From: a virus
Direction: 5' to 3' (one strand)
Virus record (IMG/VR): IMGVR_UViG_3300043787_000063
Coordinates: 1-60,421 of that record
DNA: 60,421 nucleotides
The notes beneath the pieces were generated by a model. It was not told where the DNA came from. It saw nothing but the letters and a program-made list of their open reading frames with translations, and ran no database searches. Positions 1 through 60,421 of the stretch are shown here, in pieces; position 1 is the stretch's first letter; the number at the start of each line of letters is the position of its first letter. The translations under genes and the position numbers were made by a program.

Positions 1-339
1 GAAAATGGACTTTTTGAGGGCACCGTTACCGCGCCAGAAGTAGTAAACTTAAATATATTAATTGCTTATGCTACTGTAGAAACTTTAACTTTAGAAAAAC
101 CATTTAAAATTCTTACCTTTAACCCTAGAGCAGTAAATAACTCAGAATCTTATTCAGTGCCTAGACCCTTTGAAGACTATGAAATAGGGGATGTCGTGTA
201 TGCTGTGGTGAAGAAAGGACCTAGATTTCAGGTAGGGTTACAGAGCCCTCAGTCGGTGAGAATATATGGGCTGACAATCGCGCCGGAAGATAGTGGAACA
301 GAGAAAGTTACATCAATCCAAACGGTATATCAAACATGA
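1..339 (+). CDS. Partial phage structural (tail-region) protein, 3' end only
   Basis: The reading frame is open from the first base, so the true start lies upstream of the window. About 112 residues are visible and the stop is at 337-339. The visible part is beta-strand-like with no recognised catalytic motif. It overlaps the next gene through an ATGA junction, which indicates translational coupling. The tail or fibre role is inferred only from the next two genes and the phage context. Confidence 0.6.
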   Translation, partial: ENGLFEGTVTAPEVVNLNILIAYATVETLTLEKPFKILTFNPRAVNNSESYSVPRPFEDYEIGDVVYAVVKKGPRFQVGLQSPQSVRIYGLTIAPEDSGTEKVTSIQTVYQT

Positions 340-635
340 GTGCATTAAATTCAAAGCATCCTAGACCTGTTTCTAAATTTAATCAATTTGGAGAATTTAA
401 ATCTCTTCAAAATAAAGTAAAAGTGTTAGGTAAATCTACTAGGCAGATTTCAAAACATAGAGAGATAGATACTACTGGTAAAAGCAATGTAGAAATAGAT
501 ATAGAAGTAGAGGGGCCGTGTGGCGGTCTTCCCACTGAAGAATTGAACGGGATAGCGATTTCTGATCCAGTTAATAACTTGTTCTTAATTCGTCAAAATA
601 ATAAATGGCGCAAAATTCCTACGGAAGAATTATAG
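336..635 (+). CDS. Hypothetical phage protein, 99 aa
   Basis: The start codon overlaps the upstream stop (ATGA). The protein is basic at the N-terminus and acidic in the middle (IDIEVEG), with no signal peptide or membrane segment. It lies between two structural-looking genes and is probably co-transcribed with them. I do not recognise the family. Confidence 0.6.
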   Translation: MSALNSKHPRPVSKFNQFGEFKSLQNKVKVLGKSTRQISKHREIDTTGKSNVEIDIEVEGPCGGLPTEELNGIAISDPVNNLFLIRQNNKWRKIPTEEL

Positions 636-649
636 AGAGGTGAAATAAA

Positions 650-1753
650 TTGGCAGGCGGACTACTTTTGGGGCCATATGTGGCCGAAGATTTAGATTAC
701 AGTGCTAGTGATCTTAGATTATTAAGTTCATCTTTAGGAGTTCAAGCAGGCGTAGTTGGTGCAAATGATTTTAAAGTAGCTGCCGGTTCTGGGTTACAAG
801 TAAATGTAGAAAAAGGTAAAGGGTTTATAGAACAGACGAAAGCTACTCAAGAATCTAGTAATGCTTTTTACAATGGATTGTATAATGTCTTAAATCCAAC
901 TGAACAAAATCCTTATAACTCGGTTGAAGTTCCTACTACTAATCCTCAGATTGCTCAGATTATTCTTAGAGTATATGATATTAATGAATTAAAAATTAGC
1001 GGCAGTACTTATGCGCGAGTAGAGTGGTTAAATGGTACAGCAAATGCTGGAGCAACTAAAGCGCATATAGAAGAAGAAGAAGCTAGCACTTATGGCGCGG
1101 CTATTTTACCGCAAAGTTCTTTTAGATTATGCTATGTATTAGTACCTAAAAATGCTACAAAATCTTCTGAATTTGAAATTTTTGATAAAAGATTTTTTAA
1201 TAATAAATGGCCTTTGAACATTGTATCAAGGTCATCTAATTATACTGCTGTGCCTGGTGAAATGGCAATCATAGAAGGAGAAAACATATGTACTCTTCCT
1301 GTTTTACCAAAAGGGTTGGCTTTAGGGGCTTTTGCTGTGATATCGGCTACTATAAAAACAACAGGAGCTTTTAGTTTTATATTTGGTGATTTTGTAGAAG
1401 GTAAAAAAGAAGTCAAATTGGGAAAATATCAGCATCTTATTTTACAAAGTGACGGTGAAGGTTCTTATATAATAATTGATGGAAGTCCAATTAATGAAAA
1501 TAAATTAGTTAAAACTGAACCTACTCGTGCTGCTGTTCATGCTGGAATACAACCTAGCAAATCGTATCGCGCTTTGGTTACAGTATTTACAAATGGTGGT
1601 GGCGAAATTGATAATATTGAAGTAGAAGGAAAAGTTGTTGGAACTTTGGGAGTTCCTGGAACGGTAACTTTTTCTGTACCTGCTGGTGCTTTTTGGAAAA
1701 GTTTTTCTGAAAAACCATCAAATAGCTATATTGTTACCACATTACTACTTTAA
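650..1753 (+). CDS. Putative tail fibre / baseplate-associated protein, 367 aa
   Basis: The TTG start at 650 follows a GAGAGGTG ribosome-binding site. The N-terminal third has a pattern common in phage baseplate and receptor-binding proteins, a segment of the type GLQVNVEKGKGFIE followed by beta-rich sequence. The C-terminal 100 residues are Gly/Ser/Thr-rich and beta-rich, like a carbohydrate-binding tip. No catalytic motif is seen. It closes the rightward structural block and its stop overlaps the convergent gene by 4 bases. The fibre role is inferred from composition and context. Confidence 0.6.
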   Translation: MAGGLLLGPYVAEDLDYSASDLRLLSSSLGVQAGVVGANDFKVAAGSGLQVNVEKGKGFIEQTKATQESSNAFYNGLYNVLNPTEQNPYNSVEVPTTNPQIAQIILRVYDINELKISGSTYARVEWLNGTANAGATKAHIEEEEASTYGAAILPQSSFRLCYVLVPKNATKSSEFEIFDKRFFNNKWPLNIVSRSSNYTAVPGEMAIIEGENICTLPVLPKGLALGAFAVISATIKTTGAFSFIFGDFVEGKKEVKLGKYQHLILQSDGEGSYIIIDGSPINENKLVKTEPTRAAVHAGIQPSKSYRALVTVFTNGGGEIDNIEVEGKVVGTLGVPGTVTFSVPAGAFWKSFSEKPSNSYIVTTLLL

Positions 1754-2085
1754 GAGTTACAACTGTATAACTTTTTTAATAAAGCATTATTTCTATACCA
1801 TATTTTTGATTTGCCATTGCAAATATAATAATTATTTTCTTCATGATAAGTCATTTCGTATCTGCAAATAGTATATTTTTTTTTATGTATTGAACATTTA
1901 TTAGTTTTATAACTAGTAATAAATTCTGGAAAAGATATAAATATATTGTGTAAGCTTTGTTCTGTACTTAGTTTAGACTGGTAAACTGTTGCTGAACGGT
2001 TGTGCTGAGAATTATTCTTCCCAACAGCAGTAGTAGGAAATAGTAGTAGTAAAATAGTTATAGGTATATAAAATAATTTTTTCAT
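1750..2085 (-). CDS. Small secreted or membrane-anchored protein, 111 aa
   Basis: Residues 2-20 form a typical signal peptide (KK, then a long IITLLLLF-type hydrophobic run, then TTAVG). The mature part has four cysteines, suggesting disulfides outside the membrane. It is leftward, against its neighbours, and converges tail-to-tail with the fibre-like gene. A purine-rich AAAGAAAG site precedes the start. A secreted phage protein transcribed alone is often a host-modifying accessory gene, but the function here is unknown. Confidence 0.6.
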   Translation of the reverse strand: MKKLFYIPITILLLLFPTTAVGKNNSQHNRSATVYQSKLSTEQSLHNIFISFPEFITSYKTNKCSIHKKKYTICRYEMTYHEENNYYICNGKSKIWYRNNALLKKLYSCNS

Positions 2086-2167
2086 TTTATATTTCTTTCT
2101 TTATAGATTATATTTCTCGAAATCCTGCTGAAATAAGATATCATAGATTATATAGCTTGTCAAATCT

Positions 2168-2187
2168 TCGGCAGAAAACGGCGAAAG
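2168..2187 (+). promoter_or_regulatory. GC-clamped motif upstream of promoter
   Basis: TCGGCAGAAAACGGCGAAAG lies just before the promoter at 2194. It is one example of a dispersed motif of two GC-rich boxes separated by an A/T-rich core, seen many times in the window. A protein-binding role is only a guess. Confidence 0.3.
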
Positions 2188-2193
2188 AAGGTC

Positions 2194-2223
2194 TTGACTT
2201 TCTCCGATACTATGCTATATACT
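2194..2223 (+). promoter_or_regulatory. Sigma70-like promoter
   Basis: The -35 box TTGACT is at 2194-2199. The -10 is TATACT at 2218-2223 (18-base spacer) or TGC-TATATA at 2213-2221 with an extended -10. It is in a region without genes and points at the GC-rich short unit that ends in the terminator at 2272. Confidence 0.6.
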
Positions 2224-2229
2224 CTACTT

Positions 2230-2306
2230 GTTGCTGCCCCACAGCGACTCCTCTCTCCTCCGGCCGCACGGCGAGCGCCCTGAAAAATGGGCGCTCGTCC
2301 TTTTTG
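2230..2306 (+). ncRNA. Candidate small RNA between promoter and terminator
   Basis: A strong promoter is followed only about 50 bases later by an intrinsic terminator, with no start codon and plausible frame between them. The predicted transcript is about 75 nt. It contains a C/U-rich stretch (CTCCTCTCTCCTCC, about 2248-2261) complementary to purine-rich Shine-Dalgarno sequences, then the terminator hairpin. This is the layout of many regulatory small RNAs. No known family is recognised, and no transcription evidence can be seen from sequence. Confidence 0.45.
2272..2306 (+). terminator. Intrinsic terminator
   Basis: A nine-base-pair stem (CGAGCGCCC with GGGCGCTCG), an 8-base loop, and a T-rich tail (TCCTTTTTG). 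Confidence 0.8.
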
Positions 2307-2522
2307 TAGCACGTCGTATTTTCTACGCTGCGATTCTGGTATGCTGACGTGTACAACCACGGCAGCAAATCTGCGCAAATAGGTTCCCCTTTTCTAGTAT
2401 GATGTATTCCCGAGCCAAGGCAAGTGCGGGCTCTCTTTCTAAATTCAGAGCCAAAGGGAGAGTTTGAATGCGCGCATTTTCTGTTGGTGGAATAAACGCT
2501 TTCCAAGGAGGAAACGTTCAAT
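2307..2522. other. Gene-free leader region
   Basis: No convincing gene is seen here. The region holds a short weak hairpin (GAGCC/GGCTC, about 2412-2433). It ends in a strong AAGGAGG ribosome-binding site at 2505-2511 that serves the ATG at 2523. Confidence 0.5.
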
Positions 2523-2544
2523 ATGGATTTTGTGGGATCAATGA

Positions 2545-2760
2545 ATGATATCTCGGAGAACAATCGAGGAATGGATTTCCACAATCTCCAGAATACTTGG
2601 CGTAGTTGGTTTAATTTACGAGCTTTTCATAAACAATTTAAACAATCCAACTGCGATAGTGGTATTTGGAGGATTAGCAGGTTTGCCAGATGCACTTGGA
2701 TACCGGCAATCGATAAGGCAACAAGAGGAAAGAAAAGCGGAAAAGGCCCCAAAAGAATAA
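2545..2760 (+). CDS. Small membrane protein, holin-like, 71 aa
   Basis: One hydrophobic helix around residues 17-30 (GVVGLIYELF) is followed by a second weakly hydrophobic stretch (AIVVFGGLAGLP) and a charged C-terminal tail. The order matches small phage membrane proteins of the holin type. The frame is preceded directly by a stop at 2542. The strong AAGGAGG site at 2505 fits better with an overlapping ATG at 2523 in another frame (to 2852), whose first half looks non-coding. The true start or coupling is therefore unclear. Confidence 0.5.
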   Translation: MISRRTIEEWISTISRILGVVGLIYELFINNLNNPTAIVVFGGLAGLPDALGYRQSIRQQEERKAEKAPKE

Positions 2761-2765
2761 AAAAG

Positions 2766-2852
2766 TTGCATATAGTAAATATTTTAATTGCTACTTATTT
2801 AGTGATTATTATAATGGCAGCATTTTTGTCTGTAGAGACTTGGATGAAGTAA
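2766..2852 (+). CDS. Possible 28-residue single-helix membrane peptide
   Basis: From a TTG at 2766 the frame encodes one long hydrophobic helix (VNILIATYLVIIIMAAFL) and a short tail. The same frame is open back to the ATG at 2523 that carries the strong ribosome-binding site. The product could therefore be 109 residues, or a separate short peptide. It has the size and topology of small phage lysis or membrane peptides. Confidence 0.35.
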   Translation: MHIVNILIATYLVIIIMAAFLSVETWMK

Positions 2853-2853
2853 T

Positions 2854-3312
2854 ATGAAAGTTTTTAAAGCAAATAAAAATATAAAAATTGAAGATAAATA
2901 TTTAACGCCCGAGAACAGGGTTGCTAATTTAGAATCTAAGATAAACCAGCTTTCTCGCCATATGGTATTGATGGCAAGAGGTTATATAATACTTTTATTT
3001 GCTATTGCTGTGACTTTTTATTTAAGTGATCATACATTGAATAAGGTTAATAGAGAAGAGAATCATACTCAGAAAGTTCAGGCGGCTGGTGCGCCGACAG
3101 GAGTATGTTTAAGAGAAGCAATGAAAGCTGGATTGCCTATTCTGATTAATTTTGCTAATGATCTAGAAAAAGCAGAATCAAAAACTCCAGATAACGAGAA
3201 GCCTGTAGTACAGCTATTTGTTAGTCTTACTAGAAAAGCTGAATCACCTCTTAAAAGTTATGTAAGCTTACAAGAAAAAAGATATATAGGAATAAAGTGT
3301 CCTAAGAGTTAG
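2854..3312 (+). CDS. Membrane-anchored hypothetical protein, 152 aa
   Basis: A charged N-terminal 30 residues are followed by one transmembrane helix around residues 45-65 (YIILLFAIAVTFYL). A C-terminal region of about 85 residues, predicted outside, has two cysteines and helical character. It is in a cluster of small membrane proteins (2545-3828). The family is not recognised. Confidence 0.6.
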   Translation: MKVFKANKNIKIEDKYLTPENRVANLESKINQLSRHMVLMARGYIILLFAIAVTFYLSDHTLNKVNREENHTQKVQAAGAPTGVCLREAMKAGLPILINFANDLEKAESKTPDNEKPVVQLFVSLTRKAESPLKSYVSLQEKRYIGIKCPKS

Positions 3313-3345
3313 GCGTAGGCAGACTCCTATTACGATAGGAGAAGA

Positions 3346-3828
3346 ATGAGTAAGGATGAGGTTTCGCTACGAGAGCATATAGAGGCGCTAAGAGTAGCTG
3401 ATCAGCGAGCATTGAATATAAAAGCTGAGGCTGACAAAGATGCATTAATTTTGGCTAGGGAAATTCAGACTTACAAAGATCAGCAGCATAATGGCACCCT
3501 TGATCAATTGAATCAAGAGCGTGGTGAATATGTAACTATTAATTTATATAATCAACGTCATGATGAGCTAGAGAAAAAATTAGTTGAAATAGACAAGCAT
3601 ATGGCTGAGAATACAGGTTATTTTGCCTCTAAAGAGGAGGTTATATCAGTATCTAAAAATTTAGAGACTTTAATAAAGCCACTAACTGATTTTGTTGCTA
3701 GTCAGCAAGGGCGCAGTGGGGCTGCGATCGATACTAGAATAATAATTTTTGGAGTTTTAACTTTAATAGTTTCTTTTATAGGCGTGATAACCGCTATAGC
3801 AGCAGCTTTGATTATTGCGTTGCGGTAG
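3346..3828 (+). CDS. Coiled-coil protein with C-terminal transmembrane helix, 160 aa
   Basis: A GGAGAAG ribosome-binding site precedes the ATG. Residues 1-115 are strongly helical and charged (coiled coil). Residues about 130-158 form one transmembrane segment (IIIFGVLTLIVSFIGVITAI). Proteins of this design are often found near holins or tail genes of phages and may act in lysis or injection. The function is not established. Confidence 0.6.
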   Translation: MSKDEVSLREHIEALRVADQRALNIKAEADKDALILAREIQTYKDQQHNGTLDQLNQERGEYVTINLYNQRHDELEKKLVEIDKHMAENTGYFASKEEVISVSKNLETLIKPLTDFVASQQGRSGAAIDTRIIIFGVLTLIVSFIGVITAIAAALIIALR

Positions 3829-3829
3829 C

Positions 3830-3858
3830 TTGACATCAGTGTCCTTATGCTGTAGGAT
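3830..3858 (+). promoter_or_regulatory. Sigma70-like promoter before the helicase gene
   Basis: The -35 box TTGACA is at 3830-3835 and TAGGAT at 3853-3858, with a 17-base spacer. It is only 6 bases before the next start codon, so a leaderless or very short-leader transcript is possible, or the promoter serves genes further on. Confidence 0.5.
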
Positions 3859-3864
3859 CTGCAA

Positions 3865-5295
3865 ATGCCCTTAGATATAATTATAGATAATAAAATTCGG
3901 TTTAATCCAGAATATTTAGATAATTCTGTTTTAGAGGAAATTTTTTCTCAGTTACGAATCGACAATCCGCGCAAGATTCGCGCCGAAAGGGAGATGATAT
4001 GTGGAGCAGAAAATCTTCCTGACTATATAGAGCTATGGAAGTATAGTTCTCATAATAAGATTGAGATTCCTAGAGGAGTTAGATATAAGGTTTTGAGTTT
4101 AATTGCCGATAATGATATAGAAATAAATTTGATTGACAATACTAGTCACTATAAAAATTATCATAAGAATGTAGGATTAATTCCCCTTCGTGATTATCAG
4201 TCAAAAGCTATTGAAAAACTAGCTATATATAATAATGGGATTTATTCTGCGCCAACTGGCGCGGGGAAGTCTCGTGTGATGCTAGAGCTTATAAGGACTC
4301 TAGGGCAAAAGACTTTAATTATATGTGAAAAGACTGATATAGCCCAACAATGGATTAATTTTGCACAGGAATTTGGATTCGATGTTGGGCTTGCTTATGA
4401 AAAAATTTGGGACGATGATAAGGATCTTATAATTTCTTTGAGACAAAGCTTATGGAGAAGAAAAGATGAGCTTGGTCAAGAATGGTTTGATCAATTTGGA
4501 ACCATTATATATGACGAGGTACACCATTCGGTAGCCGAGACTTCGTTTGATCTTGTCCAGCGCTTTCCTGCGCGCTATCGTTTTGGCTGTTCTGCGACCC
4601 CTGACGCGGACCCAGAATTATTTCCAATTGCTGAGGCGGTAATCGGGCCGGTAGTGGCTATTTCTACTCCGGAGGAAATTGGAGAGCATCTAGTAATACC
4701 GTCTGTAAAAGTGATAAATACTGAATTTGATTTTCCTTACCGGCCAACTTTCCGCCAGGGAAATAAAGTAGTGAGGAATAACTACAATTCGATGATGGAA
4801 TCTTTAGAAGAAGATGATTATAGGAATTCTATGATAATGAATTTTGTTTTGATAGAGACAGAAAGAGGTAATAACTGTTTAGTTGTCTCTAAAAGAAAGA
4901 ATCATTTGAAAAATTTAGAAGGTGCAGCTTATAAGTATTTAAGAGGGGAGTTAGGTCCAAAGGTATTTTTACTAACTGGAGACAATTCAAAAGAAGCTTA
5001 TTACATATCTCATGATATAAATTTTGGTGAGACTGGTTCTATTTTATTTTCTACTTTGGCTGATGAGGGAACTGATATTCCTAGATTAAATAGAATATTT
5101 TTAGCTTATCCGGGAAGAAAGCTAAGAGGATACGAGCAGGCGATAGGTCGTATAATGCGTCCTCACCCTAAGAAGAAAGATGCTATAGTATACGACTTCA
5201 GGGATGTAAAAGTTCCTTTATTAAATAGTCAATATAGGTTTAGAGCACAAGGAATTTATAATAAGAAGAATTATAAAGTAGAAGTTTGTGAATAA
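3865..5295 (+). CDS. SF2 DNA helicase, UvsW/RadD-like
   Basis: An ATP-dependent superfamily 2 helicase of 476 aa. Visible motifs are a Q-like YQ before motif I, Walker A SAPTGAGKS (about residue 130), a DEVHH Walker B box (about 218), motif III FGCSATPD, and motif VI QAIGRIMRP near residue 425. An N-terminal domain of about 110 residues resembles that of T4 UvsW, which unwinds branched DNA and helps fork repair and recombination-dependent replication. It opens the replication/repair block and overlaps the next gene by 8 bases. I am confident of the helicase family and less so of the exact orthology. Confidence 0.85.
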   Translation: MPLDIIIDNKIRFNPEYLDNSVLEEIFSQLRIDNPRKIRAEREMICGAENLPDYIELWKYSSHNKIEIPRGVRYKVLSLIADNDIEINLIDNTSHYKNYHKNVGLIPLRDYQSKAIEKLAIYNNGIYSAPTGAGKSRVMLELIRTLGQKTLIICEKTDIAQQWINFAQEFGFDVGLAYEKIWDDDKDLIISLRQSLWRRKDELGQEWFDQFGTIIYDEVHHSVAETSFDLVQRFPARYRFGCSATPDADPELFPIAEAVIGPVVAISTPEEIGEHLVIPSVKVINTEFDFPYRPTFRQGNKVVRNNYNSMMESLEEDDYRNSMIMNFVLIETERGNNCLVVSKRKNHLKNLEGAAYKYLRGELGPKVFLLTGDNSKEAYYISHDINFGETGSILFSTLADEGTDIPRLNRIFLAYPGRKLRGYEQAIGRIMRPHPKKKDAIVYDFRDVKVPLLNSQYRFRAQGIYNKKNYKVEVCE

Positions 5296-5551
5296 GTTTG
5301 AATCTAATGTTTTAGAGTTTAAGAAATTGACCTCTAGAAAAACTGAGTATTGTATTTGTGAACATAAGACTAAGAGTAGTGTAAGGAAGTCTGCTACTTA
5401 TGGAATATATATAATGAAAGTACCAGCAGGAAATTTATGCGCTAGTTGTGCAAAAGAATGGAAAGAGCTATGGATGGAACATTCTACAAATTTTGAGCAG
5501 AAAAATGGCCGGGAGTTTCCTCCCGACCAAGTAAAACAAAATATAAATTAA
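5288..5551 (+). CDS. Small cysteine-rich protein, 87 aa
   Basis: It overlaps the helicase stop by 8 bases (GTG start). Four cysteines are arranged as CIC ... CASC, which could bind one zinc. No known domain is recognised. It converges with the leftward regulator-like gene that ends at 5548. Confidence 0.5.
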   Translation: MNKFESNVLEFKKLTSRKTEYCICEHKTKSSVRKSATYGIYIMKVPAGNLCASCAKEWKELWMEHSTNFEQKNGREFPPDQVKQNIN

Positions 5552-5892
5552 ACAGTGTATCCGCTATCCTTATCCCCACTAATCGTACCCTCACTAGCGT
5601 GCTTAGAGAGCTTGCGGGCGATCTGCTGCCCGCTGACGCCAAGGAACTTAGCAATATCCGTAGTCTTAGTAGGACCGTTCTTGGAGAGGTGTGCTACAGC
5701 CTCCAGAAGGTCTTTATCCTCGACGGCAGGTTTGCCGCTGGTGGTGCTACTACCCTTCTTGTTCTTCTTAAGGAAAGATTCTAGACTCTTGATCTCTGCA
5801 TTAAGAGGACCGGCCTTCTCCTCAAGCTCAGCTTGTTTCTCGGCAAGAGATTCCTCAGCCAGCTTCAGTGTTGCATCAATTACGTCGCTCAC
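5548..5892 (-). CDS. Coiled-coil plus winged-helix DNA-binding protein, 114 aa
   Basis: I take the GTG at 5892 because AAAGGAG lies just upstream. A longer frame reaches 5961 but would run through the promoter. Residues about 10-50 form a charged coiled coil. A middle linker (SSTTSGKP) leads to a C-terminal helix-turn-helix of the MarR/wHTH type (TKTTDIAKFLGVSGQQIARKL). It is leftward, alone, and has its own promoter next to a perfect palindrome, which suggests an autoregulated regulator. Codon use is more GC-rich than its neighbours. Confidence 0.65.
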   Translation of the reverse strand: MSDVIDATLKLAEESLAEKQAELEEKAGPLNAEIKSLESFLKKNKKGSSTTSGKPAVEDKDLLEAVAHLSKNGPTKTTDIAKFLGVSGQQIARKLSKHASEGTISGDKDSGYTV

Positions 5893-5931
5893 ATTTTCTC
5901 CTTTGTAGACTGTTATAAGAGCGTATTGAAG

Positions 5932-5961
5932 ATCGTAGCATACATCTGGAAAGCATGTCAA
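5932..5961 (-). promoter_or_regulatory. Promoter for the leftward regulator gene
   Basis: Reading leftward, TTGACA is at 5961-5956 and TACGAT at 5937-5932, with an 18-base spacer. The -10 belongs to a 10-base sequence ATGCTACGAT, which recurs in the opposite orientation at 6016-6025. Confidence 0.65.
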
Positions 5962-5990
5962 GACTAAATTTAAAAAAATTTGTAGATCTT

Positions 5991-6006
5991 TTTCAAGCGC
6001 TTGAAA
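5991..6006. promoter_or_regulatory. Perfect 16-bp palindrome, probable operator
   Basis: TTTCAAGCGCTTGAAA lies between the leftward promoter and a rightward promoter-like sequence. Its last six bases (TTGAAA) can serve as the rightward -35 box. A dimeric regulator such as the adjacent winged-helix protein could bind here; that pairing is inference. Confidence 0.55.
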
Positions 6007-6028
6007 GCTGCTCAGATGCTACGATATA
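6001..6028 (+). promoter_or_regulatory. Rightward promoter candidate overlapping the palindrome
   Basis: TTGAAA at 6001-6006 and GATATA at 6023-6028, with a 16-base spacer. The alternative -10 TACGAT (6020-6025) sits in the same ATGCTACGAT 10-mer as the leftward promoter. It would drive the operon beginning at 6103. Confidence 0.45.
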
Positions 6029-6102
6029 GAGGCTTCTCGTATGTTATAAAAACCTAAGAAATAAGAAATATAGTTCTAAAAAGAAAGAAATAAAATATAA
6101 AT

Positions 6103-6321
6103 ATGAGTAATTTTGCAGGACAGAACATAAACAGAGTAAATGCAGTTAAACAATTAGCAAAGGGAATAAGAAAAGATGAGAATGAAGATATAGATATTGA
6201 GGAGTCTATAGTAAGATTCACAGGAGCTTTTGTAAATGCTTTTATTTATTATATAGATGTTATAAAAGAAGCAAATGATTTAAAAAAGAAAGAATTTAAT
6301 TATGAGATTGGAGGAAAATAA
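6103..6321 (+). CDS. Hypothetical protein, 72 aa
   Basis: First gene after the divergent control region. It is preceded by the purine-rich AAGAAAGAAAT. The protein is small, helical and acidic, with no recognisable motif. Spacing to the next gene is 2 bases, so it is in the operon. Confidence 0.55.
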   Translation: MSNFAGQNINRVNAVKQLAKGIRKDENEDIDIEESIVRFTGAFVNAFIYYIDVIKEANDLKKKEFNYEIGGK

Positions 6322-6323
6322 TA

Positions 6324-6659
6324 ATGGCGGCAGAGTCTGCGCAGCAAAAGGTAACGTTAGAGCAAAGTGAGGCAGCTTCTTTTGCACCTGTAGATGAATC
6401 TGGAGTACCAATGATGATGATATCTTGTGCTGCTACAGAGTTAATACCTACACGTCAATATGCTAACGTGACGTCAGGCCCGATTGTAGTTAAAAGATGG
6501 ATTCCAGTAAACTTTAAAGGTTTTACTGAAGCTGAAGTTGTTAGCATGAAGTTAGCCGCAAAAGAAATGCAAGTAATATGTGAGGAAGCAGTTGCAGAGG
6601 ATAGACAATCTTTGCATGCTTTAATTCGTCAATCTGATGGTGGGAGATATACTGAATAA
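6324..6659 (+). CDS. Hypothetical protein, 111 aa
   Basis: It starts 2 bases after the previous stop. Helical with a central beta segment (VTSGPIVVKRWIPV) and no known domain. Probably co-transcribed with its neighbours. Confidence 0.55.
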   Translation: MAAESAQQKVTLEQSEAASFAPVDESGVPMMMISCAATELIPTRQYANVTSGPIVVKRWIPVNFKGFTEAEVVSMKLAAKEMQVICEEAVAEDRQSLHALIRQSDGGRYTE

Positions 6660-6662
6660 TAT

Positions 6663-6857
6663 ATGTTTTATATTCGTCCTTTGATATTAGGATCTAGTGA
6701 TGAAAAGATTGAAATAAAGACAGATAAAAGTGGAGAAGTTTATTTAGTTAATATCAATACAAAAATTAGCCTAACGGTAGATGAAGCAATAGTCATGGTT
6801 AATCATTTACAGTCAAGAATTGAACAGATAAAATCAGTAGAAGCAATTTTACGTTAA
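6663..6857 (+). CDS. Hypothetical protein, 64 aa
   Basis: A short protein with an N-terminal beta part and a C-terminal helix (VDEAIVMVNHLQSRIEQI). No motif is recognised. It lies in the same operon as 6103-6659. Confidence 0.5.
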   Translation: MFYIRPLILGSSDEKIEIKTDKSGEVYLVNINTKISLTVDEAIVMVNHLQSRIEQIKSVEAILR

Positions 6858-6881
6858 TTTTTATATTTTAAAGGAGTGGTA

Positions 6882-7076
6882 ATGCCAGATAGAACTTTTA
6901 TAGTCGATAAGCCAGGATATTGGGGATTCTGGATAGGTATTGATAAAGAAAATTTTAATGGAAAAGCCGATGTAACTATAATTAAGAATTCATATATGAA
7001 TATTGATCATAACCAAATAAGAATGTTGGGTAGAGGATTGATGAACGAAATTTATAGCATTGCAATTAATAATTAA
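6882..7076 (+). CDS. Hypothetical protein, 64 aa
   Basis: I chose the ATG at 6882 because AAAGGAG ends just upstream; a GTG six bases earlier overlaps that site. The sequence is compact, with aromatic residues in the first half. No family is recognised. Confidence 0.5.
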   Translation: MPDRTFIVDKPGYWGFWIGIDKENFNGKADVTIIKNSYMNIDHNQIRMLGRGLMNEIYSIAINN

Positions 7077-7092
7077 TGAGGAGATATACTGA

Positions 7093-7872
7093 ATGAGTAC
7101 TATTATGAATGATTCTTTGTATTATGCTGTAAAGAGCATTGAAAAAATAGGAGGATACAATCCTCTAATAGAAGCTGAAGAGTTGTTAGATAAGGCGGTA
7201 GAAGGAGCTTCTTTTGACGAACTAATTGAAAGAAGAATTATTAATCATGAACCTACAGCTTATATAACTAATCATTGTAAATTTAGAAATTTAGATCTAT
7301 TTATCGATGAGAGAGTATTAGTTCCTAGATCGGAGACTGAACCTTTGGTCGAAATTGCTGTGGAGGATCTTCCTTTGGAAGCTTCGGTAGTTGATGTGGG
7401 TACTGGATCTGGTGCAGTTGCTTTAGCAGTAAAGAATGAGCGTAGAGATTTACAAGTTACTGGAGTTGATATAAGTAAAGATGCTCTTGATGTAGCTTGT
7501 ATAAATGCAACTGCTCTTGATCTAGATGTTGATTGGCACTATGCTGATTTGCTAGATGGAGTAAAAGGTGAATTTGATTGTGTATTAGCTAATTTGCCCT
7601 ATTTACCTACTACTAAAAAAGATAGTTATGAGCCCGAGATGACCGAGCATGAGCCGCAGGTGGCTTTGTGGGGTGGTGAGGATGGCTTTGAGCTGATCCG
7701 TAGGCTCCTCGCGCAGGTCCAGCGTCGAAAGGGTGTATCATTACTCGCTCTGGAGGTTGGTATAGGCCAGGAGAAGGACGTATGCGAGATGGTCAGGGCA
7801 GCAGGATTTCCGACAGTATTTTGCACAACTGACTCCAGAGGGCAAATTCGCGCGGTAGTGGGTAAACGTTAG
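7093..7872 (+). CDS. prmC: PrmC/HemK-like glutamine methyltransferase
   Basis: A 259-residue SAM-dependent methyltransferase of the PrmC family, whose members methylate the GGQ glutamine of peptide-chain release factors. Visible are an N-terminal helical domain, the PRSETE motif at about 80, the SAM loop VDVGTGSGAVAL at about 100, and an acidic VDIS. The catalytic motif reads NLPY (about 157) rather than the usual NPPY. Upstream is GAGGAG. Codon use switches from AT-rich to clearly GC-rich at about 7627, as if the last third had a different origin. Length is slightly short of bacterial PrmC (about 280). Confidence 0.8.
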   Translation: MSTIMNDSLYYAVKSIEKIGGYNPLIEAEELLDKAVEGASFDELIERRIINHEPTAYITNHCKFRNLDLFIDERVLVPRSETEPLVEIAVEDLPLEASVVDVGTGSGAVALAVKNERRDLQVTGVDISKDALDVACINATALDLDVDWHYADLLDGVKGEFDCVLANLPYLPTTKKDSYEPEMTEHEPQVALWGGEDGFELIRRLLAQVQRRKGVSLLALEVGIGQEKDVCEMVRAAGFPTVFCTTDSRGQIRAVVGKR

Positions 7873-7897
7873 AATAAAACTTAATAGAGGAGAAGGA

Positions 7898-8104
7898 ATG
7901 GCAAAATATGTGAAAATACCAGTAGAAGTAGATGCCATTCAGTATAAGGAGGGACAAACAACCTGGAAAAATATCGTAGATTTTTTAGGTGATGATATAG
8001 ATAATCCTGATTGTTATGAAGGAGACTGGATAGTCAAAGAAAAAAGAGGGTATAATATATATAGCGATAAAGAGTTTATAGAATGCTTTAAAGAGGTTTT
8101 ATAA
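7898..8104 (+). CDS. Conserved small phage protein, 68 aa
   Basis: GGAGAAGG precedes the ATG. The pattern (a KYVK.PV.V.A.QY start, then DWIVK....Y...D.EF...F) resembles small conserved phage proteins of unknown function. It overlaps the DnaB-like gene by one base. Confidence 0.6.
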   Translation: MAKYVKIPVEVDAIQYKEGQTTWKNIVDFLGDDIDNPDCYEGDWIVKEKRGYNIYSDKEFIECFKEVL

Positions 8105-9360
8105 TGGATTCAGAGAGAGCGGTACTTTCAAGTGCACTTGTTTCTGGATCAATATCTACTCTCTTAGCAAGGGGAGTGGAACTTAAACATTTTACGAACA
8201 CTAAATCAGGCGAAGAATGCAGATTAGTATTTTCTTTTGCGGCGAATCACGCGCGAAAATATGGATGTAGTCCATCACCTCAAATAGTTAAAGCTAATTT
8301 CCCTAATTGGCATGGCGAACCATCATCGGATCCGTTAGAGGCATTAATTGATCAGTTTTTGAATGATGTGAGAAGACGTTATTACTCAGCAAAGGTAATG
8401 GAGCTAGCGCAAGCGGAGGGAAATCCGGCCAATTGGGGTAAATTAGATGAGATAATGCTAGATGCAGCAAGAGATCTGGCAACAGTAATTCCTTCCGGTC
8501 AGGTTTCACGCGTAAGGGCAGAAATGCAGGATCGTATTGACCAGTATGAAGTGGATAAGGCTGATGGTAGAGTTCTAGGTATTAAATGTGGGATTCCTTT
8601 GTTTGATGATTTAACTGATGGTTTCCAGCAAGGAGATATCGTAACTGTTGCAGGCTATTCTGGTAGAGGAAAGAGCTATACTGCACAAGCATTTTTAGCT
8701 AATGCGCTTGATCAAGGTAAAGATGCTTTGCTCATGTCGTTAGAGATGAGTACTCGTCAAATTATGGATCGTTTCGATACCATGATTACTAATTTTAGTC
8801 ATAAAGAGTTACGAAAGCGTCAGTTACCAGATAGTGAGATTGAAAATTGGCGTAGAGCTGCGCAGAAATATGAAGATGCTAAAAATGATTTAGTAGTAGT
8901 AGATAAGATGGGCCACTGCACGGTTGACAGAGTATATGCAGAGATAAACCGTTATAAACCAGATATTACTTGTGTAGATTATGTTCAGTTAATGAAGGGT
9001 TCTAAAGCCTCTATGTCGAAATGGGAGGGCCTTGTAGAGATTACTAATGAATTGAAGTCTGTGGCTTTAGCTACTGATTCTACAATTATTATGGTTAGCC
9101 AGGATCAGCGAAATTCTGCTGAGGAGGGATCGACAGAAAGTAATATGGGTGGGTCTATCTCAGTATTACAAGCTGCTGATATTTATATTGGAATGATGCA
9201 AAATGAAGAGATGAGACATCAAAAGAAAATTTTGATGAGGCTTATCAAGAATCGGAATGGATCCCCAGGAGAGTCAGACGTAATGTGTGATCCAGAATAT
9301 GGGCGTTTTGTACCTTGGCAGGATAATAATATAAATAATTTTGATAAGGAGTTAGTATGA
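8104..9360 (+). CDS. dnaB: DnaB-like replicative helicase
   Basis: A 418-residue hexameric helicase that unwinds the fork. An N-terminal DnaB-type helical domain (about residues 1-120) is followed by the RecA-like domain with Walker A GYSGRGKS at about 190. A LLMSLEMS segment comes next, then a Walker B region ITCVDYVQLM near 297, and MVSQ with a downstream basic finger (LIKNRNGSPGE). It is slightly shorter than cellular DnaB (about 450-470). With the primase, SSB and DnaE it forms the phage replisome. Confidence 0.88.
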   Translation: MDSERAVLSSALVSGSISTLLARGVELKHFTNTKSGEECRLVFSFAANHARKYGCSPSPQIVKANFPNWHGEPSSDPLEALIDQFLNDVRRRYYSAKVMELAQAEGNPANWGKLDEIMLDAARDLATVIPSGQVSRVRAEMQDRIDQYEVDKADGRVLGIKCGIPLFDDLTDGFQQGDIVTVAGYSGRGKSYTAQAFLANALDQGKDALLMSLEMSTRQIMDRFDTMITNFSHKELRKRQLPDSEIENWRRAAQKYEDAKNDLVVVDKMGHCTVDRVYAEINRYKPDITCVDYVQLMKGSKASMSKWEGLVEITNELKSVALATDSTIIMVSQDQRNSAEEGSTESNMGGSISVLQAADIYIGMMQNEEMRHQKKILMRLIKNRNGSPGESDVMCDPEYGRFVPWQDNNINNFDKELV

Positions 9361-9455
9361 ACTGGGATTTAGTTTGGCAGATAATTGTGTTATTGGTTGT
9401 GGCTCGAATATTATTTCCTATTTTAGGAATAAATAAAATCACTTGGAGAAAATAA
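9357..9455 (+). CDS. Single-helix membrane peptide, 32 aa
   Basis: It starts inside the helicase stop (ATGA) and its stop overlaps the next ATG. Residues 5-24 are one transmembrane helix (LVWQIIVLLVVARILFPILG). The tight coupling on both sides supports it being real. Confidence 0.5.
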   Translation: MNWDLVWQIIVLLVVARILFPILGINKITWRK

Positions 9456-9625
9456 TGAATTTAGAGGAGCAAATTGAAAAGGCGTTTGTAGCCGGTGCAG
9501 GATATGTTAGCGAACATACTTGGGTGGATGAAGGAAATGATTATGCTGATACGCCTACAGACAATGAAATAAATACTGCTTGTATGGATTATATAAATGG
9601 AAACTCAGAATCCAACAAGAATTAA
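9455..9625 (+). CDS. Hypothetical acidic protein, 56 aa
   Basis: I take the ATG at 9455, preceded by GGAGAA; a TTG at 9443 would overlap that site. Acidic, with no known domain. It overlaps the HNH gene by 29 bases. Confidence 0.5.
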   Translation: MNLEEQIEKAFVAGAGYVSEHTWVDEGNDYADTPTDNEINTACMDYINGNSESNKN

Positions 9626-10010
9626 ATTATTTTGGGCTAAGGTTATAAAACAAAGTTTATTTCAATGTTGGTATTGGAAAGGAGCTAAAGATAGAAAGTT
9701 TTACGGCAATTTTTGCGTTGGGAAAAAGAAGTATAATAAGGCGAGTAGATTTTCTTATGCAATTCATTTTGGCCCAATACCTGCTGGAATGCAGGTAGAT
9801 CACAGGTGTAATAACCCACCTTGTGTAAACCCCTTTCATCTACAATTATTAACTGGAACTAAAAATAATGAAAAATCCACTTCTCCTTCTGCTATAAATA
9901 AAAGAAAAACGCATTGCAAATATAATCACTTACTTTCTGAGGACAATATAAAGAGAACAAATGGTAGACGTATTTGCTTAATTTGTGAGAAAGAAAAAGG
10001 TAGGTTATAA
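9597..10010 (+). CDS. HNH homing endonuclease, 137 aa
   Basis: A zinc-containing HNH nuclease of the type free-standing in phages. The core is VDHRCNNPPCVNPFHLQLLT near residue 63, with H-N-H residues and a structural CNNP...C pair. It is followed by a CKYNHLLSEDN tail and C..C (ICLICEK). It stands between a small gene and the primase and overlaps both neighbours, which suggests insertion with little damage. It probably nicks or cuts related phage genomes lacking it. Confidence 0.8.
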   Translation: METQNPTRIKLFWAKVIKQSLFQCWYWKGAKDRKFYGNFCVGKKKYNKASRFSYAIHFGPIPAGMQVDHRCNNPPCVNPFHLQLLTGTKNNEKSTSPSAINKRKTHCKYNHLLSEDNIKRTNGRRICLICEKEKGRL

Positions 10011-10171
10011 TGGAATGTAAACAATGTATTGGGTATGGAATATATAAAGAAATTTGTGAGTTTAAATCTTTTACGGAGCCCTATTTATGGTGTGAACGAT
10101 GTGAGAAGCAAAGAAGAAAAGATATAGATAGAAAATTTAAAAGTATAGATAAATTATTTAAAAATGCTTGA
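10010..10171 (+). CDS. Small zinc-finger protein, 53 aa
   Basis: It starts at the overlapping TAATG of the HNH gene and ends inside the primase start. CKQC at the N-terminus and CERC in the middle would bind one zinc. The C-terminus is basic. It resembles the zinc tails seen on HNH proteins and could be a separate remnant of one. Confidence 0.5.
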   Translation: MECKQCIGYGIYKEICEFKSFTEPYLWCERCEKQRRKDIDRKFKSIDKLFKNA

Positions 10172-11204
10172 GGATCTTTCTTATATAGATTGTGAAGATC
10201 TATTGAATTCTGTAGGTATAAAGAATGTGTCAAAGTCTGCTGGAGAGATAAATTTTAGTTGTCCTTCCGCTGACCATTTTCACGGAGACAGAAGTCCTAG
10301 TGCAAGAATGAATTCTAGAACTACAGCCTGGATGTGCCATAGCTGTTCTAAGAGTGGTAATGCAATTACTTTTCTTGCTTGGCACAAAACTCTGCCTGAA
10401 ACTGTAGCTAGAAGATTATTGGAAGAAAGATATGGCGGAGGTAGCATATCAATAGGAATAAATAATTTAGAACAGGAAGTATTAAGATATATGAAACCAG
10501 AAATTGTAGAAGAAGAAAAAAGAATTTCTCCTGATGAATCTTGGTTAGATAATTTTAAAGTCAACTGGGGAGGAAGATCTTATACTGGGTTAAGCAAACC
10601 AAGTGTATATATGGAAAAAGAAAGAGGTTTTTCTTCTGAGATTTTAAGGAAATGGGAAATAGGTTATGATGATCTTTCAGAAAGAATAACTATTCCTATT
10701 AGAGATCACGAAGGAAATCTAGCAGGTTTTAAGGGAAGATCTTGGCGAGAGAATACTATTCCAAAGTATATGATACTTGGTGATAATAGGAATCAATCTA
10801 GATATGGGTTTCAACCATATCAAAAGTCTAAATATATATTTGGATTAGATAAAATTGAGTTAAATAGTGATTTAACTGTTGTAATAGTAGAGGGAGAGCT
10901 AAATGTAATCGCTATGGATCAACATGGATTTCAAGCTATCGGCATAGCAGGAAGTGAGTTTTCTCAAACTCAATGTGATCTTATAAATGAAACTAAATGT
11001 TATAATGCTATATTGTTTCTAGATAGTGATAAGGCAGGAAATAAGGGAACCAAAAAAGTAGTAGAAATGTTATCTCCTTATATGCCTTTAAAAATAATAC
11101 AAAATGCTCCTGGAGATGCTGCTGAGTTAGATACTGAGAATGTAAAAGAGTTGATATCTAGCGCGAAATCTGCGCTGGAGCTACAAGTAGAGGGAAAATT
11201 GTGA
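10164..11204 (+). CDS. DnaG-type primase, CHC2 zinc finger plus Toprim
   Basis: A 346-residue RNA primase. The N-terminal CHC2-like zinc domain has CPSADHFHGD then WMCHSCSKSGN (about residues 33-70). The Toprim domain shows VVIVEGELNVIAMD near 238 and FLDSDKAG near 290, giving the Glu and DxD metal ligands. It lacks the C-terminal helicase-interacting domain of DnaG. It follows the DnaB-like helicase and belongs to the replication block. Confidence 0.85.
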   Translation: MLEDLSYIDCEDLLNSVGIKNVSKSAGEINFSCPSADHFHGDRSPSARMNSRTTAWMCHSCSKSGNAITFLAWHKTLPETVARRLLEERYGGGSISIGINNLEQEVLRYMKPEIVEEEKRISPDESWLDNFKVNWGGRSYTGLSKPSVYMEKERGFSSEILRKWEIGYDDLSERITIPIRDHEGNLAGFKGRSWRENTIPKYMILGDNRNQSRYGFQPYQKSKYIFGLDKIELNSDLTVVIVEGELNVIAMDQHGFQAIGIAGSEFSQTQCDLINETKCYNAILFLDSDKAGNKGTKKVVEMLSPYMPLKIIQNAPGDAAELDTENVKELISSAKSALELQVEGKL

Positions 11205-11509
11205 AAAATTATATAGAATATACACCTTGGCATAAAGAAAAAATTTCTGATATTGAAGGTCCTATTTTATTAGATGAAATGATTCGCTATCATATTGGAG
11301 ACGATATGGATAAAGTTCGTCTAGTTCTTAAGGAAAGGAAGATTCGTGCTATAAATCAACTAGAACAAGTAAGAGGGCCTGTTAAAGATAGCTGGGTCAA
11401 AACAGGAGACAACGAGAAGCATTATGGAGAAGTATATGAGCTGGTGGAAAATAGTTCCACTAAAGAAAAATTTATTAGATGCGCAAGAGCTGTAGAATTT
11501 GTTGATTGA
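11201..11509 (+). CDS. Hypothetical protein, 102 aa
   Basis: The GTG start overlaps the primase stop (GTGA). A compact basic-acidic protein with no recognised domain, conserved only by position beside the primase. The tRNA-Thr gene follows. Confidence 0.5.
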   Translation: MKNYIEYTPWHKEKISDIEGPILLDEMIRYHIGDDMDKVRLVLKERKIRAINQLEQVRGPVKDSWVKTGDNEKHYGEVYELVENSSTKEKFIRCARAVEFVD

Positions 11510-11515
11510 TTTCAT

Positions 11516-11589
11516 GCACTCGTAGCTCAAATAGGTAGAGCACCAACTTTGTAAGTTGGACGTTACAGGTTCGATTCCTGTCGAGTGCT
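11516..11589 (+). tRNA. tRNA-Thr (anticodon TGT)
   Basis: A full cloverleaf. Acceptor GCACTCG/CGAGTGC, D-stem GCTC/GAGC, anticodon stem CCAAC/GTTGG with loop TTTGTAA, and T-loop TTCGATT. The 3' CCA is not encoded. It reads the AT-rich threonine codon ACA. Confidence 0.92.
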
Positions 11590-11591
11590 TT

Positions 11592-11618
11592 CCTCTCGGC
11601 GCTAGACGGCGCGAGAGG
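11592..11618 (+). terminator. GC-rich hairpin after tRNA-Thr
   Basis: CCTCTC.GCGC pairs with GCGCGAGAGG with one bulge. It has no T-tail and may serve as a processing or termination signal. Confidence 0.4.
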
Positions 11619-11653
11619 CCTACAAATTAACGCTAATTAAAAGGAGGGCTAGA

Positions 11654-12466
11654 GTGAGCCCGTCAGGTATAGAGGAATATAGCAAATATGTAAATATTGT
11701 TAAAGCTAGTCGTGGTAGCGGAAGTGCTGATGGAGAATTTATTAAATATTTTGGAATTGAAGATGGGCAAACAGCTCGCATAAGATTTTTAGAGCAGGGT
11801 GATCAGCTTAATTATGCTTTAGCGCATGGTATAAAAAATAGTTTTGGTAGGTTTATTGATCTAATTTGTATAGATCAAAAGAATGAAGGAACTCCTTGTC
11901 CTGCTTGCATGTCGGATAATGTTAATATTCGTAAGCGCAGCCCAAAAGGGTTTCTGAATGTTATATGGCGAGGATCTGATGAGTCTGAGTATATTAGGGG
12001 ACCTATTTATAAAACCAATGATAAAGGATTTATAGAAAAAGATCCTATTACTAAAAAAAAGGTTATAGTGGGATTTGAGGATGGAGTATTTCTTTGGAAG
12101 TGTTCCAAAAGTGTATGGGAGATGGTTCTGGAGAAGAATAGAGTATATAAAGGTCTTATGAATAGAGATTTTATTGTATCTAGAAAAGGAGCTTCTAAAG
12201 AGGATACAAAATATGCTATTGAGCAAGCAGTTATTGATGGTGGACCTGAACCTATGACTGTTGCTGACCAGAATCTCGCGCAGAATAAGTTTGATGTAGT
12301 AAAGTTAACAACGCCAGGTACTTATGAGGAAATGGTCGCTATTCTCTCCGGCCAGGTTTCCGCCGGAAGTGGTGGTCCTCAACCTACTTTTCAAAGAGAA
12401 ATACCTACTCAAGAGAATGTCTTTAATTCTGGCAACCCATTAAGATCTTCTGCTTTTCAGAGGTAG
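11654..12466 (+). CDS. Single-stranded DNA-binding protein, gp32-like
   Basis: 270 aa from GTG with AAGGAGG upstream. It has a core of the type RIRFLEQGDQ...YALAHGI, then a CIDQ.....CPAC zinc-like segment (about residues 72-88), typical of gp32-like phage SSBs. The C-terminal 50 residues are Pro/Gly/Ser-rich and flexible. It coats ssDNA at the fork and directs the recombinase. There is no strongly acidic tail, which is unusual for SSB-type proteins. Confidence 0.75.
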   Translation: MSPSGIEEYSKYVNIVKASRGSGSADGEFIKYFGIEDGQTARIRFLEQGDQLNYALAHGIKNSFGRFIDLICIDQKNEGTPCPACMSDNVNIRKRSPKGFLNVIWRGSDESEYIRGPIYKTNDKGFIEKDPITKKKVIVGFEDGVFLWKCSKSVWEMVLEKNRVYKGLMNRDFIVSRKGASKEDTKYAIEQAVIDGGPEPMTVADQNLAQNKFDVVKLTTPGTYEEMVAILSGQVSAGSGGPQPTFQREIPTQENVFNSGNPLRSSAFQR

Positions 12467-12468
12467 AA

Positions 12469-12591
12469 ATGGAAGATACATTATATATCAATTATCAAGG
12501 TAGAGGAAAGATCGATGTATTAGAGGCTACTGATCCAATTTTGTTAGATGAGATAATTGTATTTAATGATGGTGATATGGCAGAAGCGTAG
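12469..12591 (+). CDS. Small acidic protein, 40 aa
   Basis: It starts 3 bases after the SSB stop, in the same direction. Very acidic, with no motif. Plausible because of spacing and direction. Confidence 0.4.
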   Translation: MEDTLYINYQGRGKIDVLEATDPILLDEIIVFNDGDMAEA

Positions 12592-12633
12592 AATTTATTA
12601 ATTAGATGAGAGACGATATTAAAGTTGAGTTAG

Positions 12634-12650
12634 CTTACCAAATTGGTAAG
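12634..12650. promoter_or_regulatory. Palindrome upstream of a small gene and dnaE
   Basis: CTTACCAAATTGGTAAG is a perfect inverted repeat with 8-base arms and one central base. It is in a 110-base region with at most an 18-residue frame (12606-12662). It looks like an operator for the downstream genes. Confidence 0.35.
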
Positions 12651-12703
12651 AATGAGTCATAATGCAGCGGTGAGGATTCGCTCTTCGGTTTTTAAGGATA
12701 ACA

Positions 12704-12910
12704 ATGTTTGAGTATAGAGTTAGATGGCAAAGAGAAGGGAAGCAAAAGAGAATAAAAATTTATCAGACTATGCAAGGAGCAATGGATTTTGTAGATACAC
12801 TTGAGGGGAATTGGGCGCAAAGTGATGAGGCTATAGAACATTATATCAATGTTCCTCCTTTAGTATATGGTCCCTTAATTGAAAAGAGACCAGTAGGAAT
12901 ATGGTCTTAG
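12704..12910 (+). CDS. Hypothetical protein, 68 aa
   Basis: A small basic protein directly abutting dnaE (stop and start are adjacent). The N-terminal half is basic (RVRWQREGKQKRIKI), like a nucleic-acid-binding beta-strand pair. No known family. Confidence 0.5.
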   Translation: MFEYRVRWQREGKQKRIKIYQTMQGAMDFVDTLEGNWAQSDEAIEHYINVPPLVYGPLIEKRPVGIWS

Positions 12911-15900
12911 ATGATCTTACTTCACGTACACAATTCAGATAGTATTTTAGATGGGTTGGGAACTCAATTACAAAATGCAGAAATAGCAGCTTCTTTGGGG
13001 CAGACCGCCTTATCAGAGTCAAACCATAGTACACTTTCGGGGTCACTTAAGCATATAAAGGCTTGCAATAAAGTAGGGATAATGCCTATAAATGGCATTG
13101 AGGGTTATTTTAGACCAAATAGATTAGTACGAGATAAAGATTGGAGATTTCGTAAGTGGCATTATTTATTATTAGCTAAAAATTTAAAGGGTTGGCATAA
13201 CTTAATAAAGATATCTTCTGAAGCTTATTCTAAAGAAAGTTTCTATCAATTTCCTTGTTTTGACTGGGCGCTATTAGAAAAATATCACGAGGGATTAATT
13301 GCTTCTTCAGCTTGTATTTTAGGACCACTCCCCTTTTTAATTGAGAATGGTTCTGAAAAAGAAGTTGATGAATTTGTAGTTAGGTCTAAGAGGATATTTG
13401 GTGAAGATTTTTATATATCTGTCATGCCTCATAACTTCGATCGGCAAAGATCTGTTAATTTAGAGCTTATATCTTTAGCTAATAAGCATGGAATACCAAT
13501 TGTATATGAGGGTGATTCTCATTATCCTAAAAAGAGTTGGGTAGATACTCAGAAAATAGCAATTTTAATTGGAACTAATTCTACTTTTGCTGATGCGGAG
13601 GCACAAAATAAAAAAAGGATAGAAAACAATGAAGAGATTTATGAGCTTTGGCATGATGGTTTACATATTATGGGTGAAAAAGAGGTATCTGAAACCTTTG
13701 CGCGAAATCACCCTGATATATCTAGCGCAATTGTCGATGAAGCTATCAGAAATACTGATTACATTGGCTCTAAAATCGAACCATTCATCTTCGATAGATC
13801 AGTCAAGATGCCACGGGCGGGAAAATCGCCCGATGATGCCGAAAAGCAGGTTATCCAATGGTGCAAAGAAGGTCTTATTCGTACCGGAAGATCTGGGGAT
13901 GAGGTCTATGAAAAACGGCTCGCATATGAGCTAGGAGTTCTTAGAAAAAGAAATAACTTTCCGTATATTCTGTTAGTTTCAGATTGGATTAGATGGTGCA
14001 AAAGTGAAGATCCTTTGCCTGGGAAAGAAGGTAAGAAGAGAAAAATGCTTCTTACTTGTCGCGGATCTGCTGCTGCTTCAATTGTATGCTATCTAACAAA
14101 TATTACAGCTATTGATCCTATAGCTCATAAATTTAAGTTTGAGAGGTTTATTAATCCTGAACGAAAAGGGCAGCCAGATATTGATATTGATCTTCCTAGT
14201 AAGCGCCGAAATGAAGCAAAGGAATATTTGGCTATTAAATATGGTGAGGATAGCATTGCAGATATTATGGCTCAGCAGCATTTTCAGCCGAGAGCAGCTT
14301 TAAAGAATGTAACTAAGGTTATATATGGATTTGATAGTGAGGTTTATAAAACAATATCTGAAATATGTCACGAGGATTCTGGTCTAATAGATAAAGTTCA
14401 TGATATTGATTTAGAAAAGATGAAAGAAAGAATTCCTGAGTTAAATTCATGGGCGCAGAATTGGCCGGAGTGTTGGGAACAAGCAGTAAGATTAGAGAAT
14501 GCTGGAGAACCGTTCGTATCAAGGATAAGCAAGCACGCGGCTGGGACAGCCATTACACCCGGTCCTATTACAGATTATATCCCGACAATCCGTGCAGATG
14601 ACAAAGAAGTAGGTTCTAGAACTGCTTGGGCTGAGACTTCAAGATATTCCATTGTAGATGAAGTAGGAATTATAAAGATTGATGCTCTTGGTATTGATGG
14701 TAAGGATCAACATGAATCTATTATTGATTTGGTTAAAGAACGTACTGGAGTAGAAGTTGATATTGATAATTTACGTTGCCTAAAAGATCCTAATAACGTA
14801 GATCTAAAAGTTATGGAGCTTGCTCAGCAAGGAATTAATTTAGGAGTGAACCAATTTTCTGGGGCTGGGATAACTAATTATTTAAAGAAGCTTAGACCTA
14901 ATAATATTTTTGATCTTACTGCGGCAAATGCTCTATATAGACCGGGAGGAATGGGAGAGAAAGGCCATATATATTATGCAAATAGAAAGAATGGCTTAGA
15001 AGCGTATACAATTCCTGAGCCGTTACAAGAGGCTTTAGGAGAAACTTATGCAGTGATGCCGTATCAGGAGTCAGTTATGTCTGTGTTTCAGGTTTTAATG
15101 GGATATTCTGCTGGACAGGCTGACGATGTGCGTAAGACTATTGATAAGGAAAATCGAGCAAAGAATCAGGCGGGTAGAGCTAAACTTAATTCATTAAAGA
15201 CAGAATTTATTGAGAGAGCTTCTAAAATAGTTGGAGAAGATATTGCGGAAAGTACATGGGATGCAATATTACCTTGGACTTCTTATGGATTTAACAGGCC
15301 GCATGCTGGATGTTATGCTTGTGAGGGATATAAGGATTGGTATTTAAAGTATCATTATCCTCTAGAGACTTATTCGGTTATATTGTCTGAATTTAAATCA
15401 AAGGGAGAAAAAGAAAAGGAAAAATTTATAAAGTCAGCTATTAAGGAGGCTAGATATTTTAATATCAGCTTATTACCTCCTGATATTAATATTTCTAATT
15501 CTGATTATACTCCTGATTTTGAGAACAATGCATTGAGATACGGTCTTATAGGAATAAAAGGTATAGCTGAAATTTCTGCTGATCAAGTTATGGAACTTCG
15601 GCCATATTTGTCTTTGGAAGACTTTGAGAAGAAACATACTTTTAAATATTCGAAAGTAAATAAAGGTCATAGACAAAAGTTATTAGAAGTAGGAGCACTA
15701 GATTCGTTAGGAGGTCGTGCAAAATGGACCGATACAGAAAAGTCACAGAAAGAGATGGAGTTACTTGGTATGGCTCTTTCCCCCGGCGGGACTCTTGGGG
15801 AGAACGAGTCATTAATTATATCAAGAACTCACTCCGAATCGGAATATCAAGAATTAGAAGTTGGCAGTAATGTTGTAATAGGCGGAGTAATCTCAGAGGT

Positions 15901-16156
15901 AAAGCCAACAAAAACTAAGAAAGGTAAAAATCCAGGACAAGAAATGGGTTTCTTCCGGGTATCTTTAGGATTAGATTCTTTTCAATGTACGCTTTTCCCA
16001 CCTGCTTGGACTGCAAATAAATCATTAATAAAAGTTGGCGAGAAAGTTATGGTAAATGGGCGCAAAGATGAGCGCGGGATCATTGTAAATAATACAATGT
16101 CTGTTGAAGATTTTATTAATGAGATTAGAGAACAGGAAATGAGTGTTGCGGCATGA
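12911..16156 (+). CDS. dnaE: DNA polymerase III alpha subunit (C-family replicative polymerase)
   Basis: A 1081-residue C-family polymerase that extends primers at the fork. The N-terminal PHP domain begins LHVHNSDS; the next histidine cluster reads ESNHSTL in place of the usual TDHG, so PHP exonuclease activity may be altered. The polymerase active site is visible as PDIDIDLPSKRR (about residue 415). A tandem HhH region (LLPPDIN) and a C-terminal OB fold follow. It is shorter than E. coli DnaE (1160). It follows the SSB and precedes the recombinase. Confidence 0.93.
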   Translation: MILLHVHNSDSILDGLGTQLQNAEIAASLGQTALSESNHSTLSGSLKHIKACNKVGIMPINGIEGYFRPNRLVRDKDWRFRKWHYLLLAKNLKGWHNLIKISSEAYSKESFYQFPCFDWALLEKYHEGLIASSACILGPLPFLIENGSEKEVDEFVVRSKRIFGEDFYISVMPHNFDRQRSVNLELISLANKHGIPIVYEGDSHYPKKSWVDTQKIAILIGTNSTFADAEAQNKKRIENNEEIYELWHDGLHIMGEKEVSETFARNHPDISSAIVDEAIRNTDYIGSKIEPFIFDRSVKMPRAGKSPDDAEKQVIQWCKEGLIRTGRSGDEVYEKRLAYELGVLRKRNNFPYILLVSDWIRWCKSEDPLPGKEGKKRKMLLTCRGSAAASIVCYLTNITAIDPIAHKFKFERFINPERKGQPDIDIDLPSKRRNEAKEYLAIKYGEDSIADIMAQQHFQPRAALKNVTKVIYGFDSEVYKTISEICHEDSGLIDKVHDIDLEKMKERIPELNSWAQNWPECWEQAVRLENAGEPFVSRISKHAAGTAITPGPITDYIPTIRADDKEVGSRTAWAETSRYSIVDEVGIIKIDALGIDGKDQHESIIDLVKERTGVEVDIDNLRCLKDPNNVDLKVMELAQQGINLGVNQFSGAGITNYLKKLRPNNIFDLTAANALYRPGGMGEKGHIYYANRKNGLEAYTIPEPLQEALGETYAVMPYQESVMSVFQVLMGYSAGQADDVRKTIDKENRAKNQAGRAKLNSLKTEFIERASKIVGEDIAESTWDAILPWTSYGFNRPHAGCYACEGYKDWYLKYHYPLETYSVILSEFKSKGEKEKEKFIKSAIKEARYFNISLLPPDINISNSDYTPDFENNALRYGLIGIKGIAEISADQVMELRPYLSLEDFEKKHTFKYSKVNKGHRQKLLEVGALDSLGGRAKWTDTEKSQKEMELLGMALSPGGTLGENESLIISRTHSESEYQELEVGSNVVIGGVISEVKPTKTKKGKNPGQEMGFFRVSLGLDSFQCTLFPPAWTANKSLIKVGEKVMVNGRKDERGIIVNNTMSVEDFINEIREQEMSVAA

Positions 16157-16269
16157 TGGTTATATGTGATCAATGTAAATTAGAATATGATGATTTTGAT
16201 CATTTAACATTCTGTCCTCATGAAAGATTTTCTGCTTCGCCAGATATAAGAAAGTTGCAAGTGGAATGA
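16153..16269 (+). CDS. Small zinc-finger-like protein, 38 aa
   Basis: It overlaps the dnaE stop (ATGA). CDQC and a later CPH could bind zinc. Direction and overlap support it, but no family is recognised. Confidence 0.4.
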   Translation: MMVICDQCKLEYDDFDHLTFCPHERFSASPDIRKLQVE

Positions 16270-16307
16270 AAACTTCGGCAGGATTCTGGCCCAGATGGTG
16301 ATCCACA

Positions 16308-16523
16308 TTGAAATTTAATACTATAGTAGAAGTATATGGAGACGCTAAAAAACAATATGTGACGATATGTAAGTATATCCCGTGTAAAGATTGTTTTGAT
16401 TGTTATGCTGAGCGAGAAACTGTATTAACATTAGATAGAAAAGGAATAGAAAATTTGATATCTGATTTAGAAAGACATATTCGATATCAAAATAGTTGGT
16501 TAGAAGAGGAAGTGAAAGTTTAG
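16308..16523 (+). CDS. Hypothetical cysteine-containing protein, 71 aa
   Basis: TTG start. It contains CKYIPCKDCFDC near residues 22-33, which could bind a metal, and a C-terminal helix. Its stop TAG overlaps the GTG of the recA-like gene, which implies coupling. Confidence 0.5.
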   Translation: MKFNTIVEVYGDAKKQYVTICKYIPCKDCFDCYAERETVLTLDRKGIENLISDLERHIRYQNSWLEEEVKV

Positions 16524-17617
16524 TGTCTGTTGATATTTTAAATCTTGATAGGGACATTGCTTTAATAAAAAAGCGTAGAGGAAATGTTATAGGTATTGCT
16601 TCTGAAGAACCTCCTATAACTAGAATACCTTTAGAATCTCCTGTATTAATGAGAATTACTTCGGGCGGAATACCTCTTGGAAGAATAACTAGAATATTTG
16701 GAGGACCGAGTAGTGGGAAGACCTTGGCAAGTTACGGGATTATTAACGCAGCACATAATCTTCGATCATCTGATTATCCTATAGGTCTAGAGTGCTGTTA
16801 TTATGATATAGAGCAGCAATTTAGTGTGGACTTTGCAAAATCTTTGGGTATAGCGACTGATAGATTAATTAGGTGGGATGGACAAATAATTGAAGACGTA
16901 GCTACGGAGATGGAAAAGCTTTTAGGATCCATTCATGTGCATGTACTTGATTCTATATCTGAAGCTTTACCAATGGATAGATTTAAACACGATCCATCTG
17001 AATGGGGAGGAATAAATTTAAAGATTAGGTCTTGGGAAAAAGCTTGGGAATATATTATGAGAAAAATGGACAAGAGTGAAAATGCTATTATAGCTATTTC
17101 CCACGTTACTAAAACTGGTAATGATAGAAAATCTGAAAAAGCTTTAGATGGTAAGGAGATAGAACATTTATCTGGTCTTTCTATTCAGATGAAACAAACT
17201 AAATGGTTATATTATGACGAAGAAGGATTTCTTCAAACTGAGGATAAGCTAAAAGAGAAGGGTATATTGGGTATTGCTGGACAAAGAGAGGCCGATGGAC
17301 AAGAAATTGTAGTTAGAGTAACGAAGAGTAGAGTGTGTAAACCTTTTAGAATAGGCCATATGCGACTAGATCTAAACACATTTAAATTTGATCATACTTT
17401 TGAGCTTATGGAGGGAGCAGAATATTTTGATAAATGGGGAAATGTTGCTCATAGATCTGGACAACCTGCTATAGCTCATCGGGCAGCAAAACAAGGCGGG
17501 TGGGTTACACTTCCATCCGGCGAAAAAATACAGGGCGAAAGAGCATTAAGACAGATAATAGAGGCTGATAAAGATTTACAGAATCTCATTCGGCGCGCGA
17601 TGCTGGCTGGACAGTGA
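16523..17617 (+). CDS. RecA/UvsX-like recombinase
   Basis: A 364-residue strand-exchange ATPase. I take the GTG at 16523 (AAGAGGAAGTGAAAG upstream) over a TTG nine codons earlier. Walker A is GGPSSGKT (about residue 60), Walker B-like VHVLDSISEALP, then ISHVTKTG. The C-terminal basic region resembles RecA loop regions. It supplies homologous recombination for recombination-dependent replication, next to the SSB, helicase and resolvases. Confidence 0.85.
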   Translation: MSVDILNLDRDIALIKKRRGNVIGIASEEPPITRIPLESPVLMRITSGGIPLGRITRIFGGPSSGKTLASYGIINAAHNLRSSDYPIGLECCYYDIEQQFSVDFAKSLGIATDRLIRWDGQIIEDVATEMEKLLGSIHVHVLDSISEALPMDRFKHDPSEWGGINLKIRSWEKAWEYIMRKMDKSENAIIAISHVTKTGNDRKSEKALDGKEIEHLSGLSIQMKQTKWLYYDEEGFLQTEDKLKEKGILGIAGQREADGQEIVVRVTKSRVCKPFRIGHMRLDLNTFKFDHTFELMEGAEYFDKWGNVAHRSGQPAIAHRAAKQGGWVTLPSGEKIQGERALRQIIEADKDLQNLIRRAMLAGQ

Positions 17618-17618
17618 T

Positions 17619-18110
17619 ATGAAAGCTCCTAGAAATCATCCAAGTGCGCCAATAGAAGGAAATACAGATGAGTGGTGGACCCCTAAATATATTTTTGATG
17701 TTATAGGAATAGAATTTGATTTAGATCCATGTATGCCTGAAGAAAAAATAGATTATATTCCTTGTAAGAAAAGCTATGATTATGTAGATGATGGACTAAA
17801 TAAAGAATGGTTTGGAAAAATTTGGTTGAATCCTCCATATGGTAGAGAAACTGGTACGTGGGTTGAAAAGTTAGCTGATCATGGGAACGGAATAGCTTTA
17901 GTATTCGCTAGAACAGATGTAAAATGGTGGCATAAAGCAGTTGTTAAGGCTACTGCAATTTGTTTTATAAAAGGCAGAATAACTTTTGTACCAGGAATAG
18001 GACAAAAAGTAACAAGCAATTCAGGCGCGCCAAGTGTTTTAGTTGCATACGGAGATGAATGTGCTCAAGCTATAAAGAATTCTAATTTAGGAATGACTGT
18101 ATTTTTATGA
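17619..18110 (+). CDS. DNA N6-adenine methyltransferase (phage Dam type)
   Basis: 163 aa, the short phage Dam type. The N-terminus EWWTPKYIFDVI and the FDLDPC segment form the SAM site, and NPPYGR (about residue 72) is the catalytic motif. A GAP...VAYG end is usual for the family. It probably modifies phage DNA to evade restriction. The start is two bases after the recombinase stop. Confidence 0.85.
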   Translation: MKAPRNHPSAPIEGNTDEWWTPKYIFDVIGIEFDLDPCMPEEKIDYIPCKKSYDYVDDGLNKEWFGKIWLNPPYGRETGTWVEKLADHGNGIALVFARTDVKWWHKAVVKATAICFIKGRITFVPGIGQKVTSNSGAPSVLVAYGDECAQAIKNSNLGMTVFL

Positions 18111-18331
18111 GTGAGTATTTAAATTTTGAAGAAGATGACCATTATGAAGGTAAAACAAAAAGAATTGTAGTTGTAAGTAAGAGACATTTAGATATACTTG
18201 GGGAAATTAAATGGTATGGAGCTTGGAGACAATATACTTTCTGGCCAGCAGAGAAAACTATATGGAATACTCAATGTATGGATGATATTATATTATATAT
18301 AAAGAAGTTAATGGATGAGAGAAGAAAATGA
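18107..18331 (+). CDS. Conserved phage protein, 74 aa
   Basis: ATGA overlap with the previous gene. A segment rich in aromatic residues (WYGAWRQYTFWPAEKTIW) resembles small conserved phage proteins found next to replication genes. Function unknown. Confidence 0.55.
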   Translation: MSEYLNFEEDDHYEGKTKRIVVVSKRHLDILGEIKWYGAWRQYTFWPAEKTIWNTQCMDDIILYIKKLMDERRK

Positions 18332-18726
18332 GTAGTGCTGTATTAGAAATATTAGATAAGGATTTAAATGTGGTTGGGTATGGTGAGTATCATGGGACTA
18401 GTGATACCCTTCCTCCTGAATTTGTGGTTGATTACGAGAAAGAAATGAAAGGGAAAAGGCCGTATTTTCTAGGATGGCCAGACGAGGAGTGTAATCATGA
18501 TGATAATATAGACGTAATTTTATTTAGTAATTATGGCGGTACAAATTATTGGCCAAGTAAAGTATGCATGAAATGTAAAGTTATAACTGGTATGCTTGCT
18601 CTATATGAGCCTGAAGAGGGATACATTCCAAACCCTCCAGAAGAGAAGGAGTTTTGGCGCAAATTTCACGCTGATGGTTGGCCAAAAAGGGGAGATCCTA
18701 GAAAGAGTGATGCCTTATCGGATTGA
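18328..18726 (+). CDS. Hypothetical zinc-binding protein, 132 aa
   Basis: ATGA overlap with the previous gene. A CMKCK pair and an upstream ECNHDD could form one zinc site. It ends in a proline-rich tail. No family is assigned. Confidence 0.5.
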   Translation: MSSAVLEILDKDLNVVGYGEYHGTSDTLPPEFVVDYEKEMKGKRPYFLGWPDEECNHDDNIDVILFSNYGGTNYWPSKVCMKCKVITGMLALYEPEEGYIPNPPEEKEFWRKFHADGWPKRGDPRKSDALSD

Positions 18727-19754
18727 CGAGAAGCCAGCTTTGGGGATTACTCGATAATTTTACTCCAGTAGAGTCAGTTCTTTTATCTGCATATGAAAAT
18801 GAAGAGAGGGAAATTTGGCGTAAAGGATTTGGAGATAAGAAAGGTCATACTAGCTTTACTTTTTCTAAATTTCCTGGCGACGATCCCGGTGTGTGTGGAA
18901 GGGCTCAAGTATATAATCTTTTAAGGCCTATAGAAGAAAAACCTTTAACTCCCAAAACTAGAATGCTGTTTGACGAGGGAACTGCTATAGAGCATATGTT
19001 CGTAAAGAGGTGGTCTAATTATGGGGTTCTTCTATCGGCGGATATTACTGGCGACGATGATTTTCAAACTTATTTTGAAGATCCAGAATGTTGGGCAACC
19101 GGCAATCCAGATGCAATTCTCCTTCCTCCCTTTTATACTAAAAGTCATGTAGTTGAGGTGAAGACTACTGAACAAGGAAAAATAGAAAGAATGAAGAATG
19201 AGCCTGACTTTTTTATATATTCACATCGAAAGTACGTAAGACAATTACAAGTTAATATTGCAGAAGCTCATGATAAATTTTCTCATACTGTAATTACTTG
19301 CGAAAAAAGTGGTGTGCTGATAAAGAATGGGCAGGAAAAATGCGCGGCAGTTCATCCCGGTAAGTGTATTCCAAAAGTACTAAAAGTAGAACCTCCTGAT
19401 GACGGTACCCTTCTTTATGCAAGTAGAGAGGAACCACTTACATGTATGATGAGTTATTACGTTCCTCATGATCCATCTGTTATTATTGAGGGGAAGAAAA
19501 GACTTAAATCATGGAAAGAAGATTTTATAAATGGTATTTTACCAGACCACGTAGATGGAACTAACTCTAAAAAATGGACATCTGGAGAATGTAGATATTG
19601 TGATATGAAATCTATTGCCTGTAAAGTTGATTTTAAAAATAAAACTAAAAACTTGAAAGATTCAGAGTTGATAAAATATAATAAGAAAATGAAACCAGAT
19701 TATGATTATGATAAAGTTAGGTCTGAAGTGCTAGATAGGTGGTCGAATGTCTGA
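18723..19754 (+). CDS. PD-(D/E)XK nuclease, Cas4/RecB-like
   Basis: 343 aa from a TTG that overlaps the previous stop. The nuclease core shows GTAIEHMF (His), GNPDAILL (Asp) and VVEVKTTEQ (the Glu-x-Lys), around residues 80-145. An early cysteine (CGR) and a C-terminal cluster CRYCD...AC fit the iron-sulfur site of Cas4-type exonucleases. It probably makes 3' or 5' tails for recombination. Placement after recA and before a large acidic protein supports that. Confidence 0.75.
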   Translation: MTRSQLWGLLDNFTPVESVLLSAYENEEREIWRKGFGDKKGHTSFTFSKFPGDDPGVCGRAQVYNLLRPIEEKPLTPKTRMLFDEGTAIEHMFVKRWSNYGVLLSADITGDDDFQTYFEDPECWATGNPDAILLPPFYTKSHVVEVKTTEQGKIERMKNEPDFFIYSHRKYVRQLQVNIAEAHDKFSHTVITCEKSGVLIKNGQEKCAAVHPGKCIPKVLKVEPPDDGTLLYASREEPLTCMMSYYVPHDPSVIIEGKKRLKSWKEDFINGILPDHVDGTNSKKWTSGECRYCDMKSIACKVDFKNKTKNLKDSELIKYNKKMKPDYDYDKVRSEVLDRWSNV

Positions 19755-21873
19755 GATTCAGCTTAATGATGATCAGTGTAAAGCTATTTTATTAGAGGGA
19801 TTAAATAGGGAAGTATATGAGAACCAGGGAAAAGTTCCAGACGATCCAGCAGTAAGATTAAAGGATGCTACTGATTTAGTACAAGCTGCCAGGGCTGCCT
19901 ATAATGCAAATAATAGGTCAGAGAATGTTGAAGCGATTCTTTTTATAGCTCAGTGTGATATGAAACCCTTACCTATAGTAAATATAAAAGATTCTTCAAA
20001 TGAAACTTTTCCAACTGAGTTAAAGGATGTACCATTAATAACTTTAGAGGATGATAGAAGATATCATAATGGTTTAGATCTTTATTCTTTAAATGATACG
20101 GTTTTAGATGCGCTTATTGAAAATCTAGAAAATGGTTCTAAATCTGAGCAGGTAGAAGCCGATATAAAAGCATATACTGAAGAGAAGGCGAGGCGAGAAA
20201 ATGCGGCAGCAGAAAAAGGCCAAGAAATCCCACAGGCAGAAGCACCGGCAGAGGCTAATGAAAAAGCCGGAGAAATTAGCGCAGAGGGCCCACCAGCACA
20301 GCTTACGGTGGACGGTGAAGCTACTTCAACGTCAGGGAACGCTGGAGGAAGCGGAGAAGTTTCAAAAATTTCTGAACAAGAAGGAACCGATGCCTCAGCT
20401 TTTGCAAGAGCACAAACTCCAGAGACGCGCAGCGAAAAGGGGCGCAAAGTTAAAGCCAAGTCGCCTGAGAAAGATTCAGAACGTGGAGAGTTAGAAACCC
20501 AGCTTACTCTTGCTATTTGTAAATACCACGAAATAGATATTACTAAAATTCCTGATCTTAGTACCTGGGAACTTAAATATATTATAGATAATCCAGATGG
20601 AATAAAACTAAAAGAGAAAATTTTAATGGCTATAAATGAGAAAGAAGTTGAAGCTGATGCTATTCCTTCTGACAGAGGGGGGAAATCGGCGGTAGGGTTC
20701 AAAGAGGTTCCTTCTCCTGAAAGAATAGTAAGTAAAGCTGATCTTAATTTAGAAGAAGTAGAAGGAGAACCTGTCGGCCAGATTTCTGCCGAGAGGGAGA
20801 AGCTTGAGAGTTTAGTAACTGGCCCAATCTTAAAAGTTTATCGAAGAGGTAGAAAAGAAATTCCCTCTATCGGAGATAATGAGCTTCGGTTTATGATTTT
20901 AAATTCTGATGGAAAAGTATCTCCAGAGAATCTACAGAGAGCTAAGAATCTAGATGAAGGTAAGACTGGGATAATTAGTAATAAGCCAGAGATGGTAGTT
21001 ATTAAAGAGGTTCCTGGCCAAGAACAAGTTTCTCATTTTATTGATCGTAAAGAAGATGTAGAAAATAAAATGAAAACTATGCAAGAAAGTAAGGAACAAT
21101 TTCCTTTAACTGAGGTGACCTTGCCATCTGGACAAAAAGTAATGGTATCTTTGCCAAAAGATATAGAAACTAAGGTAGTTAAAGATCTTCAGAATGTTCA
21201 CGATGAAGATTTAAAGTTAGATGAAGAAAGAAATTCAGATGATGATCTAAAATCAAAACTTAAAGATGATATAACTATAACTGAGGTGGATAAAGAAGTT
21301 GTGGAGGATAATAATGCTGAAGCCTTGATGAGCCCGTTAGTTAAAATATCTAAGCAAGCATCTGAATTTCAGAATATCGGAGCAACTAAGATAGAAGATA
21401 CACAGCAGAAAAATCGCGCGATGGAAATAATTGCTAAAGAGGGTATGCCAATTCCTCCTCAATATTCAGATGAGGAAGCTCCTATATTGCCTATGGATGT
21501 CTCTGTAATTTCTAGGGATGAATTATTTTCTCTTCACGCAAAGTTCCATGCTTGCGAGTCAAGGATGCTTTGGCTGATGTGTCAAGAGGAAGATACATTA
21601 GGAGATATAGAAAAGCTTAGGAAGAATAGAGAAGCAGTAGTAGCAGCAGAAGTTCCATTTATGGGAGAGGATGGAAAAAGAAATACGAACGAGTTTCGAG
21701 ATTCTCAAGTTGCTGCGGATGAAGAAGTATTAAGCTTAGGTATGCAAGAGCACGAGATAAAGAAGGTATTTAAGAGATTGAAGGTTCTTTGTGACTCTTA
21801 TCATAGGTCTTGTGAGAGAATGTCTAGACAGATGTCTAAATATGAAAGAGAGAGGTTAGATGCCCCAAGATGA
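19747..21873 (+). CDS. Large acidic protein with two related modules, 708 aa
   Basis: The stop and start overlap the nuclease gene. A helical N-terminal 130 residues is followed by a low-complexity Ala/Glu/Lys segment. Then come two related modules around residues 250-340 and 350-440: IPDLSTWELKYI and IPSIGDNELRFM, each followed by a KEVP box. A long charged linker and a helical C-terminal domain follow. It could be a scaffold or recombination partner, but no function is supported by a motif. The GC-rich segment 20200-20480 differs from its surroundings. Confidence 0.55.
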   Translation: MSEIQLNDDQCKAILLEGLNREVYENQGKVPDDPAVRLKDATDLVQAARAAYNANNRSENVEAILFIAQCDMKPLPIVNIKDSSNETFPTELKDVPLITLEDDRRYHNGLDLYSLNDTVLDALIENLENGSKSEQVEADIKAYTEEKARRENAAAEKGQEIPQAEAPAEANEKAGEISAEGPPAQLTVDGEATSTSGNAGGSGEVSKISEQEGTDASAFARAQTPETRSEKGRKVKAKSPEKDSERGELETQLTLAICKYHEIDITKIPDLSTWELKYIIDNPDGIKLKEKILMAINEKEVEADAIPSDRGGKSAVGFKEVPSPERIVSKADLNLEEVEGEPVGQISAEREKLESLVTGPILKVYRRGRKEIPSIGDNELRFMILNSDGKVSPENLQRAKNLDEGKTGIISNKPEMVVIKEVPGQEQVSHFIDRKEDVENKMKTMQESKEQFPLTEVTLPSGQKVMVSLPKDIETKVVKDLQNVHDEDLKLDEERNSDDDLKSKLKDDITITEVDKEVVEDNNAEALMSPLVKISKQASEFQNIGATKIEDTQQKNRAMEIIAKEGMPIPPQYSDEEAPILPMDVSVISRDELFSLHAKFHACESRMLWLMCQEEDTLGDIEKLRKNREAVVAAEVPFMGEDGKRNTNEFRDSQVAADEEVLSLGMQEHEIKKVFKRLKVLCDSYHRSCERMSRQMSKYERERLDAPR

Positions 21874-22090
21874 TAAATATAATAATATAGTTGATGAGGA
21901 CGAGTATAGTCTAGAATTAGATAATAATATGGAATATGGATATGAGGAAGAATGTGATCTTAAATTAAGAAATCGTTCTATTTTAGATTCATTATATAAT
22001 CATGATGACATAATTATTCAAGAGGCTATTGAATGTAATACTCCTGATTGGAATATGGAGGTTAGCGTTAGATGCGCCACGGTGATATAA
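21860..22090 (+). CDS. Acidic hypothetical protein, 76 aa
   Basis: It overlaps both neighbours. Very acidic (many Asp/Glu and Tyr). No motif is seen. Real by its place in the operon. Confidence 0.5.
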   Translation: MPQDDKYNNIVDEDEYSLELDNNMEYGYEEECDLKLRNRSILDSLYNHDDIIIQEAIECNTPDWNMEVSVRCATVI

Positions 22091-22437
22091 AAATTAAATT
22101 TAGAGTTAAAGATTTAATAAAAGCTTTGGAAGATGGAAAGAAAAGGCAGAATAATAAATATGAGACAGATTTAGTAGCTTATAATGCCTATGCTAAAAAG
22201 TTAGCTCCTAAAATCTCGGCAGAGATAAGAAAATTAGCCGATCAAATAGACGAACTGAATTTTACTAATATTAATACTAGATATAGTAATATGATAGGAT
22301 TTGAAATAAGAACTAAGCTTAGGGAAAAGCCTTCTAAACCAAATACTAACCAAATTGATTCTACTTTAGAAGCTTTAAAAATATCTTCTGATGAGTTTAT
22401 TACTATAAAGCAATCGGAGTATGATAGTTTATTGTGA
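22072..22437 (+). CDS. Hypothetical helical protein, 121 aa
   Basis: It overlaps the previous gene by 19 bases and the resolvase start by 4 (GTGA). Basic and helical, with no domain recognised. It could be a partner of the resolvase. Confidence 0.5.
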   Translation: MRHGDIKIKFRVKDLIKALEDGKKRQNNKYETDLVAYNAYAKKLAPKISAEIRKLADQIDELNFTNINTRYSNMIGFEIRTKLREKPSKPNTNQIDSTLEALKISSDEFITIKQSEYDSLL

Positions 22438-22664
22438 AGATAGCAGGTATTGATCCTTCAAGCTCTATAACAGGAGTTGCTTTATTAGAGAATAACAAAC
22501 TCATTATAACTGACCAATGGAATAAACCCAAAAATGGATCTGCTCCTGATAGATTAGTAGATTATTTTCTTTGGATACAAAATTGGTTATCTACCAATGA
22601 ACCAGATGTAGCAGTAATTGAGTTTCTTTCTGTCGTAAGAAATGCAGAAGCCACAATAGAATAG
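22434..22664 (+). pseudogene. RuvC-like resolvase, N-terminal half
   Basis: 76 residues from GTG. IAGIDPSSSITGVAL carries the first catalytic Asp of the RuvC/RNase H fold, and VAVIEF near residue 63 the second acidic residue. The frame is then cut by a stop (TAG at 22662). The rest of the same protein resumes at 23988, so this is the 5' part of a resolvase gene split by an inserted cassette. The half alone lacks the last catalytic DxxD. Confidence 0.8.
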
Positions 22665-22669
22665 ATAAA

Positions 22670-23551
22670 ATGATTTTAAATCCTGTAGAATTTTTCATTA
22701 GCCCAAAGGGGAAGCTTAGATTTGGTATTTTAGATAATGGTTGTTGGCCTTGGTTAATGGAAACTAAAAATAATTTGGGATATTTAAAAATTAATGGGAA
22801 AAGTTTAACAGCTGACAGATGGTTATATGAAGAAGCTTTTGGAAAAATTCCATCAGATAAAAAGTTAAACAAAAATTGTGAAACTAATTTATGTGTTAAT
22901 CCAGATCATATGAGGCTAATTGCTAAAGTAGATAAGTGTCAAATTGGATGTAAATGTAAAAAGCATTCATCTGAATTTAGAAAAATAGTTGGTAATCGTA
23001 ACAAAATAATTCACAAAGGAAAGATTGTTAGCAAAGAAACAAAGAGTAAAATGAGTGCTTCTCATATGGGAAAGACTATGCCTCCTAAGTCTAAAGAGTC
23101 TCTTGCTAAACAGAGCGAGTCTATGAAAATTGCTTGGGAAAATATGTCTGAAGAGACAAAAATTGTTAGAGCGAGAAAAATTTCTGAGTCTCATATAAAT
23201 AATCCTAGAATTCATAATACGTTTAAAGCTACGAATTTAGAGAATTATTTAGAAGATTTATTAATAATTTTAAATATAAAGTTTAAAAAACAAGTTTGGA
23301 TAGGGAGAGCTTGTGTAGATTTTTTAATAGAAGATTCTGCGATTTCTAATAAACCAATCGTTCTTGAGGTGTATGGCTGTTATTGGCATAATTGTAAAAG
23401 ATGTCAAGATATTAGAGGAATACAACCCAGGCCAGAAAAAACTATTGAGGATTTAACAAGAAAAATTTTATTAGAAGAAAAGGGATACCAAGTTATTGAG
23501 ATGTGGGAACATGAATTACCTGCTTGCTCAGATGGGAAAGTTATTTTTTAA
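22670..23551 (+). CDS. Homing endonuclease: HNH, NUMOD3-like helices and Vsr/PD-(D/E)XK-like C-terminus
   Basis: 293 aa. The N-terminus (about 1-90) resembles an HNH_3 domain (CETNLCVNPDHMRLI). A middle NUMOD3-like DNA-binding region reads SKETKSKMSASHMGKTMPPK (about 122-141). The C-terminal domain (about 185-290) has VDFLIEDS and LEVYGCYWHNC, like Vsr-type DNA nick endonucleases. It sits exactly in the resolvase gene, so its recognition site is probably there. Confidence 0.8.
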   Translation: MILNPVEFFISPKGKLRFGILDNGCWPWLMETKNNLGYLKINGKSLTADRWLYEEAFGKIPSDKKLNKNCETNLCVNPDHMRLIAKVDKCQIGCKCKKHSSEFRKIVGNRNKIIHKGKIVSKETKSKMSASHMGKTMPPKSKESLAKQSESMKIAWENMSEETKIVRARKISESHINNPRIHNTFKATNLENYLEDLLIILNIKFKKQVWIGRACVDFLIEDSAISNKPIVLEVYGCYWHNCKRCQDIRGIQPRPEKTIEDLTRKILLEEKGYQVIEMWEHELPACSDGKVIF

Positions 23552-23985
23552 TGTTAATACAATTAAAAATAGCTGGTAAATCTTCTACTAAGCAAAGACC
23601 TAGATTTAATTCTCAAACTGGTCATACCTATACCCCTCCTTCAAATATAATTTCTGAGAACGATGTTAGGAGCGTTTGGCGTGAAGCTGGGGAACCAAGA
23701 TTTGAGGGTAATACCCCGTTATCATTACATATTTTTATAGATGTATTAAGGCCACAAAGTCATTATAACAGTAAAGGTATTTTAAATAAAAAGGGGAATG
23801 AACACCCTTGGCCCGATAATAAAAAGCCTGATTTAGATAATGCTGTAAAGCTCATTATGGATGCTTTAAATAGTAGAGCTTATAAAGATGATGTTCAAAT
23901 TTGTCATATAGAAGTTATGAAAATGTGGGGAGAGTGGCCCGAGACTAGAGTAACTATAAATTCAATGCTTGATGATATTCAATAA
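23551..23985 (+). CDS. rusA: RusA-like Holliday junction resolvase
   Basis: 144 aa. I take the ATG at 23551, just after the endonuclease stop, rather than an upstream in-frame start. N-terminal KIAGKSSTKQRPRF, then WPDNKKPDLDNAVKLIMDALN with the RusA metal-binding aspartates (about residues 85-105), and a terminal YKDDVQI with a third acidic cluster. It cuts four-way junctions and may replace the disrupted RuvC activity. It is part of the inserted cassette. Confidence 0.85.
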   Translation: MLIQLKIAGKSSTKQRPRFNSQTGHTYTPPSNIISENDVRSVWREAGEPRFEGNTPLSLHIFIDVLRPQSHYNSKGILNKKGNEHPWPDNKKPDLDNAVKLIMDALNSRAYKDDVQICHIEVMKMWGEWPETRVTINSMLDDIQ

Positions 23986-23987
23986 TA

Positions 23988-24230
23988 TCCCATTATCAAG
24001 CAATTAGTGCTTTAGCTTGTAAACTTAGAAAATTATTAGTTATAGAAGCTAGGGTTACATCGGCAAGAAAAGCGGCGTTGGGAAAGGGAAGTATGTCTAA
24101 GGAGGAATCATATAAAAAGATTAAAGAGATTTATCCCGGCGAAGATTGGGGCCGCATAAATAATGGTGGCGCTGACAGAAGTGATGCTCTAATACTTGCT
24201 ATGGCTGGATTACAATTAGCTGAGAGATAA
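23988..24230 (+). pseudogene. RuvC-like resolvase, C-terminal half
   Basis: The frame reads SHYQAISALACKLRKL, then ARVTSARKAALGKG, then GGADRSDALILAMAG. These are the conserved C-terminal motifs of phage RuvC-like resolvases, including the last catalytic acidic residues. There is no usable start codon (TGA stops lie just upstream), so it would only be made if spliced or read through. Together with 22434-22664 it forms a complete protein. Confidence 0.8.
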
Positions 24231-24235
24231 TTAGT

Positions 24236-24397
24236 ATGAAATATAACCCAGTTGTATATAAAGAGTTAAATAGAATTAGATGTATAAATAATGAAGAAAA
24301 GCAAATTAATGAAGCTATGAAATTATATTTAAATGATGTGGTAGATTTAGAAGAATATGAATTATTTTGCAGTGAAATAATTAAACTACTAGTATGA
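24236..24397 (+). CDS. Hypothetical protein, 53 aa
   Basis: It starts 5 bases after the resolvase remnant. Helical, acidic in its C-terminal half. No motif. Probably an ordinary small phage gene. Confidence 0.45.
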   Translation: MKYNPVVYKELNRIRCINNEEKQINEAMKLYLNDVVDLEEYELFCSEIIKLLV

Positions 24398-24407
24398 GAG
24401 TGAGGTG

Positions 24408-24449
24408 ATGCAATTGACTATCGGAGAAGTAGTAGCACCGTTGTTATAA
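24408..24449 (+). CDS. Possible 13-residue leader peptide
   Basis: GAGGTG precedes an ATG for a 13-codon frame (LTIGEVVAPLL at its end). The frame stops directly before a strong terminator hairpin. The layout fits a leader peptide with attenuation ahead of the packaging genes. Confidence 0.35.
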   Translation: MQLTIGEVVAPLL

Positions 24450-24487
24450 GGGCTCCTTGGTGCGGATTTCTGCTGAGGAGCCCTTTC
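24450..24487 (+). terminator. Intrinsic terminator / attenuator
   Basis: GGGCTCCT pairs with AGGAGCCC (8 bp, 18-base loop), followed by TTTC. It separates the recombination genes from the packaging genes. Confidence 0.65.
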
Positions 24488-24492
24488 AAATA

Positions 24493-24633
24493 ATGTATGA
24501 TGGTAAGATGAGAAGAGATAGAAAATATCCGTGGGTTAGTATAAAGGGGTCTAGGAGGTTCAAAAGAAAACCTTGGCGTTGGCGTGACTCTACTACTCGG
24601 TTAGTTAAGATTAGGAAGAAACCTTGGAAATGA
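24493..24633 (+). CDS. Very basic 46-residue protein
   Basis: It starts just after the terminator. Rich in Arg/Lys/Trp (RRFKRKPWRWRD), so probably binds nucleic acid. It overlaps the terS start (ATGA). The family is not known. Confidence 0.45.
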   Translation: MYDGKMRRDRKYPWVSIKGSRRFKRKPWRWRDSTTRLVKIRKKPWK

Positions 24634-25214
24634 GCGAAGAACAAGAAATAGAGATGGAAGAAAATGGATCTGTAAAAGGTCATAGAGAAGACTTTCCTGA
24701 ATCTATTTCTGCGCTAAATCCTGCTGATGCATCAGTTTCAAAACAACCAAAAGATTCTCGCGGTAAGAGACTTTCAGGATTCGCTCGCCAGGGCTATTGG
24801 GATGAACCTAGTAAAGATGATCCGAATATAACTAATAGAGAAGCAAAAAGTATCTGGGCGCGTAGGATGGCCGCGGAAGGTAAAATAGGTGGTGCTCGTC
24901 CAGGTTCAGGTAGACCAAGAAAACAATCAGTAGCAGAGGTAGTAGCCGACAAATCCTCCGAGAATGCTGATAAGATAGCAAAGAAGCTTTTAGATTTAGC
25001 TTTAAATCATATATCTCCTTCTATTAATTTACAAGCAGTGGATAGGTTAAATAAGTATGAACAAGATTATGAGAAAAATATGAGAGATGATGAGAAAGAG
25101 CTTCGTAAACTTTCTGGTGATTCTCTGGATGCTGCTTTAAGGGATGTCTTGGAGGAATATACTGGAGTACAATATGATATAGAAGTTAGCGAGAAAGATA
25201 TAGAAGATGTCTAA
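24630..25214 (+). CDS. terS: Terminase small subunit (putative)
   Basis: 194 aa. The ATG at 24630 is preferred over a TTG two codons earlier. The centre has a KIGGARPGSGRPRKQS motif, the usual signature of phage small terminases of this type. The rest is helical (oligomerisation) with an acidic C-terminus. It recognises phage DNA for packaging with TerL. Its position before the large terminase supports the call. Confidence 0.7.
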   Translation: MSEEQEIEMEENGSVKGHREDFPESISALNPADASVSKQPKDSRGKRLSGFARQGYWDEPSKDDPNITNREAKSIWARRMAAEGKIGGARPGSGRPRKQSVAEVVADKSSENADKIAKKLLDLALNHISPSINLQAVDRLNKYEQDYEKNMRDDEKELRKLSGDSLDAALRDVLEEYTGVQYDIEVSEKDIEDV

Positions 25215-25398
25215 ATGGATGTATATAAAAATCGAATTGCCAGACGAGGAAGGCAAGGAGTTATTAAAAATTATAGAAGAGAAATGTGGATTAAAACAGA
25301 TAGATGAGGATTGGTGTACTTTTAAGCGCAAGAATGATAATGCTAGATTAGATATTTCTCCGTGTCCAGAACCAAAAGATCCTAAAGTTGGCTGGTAG
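25207..25398 (+). CDS. Hypothetical protein, 63 aa
   Basis: It overlaps the terS stop by 8 bases. One cysteine pair is not in a zinc pattern. Unknown. Confidence 0.5.
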   Translation: MSKWMYIKIELPDEEGKELLKIIEEKCGLKQIDEDWCTFKRKNDNARLDISPCPEPKDPKVGW

Positions 25399-25401
25399 AA
25401 G

Positions 25402-25710
25402 ATGTCACAGAAGAAAACTAATACTATACAAAATCTAGAAGTTGCAAGAGCTTTAATTGATAAGCCACAGAAGTGGTCTGCTGCGTGGGGTAATGGGAAT
25501 AGTTCTTGTGATGGTCCGAGACGTAGTATTTATGATGCGATTTATTGTGCAACTCAAATTTCTTCTACCCCTACATCAGAGTTCCGCGCTTTAGGGAAAG
25601 CTGCTAATGGATATCATTCAGTAGATGCGTTATTGGCTTTTGATAGAGACCATAGGCATAAAGAGCTTATGGGAGTATTTGATCGTGCAATAAAGATTCT
25701 CGAAGAGTAG
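25402..25710 (+). CDS. Hypothetical protein, 102 aa
   Basis: It lies between small and large terminase genes. Helical, with a conserved-looking RALGKAANGYHSVDALLAFD segment. It resembles small conserved phage proteins, but I cannot name a family. Confidence 0.5.
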   Translation: MSQKKTNTIQNLEVARALIDKPQKWSAAWGNGNSSCDGPRRSIYDAIYCATQISSTPTSEFRALGKAANGYHSVDALLAFDRDHRHKELMGVFDRAIKILEE

Positions 25711-25719
25711 CAGCAGAAA

Positions 25720-28700
25720 ATGGCGGGGAAAGTTAAAGATATAAAATTAGATAGTGTAGATCTATCTAAACTAACAGATAAGGAAAAACGTGAGTTAATC
25801 CTTTCTATGCGGCGACTTGGCGGCAAAAGTGGTTCGCAAAAAAGACCTGTACCTACTACTGATGATGAGCTGTGGGTACACATTAGGGAAGAATATGGCG
25901 ATGAAGTTCCTCGCGTAGCAGTTTGTAAAGATCATTGTGCGCCTTTTGATTTTATGGCAGATTATTACTTTGAACGTGCTACAGCATTGTTGGTGATGGC
26001 TGCGCGAGAAACAGGGAAGACACGTGGAGTGTCAATTATAAATTGTGTTATTGCGGAAACAAAAAATGGTGTGGAGATTTGTGTTGCAGGGGATACCTTA
26101 ATAGACTGTCCAAGAGACCATAGACAATACCCAAACGGTATTCCAATAAATATTATAAAATCTGGGCAGCTAATATGGACATTTAATGAAGAAAATTTTA
26201 TCTTTGAATTAAAGAGAGTAAAACAAGTAAAGCTAACTCATAAAGATTGTCAGTTATATAAATTAAAGCTCGATGATGGATCTGTAATAAGAGCAACTGC
26301 TGAGCATAAATTTCTTCATAGGAATGGAGAATGGGTTAAATTATGTGATTTAAAATTTGGTGATTCTCTTATGCCTATGTATAGAGATTTTGAGCCATAT
26401 GTAAGAATAAGGCCAGATGCTACTGGTGGTGGAGAAAAAATATCTGAGTATAAAGCTGTTGCGAATTTTAAATGGGAAGATAGAAAAGGATTTCATATAG
26501 ACCACATTGATGAAATTCATGCTAATTCTAGTGAGGATAATCTACAGTTACTTACGGTTAGCGAACATGCTTCTAAGACCATGAAGGGAAGAAATGTAGG
26601 ATTTCGCAGAAAGCAGCAACAGAAGGCGCAGATGAACAGTGTAAATGACGTAAAGAGGAATAAAGAAGCTAAAGAAATATTAGAGAAATTAAAAAATATA
26701 CCAGAAGACCAGTTAACTATTCCACAGCTAGAAGCCTTAGATAGATATTATTCAACTTCTGAAAATGGAGAGATAGAATTTACTTGTAGTATATGCAGGG
26801 AAAATTTTGTTAGAAGAATGAATGGAAGAGATAGAGTGCCGCTTTGCAATTTATGTAAGACAGAGGGTAGAATATGTCCTGTTTGTAAAGAACCATATGT
26901 AGTAGAAAGATATAGTAAGAATAAAACTTGTTCTAGAAGGTGCGGGCAAATTCTAAAACACCAAATATATTCTTATAAAAATAAAAAATGTGCAAAATGC
27001 GAAAAAGAGTTTACTCCAAAAAACGGTAGCACTAAAAATTGTCCTGATTGCCAAAATAGATATTTTCAAACTTATGAGAGAAGCAGGCGTAGGGAAATAG
27101 AGCATTCACAATATTATAATCATAAAGTAGTATCAGTTGAGAAAGATTCAATAGAGGATGTATGGGATTTAGAAGTTGAAGATAACCATAACTTTGTATC
27201 TTGCGGAGTTGTTCTACATAATTGTGCCTTTGCGGAGATCGAGGCTCAAACAGAAAAATCTTATTCTTATGTAAAAGAGTTTGTATATGATTATGATAAA
27301 GATGGAAAGAAAGTTATAAAACCGGGTATACTGGGTGAGCCATTGCGAAAGATGACTCAATGGAAGAATGGGTCTAAACTTTTACTTATTGTTGCTACTC
27401 TTGGTGGAGTTAATGCACAGCATTCACAAAAGGTTTATGCTGATGAGATTGATCTTATGAAAAAGGATATTTTTTATGAGAGCAGATCAATTAGTAGTTC
27501 TAAGACTCTTAAAGATGGTACGATAGTAAAAGCTCAAGATATTGCGACTTCTACTCGCAAGTCCAATAAGGGCGTTATGCAGGAAATAATGAATGAGTGT
27601 GATAGTGCTGAAAAAAATGGTTTCGATCCTCCTTGGACTAGATATATTTTTTGTATATTTGAGGTAGCAAAGGAGAACCCAGCTTGCAGAAATGTTCCTA
27701 AAGATATAAGGAAAGCTAGACTAATTGAGTTAGGTAAAGACCCTTGTGAATTGTGTGATTGCGACAAAGTGGTCAAAGGAGAGTGGGCTGAGGGAGTTCC
27801 AAGAACTTTAGAGTCAGTATGTAAGGGTAGGCTTTTTAGATCAAGAGGTTGGATGGCGCATAATGACGTTAAGCGAAAGTTCGTTCAGAATATACCTCAA
27901 GTTTGGGTAGCGCAGCTTGAATGTAAAAGACCAATGGCAGATGGTCTTTATTTGCCAACTTGGAATAGAGAAAAGCATTGTATTCGTGGTTTTGAACCAA
28001 GACCGGAGTATGGATTAATTTGGCAAGGAATAGACTGGGGCGGCGCAGCGGCCAGTTTTGTGATTTGGATTCAAGGTCCTATGCATCAATCACTACAAGT
28101 TAATAATACTATAGGAACTAAAACTATTATTCCTCAAGGAGCTTATGTAGCTTTTAAAGAGTTATCTGAGGCTTCCATGGGTGCAACTCGTCTCGCAGAT
28201 AAAGTTGTTAGACAAGAGATTCAATATAAGAATAGATTCGGTGGAGGTTGGAGGGTAAAGGCAAGATTTGCTGATATGGCGGGGAGACAACAGCGAGAGG
28301 ACTGGAGAGAGCATAACCCTCCATTAAGAACTGTTTGGTATATCTCAAGAGATGTAGACCCTATGTTTGAATGTTTACAGGCTTTAGTTACTGATAATAT
28401 GTTTTATGTAGATGATCAAAATGCTCCTACTTTATGTGATGACTTCGAGAGTTGGAGAATGGAGAATAATAAGGAAGTGCATGACGAATCAACTCACGGA
28501 CCTTCTGCAACTAAATATTGCATGAAGAATGTAACTACTATTATGAAGAGATTTAAAAATACTACTACCCGCACGAGCTTAGCGCCGGTGGTCGTCGGCA
28601 GGGACGCGGCCCAAAATGTTCCTGGTGCTTTGGCTGCTGCTAGTGTAGGATCTGTTTCTCCCGGCGAAGCGTCCTCTGAGAATTGGCGCAGGAGTCTAGG

Positions 28701-28764
28701 CGCTCCAGCGACGCAGGGGGATTTTGAAAATAGAAGGGGAGGGGCAGAGCCGTGGAGGCCGTAA
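25720..28764 (+). CDS. terL: Terminase large subunit, interrupted by an HNH intein
   Basis: The 1014-codon gene encodes a packaging ATPase/nuclease of about 633 residues after splicing. Walker A-like AARETGKTRG is near residue 95, Walker B-like VYADEIDLM follows the intein, and the nuclease domain shows GLIWQGIDWGG and KARFADMAG. The intein is residues 121-501 and interrupts just after the Walker A region. The extein halves join as NGVEI-CAFAEIEAQT. The C-terminal 40 residues are GC-rich and disordered. Confidence 0.88.
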   Translation: MAGKVKDIKLDSVDLSKLTDKEKRELILSMRRLGGKSGSQKRPVPTTDDELWVHIREEYGDEVPRVAVCKDHCAPFDFMADYYFERATALLVMAARETGKTRGVSIINCVIAETKNGVEICVAGDTLIDCPRDHRQYPNGIPINIIKSGQLIWTFNEENFIFELKRVKQVKLTHKDCQLYKLKLDDGSVIRATAEHKFLHRNGEWVKLCDLKFGDSLMPMYRDFEPYVRIRPDATGGGEKISEYKAVANFKWEDRKGFHIDHIDEIHANSSEDNLQLLTVSEHASKTMKGRNVGFRRKQQQKAQMNSVNDVKRNKEAKEILEKLKNIPEDQLTIPQLEALDRYYSTSENGEIEFTCSICRENFVRRMNGRDRVPLCNLCKTEGRICPVCKEPYVVERYSKNKTCSRRCGQILKHQIYSYKNKKCAKCEKEFTPKNGSTKNCPDCQNRYFQTYERSRRREIEHSQYYNHKVVSVEKDSIEDVWDLEVEDNHNFVSCGVVLHNCAFAEIEAQTEKSYSYVKEFVYDYDKDGKKVIKPGILGEPLRKMTQWKNGSKLLLIVATLGGVNAQHSQKVYADEIDLMKKDIFYESRSISSSKTLKDGTIVKAQDIATSTRKSNKGVMQEIMNECDSAEKNGFDPPWTRYIFCIFEVAKENPACRNVPKDIRKARLIELGKDPCELCDCDKVVKGEWAEGVPRTLESVCKGRLFRSRGWMAHNDVKRKFVQNIPQVWVAQLECKRPMADGLYLPTWNREKHCIRGFEPRPEYGLIWQGIDWGGAAASFVIWIQGPMHQSLQVNNTIGTKTIIPQGAYVAFKELSEASMGATRLADKVVRQEIQYKNRFGGGWRVKARFADMAGRQQREDWREHNPPLRTVWYISRDVDPMFECLQALVTDNMFYVDDQNAPTLCDDFESWRMENNKEVHDESTHGPSATKYCMKNVTTIMKRFKNTTTRTSLAPVVVGRDAAQNVPGALAAASVGSVSPGEASSENWRRSLGAPATQGDFENRRGGAEPWRP
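26080..27222 (+). mobile_element. Intein in TerL, with HNH homing endonuclease
   Basis: 381 codons. It begins with the Cys of CVAGDTLIDCPRD and ends VVLHN before the extein Cys, the class 1 splicing arrangement. Inside are an HNH core (FHIDHIDEIHANSSEDNLQLLT type, about 26494-26560) and several CxxC zinc pairs. Removal by protein splicing restores the terminase. Confidence 0.9.
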
Positions 28765-28907
28765 AATTTATTGGACAATCTAAAATAAAAGTTATTACGA
28801 GCAATATTTCTGCTACTTCTGCCCCTCGACCTATTTTAATTCATAGAGATGAGATAGAGATTATGCCAAAAGAGATATTTGATGAGGCTAAAGATGGTTC
28901 TAAATAA
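28752..28907 (+). CDS. Hypothetical protein, 51 aa
   Basis: GTG start inside the end of terL. A small basic-then-acidic protein. It could be a head-completion or connector-type small protein, but nothing in the sequence proves it. Confidence 0.45.
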   Translation: MEAVKFIGQSKIKVITSNISATSAPRPILIHRDEIEIMPKEIFDEAKDGSK

Positions 28908-29028
28908 AATATATGATTGGGATTATATGGGCGATTTTCCTGATGAAGAAGAAGGTATGGAAACGGATAGAGATACGTTTATCAAAGAGTTAGTAAAATA
29001 CTTCAGCGGAAATTTCGCGAAAAAGTAA
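28894..29028 (+). CDS. Small acidic protein, 44 aa
   Basis: It overlaps the previous gene. Acidic middle (FPDEEEGMETD). It ends just before the portal start. Function unknown. Confidence 0.45.
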   Translation: MVLNKIYDWDYMGDFPDEEEGMETDRDTFIKELVKYFSGNFAKK

Positions 29029-29036
29029 AATAGAAT

Positions 29037-31820
29037 ATGAAGCCAGGAGATAAAAGATCAGAAGCACAGCGTAAAAGTGGTTCTGAGATAGAAACCGTAA
29101 AAGATCCTACTGCTGAAGGTGGATTTGTAAGTGATGAGACTACTTATGAGAGAAATTATTCTCAAAAGGGATTTTTAAATAGAAGTCAAGGTAATAAACT
29201 TACATTTAATCCCTTGGCGATAGATGAGTTCCCACAACCATCTCCAGAGCAAGAGAGACTTTTTGAAATAGATTTAGATAAAGGTGTTGGTAAACTTATT
29301 CGAGAAGCTCGCGCGATAGGCCCCTCTGTAAGGCAGCAGACTCAAGCAGAGATTTTAAATTTAGTTATTTTAGGTAGGGAGATTGGTAGTAATCCGTTTA
29401 GTGTAAGAAGATTGCCATTCTCAATTATGCGAGATATGGCTTCTGATCCTAATATAGCTTTTGCTTTATATTATATAGAAACTCCACTAATTAATGCACA
29501 ATGGTCGTGTGAGTGCGAGGATGCGCAATTAGCTGCTGCTGTTGATTCTGCCTTAAGACCTATTAACTCTGATTTAATTAGTAAGTTCTGCCAAGTTCTA
29601 TCTATGGGTTATCAGCCTATGGTTAAAAGGTGGAAATTAGGGCAACTTGATGGAGTATACAGAGATAAAACTTCTGAATCTCCAGATAAAGATTTAAAAG
29701 TATGGCCATCTAAGAATGTAGATGCTCTTTTATGGAAGACTTTTTTGGCGCTTCCTCCTGAGAATTGTTTGCCACGTTGGAACGAAATGGGGAATTTTAA
29801 TGGGTTTATGTATTCTCCAGTTCCTATTCCTAATCCAATGATGTTAGGTGTTGCGCAGACTTATGGCCCGCAAGTGTTAAGTGGGTATCCAATTCCACTT
29901 GAGTGGTCAATGTGGATTGTTAATGAGAGATTTAAACAGCACGGCTCTCTCTATGGTTCGCCGAGATCAAAACGTGCTTATAGATTTTGGTGGTCTTATT
30001 GGTTTAGATGGGCATTATCTGATAGAAGTTATGAGAATAAGGCTGATCCTGCAAAAATTGTTTATTATCCAACTATGGTTGCTGAGGCATTAGATGTAAA
30101 TAATCCTAATTCTGAAACTCCTCAGAGCTTACAGAATAAAGCAATTCAGTCTGGTAATAGTGTTAGATCTGGATCTACTGTTGCCTATCCTGGAGATTTC
30201 ATGGTTAATGAGGAAGGTAAAACCATGAATCAGCGCCAGTGGGAGATTAAATATTTAGAGGGAGGAGAGAATTTTACTTCTTTAGAGCAATGCTTTATGT
30301 CTCTTGGAATAAGTATGATTAAAGCGATGTTTTTACCTGAACAAGCTTTTGTTGATGCAACAATGGCAGGCCAAACTTCATCTCAGAGATATATTTCTGC
30401 ACAGATGGGTGAGATTTATCAGGAATCTCAACAGCAGCTTTCAAACGAGTATGATGAATATATAAATAAGTATATGATTCCAGAATTTATCTCGGCAAAT
30501 TTCCCTGACAAAATTGATATACCATGTAAAAGAGTTACTAGGGGATATGGAGCTAGAAATTCAGAAACAACTAAACAGATTTTAACTTTGATAGGACAGA
30601 AAAATCCTGAGAATTTGCCAATTGATGTACGGCAGCTTTTGCGCGAAGAAGGGTATCCATTAACTTCAGAAGCTCAGCAAAAACTTAATGAAAAGAAGCA
30701 TCAAGAAGCAGCAGAAAATGCTAAACCTCCAGTAATGTTGCCTACTAAGAAAGAAGGAGTTCAGGGGCAAAATGCGGGAGTAGAAAAAACTGAGACTGGA
30801 GAGCATGTTTACTATCAAGTGGGACAAGAACTTTATCTTGGAGCAGACTCTCTTACTAACTTAGGTATGGAGAATAGATCTTTTGTAGACTCTTTGCCCA
30901 AAATTCCTGCCTATGAAGATGCTGCTGTGAGAACTGCTGCCTTACAGATGCGTAAACTTTTTATGGATAGATATAAAAATCAGATTACTTCTTTGGCTAA
31001 TCAAATCCGTAATAAAACAATTTTGAAATTGGCTGAACCGGCAGAACCCCAGGAAAAGCCTGGATTTGGCGCAGGAGCCGCAAGGATCGCGGCTAAAGGA
31101 GCTGTAGCAGCATGGCTAGCTGATCAAATGATTACTTTGCCCGCTGTTTCTTCCCGGCTCAAAGATATTCTCGGCAGGATCGTGGCGCGGGCAGGCAATA
31201 AAGAACTTAAATTGTCTGGTTTAGATCCTTCAGTGTATGATTCATCGGTTCTTGACAAATGGGTTGAAAAATATGTAGAAGAAAATCTTAAATTAATGGA
31301 TAATACAACTCAAGATGTATTTAAAGATTTTCTAGAAAAACAATTACAACAGAATTCTCATCCTGATATAGTTGCTCAAGCATTAGAAGATAATTTTGCA
31401 GATATGCCTACTACTTATTCTACTCGCGCAGTTCGTGCTCAAACCAGAGATGCATATAATCAAGGAATGCTTCAGGCAGGGATTGATGCGGGAATAGATC
31501 AAGTAATTGCTCATGATGCTTCTAGTGGTACTAATTTAAATACAGATTCTAAATGTATTAAGCGTAATGGTCGCATATTTTCTCTAAAGGATGCACAAAA
31601 AGAGACAGAGCATCCCAACGGAACTTTACATTATAGTTATTTAACTACCTCTAATTTATCTGTAAAAGTTACAGATGATATACCAGAGAAATTGGAGCTT
31701 ACTGATAATATGTTAGCTGGGTATGATTATGATACAGAAACACTATATATAAAGAAAAACGCTGAGGGATTAGAACAGAAATATTTATTAGCCCTTTCAG
31801 AGAATTTGAGTTATCGATGA
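29037..31820 (+). CDS. Portal protein with fused MuF-like minor head domain
   Basis: 927 residues. The N-terminal 550 or so match a Mu gp29-like portal (RRLPFSIMRDMASDPNIAFALYYIETPL, about 125-150, and the YISAQMGEIYQESQQQL helix). The C-terminal region (about 780-900) has RAQTRDAYNQGMLQAGIDAGIDQVI, a MuF-like head-morphogenesis signature. Portals are usually separate from MuF, so the long chain is a fusion. The portal ring is the packaging and ejection channel. It follows terL directly. Confidence 0.72.
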   Translation: MKPGDKRSEAQRKSGSEIETVKDPTAEGGFVSDETTYERNYSQKGFLNRSQGNKLTFNPLAIDEFPQPSPEQERLFEIDLDKGVGKLIREARAIGPSVRQQTQAEILNLVILGREIGSNPFSVRRLPFSIMRDMASDPNIAFALYYIETPLINAQWSCECEDAQLAAAVDSALRPINSDLISKFCQVLSMGYQPMVKRWKLGQLDGVYRDKTSESPDKDLKVWPSKNVDALLWKTFLALPPENCLPRWNEMGNFNGFMYSPVPIPNPMMLGVAQTYGPQVLSGYPIPLEWSMWIVNERFKQHGSLYGSPRSKRAYRFWWSYWFRWALSDRSYENKADPAKIVYYPTMVAEALDVNNPNSETPQSLQNKAIQSGNSVRSGSTVAYPGDFMVNEEGKTMNQRQWEIKYLEGGENFTSLEQCFMSLGISMIKAMFLPEQAFVDATMAGQTSSQRYISAQMGEIYQESQQQLSNEYDEYINKYMIPEFISANFPDKIDIPCKRVTRGYGARNSETTKQILTLIGQKNPENLPIDVRQLLREEGYPLTSEAQQKLNEKKHQEAAENAKPPVMLPTKKEGVQGQNAGVEKTETGEHVYYQVGQELYLGADSLTNLGMENRSFVDSLPKIPAYEDAAVRTAALQMRKLFMDRYKNQITSLANQIRNKTILKLAEPAEPQEKPGFGAGAARIAAKGAVAAWLADQMITLPAVSSRLKDILGRIVARAGNKELKLSGLDPSVYDSSVLDKWVEKYVEENLKLMDNTTQDVFKDFLEKQLQQNSHPDIVAQALEDNFADMPTTYSTRAVRAQTRDAYNQGMLQAGIDAGIDQVIAHDASSGTNLNTDSKCIKRNGRIFSLKDAQKETEHPNGTLHYSYLTTSNLSVKVTDDIPEKLELTDNMLAGYDYDTETLYIKKNAEGLEQKYLLALSENLSYR

Positions 31821-31906
31821 TTTATGTTTTGATATTCGTATTAGGAATGTGTTTTGCGCGTATTATGATTATAATAAAGAATAAGATAAATGATAAAAAT
31901 GTATGA
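31817..31906 (+). CDS. 29-residue membrane peptide
   Basis: It overlaps the portal stop (ATGA). One hydrophobic helix (YVLIFVLGMCFARIMIII) and a basic tail. The overlap supports it. Confidence 0.4.
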   Translation: MIYVLIFVLGMCFARIMIIIKNKINDKNV

Positions 31907-31909
31907 GAT

Positions 31910-32038
31910 ATGAAGAATGCTAATAAAATAAAAAGAGTTCCTTGGTACCAGTGTACGAAATGTAGCCATGTATATAGTAAATTATTATTTACTTGTCCTA
32001 ATTGTAAATCTAAAGCTACTATGAAAATTGTACCATGA
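31910..32038 (+). CDS. Zinc-ribbon protein, 42 aa
   Basis: Two CxxC pairs (CTKC and CPNC), one zinc ribbon, with a basic N-terminus. It overlaps the next gene at its stop. Confidence 0.5.
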   Translation: MKNANKIKRVPWYQCTKCSHVYSKLLFTCPNCKSKATMKIVP

Positions 32039-32199
32039 GATTAGAAAAAGACCCATTTAATATTGATTTGGTTGAGGAAATGAATTTATCAGACTTACAA
32101 TTGACAGATTTTTATAATAATTTAAAAGATATTAAAAGAAAAAGGAGAGAAGATGGCGACAGAAGTAAAGAAGAAAAAATCACAGATAGCGAAGTATGA
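32035..32199 (+). CDS. Hypothetical protein, 54 aa
   Basis: ATGA start. It runs 47 bases into the nrdJ gene in another frame. Charged and helical. The overlap with a well-supported gene makes it less certain. Confidence 0.35.
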   Translation: MRLEKDPFNIDLVEEMNLSDLQLTDFYNNLKDIKRKRREDGDRSKEEKITDSEV

Positions 32200-35155
32200 A
32201 GGGCCAGAGTACAAGAAGAAGCTAGAGATTAAACGCCATTTTACTATTCCATTTTCTGAAAGATATATACAAGATCCATATGACTCAGTCGAGTGGGGAA
32301 CCAGAGATGCAGTTGCAGGAGATTACGAACAAAAAGGAGTTGAGGCTCCTCTATGCTGGTCCGATAATGCAGTTGGGATTGTGGCTAAACTCTATTTCGC
32401 TACAATTGACGGACAACGAGAATCTTCCATTAAAACTCTTATCAAACGCGTGGTCACAAAGATTACCGATGAAGGAGAAAAGCACGGATATTTTGATGAA
32501 GTAGATGCTTGTATTTTTAAAGATGAGTTAACCTATATACTTGTAAATCAGATTGCTGCTTTTAATACTCCTGTTTGGCTTAATTTAGGAGTTCCTGGTC
32601 GAAAAGCCTGTTGTAGTGCTTGTTATTTGTTAAATGTAGAGGATACTATGTTTGGGAAGGACTCTATTACAGATTGGTGGCGTAATGAGGCTGCGATTTT
32701 CAAGAGCGGAGCTGGTAGCGGGGTTAATCTCTCAAAGATACGGGGCTCAATGGAGCCAATTTCTGTGGGAGGTATCGCCAGTGGACCAGTTTCTTTCATG
32801 CGCGTTGCCGATGCCAATGCAGGAACAATTAAAAGCGGATCTGTTGCGCGAAGAGCTGCCAAGCTAGTTTGTTTAGATGTAGATCACCCAGATATATTAG
32901 ACTTTATTGATTCAAAGGTCCGCGAGGATGAAAGAATGCGGGCGCTGATGGCGGCCGGAGTTAATTTAGATCCTTCTACCCCGGAAGGAGAGAAGAATAT
33001 AGCAGAGTGTACTTCTTTTCAGAATGCAAATATATCTGTGCGATTGTCAGATAAATTTATGAAAGCTGTAGAAGAAGATGAAGAATGGCAATTCCAATCT
33101 AGGATTGATAATTCAGCAACTCATGAGTGCTCAGCTAGAGATTTGTTACTTACCATTTCAGAGGCAGCATGGAAATGTGCGGATCCCGGAGTAATGTTTG
33201 ATGATACTATAAATAAGTGGCATACTACTCCGTCATTTGGCAGAATTTCCACTTCGAATCCTTGCTGTGAGGTTCATCAAAATATAAATACTTCTTGTAA
33301 TCTTGCATCATTAAACTTAGTGAAGTTTTTAAATAAAGATAATTCATTTAGATTTGAAGATTTTAATCAAGCAGTAGATATTATGATTACTGCTATGGAC
33401 ATTACTTGTTCATTTTCTGAGCTGCCTACTAAAAAACTTGAAGAAAACACACGGAATTTGCGCCAATTGGGGTTAGGATATTCTAATTTAGGTGCAGCAT
33501 TAATGATTCAAGGAATGCCTTACGATTCTGATGAGGGAAGAGATTGGGCTGCTTCTGTTACTTCATTAATGACTGGTAGGGCTTATAGAAGAAGTGCTGA
33601 ATTGGCTTTACAGTTAGGACCTTTTCTTTATTATGAAGATAATTCATTTATTATGAAAGAAATTTTATCTAATCATCAAGAGTCGATTCCTAAAATTAGT
33701 GGGGGAGAGATATGGGGAAAATCGGAAGAAATATGGTCAAAGGTATCTAACAGCTTTGAAGGGTTTAGAAATTCACAAGTAACAGTTATAGCTCCTACTG
33801 GTACGATAAGTTTTATGATGGATTGCGATACTACTGGAGCTGAGCCTGCTTATTCTTTAGTTACTTATAAGAAGTTAGCTTCTGGTGGAAATATGACTTT
33901 AGTAAATAACTCTGTTGCTAGATCTTTACAGGTACAAGGATTTTTAAATTCAGAAATAAAGAAAATTGAAGAAGATGGTTTATCACATCCTATATTTTCT
34001 ACTCCTCACTTTCAAACAGCAGCAGGGGATAATACAATTTCTCCAATGGGCCATTTAAAGATGCTTGCTTCAATTCAACCTCATATTAGCGGTGCTATAT
34101 CAAAGACTGTAAATATTCCTGAATCATCGACTGTAGAGGATATTTATAATCTTTATTTAGAAGCTTGGAAAATGGGAATCAAGTGTCTAGCTGTGTATAG
34201 GGATGGTTCTAAGGCTACTCAGGTATTAAGTAGTAAGAAAGATACTTCTGCGCCGAATTCTGTCACAAAAGAGTTTCCATTTACTGCTGGAGATACAATT
34301 TATAATTCTCAAAAAGAATGGGATGAAGATCAAGTAGCTATTTCAGAATATGTAGTTGAGACTGAAAAAGAAAGTAGACTAGAAAAACCTCAAGATGAAT
34401 TTGAAGCAATGGGCGTAACTGAAAATTCCCCTGATGGAAAAAATCAGAAAAATGTTCTACAAAATAAATGGAAAGCAGATATAACAGAATATGTGTCCCC
34501 AATTCCTTGGAAAGATAAAAGTCTTCCTTTAAAAGCTGGAGAGAGCCTTGCGAATTTTTCACGGAAAAGATTGAATGATGACAGAGCTTCTTTAACGCAT
34601 AAGTTCAACTTGGGACAGCATGAGGGTTATATAACTGCTGGTATGTATGATGATGGTACTCTCGGCGAGATTTTTCTTAGCGGGATCGGCAAGGAGGGAT
34701 CGACGCTGAAGGGAGTCTTGGAAGGATGGGCCATAGCAATTTCGATGGGATTACAGTATGGTGTACCGTTAGAGAAGTTTGCTGAGAAATTTAGTAACAT
34801 GAATTTTGAGCCAAATGGGTTTACAAATAATAAAGAAATTAGGTCAGCTACTTCTATATTAGATTATGTGATGCGTTGGCTAATATCTAAATTTGGAGAT
34901 AAAGATCAACATAAAGAATTTGGGCTTCAAAAAGATTATAAAGTAGATGGTATAGTTTCTACTGTTAAGATCACTGAAGAACCTTTTAATAAAGAAGAAA
35001 TAGGTTATATAAATCCAGAAAATATTTATGAAAGAAATAATATTTCTTCAACAAATAGTATGACTGGTAAACTTTGTAATTGCGGCGCTATAATGAATCG
35101 TACAGGTACCTGTTACAGTTGTCCTAGTTGTGGCAATACAAGTGGATGTGGATAA
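32153..35155 (+). CDS. nrdJ: Adenosylcobalamin-dependent ribonucleotide reductase (class II)
   Basis: 1000 residues. It reduces ribonucleotides to deoxyribonucleotides without oxygen, using a B12 radical. Markers are the NLGVPGRKACCSACYLLN N-terminal cysteine region, the NPCCEVHQ active-site loop and TSCNLASLNL, which give the catalytic Cys/Asn/Glu set. There is a C-terminal zinc region (CNCGAIMN...CPSCGNTSGCG). It feeds DNA synthesis. GGAGAGAAG precedes the ATG. Class II enzymes are common in large phages. No nrdA/nrdB pair is seen here. Confidence 0.9.
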   Translation: MATEVKKKKSQIAKYEGPEYKKKLEIKRHFTIPFSERYIQDPYDSVEWGTRDAVAGDYEQKGVEAPLCWSDNAVGIVAKLYFATIDGQRESSIKTLIKRVVTKITDEGEKHGYFDEVDACIFKDELTYILVNQIAAFNTPVWLNLGVPGRKACCSACYLLNVEDTMFGKDSITDWWRNEAAIFKSGAGSGVNLSKIRGSMEPISVGGIASGPVSFMRVADANAGTIKSGSVARRAAKLVCLDVDHPDILDFIDSKVREDERMRALMAAGVNLDPSTPEGEKNIAECTSFQNANISVRLSDKFMKAVEEDEEWQFQSRIDNSATHECSARDLLLTISEAAWKCADPGVMFDDTINKWHTTPSFGRISTSNPCCEVHQNINTSCNLASLNLVKFLNKDNSFRFEDFNQAVDIMITAMDITCSFSELPTKKLEENTRNLRQLGLGYSNLGAALMIQGMPYDSDEGRDWAASVTSLMTGRAYRRSAELALQLGPFLYYEDNSFIMKEILSNHQESIPKISGGEIWGKSEEIWSKVSNSFEGFRNSQVTVIAPTGTISFMMDCDTTGAEPAYSLVTYKKLASGGNMTLVNNSVARSLQVQGFLNSEIKKIEEDGLSHPIFSTPHFQTAAGDNTISPMGHLKMLASIQPHISGAISKTVNIPESSTVEDIYNLYLEAWKMGIKCLAVYRDGSKATQVLSSKKDTSAPNSVTKEFPFTAGDTIYNSQKEWDEDQVAISEYVVETEKESRLEKPQDEFEAMGVTENSPDGKNQKNVLQNKWKADITEYVSPIPWKDKSLPLKAGESLANFSRKRLNDDRASLTHKFNLGQHEGYITAGMYDDGTLGEIFLSGIGKEGSTLKGVLEGWAIAISMGLQYGVPLEKFAEKFSNMNFEPNGFTNNKEIRSATSILDYVMRWLISKFGDKDQHKEFGLQKDYKVDGIVSTVKITEEPFNKEEIGYINPENIYERNNISSTNSMTGKLCNCGAIMNRTGTCYSCPSCGNTSGCG

Positions 35156-35169
35156 GAAAGGAACAAATA

Positions 35170-35313
35170 ATGAGATTAAGACAAATTGTACCAACTAAAT
35201 TTGCTAATGGTTATCGCGAAAGTATTGACAATGGTAAGACTTGGACACCAATGTTTACTACTTGGTGGATGTGGAAAGGGAAATGCTTTAGAATAAAAAG
35301 GACTATTATATAA
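35170..35313 (+). CDS. Small basic protein, 47 aa
   Basis: AAGGAACAAATA precedes the ATG. Rich in Trp (TTWWMWKGK) and basic residues. No family. It overlaps the next start (TAATG). Confidence 0.45.
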   Translation: MRLRQIVPTKFANGYRESIDNGKTWTPMFTTWWMWKGKCFRIKRTII

Positions 35314-35654
35314 TGGAACAAAATAACAAAGTATCTGTAGGAGTTACATCAATAATTGGATGGTTAACTGCATTGTTAGCATTACTTCCTACAATTATTA
35401 CTTCAGTTCAGTCAGGAACAGTAGCATTTAATGGGCCTGAAAAGTTTCTTGCTATTGTTGGTATTGCTTCTGGATTAATAACACAGATTGGAAGATACCT
35501 ACAAGCTCATAAGCTAATTACTAAGACAGAATCTGTTTCTCTTCCTTCGGCTAGAGAAGTAGTTGATGGATTTGAGGAAGGAAATCCTAAAGAAGTAGTA
35601 CGTCCTGAATCAGCAGCTACTCCAGATCCTCCTAAAGCTGAGATTTCTCAATGA
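35313..35654 (+). CDS. Holin-like membrane protein, 113 aa
   Basis: Two hydrophobic segments (about residues 8-32, IIGWLTALLALLPTIITSV, and 45-60) and a disordered acidic/Pro tail. Its location three genes before the lysozyme suggests the membrane-hole protein of lysis. Holin identity is inferred from topology and position. Confidence 0.5.
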   Translation: MEQNNKVSVGVTSIIGWLTALLALLPTIITSVQSGTVAFNGPEKFLAIVGIASGLITQIGRYLQAHKLITKTESVSLPSAREVVDGFEEGNPKEVVRPESAATPDPPKAEISQ

Positions 35655-35932
35655 TTCCTTCGGTAGGAAAAATAGTACATTTAAAGTTATCAGCAGAGTG
35701 CGCGACTAAAATAAATCAGGAAAGAAATAATATTAGTAATCATTATTTTGGTAATTCTGTTTCTGAGGGAGATATATTTCCTATTATCATTACTAGAATG
35801 TTCGATAAAGAGCCTACCGAGAAATCTTCAGTTAATGGACAAGTGTTTTTAGATGGCAACTTTATTTACTGGGCTTCTTCAGTTGTTCAAGGAACAGAAA
35901 ATGGAACCTGGCATGATCCGCGAGGTGAGTAA
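35651..35932 (+). CDS. Hypothetical protein, 93 aa
   Basis: ATGA overlap with the holin-like gene and a one-base overlap with the lysozyme. Beta-rich, no motif. It could be a lysis accessory. Confidence 0.5.
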   Translation: MIPSVGKIVHLKLSAECATKINQERNNISNHYFGNSVSEGDIFPIIITRMFDKEPTEKSSVNGQVFLDGNFIYWASSVVQGTENGTWHDPRGE

Positions 35933-36621
35933 TGGAGATATCTGATAATGGTTTAAAATTAATTGAGAATTTTGAGGGGTTTATAAGCTGCCCGTATTGG
36001 GACGTATATGGAAGAGTTTATACAAGAGGTTTTGGAGAAACTGGAGGTATAACTGCTAATTCTCATTGTGTAACTAGGCAAGAAGCACAAGAAAATTTGC
36101 GTGGATTAGTAGATAATGAGTATGGTGCCGCTGTAAATAGATTAGGAGTCCCTTTAAATCAAAATCAGTTCGATGCTCTCTGTTCTTTTGTATATAACTT
36201 AGGTCCAGGATCTATGGAGTGGAATATAGGACAATCTCTTAGAGCTAGAGCATATAATACTGCCGCTAACCAGATGCTTGAATATGATCGAGCTGGTGGT
36301 GTAGTTCTGGCTGGACTTCAGGCGCGCAGAGCGGCCGAGAGGAAGTTATTTCTTACCCCGGTTAAACATCAACAGAATCCACTAAATACATTGTATCCAT
36401 CAGAGCGTAGAGTAGTAGATTTATATCTATCAGAGCTTAGACATCCTCATCTTCATGCAAAAGGTCTTAAGAAGCTAAAGAATGAAATGAATAATATGCG
36501 AGGTAATATATATGATGCAGCAGTATATGGAGAGCTAAAGAATCATCACAAAGTTAAAAAGGGATGGAATATAAATAATCGTGAGTCTCGTTATGATTTA
36601 TTGAAAAAATATAGCACATAA
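35932..36621 (+). CDS. Endolysin: T4-type lysozyme (GH24) with extra C-terminal region
   Basis: 229 residues. The catalytic Glu is in ENFEG near residue 13, with a YTRGFGET context after it and QARRAAERKLF near 135. These are GH24 lysozyme features. The extra 80 residues (about 150-229) are helical and basic, possibly a cell-wall-binding part. It hydrolyses peptidoglycan at the end of infection. It directly follows the membrane genes. Confidence 0.85.
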   Translation: MEISDNGLKLIENFEGFISCPYWDVYGRVYTRGFGETGGITANSHCVTRQEAQENLRGLVDNEYGAAVNRLGVPLNQNQFDALCSFVYNLGPGSMEWNIGQSLRARAYNTAANQMLEYDRAGGVVLAGLQARRAAERKLFLTPVKHQQNPLNTLYPSERRVVDLYLSELRHPHLHAKGLKKLKNEMNNMRGNIYDAAVYGELKNHHKVKKGWNINNRESRYDLLKKYST

Positions 36622-36647
36622 AAATGCAATTAAAAGAAAGTTAAATC

Positions 36648-37163
36648 ATGAGCTTTGAACTTAATCCAGTTGCTGGTAATTCTACTGAAATAATTACTAA
36701 TTTAAAAGAATTACCTCAACATGAACGTGAAGAAAGAGTAATACCAGTAATTAAACAGGCAATTGCTGATATTGTTGAAGAGTTGGGGGGATATTTATCA
36801 GTATCTTGTAAGGGTAATCTTAATCCGGTAGCTGGCGAAACTGGAGAATTAGTAGAAATTTATATTACTTCTCTTCCTCGGCCGCAATCTGTCCCAGCGC
36901 CAGTAATTGAAGATCCTAATTTATTGAATCCAGAAAATAAGTCTAATGAACAAATTGAGAAAGAAGCTCAGGAAAATATCGAACAATCTCAGCAGCAGGA
37001 AAATGCGCTGGGTAGTGAACAGTCTGTAGATATTTCTTCCGTGCCTCCAGTAATTACAGAAAATGTTCCTGGTACGATTGAGCCGGTTATGGCAGAAAAC
37101 GCCGCAGAAAATCCTTCAGCGCTTCCAGTCGATTCATCTGCCCCGGCAGATCCTGCGGTGTAA
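36648..37163 (+). CDS. Hypothetical protein with disordered Pro/Ala tail, 171 aa
   Basis: A folded N-terminal half (about 1-80) and an acidic, Pro/Ala-rich tail. AAGAAAGT precedes the ATG. The tail looks like a spacer or adhesin linker. Function unknown. Confidence 0.5.
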   Translation: MSFELNPVAGNSTEIITNLKELPQHEREERVIPVIKQAIADIVEELGGYLSVSCKGNLNPVAGETGELVEIYITSLPRPQSVPAPVIEDPNLLNPENKSNEQIEKEAQENIEQSQQQENALGSEQSVDISSVPPVITENVPGTIEPVMAENAAENPSALPVDSSAPADPAV

Positions 37164-37311
37164 TGGGATATGGCGAAGATATAAAGGATAATGGATCATA
37201 ATTCTATTGGTGTTGGAGTAGGAGCCACTATATTTATAGTGGAAGAAATGTAACGCAAAATGAATGAAAAGAATAGCGGATTAAGAAAGTTTGATTATCC
37301 AGTAAATAAAG
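37164..37311 (+). other. Short gene-poor region with a palindrome
   Basis: It holds only very short frames and a perfect 18-bp palindrome (CCACTATA-TT-TATAGTGG at 37225-37242). Confidence 0.4.
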
Positions 37312-37422
37312 ATGCCTAGAACTTTTGAACAATCTAGAGGAATTCAATTCGAGAAAACTGTAAGTGATCTTCTTGGAGGACAGCTAACTCCTGGCTCTGG
37401 TAATAAGTTTTATGCTAAATAA
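37312..37422 (+). pseudogene. Truncated 5' copy of the nuclease-like gene
   Basis: 36 codons that match the first 36 residues of the gene at 38108 (MPRTFEQSRGIQFEK versus MARTKEQQRGFDFEH; then LLGG..TPGSGNKFYAK versus LLGG..QPGSGNQFYAK). It stops exactly where the HNH gene begins. It is a remnant of the original gene start. Confidence 0.75.
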
Positions 37423-38159
37423 TTCTATGACATCTAATTATCCTAATAGTAGTGCTATAGTAAATTTATCTTGTACACAATGTGGAAAAGAGTTTACAAG
37501 ATATAAGTCTTTAGTTCGTGGGAATCCTTTAAAACAATTTTGTTCTAAAAAATGTGCAGGAGAATATAAAAGAAAACCTCCACAATTGTGTTATTTTTGT
37601 GGAGAAGAATTTAATAGTTATGAACAAAAAGGAAGAACAAAATTTTGTTCTAGAAAATGTATGTCTAAACAATTTAGTTTAGAAAGAAAAACTTCAAGAA
37701 AATTGTGTATAGTATGTAATAAAGTGGTTAACTACATTTATGGAGAATATTGTTCTCGTGATTGTTATTCATATAATGTAAGAACTAGACAGTTTAAAGT
37801 ATGCCGAATATGTAAAATTGAGAAGGGTATCCATTCATTTTATAATTGGAAAGAAGGTAGCGATGGAAAAAGAACTGAGTGCATAGATTGTGGTAATATT
37901 TTAAAGTATAATAAGAGAATGTCTAGGGACGGAGTTAATGGAGAATATTCTAAAATAATTTTAATGGATCCATGTTCTTATTGTAATAAGCATTCAGAAG
38001 AGATAGATCATATTATACCCTCACAATGGCGGAGATAATTTTTGGGATAATTTTACTGGATCCTGTAAGAGTTGTAATGCAAGTAAGCAAGAAAGGAAAC
38101 TTCTTTTATGGCTCGCACAAAGGAGCAGCAAAGAGGATTTGATTTTGAGCATCGTGTAG
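37412..38159 (+). pseudogene. HNH homing endonuclease with frameshift
   Basis: The frame gives several CxxC zinc repeats (CTQCGKEF, CYFCGEEF, CIVCNKVV), then EEIDHIIPSQ near 38000-38025. There it shifts and ends. The other frame continues GGDNFWDNFTGSCKSCNASKQ, the expected end of the HNH domain, to a stop at 38157. One base change would restore it, so it is a frameshifted gene or a sequencing error. It lies between two copies of a gene start. Confidence 0.75.
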
Positions 38160-38503
38160 CTAATCTTTTGGGTGGGAAAGTTCAACCTGGTAGTGGGAAT
38201 CAATTTTATGCAAAAGGAGATTGCATAGCTAATGGATTATTAATTAGTTGTAAATCAAATAGGTGCTATACTTGGCCGGAAATTTTGCGTAGATTATTTG
38301 AGGCGATAGATGATGCGCATGGTACAGGAAATATACCGGCTTTAGCAATAGAGGATAATTCAGAAGATAGAGAAGCATATATAGTAATAAGATTAAGTGA
38401 TTTTGCAAAAGCTTTTTCAGATGATATTAAAATAGAAAATAGTAAAGAATCAAAAGGGGTTCAAAAGCGGAAAGAAATAGATATACCTCTTATGCTACGT
38501 TGA
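38108..38503 (+). CDS. PD-(D/E)XK-like nuclease, possible resolvase
   Basis: 131 residues. It reads E at about 14, LLGGKVQPGSGNQF, KGDC, then LLISCKSN, like the E...GD...xCK core of Holliday-junction and restriction-like nucleases (PD-(D/E)XK). The 5' end duplicates 37312-37422, with the HNH between. If it is a junction nuclease it would be a third resolvase candidate in this genome. Confidence 0.5.
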   Translation: MARTKEQQRGFDFEHRVANLLGGKVQPGSGNQFYAKGDCIANGLLISCKSNRCYTWPEILRRLFEAIDDAHGTGNIPALAIEDNSEDREAYIVIRLSDFAKAFSDDIKIENSKESKGVQKRKEIDIPLMLR

Positions 38504-38694
38504 GAAATTTTATTAATAATGGATGGACGGAGGATTTTGGAACGTGGATATTTGGCGCATTTTGTGGCGCTATTTTTGTGCATAAAAAGTTTCTTAAGCC
38601 GTTATTACTAAAATTTGATAGGCACCATAAAGAAGAGATGAGTGCTCATGGAAAAACCCACCAACAATTGGGAATAAATAATGGAAGCCACTAA
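38500..38694 (+). CDS. Small membrane protein, 64 aa
   Basis: TTG start overlapping the previous stop. One hydrophobic helix at residues about 14-30 (GTWIFGAFCGAIFV) and a basic helical tail. Low-confidence single-pass protein. Confidence 0.4.
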   Translation: MRNFINNGWTEDFGTWIFGAFCGAIFVHKKFLKPLLLKFDRHHKEEMSAHGKTHQQLGINNGSH

Positions 38695-38840
38695 ACCAAA
38701 ATCGACAGCTAGAATATTGTCCTCAAGGGCATCCTTACGACGAGATAAATACTTATCCAGATCCCAGAGGATGGCGTGGATGTCGCAGGTGTCGCAATGA
38801 AGCAGCCAAGAGAAGTAAGCAATCATCATCATTTTTCTAA
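38682..38840 (+). pseudogene. Remnant of an HNH-associated zinc-finger tail
   Basis: A frame without a start codon encodes YCPQGHPYDEINTYPDP then GCRRCRNEAAKR. This is the zinc-binding tail that commonly ends HNH proteins of phages. It overlaps real genes on both sides, so it is a fossil of another endonuclease. Confidence 0.45.
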
Positions 38841-39276
38841 AGCAGTAAAATTTAGTCTTTCTGAGACTAAAGAAGCAATGAGCGAGGTAAAAGGGTTCAA
38901 TGCAAAGTTGGCAATTTTAATTACAAATTCTGTAGGGACTATGGCGTGCGCATATATTTTCTCTATTCTGGCGTTGATTAGTTTACCAGCTATCTTAATA
39001 CAAGCAGGGGTTCTGACTAATAATAATGTGCCTCATTTTTTAACTAAACCGGGTTTAATATTAATAATTGCATGGATAGCTCAAACATTTCTTCAGTTAG
39101 TATTGTTAAGCGTTATTATGGTAGGACAAAATGTTCAGAGCTTAGCTTCAGACGCAAGAGCAGAAAAGACTTTTAATGATACGGAGGCAGTTCTTGACGC
39201 TTTAAATATTAAAACGGCAGGCGGTTTAAAAGTTATTTTAGATGAAATCAAAAAGCTAAATTCTGCCACCAAGTAA
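38797..39276 (+). CDS. Membrane protein with two transmembrane helices, 159 aa
   Basis: I use the ATG at 38797 because it starts the continuous helical protein. Two hydrophobic segments (around residues 45-70 and 85-110) are followed by a charged helical tail. It lies between the HNH region and the fibre genes. Perhaps a superinfection or tail-membrane protein; no family recognised. Confidence 0.5.
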   Translation: MKQPREVSNHHHFSKAVKFSLSETKEAMSEVKGFNAKLAILITNSVGTMACAYIFSILALISLPAILIQAGVLTNNNVPHFLTKPGLILIIAWIAQTFLQLVLLSVIMVGQNVQSLASDARAEKTFNDTEAVLDALNIKTAGGLKVILDEIKKLNSATK

Positions 39277-39300
39277 AATCTGAGAAATGTTCTACAAAAT

Positions 39301-39783
39301 ATGATTCTACCAGGAGAAATAAATTTTGAAGGAGTAATTGGTACTACTTTTGATGGTGATATTACTGTATTACCTTCTTCAGCATTTCTCCTAAAGTGGG
39401 AAAAGGAACCTTTATGGAAGTCTACTTTCAGTTATGAAGAAAATGCTGGTGTAATAGCTAGTAATGGAAAAGCATATAAATCTTTAAAAGCAAGTTTAGA
39501 TAAAAATCCAGTTACCGAAACTACTTATTGGGAATTAATTGCTCCATTAAATATTACTGGTTATAAAGCTGAAATAAAAATAGGAAAAGAGTTTGAATTA
39601 GTCCTGAAAGTTGGAGAAGGAATTATATTAACAGGATCAGAAGGATTAGTTGCATTTAAAGCTACTAAGACTCAAACAGAAATTTTTCAAAAAGGTAATG
39701 TAAAAATTGCTCTATTTATGGAAGATTTAGAAAACAATTACTATGAGTATATTTCTGGAAAGGTTCTTTGGAAGGAACCATGA
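39301..39783 (+). CDS. Fibre/baseplate-type protein with carbohydrate-binding-like segment
   Basis: 160 residues. The centre (about 50-80) has NGKAYKSLKASLDKNPVTET then YWEL, similar to small chitin-binding CBM5/12 modules. The start (INFEGVIGTTFDGDI) resembles a baseplate protein fold. It opens a run of fibre genes. Confidence 0.55.
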   Translation: MILPGEINFEGVIGTTFDGDITVLPSSAFLLKWEKEPLWKSTFSYEENAGVIASNGKAYKSLKASLDKNPVTETTYWELIAPLNITGYKAEIKIGKEFELVLKVGEGIILTGSEGLVAFKATKTQTEIFQKGNVKIALFMEDLENNYYEYISGKVLWKEP

Positions 39784-40208
39784 GTATTTCCCCTCCTACT
39801 TTAGTAGTAAAAGAGACTACAGCAGGTCTTGTATTTCTTAAAGAAAAAAATTCTGCTGTACTAATTCCTACTCTGCCGAAATACTCTTCTGTAGTAATTG
39901 CTAAAGAGACTGAGCCCTTAGTAGTTACTGTAAATAGTGGATCTACTGGACCTGCTGGCGCTGTGGGGCCTGCTGGCCCGCGCGGAGAACGCGGCGAAAA
40001 GGGAGAAGGAGGGGATCTACATTTTAAATATAATCAAGGATCAGCTTCAGCATTGTGGGAAATAGAACATAATCTTGGAAAGTATCCTTCTGTTATGGCT
40101 GAAGATACGGCTGGCGAAGATATTGAGGGCACGGTCGAATATATTAGTATAAATAAGTTAAATGTAGTATATTCGGCCGCAACTGGCGGCGTGGCTTACC
40201 TTAATTAA
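39780..40208 (+). CDS. Tail fibre protein with collagen-like repeat
   Basis: The ATG at 39780 is preferred to a TTG four codons upstream because GGAAGGA precedes it. A short collagen-like stretch (GPAGAVGPAGPRGERGEKG, around residue 58) is a trimer former. The C-terminal domain has HNLGKYPSV, a motif common in phage fibre ends. Confidence 0.7.
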   Translation: MSISPPTLVVKETTAGLVFLKEKNSAVLIPTLPKYSSVVIAKETEPLVVTVNSGSTGPAGAVGPAGPRGERGEKGEGGDLHFKYNQGSASALWEIEHNLGKYPSVMAEDTAGEDIEGTVEYISINKLNVVYSAATGGVAYLN

Positions 40209-40218
40209 GGAGTAAAGA

Positions 40219-41334
40219 ATGGCCGCTAGAAAGTTCTTACAGAATATAAATCTAGTACAAAATGAATTACAGAATGCTGTAGTTCAAGTTCTTTCTTCTG
40301 CGCCAGGATCTCCTAAACCTGGTCAAATATATTATGATTCAACTAAACATGAATTTGGATATTATAATGGTACTGAATTTAAGTATTCATCTTCTTATTC
40401 CTTACCAGAAGCAACAGAAACTGTATTAGGTGGAGTTAAACTTGCTGGAGACATAAAAGGTGGGACTGGCGCTGCCCCTCATGTTACGAATTTACATCTT
40501 GAAGGTAATACAGAAGTAAATCATAAATTAACTAAGCTTTCTACTCCTACAGAAGCTGAAGATGCAGCTAACAAGGCATATGTAGATAATAAAATAAATG
40601 GTTTGGCTTGGAAGAATCCTGTTTATATAGCTACTACGGAAGCTTTACCAGCTAATACTGTTACAGGTGAAGTAATAGAAGCTAATTCTAATGGAACTCT
40701 TACTATAGATGGGAAAGAACCCGCCATAGGAAAAAGAATTCTTGTAAAGAATCAAGCTGAAACTAAAAATGATGGCATTTATGAAATGCTTGTCAAAGGA
40801 GAAGCTGGCGCTAAATTTAAAATGACGCGCACAGCAGATTCCAACACGACTGCTGAGCTTCAAGACGCAGCAGTTTTTGCTGAAGTGGGAACTGCTAATG
40901 AAGGATTAGAGTTTGTTCAAACAGCTACAGTAACAACAGTAGGTACAACTGCTCAAACATGGGTTAATTTCCAGAGTGGTTTATCTGTAGTTGGTGATGG
41001 TACTTATACTGAACGAGAAACAAATAAAATAGCTCTTAAGCCTTTTACTGGGTCTCCTTCTCTTCCCGCCGAAGGCGCTGTATCTGCTGCCAGTAAGGGA
41101 GGAACGCGCAAGGTATCTTTTGCAGTAAAAGGAAATAACTCTCTTACAGAATTTTCTTTAGTTCATAACTTAAATACTTATTTACTTTTAGTTCAGGCGC
41201 AAGAAAATAACTTAGGAACTCCTACCCTTCCTGTAGAAATAGGTTGGGAACCTACATCTGCTAATGAAATTAAAATATCTTTTGCAGTAAAACCAGCAGC
41301 AGCAGAATCTTTCTTTATAACAATACAGGGTTGA
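40219..41334 (+). CDS. Tail fibre / receptor-binding protein, 371 aa
   Basis: AAGGAG precedes the ATG. A segment AYVDNKINGLAWKNPVYIATT (about 118-138) and LVKNQ...NDGIYEM are typical for phage fibres. The C-terminus has HNLNTYLLLVQAQEN, again like the HNL-tip of the previous fibre. It probably recognises the host surface with its neighbours. Confidence 0.7.
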   Translation: MAARKFLQNINLVQNELQNAVVQVLSSAPGSPKPGQIYYDSTKHEFGYYNGTEFKYSSSYSLPEATETVLGGVKLAGDIKGGTGAAPHVTNLHLEGNTEVNHKLTKLSTPTEAEDAANKAYVDNKINGLAWKNPVYIATTEALPANTVTGEVIEANSNGTLTIDGKEPAIGKRILVKNQAETKNDGIYEMLVKGEAGAKFKMTRTADSNTTAELQDAAVFAEVGTANEGLEFVQTATVTTVGTTAQTWVNFQSGLSVVGDGTYTERETNKIALKPFTGSPSLPAEGAVSAASKGGTRKVSFAVKGNNSLTEFSLVHNLNTYLLLVQAQENNLGTPTLPVEIGWEPTSANEIKISFAVKPAAAESFFITIQG

Positions 41335-41338
41335 TAAT

Positions 41339-41797
41339 GTGGCGCAGAAACGAAAGATAGAGTACGAGCCAGAATTTGTTAGCTCTTTTATTATACCTAC
41401 TGGTGCTGAACCTAATAAGGTATTAGTTTCTAATTCAGAAGGAAAAGCAGAATGGAAATTTCCTTCAATAAGGACTTCTCATATATATGCTATAGAAGGG
41501 GAAATAACTACTAACACTTTTCCTATCTATTTTGTTTCGTTAGCTTCAGGCGAGGAACAAAAATTAGTCAAGGCTAGATATGCAATAAAAGAAGGAACTA
41601 AAGTAATATGCGAATTACAACGAAATGGATCTGGAGCTACTGGGTTTACGGGCCTTGAAGCAAAAACTACAGCGGCAGAAGTTACGCCGACAGGAATTAA
41701 ATTATCTGAGAATGATGAATTAGCTTTAGTTACATCTTCTCCCGAAGGCACTCCAAAAAAGCTAAGCTTTGCTTTCGTAATAGAACATATTATTTAG
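41339..41797 (+). CDS. Fibre-associated protein, 152 aa
   Basis: GTG start 4 bases after the previous stop. Beta-rich with a hydrophobic C-terminus. No motif. The position argues for a fibre tip or chaperone. Confidence 0.5.
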   Translation: MAQKRKIEYEPEFVSSFIIPTGAEPNKVLVSNSEGKAEWKFPSIRTSHIYAIEGEITTNTFPIYFVSLASGEEQKLVKARYAIKEGTKVICELQRNGSGATGFTGLEAKTTAAEVTPTGIKLSENDELALVTSSPEGTPKKLSFAFVIEHII

Positions 41798-41820
41798 TAA
41801 ACTTATAGAAAGGAAAGATA

Positions 41821-42399
41821 ATGGCTTTTCAAACGTGGGAGACATTGGTAAATGCTTATCAGTACTCTGGTAGTAACGTCGGAACAGTATTGGAAAATAC
41901 TGAAACTTTAACTGCTATATCTCCTGGCGCTGAAACTGCTGGTAAACAATTAGTTATTCCTGCAAATTATTTGAATGTAGGCAGCGTTATAAGATATTCT
42001 GCAACTGGAATATTTTCCACTACGGGTACTCCTACTTTAATATTAGGTATTTATTATGGTGGGGTGGCTGGAGTAGTTTTAGCAGAAACAATTGCTATTA
42101 CTACTCCGTCAGGAGGAGCTAATTTATCTTGGGCGTTAGAAGCTATATCTAGAGTTAAAGAAGTTGGTTCTACTGGAAAGATTTACACTCAAGGTTGGTG
42201 CAGAGGAGTAGAGGCTAAGTCTCTTACTTCTACTACTGCTGGTACAACTATGATGCCAGAGGAAACTTCAACAGGCGGAGAATCTGCTTCTTTAAACACT
42301 GGAGAAAATAAATCTATTGTTCTTGGAGCTAAATGGGGGACAGCTTCTACATCGAATAAAATTACTTGTTATCAGTGGCTGGTGGAGATTCTTAACTAA
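41821..42399 (+). CDS. Receptor-binding-like beta protein, 192 aa
   Basis: AAAGGAAAGATA before the ATG. Gly/Ser/Thr-rich, beta-sheet throughout, as in phage fibre heads. Family not recognised. Confidence 0.55.
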   Translation: MAFQTWETLVNAYQYSGSNVGTVLENTETLTAISPGAETAGKQLVIPANYLNVGSVIRYSATGIFSTTGTPTLILGIYYGGVAGVVLAETIAITTPSGGANLSWALEAISRVKEVGSTGKIYTQGWCRGVEAKSLTSTTAGTTMMPEETSTGGESASLNTGENKSIVLGAKWGTASTSNKITCYQWLVEILN

Positions 42400-42423
42400 C
42401 ATATTATTGAGTGGATTATATAT

Positions 42424-43044
42424 ATGTCTACTCTACTTATAGGAAATGAATTAACAACTGAACCACATAAAGGTGTTCATAGCGTTAAAAAGCAAGCGGG
42501 GTGGTTATTTAAAGCTATAGCCACTGGTACTATGGAAGAAATAGCTTTACGTACTGATTCTGAAGCTAATACTGGTATAACATCATTATATTTAGGTATA
42601 TTTGCTGCGTCAGGCGGTAAGCCAGGTAATTTATTAGGGTCAGCGAAATATACAGGGTCTTATCCTGTGGCTTCTAGTGCGTGGGTAGCGGTTACTGGTT
42701 TAAATGTTTCTATAATAGATGAAACCGAATATTATTTTGGAATTTGCGCAAGCGCGGGAGGTGGAATACATTTAGCTTTTGAACATGCTGCTGGAGAAGG
42801 GACGCAGTTATGGGAAACAGGGGCTATTTATGAAAAATTAGAAACAGTAGAAGCTGCTAAATGGATTACCGAAGGAAAATTGGGCCCAAACCGTATGTAT
42901 GGTAAAGGGACGGTTCTTTCAGGGTCGCTTGGAGTATTTAATTCCCCTACTTCTATATCACCTAAAAAGTTATATAAGCCATTTCCTACTTCTCAAGAAC
43001 AAAAAATAAAACAAGAACAGAAGTTATTATCTATGATAATATAA
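42424..43044 (+). CDS. Receptor-binding-like protein, 206 aa
   Basis: Beta-rich with repeated small-residue turns (GGKPGNLLGSAKYTGS). The C-terminal 20 residues are basic and helical. Last gene of the fibre set before the GC-rich island. It could be a host-range determinant. Confidence 0.55.
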   Translation: MSTLLIGNELTTEPHKGVHSVKKQAGWLFKAIATGTMEEIALRTDSEANTGITSLYLGIFAASGGKPGNLLGSAKYTGSYPVASSAWVAVTGLNVSIIDETEYYFGICASAGGGIHLAFEHAAGEGTQLWETGAIYEKLETVEAAKWITEGKLGPNRMYGKGTVLSGSLGVFNSPTSISPKKLYKPFPTSQEQKIKQEQKLLSMII

Positions 43045-43073
43045 ACACACATATCCCATGAAAGGGGGTAGAC

Positions 43074-43409
43074 ATGAGTACGCAACAAACCGCACAAGGT
43101 ACGGACGAGGATCTAGCTTTTCTCTGGGCCGACTCCACGCGCCTGGAGAAGTTCCGAGATCAGCTCAATAGCCCTGAGCTGAGTCGCCAAGAGTGGGGCG
43201 AGTTGAGCGATGATGCTATCCGGGTTCTGATTGGTGAAGCCCGACTCCGAGCCAGATCTGCTCTCGGTCGTGAGCCGAGCGACCTCTCTACGGGCCTCTT
43301 TAAGAACCTCTTGCAGCTCTATTTCACGATCTGGCATCTTCCCTCCCTTGAATGGCTTGCTCGACAGACTCCCAAGACGATGGAGCGCCAGTCAAGTAGC
43401 GTTTCCTAA
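43074..43409 (+). CDS. Hypothetical GC-rich gene, 111 aa
   Basis: AAAGGGGGTAGAC precedes the ATG. Helical, with no known domain. On the other strand a 74-residue coiled-coil frame (43113-43337), also with GGGAGGGAAG before its start, is equally plausible. One of the two is probably real. Codon use is GC-rich, unlike the phage genes to the left. Confidence 0.4.
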   Translation: MSTQQTAQGTDEDLAFLWADSTRLEKFRDQLNSPELSRQEWGELSDDAIRVLIGEARLRARSALGREPSDLSTGLFKNLLQLYFTIWHLPSLEWLARQTPKTMERQSSSVS

Positions 43410-43428
43410 AGATTCAGCAAAGACAAAG

Positions 43429-44110
43429 CTATCCCCCACAAGGGGGTAGATTGTGCTATGCTGTGCTCATGCCGCCAGTCGATCGCAACGCACCTAAACG
43501 AGCATCTTTCTCGGAGTCTTCATATTCATTGATGGAGTTTCTAAAAGACTATCCAGACGATGCAACTTGTTTGGACTTTCTTTGGCACGAGAGATACGCG
43601 CCAGATGGGCATATAGCACATTGCCCAAAGTGCGATAAGGATAGGAAGTTTCATAAGGTCAAAGAAAGACCAGCTTGGGATTGCGACTCTTGCGGATATC
43701 ACTTACATCCTTTGGTGGGAACTATCTTCGAGAAGTCATCTACGTCTTTGCACCTCTGGTTTTATGCGATCTTTCTTATGACTAGCACTCGTTGTGGCAC
43801 ATCTGCTAAGCAGCTTGAGCGAGAGCTTGGGGTTACATATAAGACTGCATGGAGAATCTTCAACAAGATTCGCAATGAGTTGATGACTGATGAGGATACT
43901 TTGCTTTCAGGGCAGGTAGAGGCCGATGAGACCTCTGTTGAGGGAAAGCCGCGCAAACCACACGGTCAAACACCATTCGCTCAGCCTGGGGTAAACCGGC
44001 GCTCTGAGGCTGCCAAGTTGCGCCATGCTAGGAGACTCTAGCGAAACTATACTTTCCTCAGTATCTAAGCTAAATCTCCAGCCTGTATACTAGCACAGAT
44101 ACCCCACTTT
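43429..44110 (+). mobile_element. IS1595-like insertion sequence relic
   Basis: A truncated transposase (43469-44041) lies between imperfect inverted ends. GGGGGTAGATTGTGCTATG is at the left (about 43442-43460). The right end, read on the other strand, is GTGGGGTATCTGTGCTAGTA (about 44085-44104). The transposase is about two thirds of normal length, so the element is probably not active. Confidence 0.55.
43469..44041 (+). pseudogene. IS1595-family transposase, truncated
   Basis: 190 residues from the ATG at 43469. The zinc ribbon (CPKC...CDSCGYHLHPLVGTIFEKS, about 45-75) and a helix-turn-helix (KTAWRIFNKIR) are visible. A first catalytic acidic site EADET is near residue 155. The rest of the DDE domain is missing, compared with about 300 residues normally. 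Its product may be inactive. Confidence 0.75.
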
Positions 44111-44237
44111 GGAGAAGATCCTACCCCATGAGACATCTTGTCTACATTCGGGCCGATTTCTGTGGCGGAACGACTGGCGAAAGTGCCCACAGCAAAGTTT
44201 AAAGCCTCGAATCTCCGCTAGACTGAGCGCACCTTCA
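44042..44237. other. Gene-free GC-rich stretch
   Basis: No gene seen. It includes the right end of the IS1595-like relic. Confidence 0.4.
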
Positions 44238-44310
44238 AGGGCAAAGGCCGGAAGATTGGTGGAGCCAGCTCCCCCAACTGCGCCTTTGCTCTCGGTTCGG
44301 TTGGGGGAGC
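44238..44310 (+). repeat. Conserved hairpin element, copy 1
   Basis: AGGGCAAAGGCCGGAAGATT, then GGTGGAGCC, then a perfect 11-bp stem GCTCCCCCAAC/GTTGGGGGAGC with a 21-base loop (44279-44299). The same layout occurs at 46769 and 47271. It lies 15 bases before the tRNA-Ala. It could be a structured RNA or terminator. Confidence 0.6.
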
Positions 44311-44324
44311 GACCCACCACTGAC

Positions 44325-44419
44325 GCGCCTGTAGCTCAGTGGTCAACGGTTCCCAGTGGGGGCCAAAGAGCAGCGGTCTTGCACACCGCAGGTCGGGGGT
44401 TCGATTCCCTCCAGGCGCA
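44325..44419 (+). tRNA. tRNA-Ala (TGC) with expanded D-loop
   Basis: Acceptor GCGCCTG/CAGGCGC, D-stem GCTC/GAGC, anticodon stem GCGGT/ACCGC with loop CTTGCAC, and T-loop TTCGATT all fit. The D-loop is about 30 bases instead of 8-11. It contains an extra hairpin GGTTCCC-AGT-GGGGGCC (44348-44364). The tRNA may be non-functional or need processing. Confidence 0.75.
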
Positions 44420-44470
44420 TCTACTGGAGTATAGCGCAGACAATCGTGCGTTAACACCGACAGATGTCTG

Positions 44471-44710
44471 TTAGCGAACCTTCTGCGCTGGAATCCCCTC
44501 GAACAGCCGCCCTGCAGGTACCTGAAGCGCTTCGGCCAAGATCACGATGGTTGGGAAGCGTGGCGCTCGATTGGCCCGCTCCATCTTGCTGATGGCCGTC
44601 GTATGCAGCTTCGAGTGGTAGGAGAGGTCCTCCTGCGACCAGCCACGCTCAGCGCGGAGGGCCTTCAAGTTTGTAGCAAAGCGCTCAAGGGGGCTCACGC
44701 CCCAAAGCAT
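44471..44710 (-). CDS. XRE-family helix-turn-helix regulator
   Basis: 79 residues from the ATG at 44710 (a longer frame reaches 44749; a GTG at 44698 is also possible). FATNLKALRAERGWSQEDLS and then TTAISKMERANRAPRFPTI form a Cro/CI-type helix-turn-helix. GC-rich codons and the sequence type suggest bacterial, possibly actinobacterial, origin. It may regulate genes in the island. Confidence 0.75.
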   Translation of the reverse strand: MLWGVSPLERFATNLKALRAERGWSQEDLSYHSKLHTTAISKMERANRAPRFPTIVILAEALQVPAGRLFEGIPAQKVR

Positions 44711-44928
44711 CCGCCGCCTAACCCAAGAAGCCAAGAGACATATCGTCAAGTTTTGTGTATGCTACGCGCGTTCAATATGCAGGATGGATTCGTGCGGAAG
44801 ATCACAAACTACTATGCAGGAGGTACTTGTATGGGCACTACGCCAATAATCATTGGTGCGCTGATGCTGATTTTTGAGGGGCCTCCGGCCCTGCCTGCTG
44901 CTGTGGCGCTGGGGGTGATCTGGAGCTG

Positions 44929-45294
44929 ATGCGACTACGACCTCGTTGGCGCAAGATGACGTGGGTTGTGATTTTGTGGTGTGTCTTGATCCTTGCTTGG
45001 GCAATTGGTGGAGCAATCAGTGGCGCAAATCACAATGCTCAGACATGTACTCATTCAGCATTTTTGGGCACCAAGAGCTGCGAAGAAGCCAGTAATGCAG
45101 GAACAGGAATTGGTATAGCTCTGATCTTATTTATCGGATTCATTGGCTTCGTATTCTTTTCTTTGATTTGGTTTATGACTCGACCAAAGCAACGCGATTG
45201 TCCAGTTTGCGGAAATTCTGTTAAGAAGGGTATTACAACTTGCGCAAAGTGTAATCACGACTTTGCAAAAGCTGCTTATGCTGTAGAAGGTTAA
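44929..45294 (+). CDS. Membrane protein with C-terminal zinc ribbon, 121 aa
   Basis: Two transmembrane helices (about residues 11-29 and 60-83) and a zinc ribbon CPVCGNSVKKGITTCAKC (about 91-108). The type is seen in Gram-positive bacteria. It is rightward and overlaps the transposase tail-to-tail by 4 bases. It looks host-derived. Confidence 0.6.
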   Translation: MRLRPRWRKMTWVVILWCVLILAWAIGGAISGANHNAQTCTHSAFLGTKSCEEASNAGTGIGIALILFIGFIGFVFFSLIWFMTRPKQRDCPVCGNSVKKGITTCAKCNHDFAKAAYAVEG

Positions 45295-46394
45295 GCTTTA
45301 ATTAGTGCACAACTCAGCTTCGTCAAGATCGTGAGATCGACATGGAGCTTTACTTTTGCTATTCCTCTAACTCTAAGAGGGAGCATTGCCCACTGGTGCT
45401 TCAGTCGCCCGAATGCCCGCTCGACTGAGGCCCGACCTCGATACAGCTTCTTCCAACGATCAGTGGAACGTGGAATGAGTGTATGAAGTCGATCAGCCGA
45501 GACCCACTTAGATTTCGTGCCACATTCCCCTGTCGGACATCTCCACTTCGTTGCCTTGCGTTTGTAGTCGGCTCCGGCAAACTGCCACTCGCCATGCTCA
45601 CAGCACGGCACAGCATCCTTGCCGCGCTTCACCTCGGGCGTTTTCCGCAGAGGAATGACTGGCGCGATATTCCACTCAGAAAGGTCTTCGTAGACGCGAT
45701 TATTGTCGTACCCCTTATCGAGCGCACACGTCTCAGGATTGATTCCCTGCTGGTGTAGAACATCGAGCAGTGGAGCGACTGAGAGTGTTTCATGGGCTCG
45801 CGCAGTCTCCACCTGCCACGCAAGGGGAAGGTCTGTCTTAGAACAAACGGCCATGTGCAGCCGATATCCGTAGAAGCCTCCGCCCTTTCTCGTACTGACG
45901 GCGGAGCGGTGGCCCCAAGAGGCATCAGGATCGGAATACTTCTCTCGTTCTCTGCCACCCTTGCTCACGAACCGCTGCCCGTTGGCATAAGCAGGGATGT
46001 CAGATGCATCTATGGAAATATTCTTTCCAAACTCGGGATTCTTTTTATTAAGAGATGAAATAGTGTTTTTGATACTTTTTTCTAAAAGATGATCATTCTC
46101 TTTGAGCTTCTTTGTAAATCTATAACAAGCAAATACAGAAGGAATATCTCCATTTGGAGAAATAACTTTTGAAAGAGCTTCATGTTCATTTACTAAAGAA
46201 ACTATTTTAGTCCATGTGGAAATAGAATAAATAGTCTTGGCTAAAGCCATCCCAATCATGCTGCGAATGGGATAACCAGGGCGACCCGTCCAGCGGGTGT
46301 CGTCAAGGTCCGCAATGAGGACTTTGATCTGGGGCGAGTCGAGAAGTGAAGCAAGCTCGGAAACGGCCGAGCATGATAGCGTGTCTCGGGTCAT
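45291..46394 (-). CDS. DDE transposase, IS5/IS1182-like
   Basis: 367 residues. Catalytic sites are SIDASD (about 146), ALDKGYDNNRVYED (about 228) and the Glu in RGRASVERAFGRLK (about 325-335). The frame is complete. No terminal inverted repeats are visible, as the 3' end overlaps the neighbour and the 5' flank is a hairpin. The middle (about 46020-46260) is markedly AT-rich while both ends are GC-rich. Confidence 0.8.
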   Translation of the reverse strand: MTRDTLSCSAVSELASLLDSPQIKVLIADLDDTRWTGRPGYPIRSMIGMALAKTIYSISTWTKIVSLVNEHEALSKVISPNGDIPSVFACYRFTKKLKENDHLLEKSIKNTISSLNKKNPEFGKNISIDASDIPAYANGQRFVSKGGREREKYSDPDASWGHRSAVSTRKGGGFYGYRLHMAVCSKTDLPLAWQVETARAHETLSVAPLLDVLHQQGINPETCALDKGYDNNRVYEDLSEWNIAPVIPLRKTPEVKRGKDAVPCCEHGEWQFAGADYKRKATKWRCPTGECGTKSKWVSADRLHTLIPRSTDRWKKLYRGRASVERAFGRLKHQWAMLPLRVRGIAKVKLHVDLTILTKLSCALIKA

Positions 46395-46417
46395 TGGAGG
46401 TCAGATCTCCTGTGGCC

Positions 46418-46450
46418 TGACCCCCGGGCGTTGGCGCGTCGCGGGGGTCA
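46418..46450. terminator. GC-rich hairpin
   Basis: TGACCCCCG pairs with CGGGGGTCA (9 bp, 15-base loop), followed by TTTATATA on the right. It could terminate rightward transcription. Confidence 0.45.
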
Positions 46451-46514
46451 TTTATATAGTTCGAGGGAAGCTATCAGGAGCTTCGGACGGAACTTTCTGG
46501 CCGATAGAATAAGC

Positions 46515-46550
46515 GAGCCCCGACCGGAGGATCAGTCCGAATCGGGGCTC
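46515..46550 (+). repeat. Hairpin immediately before a tRNA-like gene
   Basis: GAGCCCCGA/TCGGGGCTC (9 bp, 18-base loop), ending one base before the tRNA-like sequence. This parallels the hairpin before tRNA-Ala. Confidence 0.5.
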
Positions 46551-46551
46551 A

Positions 46552-46625
46552 GCAGCGGTAGCTCAGTTGGTAGAGCGGGGTCCGTGGAAAGGCTCGCGTC
46601 GCAGGTTCGAGTCCTGCCCGCTGCA
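46552..46625 (+). tRNA. tRNA-like gene with eight-base anticodon loop
   Basis: Acceptor GCAGCGG/CCGCTGC, D-stem GCTC/GAGC, T-stem GCAGG/CCTGC with TTCGAGT. The anticodon stem GGGTC/GGCTC encloses CGTGGAAA, eight bases. If U33 is at 46585 the anticodon would be GGA (Ser), but the variable arm is short, unlike serine tRNAs. Identity uncertain. Confidence 0.5.
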
Positions 46626-47134
46626 AGTATTTCTACTGGAGTTGTAGCACAGCCACATTAGATTATTTGTGCTGATTGCTACTAGTGTTGGGTGGCCTGC
46701 CTTCTTAGTTAGCGCTCGCTAAGTTGTTTCGTTGGTGGTTTCTGCGGCTATCCTCTTGATTGTCTTCCAGGGCATAGGCCAGGAGACTGGAGCCGACGGC
46801 AGTCCCTCCAGGGTCTTGATCTAGCCGGATCTCCCTGGAGGGACACTCCTTAGCTCCTCGCTTCGCTCGGAGTTTCGTCGTTCCTGGTTGGTTATCATGG
46901 GCGCGCCAGCTCCTGATTCACGAGGTTGCCTACGAGACATATGCGGGAAGCTCGCCCGGCCTGACCACACCGCGCTCCCCTCGCCTCGCTGACCGGCGCG
47001 CCCCGAACTCGCCACTGGGGGCGTTGTACGTTAAGTTTGTGCTCATTGTCACGATCTAGTTTCGTAGGCACTTTCGTAGATCCCTCAGTAGGGCATCTCA
47101 AAATCCCTGAGATGCTCGACAAGGGAGCTAGAAA
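46626..47134. other. Non-coding GC-rich stretch of the island
   Basis: No convincing gene. It holds hairpin element copy 2 (46769-46844) and the inverted repeat GCATCTCA/TGAGATGC (about 47091-47114). Frames on the minus strand (46821-47185) have no protein-like sequence. Confidence 0.45.
46769..46844 (+). repeat. Conserved hairpin element, copy 2
   Basis: AGGGCATAGGCCAGGAGACT, then GGAGCCGACG, then a perfect 12-bp stem GTCCCTCCAGGG/CCCTGGAGGGAC with a 19-base loop. Same order as copies 1 and 3. Confidence 0.6.
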
Positions 47135-47230
47135 ATGCCAGGAGTTGATCGTCGCCCCACTCTTGCCGTTCCTCTGGGACGACATGCGCTAGGCCCAGAT
47201 CAGGCGCAGGGGAAGAACCCGGAAGTTTAA
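47135..47230 (+). CDS. Possible 31-residue Pro/Arg-rich peptide
   Basis: AAGGGAG lies 8 bases before the ATG. GC-rich frame with Pro, Arg and Gly. No family, short, so low confidence. Confidence 0.3.
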   Translation: MPGVDRRPTLAVPLGRHALGPDQAQGKNPEV

Positions 47231-47270
47231 ATGATCGAATCATGGTTGGTATGCTTGCAGCCTTCCTAAC

Positions 47271-47340
47271 AGGGCACAGGCCGGGAAGTGGAGCCGACGC
47301 TCCCCTGGCCTGGGGGCTGCCATTCCTTGGGCCAGGGGAG
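47271..47340 (+). repeat. Conserved hairpin element, copy 3
   Basis: AGGGCACAGGCCGGGAAGTG, then GAGCCGACG, then a perfect 11-bp stem CTCCCCTGGCC/GGCCAGGGGAG with a 19-base loop. GGCTTTCT follows, which makes this copy most like a terminator. It sits at the convergence of rightward and leftward genes. Confidence 0.6.
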
Positions 47341-47354
47341 GGCTTTCTATTGAC

Positions 47355-47525
47355 TTAGTTAGTGCCGGAAATAATTTTAGCTTTAACCTTGTTTCCTGGA
47401 GTACTGTGTCTTTCAGTACATTTTAATAAAGCACTATCTGCTTGATCTTTAGTATAAACAGTTGTATATATTATTGAAGTATAATTCTTTTCATATACAA
47501 CTAATAATTGCTCGTTAGTAGGCAT
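47355..47525 (-). CDS. Hypothetical protein, 56 aa
   Basis: First gene of the leftward block at its 3' end. AT-rich codons again, unlike the island. No motif is recognised. Confidence 0.45.
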   Translation of the reverse strand: MPTNEQLLVVYEKNYTSIIYTTVYTKDQADSALLKCTERHSTPGNKVKAKIISGTN

Positions 47526-47610
47526 CTAATAATATTTCCTTTTTCTAAATAAAAGTCCCTACACTCCCGCAGAACTTCACTTGACCATTAGGCAAATATA
47601 TCAGATTGGA

Positions 47611-48144
47611 TCAGCCTTCGTTAGGATTAACCGGAGTAGGAGTTTCTGCTGAAACCGGAGGAGCTTCACTCGGCGGCGTTTCTGCCGGCGGCGTAGCAGG
47701 CGCTGCAGGCGCTGGTACGAGTCCCTTAGCTTTTTCTACAATAGGAGCAAGGGATTCCTGCACTTTTTGAATTGCGGCCAATTCAGAATTTTTTGCTGTT
47801 AATTCTGCTGTATCTGCGCCAACCTTTGCAATATTATTGTTTAGTTCAGTTTCCTTTGTAGCGAGAGAAGTCTGAAGAGAAGTAATCTCAGTTGCAAGCT
47901 GAGGCACAACTTCGGCCAAAGTAGTCTCCTCAACTCCAAGCTGTTCTGCTAATGTAGCCATTTTTGTAAACCTTTCGATTAGTATTTCTTCTAGTTTTTC
48001 TAGTCTATTTTGTATATTTAAAAATGATTTAGTTTCTAAATTAAAAGAACTTAATTCTCTTTGAAATAATAAATTAAATTGCCTTTCAACATAAAATTGA
48101 AATTCTTCTCCTGGATGTCTATATACATCTCCTGAATCACTCAT
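47611..48144 (-). CDS. Coiled-coil protein with Pro/Ala tail, 177 aa
   Basis: A long helical coiled coil (about residues 20-135) followed by a Pro/Ala/Glu-rich tail. It overlaps the next gene by 4 bases. Possibly a scaffold or structural accessory. The C-terminal 40 residues are GC-rich. Confidence 0.5.
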   Translation of the reverse strand: MSDSGDVYRHPGEEFQFYVERQFNLLFQRELSSFNLETKSFLNIQNRLEKLEEILIERFTKMATLAEQLGVEETTLAEVVPQLATEITSLQTSLATKETELNNNIAKVGADTAELTAKNSELAAIQKVQESLAPIVEKAKGLVPAPAAPATPPAETPPSEAPPVSAETPTPVNPNEG

Positions 48145-48881
48145 TTTGTACCATGTATTCTGGGTAATCTACTTGCCCATTTAGGTAATTTATCTATTTT
48201 CTCTCCTAACACTTGATGCCATTCTTGTCCTGGTTCTTTAACTGATATATATCCTGTCTTAAAGATTTCAAAAGGATTGTTTATATATTTCACATATGAA
48301 GGAGGAACTGTGTCAAAATAGTATTTATTGTTTTGGCATAATTCTTCTCTAATTTGAGGTAATCCAAACCATTTAGGATAGACAAAATTGGCTACTCTTT
48401 GTTTATTAATTATTCCAATCTCATATGGACATTCTTGAAGAGGATCTGCAATCTCTACAATATATTCTTTTCTTTCATGCTCTACTGTTCTCATTACACT
48501 TTCTTTAGAAACAAACGGGTTTACTACCATCTCTCCCAACTCATGAGTTAATACTTCTGTAATTGATGAATCCTCTTCTCTTATCTCTTTTATGGGGACA
48601 TAACTAACCGGAATCTTTCCCTCATCTTCGTCTTCATGGTATCCTAAAGCTCCTTCTAAGGATATATTATCAAGAAGAATTAAATTATAGGCTCCTTTAG
48701 GAAATTTTTCTCCCCTATTTAATAATTTAACTTCAACAGGATTTTTCACATATCCATGCTCAACCCAAGGAGAGTTATTTATATCTTTTGAGTATAACTG
48801 AGCTGTTGTTATAAGAGTTTTTAGTTCAGATGGAGATAATACTCCAGATGTCGTCTGGTCCTCAATCACTACAAGTTGCAT
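48141..48881 (-). CDS. Zincin-like phage protein with HELGE motif
   Basis: 246 residues. The centre has VLTHELGEMVVNPF (about residue 110-123), like a family of phage and plasmid proteins with a HExxE-type metal motif. The classical third ligand is not clear. The rest is beta/alpha mixed. A virion-associated protease is possible, but unproven. Confidence 0.5.
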   Translation of the reverse strand: MQLVVIEDQTTSGVLSPSELKTLITTAQLYSKDINNSPWVEHGYVKNPVEVKLLNRGEKFPKGAYNLILLDNISLEGALGYHEDEDEGKIPVSYVPIKEIREEDSSITEVLTHELGEMVVNPFVSKESVMRTVEHERKEYIVEIADPLQECPYEIGIINKQRVANFVYPKWFGLPQIREELCQNNKYYFDTVPPSYVKYINNPFEIFKTGYISVKEPGQEWHQVLGEKIDKLPKWASRLPRIHGTK

Positions 48882-49015
48882 ATTATCCCTTCCTTTAATG
48901 CGAGACTTATCCGATACTTTGTCTCAACGAAATTGGCGCAAAGAGTAGGAAGATATAGGAAGAACCTACTTATCAGACCAAATGTTTTGTCAAGGTCCTA
49001 CTATTTCTTCCATTT

Positions 49016-49240
49016 TTATTCTCCTTCAAATACCCATTCTACTTGTTCTAAATTTACTAAACATTTACCACCTATTTTTCCTTTTTCGCGTGGATTTGCT
49101 GTACATTCTAAAAAGCTTCCTTTTGATTCTCTAGCTTCTTTAGCTTTTTCTGACCATTGAACTAAAGTTTCTGGGTAGCTTAAATATTTATGTTCAACAT
49201 CTCCTGGAGAGCCATAAGAGGCAGTAAATACTATTAACAA
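49016..49240 (-). CDS. Small protein, paralogue of the next gene, 74 aa
   Basis: It starts LIVFTASYGSPGDVEHKY, which resembles the start of the protein encoded at 49242-49511 (LILRYKTIAAPGNVERTY). Both share later W/Y and KAKEA-type helices. Together they may be a two-gene virion or regulator family. Unknown function. Confidence 0.55.
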   Translation of the reverse strand: MLIVFTASYGSPGDVEHKYLSYPETLVQWSEKAKEARESKGSFLECTANPREKGKIGGKCLVNLEQVEWVFEGE

Positions 49241-49241
49241 T

Positions 49242-49511
49242 TTAGTATTCCTCTACATTGCTAATATCATTAACATTAGCAAGATATTTCTGAGCAGAGC
49301 TACCGCTTATATTAGTCCCACCACTGGGGCTAGGAGTTTCTGCTGCTAATTCAAATTCAAGGAAACCAGCTTCTTCGTGTACAGCAGTTTTTGCTTTAGT
49401 AAGGTAATTTGCCAAAGTAGCTGGTTCTCCATTAACTTTAGTTGCATAAGTTCTTTCAACATTTCCTGGTGCAGCAATCGTTTTGTAACGCAAAATTAAT
49501 CTGTTTGCCAT
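49242..49511 (-). CDS. Small paralogous protein, 89 aa
   Basis: GGGAGAAAATAAA precedes the ATG. It is beta/alpha with a disordered Ser/Gly loop, and paralogous to 49016-49240. Unknown. Confidence 0.55.
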   Translation of the reverse strand: MANRLILRYKTIAAPGNVERTYATKVNGEPATLANYLTKAKTAVHEEAGFLEFELAAETPSPSGGTNISGSSAQKYLANVNDISNVEEY

Positions 49512-49549
49512 TTTATTTTCTCCCTATAGGGTTTGTTCTGAGATCTCAT

Positions 49550-49574
49550 CCCACGCGGATCTCGGCCGCGTGGG
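49550..49574. terminator. Perfect GC-rich hairpin
   Basis: CCCACGCGG/CCGCGTGGG, 9 bp with a 7-base loop. It lies between two leftward genes. No T-run on either side. Confidence 0.45.
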
Positions 49575-49617
49575 TAGCGCTAGAGGGAGTATGGCAGGTT
49601 TGCCTGGGAAAAGGAGG

Positions 49618-49845
49618 CTATTGCGCCAAATTTCTGCGCGGATGAAGTTCTTTGATACTATTTTTATAGTATTCTAATATAGACTTATTCCTATTTAAAT
49701 TTCTTTCACTTAATATTATTTGTTTCTTCATAAATTTTATCATATCTCGATCTACCTGGATTATACGAAGTCTTTCTTTCCTATATAATTCATCATCAGG
49801 ATAAATCTTTTTAAGTTGCTTTTCTCTTTTAGATTCTTTAGTCAT
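49618..49845 (-). CDS. Basic helical protein, 75 aa
   Basis: The ATG at 49845 gives a charged helical protein (MTKESKREKQLKK...). A longer frame to 49884 overlaps lysS. It ends in the GC motif NLAQ. Possibly a small DNA- or RNA-binding protein. Confidence 0.5.
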   Translation of the reverse strand: MTKESKREKQLKKIYPDDELYRKERLRIIQVDRDMIKFMKKQIILSERNLNRNKSILEYYKNSIKELHPRRNLAQ

Positions 49846-49864
49846 CGGCAGAAATTTGGCGCAA
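49621..49864. repeat. Inverted pair of the GC-clamped motif
   Basis: TTGCGCCAAATTTCTGC at 49621-49637 recurs inverted at 49848-49864 (GCAGAAATTTGGCGCAA), enclosing the small helical gene. The two 17-base copies are identical. Confidence 0.6.
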
Positions 49865-51244
49865 GGTAGGAAACATAATAACATTTCTTATATTAGTCTT
49901 ACCAGTTAACAACATTATTAATCTATCTATACCAATTCCTACACCAGACCAAGGTAACGCTCCCATTTCTAGTGCTTCTATATAGTTTTTATCATAGGGG
50001 TCATATTCCTGTCTATCAGATATAGAACCTTCAGATAAAGAATGAATTTGTTTTTCATCAAAAGATTTTGCATTATTTTCTGATTCCTTTAGGCGCTTTT
50101 CCTGCTCATGAGGATCATTTAAATCGCTAGCTCCAGAAGCAATCTCTATGTCATTTATATATAGCTCCCATGCTTCTGCATATTCTATTTTACTTGGAAT
50201 AACATTTCCACCTATGCCGGTTTGTTTTTGTAATTCTTTTTGACGTTTCTTAAGATTGTCAATTGACTTTGAAATAATCTTTCTACTTAGCGGCCAATCG
50301 GAAGATAATAAATCACGATCAAACTTTAGTTTATTTCTGTGTGTAAACCACCCTGGAATAAATCTCTCTTCTAAATATCTTATTAAGTTAACGGTGAATG
50401 ATAACATATCATTAGAAGTACTACAAGACTCGAATATCTCTAAGTTAGTAAACTCGGGATTATGTTCTGGAGAAATTCCCTCATTACGAAAGCATCTACT
50501 AAAGCTGTAAACTCTGTCAAATCCTCCAACCAAAGCTCTCTTGAGATATAACTCTGATGAGATTGATAAGAAAAAGTCTTGGCCCAAGGAATTGTGCCTG
50601 GTTTCAAACGGCCTTGCAGTAGCACCGCCATATATCGGCTGGAGTACGGGACATTCAATCTCAACGAAGTCTTTTTCATTTAAATACTTCCTTATCTCAA
50701 ATATTATTTCTGCTCTGGTCTTAAACAGCGCACGAGAATCGGCGGAGGAAAGTAAATCTCTCTCCCGATGACGGTACTTCTCCTCTGGATTTTGTAGACC
50801 ATGATGCTTATCTGGTGGCTCAATTAAACACTTAGCTAATAAGGTCCAATCAGAAATCTTAAATAATGGTTCTCCGCGCGGATTTTGCGCCAAAGTTCCT
50901 TCTACTCCAATTATATCTCCTAGATCACATTCTAATATTCTATTCCATCTATTCTCATCTGTAAAGGTGTTTCTGTCATCATCTGGTCTTTTAGCATGTA
51001 ACTGAATTTCTCCAGTAGAATCCATTAAATTGAAAAATATATTTTGTCCGTGATTTCTACACGACATAATGCGACCGGCAATTTTGAAAGATTTTTCGGT
51101 TAATGGACTATTTAACTCTTTTCTAAGTTTTGGAGCAAAATTAGTCAATACCTTTTTTATTGAAATTCGGCCCGGAAAATCTCTCGGATAGACTTCTATA
51201 TTTGACTCTCTTAATTTTTCAAGCTTTTCAAGTCTAGAATTCAT
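49838..51244 (-). CDS. lysS: Lysyl-tRNA synthetase, class II
   Basis: 468 residues. An N-terminal OB anticodon-binding domain (AGRIMSCRNHGQNIFFNLMD) is followed by the catalytic core with motif 1, motif 2 (FRNEGISPEHNPEFTNLEIFE) and motif 3 (GVGIGIDRLIMLL, near 440). It charges tRNA-Lys. It is slightly shorter than bacterial LysS (about 500), with the middle part after motif 2 reorganised. Phage-encoded aminoacyl-tRNA synthetases are rare. No tRNA-Lys is seen in the window. Confidence 0.92.
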   Translation of the reverse strand: MNSRLEKLEKLRESNIEVYPRDFPGRISIKKVLTNFAPKLRKELNSPLTEKSFKIAGRIMSCRNHGQNIFFNLMDSTGEIQLHAKRPDDDRNTFTDENRWNRILECDLGDIIGVEGTLAQNPRGEPLFKISDWTLLAKCLIEPPDKHHGLQNPEEKYRHRERDLLSSADSRALFKTRAEIIFEIRKYLNEKDFVEIECPVLQPIYGGATARPFETRHNSLGQDFFLSISSELYLKRALVGGFDRVYSFSRCFRNEGISPEHNPEFTNLEIFESCSTSNDMLSFTVNLIRYLEERFIPGWFTHRNKLKFDRDLLSSDWPLSRKIISKSIDNLKKRQKELQKQTGIGGNVIPSKIEYAEAWELYINDIEIASGASDLNDPHEQEKRLKESENNAKSFDEKQIHSLSEGSISDRQEYDPYDKNYIEALEMGALPWSGVGIGIDRLIMLLTGKTNIRNVIMFPTLRQISADD

Positions 51245-51517
51245 TTATATATTGCCCATTTCTCCATAATTTTGTATAGCGGCAACTAACTCATCATCTG
51301 TCATTGTATAGAAATACTCTTTATTATATTCATTTTCTATTACTCGGCGCAAAAGTTGGCCAAGAGTAAGATTAGGATTCTCTATCCATAATCCTCTTAA
51401 TTCATATAAAATAAGACCAATTCGTAATGGATCGCTAGGATTTTCTGATATTTCTTTTGGTGAAATCATATTGCCATATTTACAATCTGGTTTTGAAAGT
51501 TTTATCCTGTTAGCCAC
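51245..51517 (-). CDS. Conserved small phage protein, 90 aa
   Basis: The GTG at 51517 overlaps the HNH-like gene; an ATG at 51469 is an alternative start (74 aa). A segment LYELRGLWIENPNLTLGQLLRRV is like a conserved small phage protein family of unknown function. Confidence 0.5.
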   Translation of the reverse strand: MANRIKLSKPDCKYGNMISPKEISENPSDPLRIGLILYELRGLWIENPNLTLGQLLRRVIENEYNKEYFYTMTDDELVAAIQNYGEMGNI

Positions 51518-51789
51518 GGATATCCACGCTTTCCTAAATAAAGATGGTCTGGTTTTACGCAGGCAGAAACGGCGCACGATTGTTTTACTAGAAATCCTTT
51601 TGGTACATAACCTTTTCCTGCTAGTTCCCATGCTACTACTGGGGCAGATAAACTTTTATTTCCTGCGCGAAATCTTCCTCTGCCAGTACCTTTATCGATT
51701 GTTCCAGTCCAATAAAAGCATCTCTGAGTTTTTTGAATATAAGATTCAAATTTCTCTCTATATTTTTCTAATTCTTCAAGTTTAGTCAT
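51502..51789 (-). CDS. Degenerate HNH-like protein, 95 aa
   Basis: It resembles HNH_3 domains (CFYWTGT...GRFRAGN...VAWELAGK), then KQSCAVSACVKPDHLYL where the first catalytic His is replaced. It is probably catalytically impaired, or only DNA-binding. Confidence 0.6.
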   Translation of the reverse strand: MTKLEELEKYREKFESYIQKTQRCFYWTGTIDKGTGRGRFRAGNKSLSAPVVAWELAGKGYVPKGFLVKQSCAVSACVKPDHLYLGKRGYPWLTG

Positions 51790-51896
51790 TTATAATTAAA
51801 TTTCTTGTCTATGAATTATTTTCTCGGTGGGAACATCGCGCGGATAGTATAATGTAGAAATATAATAATAAGTATAAAAGCAGATATAAGAATCAT
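51790..51896. other. Short intergenic region
   Basis: About 100 bases, AT-rich. No gene is seen. Confidence 0.4.
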
Positions 51897-52604
51897 CTAT
51901 TTTACTTTCATATATCCCAGAGCCTGCAACGTGGGCTCGGCTTCTCCCCAAAGTCTGTTCAGGGAGCTACGCGGCAACACATCACATTTGGGATGAGCGC
52001 GCAGGAACTGGTCGAGGGCCTTGGCGAGAACCTCGGCGTGCGCTTTGGCCTCGTCTCGTTCCTGCCTGAAACGGGTGGACTCTTTCTTGTAGACCTCTCC
52101 CCACATGGCGCGACTCTCATCACGGGTCATCGGTCGATCGCCCGCCGGCTCGTGCTCCCGCTCGGTGTCCCGCACGACCGGCCCCGTGGCTGGCAGGTCG
52201 CCTCGATCCGCCGTGAGATCCCTATCGCGATCGCGCAGATCGATAACGGTCAACCTCTCGCCGCATTCGCACTCCTGCCATCCCTCGGGGCGCATATCCT
52301 CCGCCAGTTCAGCCGAGAAGCAGCCGGGGCACTGCATCCACAGCTTGCGCCTAGTCGGGTTACTCGCCGTACGCCTCACCTGGTCGTTTTCAAGCTCCTC
52401 AATCTTGGCCCGCTGGGCATCCGTAAGTAGCTCCTCTACCTCACGGGCGACGAGAGCGGTATTGATGCAAGCACGAAAAGCGCTTTTGACCCCCGCTCCG
52501 ACCTCGGCCCACTTGCCAAGTGGAGTTAGTAGTTGGTGGTCGTGCAGCCGTTCGTAAAGAGCGGCGGTCATTGCCTCGCGCTCCTCGACTGGTATCTTAC
52601 ACAT
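51897..52604 (-). CDS. GC-rich hypothetical protein with zinc site, 235 aa
   Basis: Codons are strongly GC-rich against the surrounding AT-rich DNA. A CPGC...CECGE zinc site is near residue 95-115, followed by a charged disordered part and a C-terminal helical region. It may have been gained recently from a GC-rich phage or host. Confidence 0.6.
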   Translation of the reverse strand: MCKIPVEEREAMTAALYERLHDHQLLTPLGKWAEVGAGVKSAFRACINTALVAREVEELLTDAQRAKIEELENDQVRRTASNPTRRKLWMQCPGCFSAELAEDMRPEGWQECECGERLTVIDLRDRDRDLTADRGDLPATGPVVRDTEREHEPAGDRPMTRDESRAMWGEVYKKESTRFRQERDEAKAHAEVLAKALDQFLRAHPKCDVLPRSSLNRLWGEAEPTLQALGYMKVK

Positions 52605-52719
52605 GGTGATTTCTTTCTTTCATAGCATTTTTAAATAGCTGCCAGTTCATACGAGAATGTGATATACGTGCTTTTACTGCGGATACAAATATTGTCCACT
52701 CTTTGCGTAGTTCACTCAT
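52597..52719 (-). CDS. Basic helical protein, 40 aa
   Basis: It overlaps its neighbours by 8 bases on each side. Helical and basic. No family. Confidence 0.4.
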   Translation of the reverse strand: MSELRKEWTIFVSAVKARISHSRMNWQLFKNAMKERNHHV

Positions 52720-52969
52720 TATTTTCTCCTATAGCAGACTCTAAAATATTTGCGGGAATAGTAAAGGAATACTCTGGTCGTTTTTCTGCCGAAGCATCAG
52801 AAATATAGATTACTTTATAAAATCCATCTTTTATATCAGCAGCAGAATTTGGCGGAAAGTAATCTTCAATAAAATACTTATCTTTATTATTACCAATAGT
52901 AATAGGAGTACCACGGCTAGTAAATGCTTCTATAGACGACAATTGTAATATTTGTCCTACTAAGTTCAT
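52712..52969 (-). CDS. Hypothetical protein, 85 aa
   Basis: I take the ATG at 52969, just at the FtsK-like stop; an upstream start would lie inside the FtsK gene. Beta-rich, with a GC-rich motif near 52840. Unknown. Confidence 0.45.
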   Translation of the reverse strand: MNLVGQILQLSSIEAFTSRGTPITIGNNKDKYFIEDYFPPNSAADIKDGFYKVIYISDASAEKRPEYSFTIPANILESAIGENNE

Positions 52970-53739
52970 TATGCCGCCAATAATTGTGGAGTTTGATTCT
53001 TCCAAAAATCTACTATGGTCGAGATTTCGCCGGAAGTAATAAGAGGAGATTGAAATCGTACAGGTTCCATTCCCTGATTTGAAAATAAAGCATCTCCACG
53101 GCCAATTAGCGCACCTGCTCCATTTTTATTAAGAATAATACGAGAGTCAAGTTCAGAAGAAGTAGAAAGAGCTATTCTTGTCGGAAGATTACACTTTAGT
53201 ATTCCAGTTATAACTTCTCTTCTTGGTGACTGTGTTGCTAAAATTAAGTGGATTCCGCACGCCCTTCCCTTTTGACCAATTCTTACTAGAGATTCCTCAA
53301 CTTGGTTCTTTGAAAGCATCATAAGATCGGCAATCTCGTCACATACAACAACGATATAAGGAAGTTTATGAAATTTACTATTAAATTCATCTATATTTTT
53401 TACTTTATACTTCTGTAGAAGTCTATAACGATCCTCCATCATATTTGCAATAGCTTTCAATGCATCAATTGCTTCCCATGAATCAGTTATACAATCAGAA
53501 AGAAGATTAGGAATACCATCAAAAGCTGGAAGCTCAACCATCTTAGAATCGATAGTAAGAAACATTAACTCATTAGGAGTAGTCTTCATTAATAATGAGG
53601 TTATCATGCTCAAGAGAAGCACAGACTTTCCTGAGCCAGTTTGACCAGCAACTAGCACATGAGGAGCTTCTTTAAGATTCATAGAAAGTATATTATTGTT
53701 GGTATCAATTCCTAGTGGAATTTTTAATATATTAGTCAT
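52969..53739 (-). CDS. FtsK/SpoIIIE-like DNA translocase motor domain
   Basis: 256 residues, only the RecA-like motor. Walker A is VAGQTGSGKSV (about residue 30-40), Walker B is VVVCDEIADLM near 130, then ILATQSPRREVITG. The start IPLGIDTNNNILSMNLKEAPH is exactly where a normal FtsK passes from alpha to motor domain. No membrane part and no gamma domain. The matching alpha domain is a separate gene upstream (54318-54671). It probably moves DNA. Confidence 0.88.
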   Translation of the reverse strand: MTNILKIPLGIDTNNNILSMNLKEAPHVLVAGQTGSGKSVLLLSMITSLLMKTTPNELMFLTIDSKMVELPAFDGIPNLLSDCITDSWEAIDALKAIANMMEDRYRLLQKYKVKNIDEFNSKFHKLPYIVVVCDEIADLMMLSKNQVEESLVRIGQKGRACGIHLILATQSPRREVITGILKCNLPTRIALSTSSELDSRIILNKNGAGALIGRGDALFSNQGMEPVRFQSPLITSGEISTIVDFWKNQTPQLLAA

Positions 53740-53971
53740 CGTTGTCTTTTTCTATATGATTAAAATATGCTTTTATGGCAGCTCTTATAGCAATAGGGCT
53801 ATATCCGTTGGGCGGAATTGGTCCCGAATTAGGAGGTCTTTCAAAACAGCATGATATTGCATAAGCTGCTCCGGCTTCGTTTATAGCATCATCACTATAT
53901 AGTAAATCTTCATTAATAGGCTCCCATCTAGAATCTTTTCTATTAAAATAACACAGAGAAATTTTAGCCAT
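53732..53971 (-). CDS. Hypothetical protein, 79 aa
   Basis: It lies between the two FtsK-like genes and overlaps the motor start by 8 bases. Contains CCF and a Pro-rich segment. It could be a linker or partner. Unknown. Confidence 0.5.
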   Translation of the reverse strand: MAKISLCYFNRKDSRWEPINEDLLYSDDAINEAGAAYAISCCFERPPNSGPIPPNGYSPIAIRAAIKAYFNHIEKDNDD

Positions 53972-53973
53972 TA

Positions 53974-54321
53974 TTATAATATATCTCTAACATTGTGAAT
54001 TGGACATTTAATGGTATATCCATTTTGCATGCATAAACAACCTTCAGATTTCATTTCATCAAGAACTTTTATAATCTTTTCGATCTTTGCTTGTGGACTT
54101 AATTCTTTTTCTTGATGATCCCTAATTGGTGACAGAAATATATCGCGGTGGGCATTATCTTATGTTTCATCAATTATAAATTGCTCAAAGTAAATTTGTC
54201 TTGCATAATGTTTAGCTCCAATTTTAGTTAGAGCATATCCATCAAAGCTAGCAGCACCCTTAAATCTATGATAGATTTCATATTTCATAAATTTAATCTT
54301 TCTTATATAATAAATTTTCAT
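53974..54321 (-). pseudogene. Small gene interrupted by one in-frame stop
   Basis: The frame from 54321 or 54288 reads to TAA at 54160-54162, then continues open for about 61 more codons to a stop at 53974. The second part (DNAHRDIFLSPIRDHQEK..., ending CPIHNVRDIL) looks like coding sequence. So it is one gene with a nonsense codon, or two tiny genes. Confidence 0.5.
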
Positions 54322-54671
54322 AATATATCACCTAAATAGATCGTTCGTCTATCTTTTCGAGGAACAGTTATCTTAACGAATTTAGTACCGGGCTCAGGAG
54401 CATGAATTGTTAGGGACATAGCGCCAGTCTCTAGTTGTAGGTCCTTTTCTAGCCAGGGTAAATCCCGTGCTTTCACGCCCGCCGAAGGAATGAAAAAATA
54501 GCTGATGACCTGAGGGCCAAGAATAAAATCCTCCAAATTCAGGCGGCTTCTCAGCGCGTCGGAGACCTCTGATATCAGATCCCCCTCCCGTGCTGCCTGT
54601 TCGTGCTCTTCTGGCGAGTCTAGATTAGTAGATTTATTTAATAAATTAATGTCAGGAAGAATATATGTCAT
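54318..54671 (-). CDS. FtsK-like alpha domain protein
   Basis: 117 residues. GPQVISYFFIPSAGVKARDL, then LEKDLQLETGAM, and IHAPEPGTKFVKITVPRKDR match the alpha domain that stands before the FtsK motor. It ends at the point where the motor would begin. The protein thus supplies the alpha part in trans. GC-rich patches differ from the gene around. Confidence 0.7.
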   Translation of the reverse strand: MTYILPDINLLNKSTNLDSPEEHEQAAREGDLISEVSDALRSRLNLEDFILGPQVISYFFIPSAGVKARDLPWLEKDLQLETGAMSLTIHAPEPGTKFVKITVPRKDRRTIYLGDIL

Positions 54672-54784
54672 TTTAATTCACTCTTCATAAAGAGTTTATT
54701 ACAAGAAGGACAAAATAACAATAATTTTAGAACCTTATTTTTGTAAGTGTTTATAAGTTCACTATCACATATTTTACATTTCAT
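54668..54784 (-). CDS. Zinc-ribbon protein, 38 aa
   Basis: CKIC and CPSC pairs make one zinc ribbon. It overlaps the alpha-domain gene start (TGA/ATG). A small DNA-binding or redox protein. Confidence 0.5.
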   Translation of the reverse strand: MKCKICDSELINTYKNKVLKLLLFCPSCNKLFMKSELK

Positions 54785-54786
54785 TA

Positions 54787-54972
54787 TTAATAAAATTTAG
54801 TTGGTCTTATAATAGTTATCTTACCACAAGCAGGACATTCATGTTCTAATACTGTTCCTGGTCTAATTACAATATTCCTTGGAGGTTCATGCTCTCTGTG
54901 TATACAAGGTTTTAGTTTTACTAACGGGCCATATTTTCTGCTGGTAGGATCTTTTATTATTCTAATTGGCAT
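54787..54972 (-). CDS. Zinc-binding hypothetical protein, 61 aa
   Basis: C-terminal CPACG and earlier CIH may bind zinc. Basic. Unknown function. Confidence 0.5.
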   Translation of the reverse strand: MPIRIIKDPTSRKYGPLVKLKPCIHREHEPPRNIVIRPGTVLEHECPACGKITIIRPTKFY

Positions 54973-55141
54973 TTTCTAAATTTTCAATAAGAGATTTTAA
55001 AGTGGGATAAGGTTCATAAAAAATATTCTCGCCAGCATGAGAAGCAAACCATTCATTTGAAGATTTACAATATATAGTCTTTGTTTTATCATACGATAGA
55101 TAAAACCCTTTTTGTATCTTTATAAGAGGCCTAATTTTCAT
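54962..55141 (-). CDS. Hypothetical protein, 59 aa
   Basis: It overlaps the neighbours by a few bases. Rich in Tyr/Phe/Lys. No motif. Confidence 0.45.
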   Translation of the reverse strand: MKIRPLIKIQKGFYLSYDKTKTIYCKSSNEWFASHAGENIFYEPYPTLKSLIENLENAN

Positions 55142-55296
55142 TTTTCTAAAGAAGCTGTAAAAGTTTTTATTTGGTTAGCATTAGAAAGTATTTTAAGAAA
55201 ATAAGATAAATCTTTAAATGATATTCTTATATTTATTAGGCTATTTTGACCAAAAAGCTCATATTGAACCATATAATATTTTTCTGATTGGAGCAT
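55138..55296 (-). CDS. Hypothetical protein, 52 aa
   Basis: It overlaps the next gene by 4 bases. AT-rich codons. No motif. Confidence 0.45.
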   Translation of the reverse strand: MLQSEKYYMVQYELFGQNSLINIRISFKDLSYFLKILSNANQIKTFTASLEK

Positions 55297-55297
55297 A

Positions 55298-55459
55298 TTA
55301 GTCAGATTTTGGCGGGAGAGGTTTAATAGATACTACATTATTAGGATATGGCCTACAGTTATCTTGCGCATTTTCCTCGCTGAGAGCAGCAATATTAGTT
55401 CTATCATCTAGTTCTAGCCACTTTAGAAATTTTATATATAGAGATTTTATTTTATACAT
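55298..55459 (-). CDS. Hypothetical protein, 53 aa
   Basis: Its start is one base from the previous stop. The C-terminus carries a Pro-rich part. The GC-clamped motif at 55311 lies near its end. Confidence 0.45.
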   Translation of the reverse strand: MYKIKSLYIKFLKWLELDDRTNIAALSEENAQDNCRPYPNNVVSIKPLPPKSD

Positions 55460-55623
55460 TATAAGGTCTTCTTAGATAAATGATATTTTTTACAGAATTT
55501 ACATTTATATATCTTTTGATTTATTTTATTTTCTATACAAAATTTTGATGCTTCTTCGCGTGAAATAAAAGCTTTCTTAGGAAAACCATTAGACTTGAAA
55601 CATTCTCTAAGGGGAGGTTTCAT
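55459..55623 (-). CDS. Small zinc protein (CxxC), 54 aa
   Basis: The C-terminus reads YKCKFCKKYHLSKK, the usual form of small phage zinc proteins. The N-terminus is basic. Confidence 0.5.
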   Translation of the reverse strand: MKPPLRECFKSNGFPKKAFISREEASKFCIENKINQKIYKCKFCKKYHLSKKTL

Positions 55624-55698
55624 ACTGATTCAGAAGTTAAATTAGCACAGAGTTCAATTATATTCGTGGATATATAAATCATCAGCAAAATTTCGCAC

Positions 55699-56001
55699 TT
55701 AGAAAGTATTAAAATACTCCATTAGCTTATCAGGCCACCATCCATTTTTCCCCGGAGGAAGATCTCCCTTAAGATTATTGTGAAATAAGCACAATACCTG
55801 CTTATTGCTCATTATATTCTGCCCCCTTAGTGCTTTAGGAATTATATGATCTATAGTAAGATCATCTGGAGTGTGGCATATTCGACATCCTATATAATTA
55901 TCACGATCTTCTAGTTCTTTTATCTGCTTTTCACGCTTCCAAAGTCTTCTTATCTGAAATAAGTCGTGATCGCCAGATACTAAGTTAGATAAGGTAGCCA
56001 T
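55699..56001 (-). CDS. HNH endonuclease, 100 aa
   Basis: Core CRICHTPDDLTIDHIIPKALRG, then QVLCLFHNNLKGD (about residues 39-78), a complete free-standing HNH. Upstream a GC-clamped motif (56022) and a hairpin lie between it and the tRNAs. It probably targets a nearby site. Confidence 0.8.
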   Translation of the reverse strand: MATLSNLVSGDHDLFQIRRLWKREKQIKELEDRDNYIGCRICHTPDDLTIDHIIPKALRGQNIMSNKQVLCLFHNNLKGDLPPGKNGWWPDKLMEYFNTF

Positions 56002-56050
56002 AGTTAGATTGTAGCTTTCTTTTGGCAGAAAATCGCGGCAAAGTATAAAT

Positions 56051-56099
56051 GACCTAGCGCAATGCTGTTATGGGGTGGCAGCTAACCCTGCGCTAGATC
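56051..56099. repeat. Hairpin with 10-bp stem
   Basis: GACCTAGCGC/GCGCTAGATC with one wobble, 29-base loop. It lies between the tRNA fragment and the HNH gene. Confidence 0.4.
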
Positions 56100-56107
56100 G
56101 CTGCCAG

Positions 56108-56145
56108 TGGGAACGGATAGATTCGAACTATCATCTTGCAAGTTG
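56108..56145 (-). tRNA. 3' half of a split tRNA
   Basis: The T-arm GATAG-TTCGAAT-CTATC and acceptor strand CGTTCCC with discriminator A match the 5' half at 56694-56729 (acceptor GGGAACG, 7 of 7 pairs). No D-arm lies beside it. The anticodon cannot be assigned. Confidence 0.5.
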
Positions 56146-56165
56146 CAAGTTACCTTTTCCCGTAT

Positions 56166-56235
56166 AGGCCCCTGGAGAATCGAACTCCAATTACCACCTT
56201 ATAAGAGTGGCGTGATTACCATTACACTAGAGGCC
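56166..56235 (-). tRNA. tRNA-Ile (TAT)
   Basis: Acceptor GGCCTCT/AGGGGCC, D-arm GTG/CAC, anticodon stem CCACT/GGTGG with loop CTTATAA, and T-arm TGGAG-TTCGATT-CTCCA. It reads ATA, a frequent AT-rich codon. The discriminator base is T, and the HNH gene end overlaps its 5' end. Confidence 0.85.
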
Positions 56236-56658
56236 AATGTGAGCTATTTTTCCTCCGCACGAACGAGAACAAGTTGGAGGATATTTTCTATTCCTATAAA
56301 GAACTTGTTTTATTTCTCTATCAAATTGTATATGGCAAACAGGACAAATATATTTTTTTATTGATCTCCCTTTAAAATCATGATACTTATCTTTGTTAGC
56401 TTTTCTAGTTAGAATTTGTAAGTTATCTATATTGTCATTAAGTTTGTTATTATCTATATGGTCTACAGTTTCTAAATTTTTATCTAACAATCTACCTAAT
56501 TTTACTGACATTAGATATCTAGCTACGCTAATAGTAGTTCTCTTAATATTACTATCATATGGCACTAGATTATAATAGTATCTACCTTCTTTTTTATGAA
56601 AAATGGGACCATAAAGTCGATATTGGCTAAAGGGAGGATGAGCGCGTGGTGGGGTCAT
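56227..56658 (-). CDS. HNH homing endonuclease, 143 aa
   Basis: I use the ATG at 56658; a longer frame would run into the tRNA half. The core reads TVDHIDNNKLNDNIDNLQIL (about residues 65-85), then a C-terminal zinc site CPVC...CSRSC. It lies between the 5' and 3' halves of a tRNA. It probably inserted into that tRNA gene. Confidence 0.8.
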   Translation of the reverse strand: MTPPRAHPPFSQYRLYGPIFHKKEGRYYYNLVPYDSNIKRTTISVARYLMSVKLGRLLDKNLETVDHIDNNKLNDNIDNLQILTRKANKDKYHDFKGRSIKKYICPVCHIQFDREIKQVLYRNRKYPPTCSRSCGGKIAHIGL

Positions 56659-56693
56659 TCCTTCATTGTACCACGGCTTCAGCCTCGCCTCCA

Positions 56694-56729
56694 ACCTGGA
56701 AAGTGGCTCGACCATTAAGCTACGTTCCC
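56694..56729 (-). tRNA. 5' half of a split tRNA
   Basis: GGGAACG (acceptor), TA, then a D-arm GCTT-AATGGTC-GAGC and the start of an anticodon arm. Its acceptor pairs perfectly with the fragment at 56108-56115, about 580 bases further along the same strand. Confidence 0.5.
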
Positions 56730-56874
56730 AATTGTGTAGATATCTATTCAGCATGTCTTCAATATCTACAATAGGTGGTTTCTCCTAACGGGGTAATTTG
56801 GAGTCAATATCCCGCACTTTGCTGCTGAACCTATCTCACTGTTATTCTATTTTCATAGATATACAGAAGAATAA
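56730..56874. other. Gene-free region
   Basis: No gene or clear signal is seen. Confidence 0.3.
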
Positions 56875-56961
56875 GGGAGATGCAGCGTGATTTAACTGAT
56901 GAACTCATTTCCAGAATAGATATGTGATATTCTTTGAATGATCACCTTTTCTCCATCTCCC
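56875..56961. repeat. IR-bounded 87-base element next to tRNA-Arg
   Basis: GGGAGATG and CATCTCCC (8 bp) bound the element, directly downstream of tRNA-Arg on the minus strand. It does not fold as a tRNA (no TTCRA loop). Confidence 0.4.
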
Positions 56962-56962
56962 A

Positions 56963-57034
56963 CGCCCCTACTAGAATTCGAATCCAGTCTTCAAAGGTAG
57001 AAACTTTGCGTGCTATCCATTACACTATAGAGGC
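56963..57034 (-). tRNA. tRNA-Arg (TCT)
   Basis: Acceptor GCCTCTA/TAGGGGC, D-arm GTG/CAC, anticodon stem CAAAG/CTTTG with loop TTTCTAC, and T-arm CTGGA-TTCGAAT-TCTAG. It reads AGA, frequent in this phage. Confidence 0.88.
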
Positions 57035-57041
57035 ATCGTTT

Positions 57042-57206
57042 TTATTTAGGAAGTGATTTTACAATTACCGGATTATCTATTATTTTTCTAGTGGTTATTA
57101 AATCTCCGTAGCCTCCCTCCCAAGAATTTAAAACTTTGCCTTTTGTATCTTCTATCTCATAATAATCTGTTTCATGTGTAGTTACTGCTACTATATATTT
57201 CTTCAT
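57042..57206 (-). CDS. Hypothetical protein, 54 aa
   Basis: The frame closes just before tRNA-Arg. Beta-rich (IVAVTTHETDYYEIED). No family. Confidence 0.5.
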   Translation of the reverse strand: MKKYIVAVTTHETDYYEIEDTKGKVLNSWEGGYGDLITTRKIIDNPVIVKSLPK

Positions 57207-57209
57207 GAT

Positions 57210-57362
57210 TTATTTAATCTTTCTAGCTCTCTGCTCGAACTCCTCTAAAATAACTATAGAAGTAATGCCCACTATAATGCCTATTAGAGACTTCCATCCA
57301 AATAATGCAGTAGTGGTAGTGCAGCATAGAAATATAAAAATTCTAATTAAAATAAATTTCAT
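57210..57362 (-). CDS. Small membrane protein, 50 aa
   Basis: Two short hydrophobic segments (FILIRIFIFLCC and LIGIIVGITSIVIL) and a charged tail. Two-pass peptide of unknown role. Confidence 0.5.
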   Translation of the reverse strand: MKFILIRIFIFLCCTTTTALFGWKSLIGIIVGITSIVILEEFEQRARKIK

Positions 57363-57565
57363 GGCTTATTGATAGGATCTTTGTTTTCTAATCTTGAAGT
57401 TTCAGGTCCTTCGTACGCTAAAGTATTTACATCTCTATTTCTTCTAAGCTTAGGTTTATTGACTTCGGCGCGATGTTGCGCGGCAGTTTCCTCTTTCCAT
57501 CTTTCCATAGCTAATTTCTTAGCTTCTTTTTCTTGTTTATATTTTTCTGCTACTTCTTTTTTCAT
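57359..57565 (-). CDS. Charged helical protein, 68 aa
   Basis: Lys/Glu/Ala-rich helix in the first half and a basic Arg-Asn segment. It overlaps the next gene by 4 bases. No family. Confidence 0.5.
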   Translation of the reverse strand: MKKEVAEKYKQEKEAKKLAMERWKEETAAQHRAEVNKPKLRRNRDVNTLAYEGPETSRLENKDPINKP

Positions 57566-57574
57566 AATGTAAAT

Positions 57575-57640
57575 GCAGAGTAGGAATTATCGATCGAACT
57601 CTCTGGGTTTAATTGATTTTATACTACTTTCCTACTCTGC
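57575..57640. repeat. Hairpin with perfect 12-bp stem
   Basis: GCAGAGTAGGAA/TTCCTACTCTGC with a 42-base loop. On the minus strand the loop contains GAGAGTTCGATC, similar to a tRNA T-loop. It is near the other IR-bounded elements. Confidence 0.45.
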
Positions 57641-57658
57641 TCAGTTATTGTAGTACAG

Positions 57659-58066
57659 TTAGAAAGGGATGTCAAGGTCATCTTCGGCGGAAATAGTACC
57701 GGGAAGAGAATCATTTTTATCTAGTTCTTCTCTTATTTCGTCCAAAGTCTCCTGTGAGACTAGCTCAAATGGATCTTCTTTGCTAACCAAAGTAAGATTT
57801 GTAATATCATAATTATGACAGTCTCCATCTTTGTGAATGAGAACTTTATCTTTCATACTTCTTGACAAATAATTAATTAAATGTGCATCTGAAATACTTA
57901 TATTGCTCTCGGCAGGATTTGGTGCTAAAAGACCTGTGCATTGCCAAAAGCTATAATCTAATTTTCTATCTCTTTCTGCATAATCTATTGCTTCGCCCTC
58001 TGTTAGAAAGGGACCAGTAAAATTAAATCCTTTGAGTGGATCTCCAGTTATAATAATAAAGCTCAT
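57659..58066 (-). CDS. Phage protein with HNH-like C-terminal part, 135 aa
   Basis: The N-terminus (ITGDPLKGFNFTGPFLTEGEAI) is a type common in phages. The middle has a VLIHKDGDCHNYDITNL segment, like an HNH-linked domain. Function unclear. Confidence 0.5.
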   Translation of the reverse strand: MSFIIITGDPLKGFNFTGPFLTEGEAIDYAERDRKLDYSFWQCTGLLAPNPAESNISISDAHLINYLSRSMKDKVLIHKDGDCHNYDITNLTLVSKEDPFELVSQETLDEIREELDKNDSLPGTISAEDDLDIPF

Positions 58067-58131
58067 ATCTCATAAACTCCATACTCTGTATATATTTCAT
58101 TTGCCCATAGTTCAAACTCAAAAGTTTTCAT
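58063..58131 (-). CDS. Possible 22-residue peptide
   Basis: It overlaps both neighbours. Short, acidic. Low confidence. Confidence 0.3.
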   Translation of the reverse strand: MKTFEFELWANEIYTEYGVYEI

Positions 58132-58406
58132 TATTTACCTTTATTTAGAATTAAATATACTTCTGCCTCATCTGCCTTAGAGATTATTTCTGCTGATCTT
58201 TCTAGTTTAAATTTATCTTTTCCTGCGCGCAAAATTGCCGCGATAGACCTAAGCTCCTTTATATGGTTCTCCAGCAGAGATTGCGCGCGATTAGTCATTT
58301 CTTTGCGACTTAATATTAGTTCTAAAACTTTCTTTTCTGCCTCAGCGCGAGTTTTGGCCGAAAAGTGAGTAAAGAAATGATCTGGTGTTCTTACCTCATA
58401 ATGCAT
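58131..58406 (-). CDS. Helical hypothetical protein, 91 aa
   Basis: I use the ATG at 58406 with GAAGGGA upstream; a longer frame enters the tRNA. Charged helices (SAKTRAEAEKKVLEL). Unknown. Confidence 0.55.
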   Translation of the reverse strand: MHYEVRTPDHFFTHFSAKTRAEAEKKVLELILSRKEMTNRAQSLLENHIKELRSIAAILRAGKDKFKLERSAEIISKADEAEVYLILNKGK

Positions 58407-58436
58407 ATACATTCCCTTCATATATATAAAAATAGA

Positions 58437-58508
58437 GGAGCAGCAGTGTTTCATCAGAGGTAATCGCTCTCCGTGCCAACATCTCGATGGCCACCATGCC
58501 GCTGCTCC
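58437..58508. repeat. IR-bounded 72-base element next to tRNA-Leu
   Basis: GGAGCAGC and GCTGCTCC bound it, directly downstream of tRNA-Leu. Similar in place to the element beside tRNA-Arg. No canonical T-loop. Confidence 0.4.
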
Positions 58509-58510
58509 AG

Positions 58511-58594
58511 TGGCCCGGGTGGGAGTCGAACCCACACACCCTAACGGATATCTGTGCTTAAAACAGACGTGCCTACCAGTTACACCACCGGGCC
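58511..58594 (-). tRNA. tRNA-Leu (TAA)
   Basis: Acceptor GGCCCGG/CCGGGCC, anticodon stem TCTGT/ACAGA with loop TTTAAGC, a long variable arm (typical for leucine), and T-arm GTGGG-TTCGACT-CCCAC. It reads TTA. Confidence 0.9.
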
Positions 58595-58629
58595 ATATAA
58601 GAATTCGTTAGGTGCCTTCCTGTGGCTTC

Positions 58630-58782
58630 TCAGCTATGTTCCAATCGTTGCTGTTTCTTTTCCGCGCGTTTTTCCTCTTGCTTGATTTCTTTTCTAATTT
58701 CAAGAATAAGACTATTGATTATATTCCTTTCTTGTAGAAAGCCTTCTAGCTCAATATTTAGCTTAGTTATAATTCGGTTCAT
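58630..58782 (-). CDS. Helical coiled-coil protein, 50 aa
   Basis: Charged helix (EIRKEIKQEEKRAEKKQQR). It could bind RNA or another protein. No family. Confidence 0.4.
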   Translation of the reverse strand: MNRIITKLNIELEGFLQERNIINSLILEIRKEIKQEEKRAEKKQQRLEHS

Positions 58783-58839
58783 TTATCAGTGCCTATTCTT
58801 GCGCAAATTCTCCAGCCCTTTGCCTATGTATCCAAGTTC

Positions 58840-58986
58840 TCATTTAGATAACCTATCATAAAGTGGTTTCTCTTGCTTCATTCTTTCTTCTTGTCTATTC
58901 TTTGTTTCTTCACAGACTTTATTGCCTTTCAAAGAAATTCCTGATGCTACCATATCAAGTTTTGCCATTTCTCTTGTTAGAATCAT
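58840..58986 (-). CDS. Hypothetical protein, 48 aa
   Basis: Charged, one cysteine. Plausible by direction and spacing only. Confidence 0.4.
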   Translation of the reverse strand: MILTREMAKLDMVASGISLKGNKVCEETKNRQEERMKQEKPLYDRLSK

Positions 58987-59072
58987 AGGATTAAACCTTC
59001 CATATCCATCTTACCACCTTCTGAGAACATCATAGTGATGAATGTCCATATATTAAGTAGCATATGTGCTCC

Positions 59073-59249
59073 TTACTGGATTGGAATAACTTTTATTTCA
59101 CGACATCGGGGGCAAATATCTTTTCCTTCTTTGCTAATAAATCCTGCTTCTATTTTAGCATATTCTAAGGCTTGTTTTCTTCCCTCGCAAGAAATTGGCG
59201 CTGGATCTCCGCAAGAATCACATTGTACATACCATGCTTTGGATATCAT
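59073..59249 (-). CDS. Zinc-ribbon protein, 58 aa
   Basis: CDSCG and CPRC pairs form a zinc ribbon with a helix between. A common small phage protein form. Confidence 0.5.
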   Translation of the reverse strand: MISKAWYVQCDSCGDPAPISCEGRKQALEYAKIEAGFISKEGKDICPRCREIKVIPIQ

Positions 59250-59289
59250 AATAAATAAATACCATATCTAATAAGCTGCTATCTCAACC

Positions 59290-59650
59290 TATAGATATGG
59301 ACTTTGGAGAATTGGGGTTATAGATCTCCTATTACGTGCACTTGGCCTAACGCGGATAGTGCGCTCAGATTAGCTCTGAGAGGCTATTGCGCGTTGTTTT
59401 GCCCAGACGCGCCCCTGGAGCAGGTTTAGCCTATTAGTCTTGGAGCTTGGGTACCTGCCAATCTGATTGACCATTTCTCCTTGACGCTAAAAGCCATCAC
59501 GACCTTTTAGCTGCCGTAACTTAGCATCAATCTACTAAGTTATTGCCCACTGCTCGATTCGATCAAGCACCAACTGAGATGAGCGAAGCTCGCTCAGTTC
59601 AGCTAGCAGCCTAGCTGCTTCGCAGCGGAAAGTGGGCCGAGAAAGATTTT
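59290..59650. ncRNA. Possible structured RNA region, gene-free
   Basis: About 360 bases without a gene, GC-richer than its flanks. Inverted repeats include AACTTAG/CTAAGTT and a GAGCGAAGCTC hairpin. I checked it for tmRNA: no GGTTCRA-type T-arm and no clear tag frame. It may be a structured RNA, strand unknown. Confidence 0.35.
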
Positions 59651-59658
59651 TCCCGATA

Positions 59659-59841
59659 TCATTTACTACCGTTAGTACTGCTCTTACTGTACTCTATCCA
59701 AGCTTCTGCCATAGCATCATTGAACTTGTCTTTTGCGGTGAGCTTTTCGGCACGAAGTTCTCGCCGAGCAGTCTTGATTGCCTCATCTCGTTTTTCCACA
59801 GCAATCTGTGCTGATGTCTTGGGTGTTGCTGTACGTGGCAT
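59659..59841 (-). CDS. Basic helical protein, 60 aa
   Basis: Lys/Arg/Ala-rich helix (EKRDEAIKTARRELRAEKLT). Less AT-rich than its neighbours. Could bind DNA. No family. Confidence 0.5.
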   Translation of the reverse strand: MPRTATPKTSAQIAVEKRDEAIKTARRELRAEKLTAKDKFNDAMAEAWIEYSKSSTNGSK

Positions 59842-59842
59842 A

Positions 59843-60046
59843 TTACTTCTCTCCTTGTTCGACTATACATTGAGTAGATAGATACTGTGATGCATCAGAA
59901 ATAAGCTTTAGAAGTTCTGAGTTATTTATAGGGATTTGATCTAGCTTACCACTTTTCAAATCACGATTTATGAGCAGAAAAGTGCCGGCAGGAAGATCAT
60001 ATTTATCGATACCTTTCCTGACTATAAATGAATGAAATGACGGCAT
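59843..60046 (-). CDS. Hypothetical protein, 67 aa
   Basis: One base from the next gene. Beta-rich start (FHSFIVRKGIDKYDLPAGTF). No family. Confidence 0.5.
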   Translation of the reverse strand: MPSFHSFIVRKGIDKYDLPAGTFLLINRDLKSGKLDQIPINNSELLKLISDASQYLSTQCIVEQGEK

Positions 60047-60049
60047 AAA

Positions 60050-60205
60050 TTACTCATTATAAGAAATGCTTACAAGCACTGCACCAATCGCCCAAAAGAG
60101 TCTATACCAATGGCGGAGTTTGAATCTCTTATTGCTGTGAAGATAATCTATATCTTCTAGACTTCCTTCGGCCTTTTCGCGCCACTCTTGCTTCTGAGAT
60201 GACAT
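60050..60205 (-). CDS. Small membrane-end protein, 51 aa
   Basis: Charged N-terminus and a hydrophobic C-terminal helix (WYRLFWAIGAVLVSIS). A tail-anchored peptide. Confidence 0.45.
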   Translation of the reverse strand: MSSQKQEWREKAEGSLEDIDYLHSNKRFKLRHWYRLFWAIGAVLVSISYNE

Positions 60206-60214
60206 TATATCTCC

Positions 60215-60394
60215 TTACAATGGATTACATGCAGTAATGAACTTCTCCCGATCAAACTTCTCTGATTCTTCTTCAAATAGATTAGCAAAGTCTTCTCTGA
60301 TTTGTAGCCAAGTCTCATAAGCTAAAGAATACTTCTTGCGAGGCTGATTATCGCGCAAAATCTCTGCTGTATTTTTCCACCTCATCTTGAACAT
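60215..60394 (-). CDS. Hypothetical protein, 59 aa
   Basis: The last complete gene in the window. Helical and charged, with no motif. The start is near the window edge. Confidence 0.45.
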   Translation of the reverse strand: MFKMRWKNTAEILRDNQPRKKYSLAYETWLQIREDFANLFEEESEKFDREKFITACNPL

Positions 60395-60421
60395 AAAAAT
60401 ATCCTATCATAGATTGAAAGT

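Follow-up and report, generated by a model that had tools for sequence, protein, structure and literature searches.

The stretch of DNA analyzed here (the window) is the 60,421-base IMG/VR virus record IMGVR_UViG_3300043787_000063, a single metagenomic contig. The window is probably a fragment of a phage genome, because the records of its nearest relatives span 91–95 kb. Six tRNA genes are present (at 11516, 44325, 46552, 56165, 56963, and 58511). The gene order in this phage group is RecA, exonuclease, long acidic protein, resolvase, TerS, and TerL. In the window, the resolvase slot lies downstream of the long acidic protein gene (19747–21873) and is followed by a TerS-position gene (24624–25214), the homologue of which comes after ruvC or rusA in relatives, and by the gene for an intein-containing TerL (25720–28764; used for the phage tree), all on the + strand. 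The slot is occupied by an N-terminal fragment of ruvC, a putative homing endonuclease gene, rusA, and a C-terminal fragment of ruvC, likewise all on the + strand; the nuclease gene and rusA are intact, co-directional, and overlapping. A strong hairpin (24448–24487; GGGCTCCT...AGGAGCCC) lies between the split ruvC and the TerS-position gene, and a strong hairpin likewise separates ruvC from TerS in L003, a relative with an uninterrupted ruvC.

The N-terminal ruvC fragment (22434–22664) has a GTG start and comprises codons 1–74 (22434–22655), followed by Ile, Glu, and a TAG stop (22662–22664). The C-terminal fragment (23985–24230) comprises codons 77–157, in frame from ATA 23985/TCC 23988 to TAA 24230. 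The first-pass annotation had described a RuvC-type resolvase gene split at these positions, and this is borne out by profile matches and by intact relatives. The N part matches Pfam RuvC over residues 3–75 (E = 6.8e-5) and PHROG 159 “RuvC-like resolvase” (E = 8e-10), and the C part matches PHROG 159 (E = 4e-5). Two relatives, L002 and L003, encode a one-frame RuvC of 157 amino acids that is 76–78% identical to that of the window. Because the N part matches residues 1–74 of the intact relatives (77–79% identity, E about 1e-36), and the C part residues 76–157 (74–80% identity, E about 1e-38), the split arrangement is not a chance resemblance. A single intact RuvC frame is absent, and the four catalytic acidic residues are all present but spread over two cistrons: D7 and E63 are retained in the N fragment, and two catalytic Asp residues (GGADRSDA) in the C fragment. 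Relative to the intact ruvC of L002, L003, L027, and L015, only about two codons, which specify Arg-Val in L002 and L003, are absent at the join between EAT and ISHYQ.

The left junction lies at 22656–22669, where DNA comparison with L002, L003, and L027 shows that homology to intact ruvC stops inside GAAGCCACAA; the nuclease ATG is 5 bases past the stop of the ruvC N fragment. At the right junction (23983–23990), the RusA stop TAA overlaps ATA (ruvC codon 77), and homology to intact ruvC restarts at ATATCCC. The intervening insert (22659–23987) has the length of 1329 bases given earlier, and the proposal that it contains an endonuclease and RusA is upheld by Pfam and PHROG matches for the endonuclease and by a Pfam match for RusA. 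Within it, the stop codon of the nuclease gene overlaps the start of rusA as TAATG (23549–23553), by which the two genes are likely to be translationally coupled, judging from the sequence. The RusA start is most likely this ATG (23551), rather than TTG 23524 as in the list of open reading frames. The tail of rusA (23964–23984; AATGCTTGATGATATTCAATA) aligns in register with ruvC codons 70–76 over AATGCT, with six identical bases; this match could be due to chance and is not counted as a duplicated scrap of ruvC.

Could the arrangement be artefactual or reversible? For a locus found on one metagenomic contig only, it might be proposed that the assembly fused two phages occurring together, one with ruvC and the other with rusA. 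Such a chimera is very improbable: both ruvC halves are in register and about equally close to L002/L003 (DNA identity 75/74% for the N half and 73/73% for the C half), the junctions are clean on both sides, and two matched mis-joins in one gene would be needed. Endonuclease genes within conserved genes often sit in introns or inteins, and the terminase of this phage has an intein, so that a self-splicing intron or intein-related element might restore full-length RuvC. This, however, is scarcely credible at the ruvC locus. Rfam searches of 22400–24450 found nothing relevant to a group I or group II intron, at the gathering threshold or at E ≤ 5, and the efficient intron considered in the first-pass annotation is accordingly rejected; only about 11 bases at the left end, and next to none at the right end, are non-coding; and the joined frame is two codons short. 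A gene fractured by a split intein is also rejected, as neither half matches an intein, nor does the nuclease, and only two residues come after codon 74.

Homing elements seem to be plentiful in this phage group. The intein of the window TerL contains an HNH-like region and follows VEI (CVAGDT...VVLHN). From sequences read by eye, the TerL proteins of L002 (4494–7670) and L004 (7806–10976) have inteins at another site, after ESAK, and the TerL of L003 (8066–9952) has none. The long acidic protein of L002 (3–2201) includes an intein-like segment (CVAEGQQVL...ALTHN) that is missing in the window homologue. Several small HNH genes are found elsewhere in relatives (L080–L085; records G001, G002, and G003), of which those of L083 and L084 have a degenerate HNH motif of the kind seen in the window nuclease. 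In the RusA-bearing group (L005, at 6416–7054; L008; L010; L011; L029), an endonuclease-VII-like open reading frame with weak PHROG matches lies between rusA and TerS.

The putative homing endonuclease (22670–23551; 293 amino acids) consists of an HNH-like N-terminus, a NUMOD3-like linker, and a C-terminal Vsr-like EDxHD domain, and matches NUMOD3 (weakly), DUF559, and PHROG endonuclease/HNH profiles. The C-terminal domain (pLDDT about 85–95 in the structural model) belongs to a Vsr-like family, because it shares E, D, GCYWH, and WEH motifs with viral homologues and the model is matched best in the PDB by the homing endonuclease I-Bth0305I and by Vsr. The motifs LE, VDF, LEVYGCYWHNC, and MWEHEL align with eight viral homologues, including the conserved acidic residues, and Foldseek ranks 1–4 are I-Bth0305I (3r3p; TMt 0.62, E = 1.8e-3) and Escherichia coli Vsr (1cw0, 1vsr). 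The N-terminal module does not conform to the HNH class: the usual histidine before C.N..CVNP.H is absent, with LNKNC in place of V(H/D)H.C (LNKNCETNLCVNPDH in the window vs. VHHKC/VDHRC in L081, L082, and L085). Because the usual histidine pair is missing, this module is likely to function in DNA binding only. I-Bth0305I is intron-encoded. The window nuclease resembles it in the fold of the catalytic domain and in residues of the E-D-x-H-D type, but is intronless, has a degenerate HNH-like N-terminal module, and appears to be coupled to rusA. Searches by peptide patterns did not find the window nuclease in other viral contigs. A motif scan of viral contigs yielded 59 Vsr-type candidates, the eight closest of which mostly look free-standing between genes when flanking open reading frames are listed; the nuclease of L102 has the same architecture as that of the window.

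RusA (23551–23985; 144 amino acids) is a Holliday-junction resolvase that matches Pfam PF05866 with E = 2.3e-23. Its motif (PDLDN..K..DALN..AYKDD) is intact: PD(L/V)DN..K and the second Asp are present, and the motif residues are invariant in a nine-sequence alignment. Compared with the RusA of L004 (68% identity), pN is 0.22 and pS is 0.76, and the gene therefore shows purifying selection at the sequence level and looks like a functional resolvase. The G+C content is 0.34 in both window rusA and L004 rusA, and the other rusA-bearing loci are mostly G+C-richer (0.49–0.65 for the locus). The donor was thus probably an A+T-rich L004-like relative, rather than a member of the mostly G+C-richer RusA group.

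Related viruses were compared at the same slot, with the qualification that some contigs are too short to include the upstream genes, and that the acidic protein in some is too divergent for detection. The slot holds an uninterrupted ruvC in L002, L003, L027, and L015, and a divergent ruvC in L018 (the last three loci were added by a terminase scan), such that related genomes with the two halves in one frame and no cassette, named in the first-pass annotation as what would support it, do have this gene at the same syntenic place. It holds rusA alone in L004–L011 and L029; RusA is the normal slot resolvase of a neighboring phage group and of the close relative L004. Searches of whole records agree: RuvC is present and RusA absent in records G001, G003, and G004 (L003, L027, and L015; 91–95 kb), and RusA is present and RuvC absent in record G002 (L004). 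No convincing relics of RuvC were found in the rusA slots of L004, L005, L008, L010, and L011. The two resolvases are therefore mutually exclusive occupants of one role in related genomes, and the window is the only one of the loci compared that has the two, with an intact RusA and a split RuvC. Displacement of RuvC by RusA is well supported by this pattern. Further afield, the locus had no relatives among GenBank phages at the DNA level, the joined RuvC had no tblastn matches in phages, and a TerL search in phages gave one weak match, to Myxococcus phage Mx1. A RuvC scan of bacterial genomes was uninformative, with distant homologues only (21–32% identity).

RuvC, not RusA, looks ancestral and vertically inherited in the clade of the window, and RusA looks horizontally acquired, because the divergence of RuvC tracks that of TerL and the divergence of RusA does not. 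RuvC identity follows TerL identity across pairs (35/39, 56/50, and 77/63), whereas the RusA of the window or L004 is 51–63% identical to that of other RusA phages at a TerL identity of 34–44%, which resembles the level in pairs with TerL 59–70% identical. The TerL, exonuclease, and RecA trees agree in placing RuvC-bearing L015 outside the group of L004 (RusA) and the window. The possibility raised earlier, that RusA is ancestral at this place, is not favored by these comparisons.

Retention of the ruvC halves raises the question of whether both fragments are made as proteins and together form an active resolvase, with RusA as an extra enzyme. For this, it can be said that the four catalytic acidic residues are kept, two per half, that both frames are open, and that the sequences are constrained: the window branch has 7 and 6 amino acid changes in the two halves, compared with 7/6 and 6/11 for the intact branches, without any excess. 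As far as these sequences indicate, the gene was broken only recently, or else its halves are still of use. There is also a precedent, in that homing endonuclease genes lacking an intron or intein split genes of T4-like phages (mobE in nrdA of phage Aeh1, mobA in gene 60 of T4, and seg43 in gene 43 of phage 25), and the halves of the split NrdA and gene 43 products make up a working enzyme (PMC2988022). The ruvC locus is like these in that a homing endonuclease gene leaves a conserved phage gene as two cistrons, but differs in that there is no normal start for the C half and the nuclease is accompanied by an unrelated enzyme of the same function. Reassembly of RuvC appears less likely than its loss, because the first ATG, GTG, or TTG codon of the C half is TTG 24078 (codon ~108) and no Shine–Dalgarno-like site accompanies its ATA; this second point is weak evidence alone, since several window genes also lack such a site. 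In addition, the AlphaFold model of L003 RuvC (pLDDT 90.7), which matches RuvC crystal structures, places the break in the first turn of a long helix (71–90), and no sampled relative has RusA together with RuvC. An assembled two-piece RuvC is consequently improbable. The alternative raised earlier, that the C-terminal half is a separate functional gene, is countered by the lack of a canonical start in a useful place, even though its sequence is still constrained.

The account we favor, with fair but not high confidence, is that a coupled two-gene cassette, comprising a Vsr-like (EDxHD) homing endonuclease gene and rusA, interrupts ruvC, and that rusA now serves as the resolvase gene. A single insertion is the simplest account, because the TAATG overlap leaves no spacer and the end of rusA coincides exactly with the right ruvC junction. 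These same features argue against two independent events, in which a homing endonuclease invaded ruvC and rusA was later recruited from an L004-like phage by ordinary recombination as compensation. That sequence of events is unlikely, but draws some weight from the commonness of rusA in the resolvase slot of relatives, from the lower G+C content of the nuclease gene (0.298 vs. 0.336 for rusA), and from the lack of a second pair in a set of 62 rusA loci, some of them overlapping, where no locus besides the window has a nuclease of this type within 2 kb of rusA. The cassette account is itself tempered by this absence, by the origin of the locus in one contig, by the constraint that both ruvC halves still show, by a Foldseek E value of only 1.8e-3 for the nuclease, and by the mostly free-standing look of the Vsr-type nucleases examined. 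The idea in the first-pass annotation that RusA compensates for the lost activity is strengthened by the apparent functionality of RusA and by its replacement of RuvC at the same locus in relatives; RusA in this slot, on the other hand, is not in itself unusual.

We infer that the nuclease drove the displacement. Under the coupled-cassette account, the nuclease or its ancestor would have cleaved ruvC at the insertion site or close to it, and repair of the break would have installed the nuclease gene and rusA into ruvC. RusA, read from the transcription unit of ruvC, would now resolve junctions. As homology arms, the ruvC halves could direct further homing into co-infecting phages that bear ruvC, with the rescue carried along in each transfer, and later loss of the ruvC remnants would leave a plain rusA slot, as in L004.

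Displacement of RuvC by RusA is of a type known from other phages, here caught in mid-step. In jumbo phages (PhiKZ-like), RusA displaces RuvC and the two have complementary distributions (PMC7824862). The phages compared here share this complementary distribution of unrelated enzymes, but in the window the replacement occurs at a single fixed locus, with ruvC remnants flanking the insert and a nuclease within it. We found no paper in the open-access literature that joins phage genes split by homing endonuclease genes with RusA-for-RuvC displacement; each is known, and their combination, as read from the sequence, would be the new part.

A broader interpretation, which we hold only tentatively, is that the locus is a natural home-and-rescue element, in which an intronless homing endonuclease enters an important recombination gene and can spread only with an unrelated isofunctional enzyme. 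In synthetic home-and-rescue or cleave-and-rescue drives, a nuclease in the target gene carries an uncuttable rescue (PMC7968924; PMC7951863). The window element follows the same logic of a nuclease inserted in a target gene together with a rescue, but is natural and phage-borne, its rescue is a non-homologous enzyme, and its drive activity is putative. As such a rescue, rusA would be out of reach both of the nuclease and of recombination with ruvC.

The replacement of an enzyme by an unrelated isofunctional one is usually inferred from end states only. At this locus, the broken enzyme and its replacement are found in one genome, and the insert also encodes a nuclease that could account for the swap. 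If the nuclease cuts ruvC, the locus would be nature's equivalent of the engineered home-and-rescue drives, and the entry of a selfish nuclease into an important gene could also be understood with no need for an intron, an intein, or reassembled halves. If the home-and-rescue interpretation is true, homing would drive the displacement of phage genes by non-orthologous ones.

Follow-up and report, generated by a model that had tools for sequence, protein, structure and literature searches.

What kind of genetic element is represented by a short conserved leader that recurs, each time ahead of a long hairpin of different sequence, between positions 44238 and 47340 of a phage genome? The DNA analysed here, which we call the window, is the 60,421-base IMG/VR virus record IMGVR_UViG_3300043787_000063 (positions 1 to 60,421); it is a fragment of an uncultured phage of ~90 kb and encodes a DnaE-type polymerase, a DnaB-like helicase, a primase, a UvsX-like recombinase, a ribonucleotide reductase, an endolysin and an FtsK/SpoIIIE-like protein. 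Its relatives are uncultured phage records of ~91-94 kb, namely G001 (IMGVR_UViG_3300027908_000003), G002 (IMGVR_UViG_3300047509_000177) and G007 (IMG/VR 3300036790_000231), whose polymerases are 77%, 65% and 57% identical to that of the window, respectively; a further related record, G003, is a 23.6-kb fragment.

The repeated element, for which we use the working name E1, resides in an island of tRNA and transposase genes located at the point where plus-strand and minus-strand genes converge. The G+C content at 43-48 kb is 46-56% (~50% for the island), compared with 37.5% for the genome. Besides three E1 elements, the island holds a fragment of an IS1595-type gene, a tRNA-Ala, an HTH protein, an IS5-type transposase and a tRNA-Ser, and it is a patchwork: the segment with the first E1 copy and tRNA-Ala takes the place of the 3' half of the IS1595-type gene, which in G007 runs on at this site. 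The tRNA-Ala (TGC; 44325..44419, plus strand) was recognized by its fold and by an Rfam tRNA score of 64.1 bits, carries an inserted hairpin in its D-loop and begins 15 nt past copy 1; the tRNA-Ser (GGA; 46552..46625, plus strand) lies upstream of copy 2.

The initial annotation had described a leader, a short linking motif and a perfect stem, repeated in this order three times, and the letters of the window bear this out. The leader AGGGCA(A/T/C)AGGCC is present exactly at 44238, 46769 and 47271, TGGAGCC follows at 44260, 46788 and 47289, and the stem comes next in all three copies, with the sizes originally given (11 bp with a 21-nt loop, 12 bp with 19 nt, and 11 bp with 19 nt). These are the only perfect stems of at least 11 bp with loops of up to 30 nt in the window, and such a stem of at least 11 bp occurs in just 54 of 20,000 random 93-nt segments (0.27%). 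Shuffled sequences yield an expectation of 0 matches to the leader pattern, and in a control set of leader-like chance matches from IMG/VR, a stem of at least 10 bp was found in none of the ~120 examined among the matches listed. The pairwise local alignment scores of the three copies (40, 53 and 43) all exceed those of 300 out of 300 shuffles, and copies 1 and 3 are alike for ~45 nt further upstream than first noted (AAGTTTAAA..CGAATC).

All parts of the three copies are on the plus strand. Copy 1 consists of a AAGTTTAAA box (44195..44203), a possible -35 region that was recognized by repetition and alignment and is common to copy 3 and in part to copies 2 and 4; the hexamer TAGACT (44219..44224), a -10-like box of the form TANNNT that ends 8 nt before the first helix; a first hairpin, P1 (44233..44254), which contains the AGGGCAAAGGCC leader and is composed of a CUUC/GAAG helix, a bulge ending in AG and the tip GGC-AAAG-GCC; and a second hairpin, P2 (44268..44310), with the perfect stem. 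In copy 2, the corresponding parts are a AAGTTGTTT box identified by sequence and alignment (46721..46729), TATCCT 7 nt before the first helix (46749..46754), a P1 built from GUCU-U-CC/GG-AGAC, AG and GGC-AUAG-GCC (46762..46787), and P2 (46802..46844). Copy 3 again has a AAGTTTAAA box as a possible -35 region (47223..47231; repeat and alignment), the TTTAAA of which is conserved in G002, followed by TATGCT 6 nt before the first helix (47250..47255), a P1 made of CUUCCU/GGGAAG, AACAG and GGC-ACAG-GCC (47262..47288), and P2 (47300..47340). The P1 hairpins were taken from minimum-free-energy folds and the P2 hairpins from a stem scan.

A scan of the whole related phage records uncovered a fourth copy in G002 (locus L054, 12704-12830), within a GC-rich tRNA cluster. 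A 69-nt block of the window (47226..47294, plus strand), extending from TTTAAA to GGAGC, is 91% identical to positions 12704-12772 of this locus; the 24-nt core from AGGGCA to GGAGC is the same in copies 3 and 4, as is the TATGCT box, and the stems that follow differ with their pairing kept. The P2 arms of the two copies are related (CTCCC-CT-GGCC in copy 3 versus CACCC-GGCC-AG in copy 4) and exhibit two-base indels that are matched in both arms. A homologue with intact pairing exists, the lack of which the initial annotation had named as grounds for abandoning an RNA interpretation. E1 was not found when G001, G007 and G003 were scanned, and since it is missing from the relatives G001 and G007, it is dispensable.

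The known set of E1 elements comprises four copies in two phages. When five related phage records were searched with a structural descriptor of the two-hairpin order, the matches were exactly these four copies; applied to 1.66 Mb of other DNA, the descriptor gave three weaker matches with 9-bp stems. Three pattern scans of IMG/VR returned 39, 25 and at least 119 stretches, and the G002 element was the sole real copy among the matches listed. In annotated phage collections, copy 3 had no match and copy 2 had weak, unrelated matches only. A genomic repeat of the host was considered and rejected, as the strict pattern met two chance matches in GTDB, both without the hairpin. Likewise, E1 is not a part of the IS5-type transposon: the IS5-type gene has its own, different 5' hairpin, which is common to loci L045 and L046, and G002 carries E1 without an IS5-type gene nearby.

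The leader itself folds as a hairpin. P1 consists of a helix of 4-7 bp, a bulge ending in AG, and GGC-ANAG-GCC, with the variable N of AGGGCANAGGCC positioned in the loop; it is present in the minimum-free-energy folds of copies 1-3 when adequate flanks are included, and for copy 4 it forms with one of the two flanks tried. Its lower helix comprises 4, 6, 6 and 7 bp in copies 1-4, lengths that control cores reach in 20% (4 bp) and 2.3% (6 bp) of cases, and has changed on both sides (CUUC/GAAG versus GUCU/AGAC). MAFFT alignments of the stems were unfit for a covariance model, and a register set by hand, the structural descriptor and shuffles were therefore used instead. Over P1 and the outer and inner helices of P2, pairing is kept in 88 of 88 pairs across the four copies, and 12 of 22 pairs show changes on both sides, counts that lean towards structure because the helices were picked from these same sequences. 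None of 5,000 column shuffles reached any of four pairing measures. Taken copy by copy, the outer P2 helix never reaches significance (P 0.08-0.62). The core P2 stems are built exclusively from Watson-Crick pairs, 45 in total and without any G-U; copies 3 and 4 have G-U pairs both in P1 and in their outer P2 helix. The P2 loops range from 19 to 29 nt.

Compensatory changes of the type expected from a structured (noncoding) RNA are thus present over the four copies. The initial annotation took stems that change while they keep their pairing as the mark of such an RNA, and the fourth copy, the pair counts, the covarying helix within the leader and the flanking G-U pairs strengthen this view, which nevertheless falls short of proof with only four copies, two of them close. 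A perfect inverted repeat that is under selection at the DNA level, or is repaired by template switching, would create the same appearance of covariation.

In each of the four copies, a TANNNT hexamer ends 6-8 nt before P1 (TAGACT, TATCCT, TATGCT and TATGCT), whereas 3.0% of the island background has one at this spacing; these boxes were noticed after the fact. A AAGTTTAAA-like box is found further upstream, at a distance from TANNNT that varies between 15 and 19 nt. Judged by their letters, the two boxes would have the appearance of a short promoter and start site; a generic sigma-70 scan did not flag them.

We consider it about an even chance (a probability of roughly 0.5) that E1 is a small structured phage RNA, probably a stand-alone gene of ~85-100 nt, with three copies in the tRNA island. 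Transcription would start at the putative promoter formed by the TANNNT box and the AAGTTTAAA-like box, and the RNA is predicted to fold as two hairpins in a row, P1 and then P2. P1, with its short helix, AG bulge and fixed GGC-ANAG-GCC tip, is nearly invariant and is hence probably the part that is recognized by a protein or by another RNA; P2, the long GC-rich and perfectly paired hairpin, appears to be interchangeable in sequence and, being kept as a shape only, probably stabilizes the RNA and forms its end. As for function, a regulatory or decoy RNA seems to us most likely, one that would be expressed beside the phage tRNAs at the time of infection. More tentatively, and with considerable doubt, E1 might represent a new family of phage small-RNA genes whose invariant bulged hairpin (AG plus GGC-ANAG-GCC) serves, in the infected cell, as a binding site or decoy for an RNA-binding factor of the host, with several copies dispersed among the tRNA genes and with a second hairpin of freely interchangeable sequence. 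Arguing against the small-RNA reading are the small number of copies, the close relatedness of copies 3 and 4, the absence of E1 from G001 and G007, and the lack of G-U pairs in the P2 core, a lack that is not usual in an RNA that drifts freely.

Rfam searches of the window at the gathering threshold reported tRNAs only and assigned E1 to no family, and permissive scans of E1 gave chance matches only, such as to eukaryotic miRNA models. E1 resembles the phage small structured RNAs of Rfam in being short, intergenic, structured and located in a phage tRNA/accessory region; it differs from them in fitting no family at gathering score. Small RNAs are still sparsely charted in phages whose hosts have not been cultured, and a fixed recognition hairpin with a swappable partner hairpin, repeated beside tRNAs, constitutes a precise search model. 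As a candidate, E1 can be put to the test either as a phage RNA with an effect on host RNA metabolism or as an unusual way of ending small transcripts.

The latter possibility is the main rival of the small-RNA reading. Each of the four copies is preceded on its own strand by a small unit, namely a 24-aa ORF (44128-44200) for copy 1, the tRNA-Ser for copy 2, a 31-aa ORF (47135-47230) for copy 3 and an 81-aa ORF for copy 4, a placement compatible with both a terminator and a separate gene. E1 might be a terminator or an RNA-end protector of the upstream unit, with P1 as an additional signal to which the polymerase or a termination factor would respond, an interpretation that we regard as rather unlikely. 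It gains from copy 3, which also lies beyond a small minus-strand ORF, ~20 nt from its stop codon, where two operons converge, and is the only E1 copy to pass a loose terminator scan; moreover, terminator function in mycobacteria has been proposed for hairpins that lack a U-tail, a claim that is contested (PMC12288462; Czyz 2014, cited therein). E1 shares with intrinsic terminators, including the U-less 'I-shaped' ones, a GC-rich perfect hairpin 3' of small units, but it differs from them by the conserved P1 upstream, loops of 19-29 nt, a promoter-like box and, mostly, no U-tract. In a canonical intrinsic terminator, a GC-rich stem is followed at once by a U-tract; the tails of copies 1, 2 and 4 (GACCCACCAC, ACTCCTTAGC, TCCGCTTTAG) are not U-rich and offer no usable U-tract, whereas other hairpins of these phages carry T-runs, for example at 33381 and 54239 in G007. 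A plain terminator would also leave unexplained why the leader is more conserved than the hairpin and why the TANNNT box is there. Even if E1 were only a terminator, it would still provide an example of terminator-like hairpins that are poor in U and preceded by a conserved hairpin.

Could E1 instead act as DNA, namely as a single-stranded or cruciform hairpin that, much like REP or cassette-attachment sites, a recombinase or a nuclease would recognize in shuffling the tRNA island? The purely Watson-Crick core stems could point to a DNA role; in REP palindromes, frequent G-T pairs have been read as a hint of RNA function (PMC3733652). The patchwork make-up of the island and a loosely REP-tag-like GGAG near the foot of the hairpin are in keeping with it. 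Like the GTAG-tagged REP palindromes associated with TnpA_REP/RAYT, E1 combines a short tag 5' of an intergenic hairpin with a variable stem sequence; unlike them, it has a longer, different tag, which places GGAG 2-8 nt before the stem, loops of 19-29 nt and three copies, where REP elements have loops of mostly 2-3 bp and hundreds of copies (PMC3733652, PMC8266576). Searches of the window (a fragment) and of G002 matched no Y1/HUH transposase (PF01797; controls were positive) and no tyrosine integrase (PF00589), the criterion used here for integron attC sites. P1 and the G-U pairs call for an RNA reading, and P1 together with the TANNNT box favours RNA over DNA; we deem a DNA element improbable. 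We give still less credence to the idea that mutation, not selection, keeps the stems perfect, in that the arms of a quasi-palindromic repeat carried along with the tRNA island would be corrected over and over by template switching. The perfection of all core stems fits this idea, as do the two-base indels by which copies 3 and 4 differ in one arm and, correspondingly, in the other; it leaves unexplained, however, why the AGGGCANAGGCC tip is invariant, why the parts keep a fixed order and why P1 covaries in separate copies. Least credible of all is the notion that E1 serves tRNA expression or processing as a structured 5' leader. Copy 1 does end directly before tRNA-Ala, and the window, G002 and G007 contain other hairpins that abut the 5' ends of tRNAs; copies 2, 3 and 4, however, have no same-strand tRNA close downstream, and neither P1 nor the leader is present in these abutting hairpins.

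The last point also bears on the proposal of the initial annotation that related hairpins lie near tRNA genes. Hairpins are indeed found there, but they are mostly of a different kind and devoid of the leader, as exemplified by the neighbouring GAGCCCCGA/TCGGGGCTC hairpin (46515..46550, plus strand), which abuts the 5' end of tRNA-Ser, lies outside E1 and has a counterpart 5' of a tRNA-Leu in G002; proximity of E1 itself to a tRNA immediately downstream holds for copy 1 only.

A coding explanation for the conserved leader was rejected. The reading frame differs among the copies, and a TAG stop codon stands just before the leader of copy 1, so that the conservation is not a coding one. A pseudoknot between the leader and the P2 loop was likewise dismissed; the two segments are complementary in copies 1 and 2, and overall the pairing is not significant (P 0.06, 0.05 and 0.74). 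As a minor observation, translation of copies 3 and 4 could yield a short peptide, MVGML(A/V)AFL(T/I)GHRPGSGA.

The IS1595-type gene of the GC-rich island (module at window 43451-44474) lacks its 3' half from about position 44028, the point at which the segment carrying tRNA-Ala and copy 1 of the two-hairpin element E1 starts. An HTH gene resumes at 44474 and is a relative of the HTH gene adjoining a longer IS1595-type gene in the related uncultured phage G007 (locus L095, 9267-10442). Judged from this gene arrangement, part of the transposon module appears to have been replaced by the copy-1/tRNA-Ala segment.

This tRNA-Ala gene (44325-44419) contains an extra hairpin inside its D-loop (GGTTCCC-AGT-GGGGGCC), a feature whose sequence varies among related phages. 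A second such gene is found at L053 (8122-8217, minus strand) and a possible third at L054 (12144-12238), a locus of phage G002; the G002 insert reads GAGAACC-TTCG-GGGTCTC. ARAGORN missed or misjudged these genes; Rfam scores are good for the window and L053 genes. GC-rich perfect hairpins also stand at tRNA 5' ends, either flush or a few nucleotides away: at window 46515-46550 (before tRNA-Ser), L054 9309-9343 (before tRNA-Leu) and 11988-12014 (minus strand), and G007 79833-79878. The first two are closely similar, including the loop, whereas their tRNAs differ.

The sequence GCTATCAGGNGNTTCGGACGGAACTT is common to window 46470-46495 and G002 (L054 12063-12088), where no transposase adjoins it; a reverse-complement stretch similar to it lies upstream of IS5-type genes in GC-rich contigs (L045/L046). 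Such genes also have a conserved 5' hairpin, GACCCCCG..CGGGGGTC.

TTTCGT-N5-TTTCGT direct repeats (about 11 bp apart) occur within GC-rich tRNA regions of two phages, at window 47060-47078 and at about L054 12332, 12674 and 12862 (plus strand) and 11658 (minus strand); some adjoin E1. The partly palindromic intergenic motif TTGTGCTACA(A), with 5-6 copies each in G001, G002 and G007 (e.g., L051 12760 and 13248; L054 11698 and 11887), is often positioned immediately 3' of genes or tRNAs, and resembles a site of the operator or stoperator type. Elsewhere, the protein encoded at window 25720-28764 (1014 aa) contains an intein splicing domain (E 1e-22) and also matches HNH weakly.

Follow-up and report, generated by a model that had tools for sequence, protein, structure and literature searches.

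A phage FtsK with its alpha domain and its motor on two separate genes, divided at the inter-domain hinge

The DNA considered here, called the window below, is the whole of a 60,421-base linear virus record (IMGVR_UViG_3300043787_000063), probably a fragment of an uncultured tailed phage. It carries an FtsK whose alpha domain and RecA-like motor, or beta domain, are encoded by two separate genes (Table 1); the usual FtsK/SpoIIIE state, in which one polypeptide holds both domains, is not what is found. The account we favor, and consider likely, is gene fission at the hinge between alpha and beta, with the two halves most likely coming together non-covalently as the usual double-ring translocase on phage DNA. 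Current models of FtsK give a central part to the rocking of beta against alpha about a linker within each subunit, with alpha acting as a second grip (PMC9410874). A natural motor cut at this hinge, found beside one-piece sisters, is a ready-made test of the need for a covalent hinge, and it shows that a phage FtsK can be pared to alpha and beta and still be kept. A literature search with little reach into subscription journals turned up no earlier description of an FtsK split between alpha and beta.

Table 1. Features of the window that bear on the divided FtsK
Feature	Position	Strand	Basis or remark
Conserved upstream neighbor, 59 aa, synteny marker	54962..55141	-	In G001 and G002, homologues sit immediately upstream of alpha
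Stand-alone FtsK alpha domain, 117 aa	54318..54671	-	PF17854, AlphaFold2 model
ORF53, 53 aa, small gene between the halves	54160..54321	-	Start overlaps alpha stop (ATGA); phage-like codon usage
Open stretch of ~61 codons lacking a usual start codon, ending ...MKSEGCLCMQNGYTIKCPIHNVRDIL	53977..54159	-	Translation
ORF79, 79 aa, small gene between the halves	53732..53971	-	Overlaps motor start; phage-like codon usage
FtsK beta (RecA-like ATPase motor), 256 aa, without N-terminal or gamma part	52969..53739	-	PF01580, model
Small HNH-like downstream ORF, 95 aa, synteny marker	51502..51789	-	Homologues near FtsK in G001, G002, and G003
Terminase large subunit (TerL) with intein, separate packaging motor	25720..28764	+	Similarity to G001 TerL, Intein_splicing
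Portal	29037-31820		Window gene

The placing of an FtsK alpha domain and a motor on two genes, the core of the original prediction, was borne out by profile searches, which matched both domains. PF17854 (FtsK_alpha) matches the shorter ORF at 6.6e-14 (52.4 bits; cut-off 22.9) over 100 of its 101 model positions (1-100). This match begins at residue 5 of the protein, and the N-terminal membrane domain is absent from the ORF. The AlphaFold2 model of alpha alone (pLDDT 79.5) has FtsK as its first match in the PDB and superposes on residues 315-427 of Pseudomonas aeruginosa FtsK (VIA Z 15.6, 112 residues), where it stops.

The motor ORF matches PF01580 (FtsK_SpoIIIE) at 4.1e-49 from model position 17 and is 42-44% identical to Escherichia coli and P. 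aeruginosa FtsK in structural alignments. Modeled alone (AlphaFold2, pLDDT 82.4, with residues 193-214 poor), it finds the FtsK motor 2ius at 4e-28 in Foldseek, and FtsK is again the first PDB match. The catalytic motifs are intact, namely Walker A (GQTGSGKS, with K38), Walker B (VVVCDEIAD, with D134 and E135), and an arginine finger (R159), and these four residues are invariant across 19 aligned sequences. We take R159 to be the counterpart of Arg620 of P. aeruginosa FtsK, provided that the Walker A lysine there is residue 472. Published numbering gives Arg620 as the arginine finger and Arg548 as the exchange arginine (PMC9410874); as a check, this numbering pairs Arg548 with an arginine of 2iuu in a phmmer alignment. 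The exchange arginine is a lysine in the window motor and in three relatives (G001-G003, below), and the loop II arginine (Arg632) is Ser171, with arginines two and three residues further on, a change that weighs against the favored account but is also seen in the undivided protein of G001.

The cut falls cleanly between the domains. In phmmer alignments against the PDB, the alpha ORF runs to the end of the alpha domain (2iuu chain position 182), and the motor is aligned from position 195, so only about a dozen linker residues part the two in a one-chain FtsK, and alpha does end where a motor would start. This linker is treated as a flexible hinge (PMC9410874). The ORFs lie 578 nt apart, and each frame of the gap holds 7-20 stops, which precludes a read-through fusion of the halves. 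The two predicted small reading frames do occupy the gap, and the open stretch listed between them is a possible, though uncertain, third small gene with a negative codon score. ORF53 has no convincing match in family searches, and ORF79 has no homologue among the phages searched, nor in G001-G003.

Four relatives of 91-95 kb, all virus contigs, were found through DNA polymerase and terminase searches. Their identity to the window is 77% (G001), 66% (G002), and 57% (G003) in the polymerase and 49% (G207) in the terminase. A single-chain alpha-beta FtsK is present in G001, the closest relative (385 aa), and in the more distant G003 (374 aa) and G207 (352 aa). The original prediction advised looking for the same pair in related phages; the split recurs in G002, a syntenic contig of 91 kb in which an alpha protein of 118 aa and a motor of 261 aa are parted at the homologous junction. 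Between the halves of G002 lie ORFs of 146 and 69 aa that are unrelated to the small ORFs of the window.

The surroundings of the locus are conserved as well. The 59-aa upstream gene is kept in the window, G001, and G002, and the small HNH-like gene downstream in these three and G003. Further downstream, a 128-aa gene and a lysyl-tRNA-synthetase-like gene are common to the window, G001, and G002, while the synthetase of G003 sits elsewhere in its contig. In G001, the downstream genes are at the opposite contig end, and its map would appear to be circularly permuted. Because the flanking genes are conserved, the split arose in place.

With two split loci at hand, the chance that an intron or a frameshift restores an ordinary one-piece FtsK after transcription can be weighed. 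The inserts are alike in length (566 nt in G002), and introns interrupt capsid and tail genes in mycobacteriophages of cluster J, also FtsK carriers (PMC3706429). Against this, the two inserts share no detectable sequence similarity, neither has an Rfam match to a group I or group II intron (weak snoRNA-type matches, far below gathering scores, were disregarded), stops fill every frame, and the insert ORFs share a few bases with alpha and with the motor. Joining by read-through, frameshift, or intron was rejected on these grounds and is very improbable. An artefact of assembly or sequencing is less probable still. Both split loci are known from single metagenomic contigs and from assembled sequence alone, but an artefact would have had to place several hundred foreign coding bases at one and the same junction twice, in contigs that are independent of each other and whose flanks are conserved. 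The original prediction had taken continuous genes in related phages as a sign of sequencing error; such genes do exist, but the error they were to reveal does not follow, given that the split recurs with a different insert of several hundred bases.

Beyond these relatives, all 80 bacterial loci examined are fused, and an alpha scan of one bacterial phylum was positive in 193 of 199 genomes, with no ORF shorter than 381 aa among the matches listed. Other viral FtsK proteins from the motor scan are each encoded by one ORF, 338 aa or longer, and most have an N-terminal part in which the model used recognized no alpha. Single FtsK proteins run against viral contigs gave no match, and the last alpha scan recovered only G001 and G002 again. 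In Staphylococcus phage UPMK_1 (L126, 138479-143811), an unannotated 317-aa ORF matches FtsK alpha and no motor lies within the 5.3 kb; this ORF is perhaps a frameshift or host sequence.

The gamma and N-terminal membrane domains are missing in some members of the FtsK family, the membrane domain also in phage ones. The window pair likewise has neither, as predicted; PF09397 has no match in the window or in any of the four relatives, although divergent gamma forms could escape it. The prediction tied this absence to the split. The fused relatives lack the same parts, however, so their loss is ancestral and not due to the division.

How often the split arose depends on the trees. In the DNA polymerase tree, the window joins the fused G001, and a grouping of the window with G002 is rejected (p-AU 5.8e-7). 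The FtsK alpha+beta tree also places the window with G001 (support 94/90), with a single-split clade not rejected (p-AU 0.067); TerL does not discriminate (p-AU 0.13). Since both the phage backbone and FtsK trees put the window beside a fused sister, either the hinge was cut on two occasions, or it was cut once and a refusion or replacement also took place; the split possibly arose twice at the same place. A single origin is disfavored by the polymerase tree and is not rejected by the FtsK tree; in that case, the fused gene of G001 may be a later refusion or replacement. The motors of the window and G002 both begin M-x-N-I-L-x-I-P-L-G. For the family at large, the fused form would be the ancestral state, because all outgroups are fused.

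Between the window and G001, pN is 0.33 for alpha and 0.27 for the motor, with pS saturated (>0.73), which indicates purifying selection on both halves. The end branches of the split copies are longer than those of the fused sister, at 0.80 and 0.87 vs 0.46 for alpha and 0.49 and 0.41 vs 0.29 for the motor. This somewhat faster divergence would also fit a loosening or partial loss of function, as in a decaying FtsK whose gene broke, into which small genes moved, and whose pieces linger without a working motor. The poor fit of alpha codon usage to this phage points the same way. Yet both halves are intact and under purifying selection with their catalytic residues kept, and G002 has the same arrangement with neither half decayed. 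The GC content of the alpha gene is also unusual (0.44 vs 0.35), but the fused gene of G001 has the same contrast (alpha part 0.48, motor part 0.39), so the odd composition of alpha predates the split. Decay is quite unlikely on this evidence, and a recent foreign origin of the alpha gene, considered from its higher GC, was rejected on the shared contrast.

The layout of the locus suggests joint expression of the halves, because the ORFs overlap, alpha and ORF53 by 4 nt and ORF79 and the motor by 8 nt. Such junctions would be those of translationally coupled genes in one tight operon. Separate genes equally permit separate dosage, and small genes lie between the halves in both split phages, as might be expected if the halves work apart, with beta forming an ATPase ring alone or with another partner and alpha serving on its own as a regulator or a clamp on DNA, possibly one that disturbs the FtsK of the host. 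Each of the two split phages, however, keeps alpha and motor at a single locus, the FtsK literature examined describes no independent role for alpha, and the scans made found no other clear stand-alone alpha. Independent work of the halves is thus unlikely.

Reassembly of the halves is the reading preferred here. A minimal alpha-beta FtsK of a tailed-phage lineage would have been split by fission at the inter-domain hinge, and alpha and the beta ATPase would now be made from one cluster of overlapping genes. The halves most likely reassemble non-covalently, an alpha ring stacked on a beta ring, and the stacked rings would act as a pump for double-stranded phage DNA, on which alpha gives a second grip. 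Taken further, and more tentatively, the pair may be a double-stranded DNA pump in which force crosses the ring-ring interface without a hinge and the rings can be dosed or swapped separately, with the split having perhaps arisen twice; we put this somewhat below an even chance.

By its domains, of which alpha is specific to the family, and by its fold, the window pair belongs to the FtsK/SpoIIIE family; what sets it apart is that it consists of two chains. It has both domains, the catalytic residues, and the fold in common with the bacterial proteins (2ius, 2iuu, 6t8b), which are single chains extended by a membrane part, a linker, and a gamma domain. The FtsK of mycobacteriophage cluster J (Omegavirus), such as the 442-aa Baka gp205, is likewise phage-borne, without a membrane part, and set among many small genes, but it is one chain with a divergent, gamma-like C-terminal part. 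The fused proteins of G001, G003, and G207 are homologous, also without gamma and membrane parts and, in G001 and G003, with conserved flanks; they differ in being one chain. A two-gene precedent is the ESX-1 pair Rv3870/Rv3871 (EccCa1/EccCb1), an FtsK/SpoIIIE-family ATPase made as two interacting proteins (PMC3227618). It is divided between ATPase modules, is membrane-bound, and serves protein secretion, unlike the alpha/beta split of the window.

As for what the motor does, a packaging role had been suggested and was rejected: the halves match PF17854 and PF01580, and a separate TerL is present. The lineage carries the standard tailed-phage set of terminase, portal, major head protein, and Dit, and since the window encodes a terminase and a portal of its own, the FtsK pair serves another step. 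The authors of the cluster J study presume that FtsK translocates along phage DNA, its role being unclear (PMC3706429). This presumption and the separate TerL point to a putative DNA-handling role around late replication, in which the motor probably handles replicated phage DNA, by clearing, moving, or separating it, before packaging by the ordinary terminase alongside. Plasmid-like maintenance, also proposed originally, found no support in a search for tyrosine recombinases; none, as a Xer-type partner, was seen in the window, G001, G002, or G003. In G207 (L147:1950-5047), a tyrosine integrase and an excisionase-like HTH protein are encoded close to the fused FtsK, with a few small genes between, and the cluster J FtsK is likewise close to a recombination directionality factor.

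Several other features of these phages deserve mention. The window TerL contains an intein with an HNH endonuclease (residues ~120-501, Intein_splicing 1.1e-22) that is not in the TerL of G001 or G002; on both sides of the insert, it matches the G001 copy at 65-70%, and the G001 copy in turn matches the phrog_2 TerL. In G003, the TerL has a gap of ~870 nt, and the DNA polymerase (21132-25181, minus strand) is broken by ~830 nt, possibly an intein or intron, between residues 792 and 794 of the window homologue. A class II (B12-dependent) ribonucleotide reductase (window 32153-35155, plus strand) is also in G003 and was not found in G001 or G002. The phage has 37% GC, with high-GC islands (0.46-0.61) at ~43000-48000, where a DDE transposase (45291-46394) is encoded along with two tRNAs, and at 51897-52604, where there is a 235-aa ORF with no homologues found. 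The lysyl-tRNA-synthetase-like gene (49838-51244, minus strand; tRNA-synt_2 7e-64) is kept across the lineage at 41-59% and is accompanied in the window by several tRNA genes.
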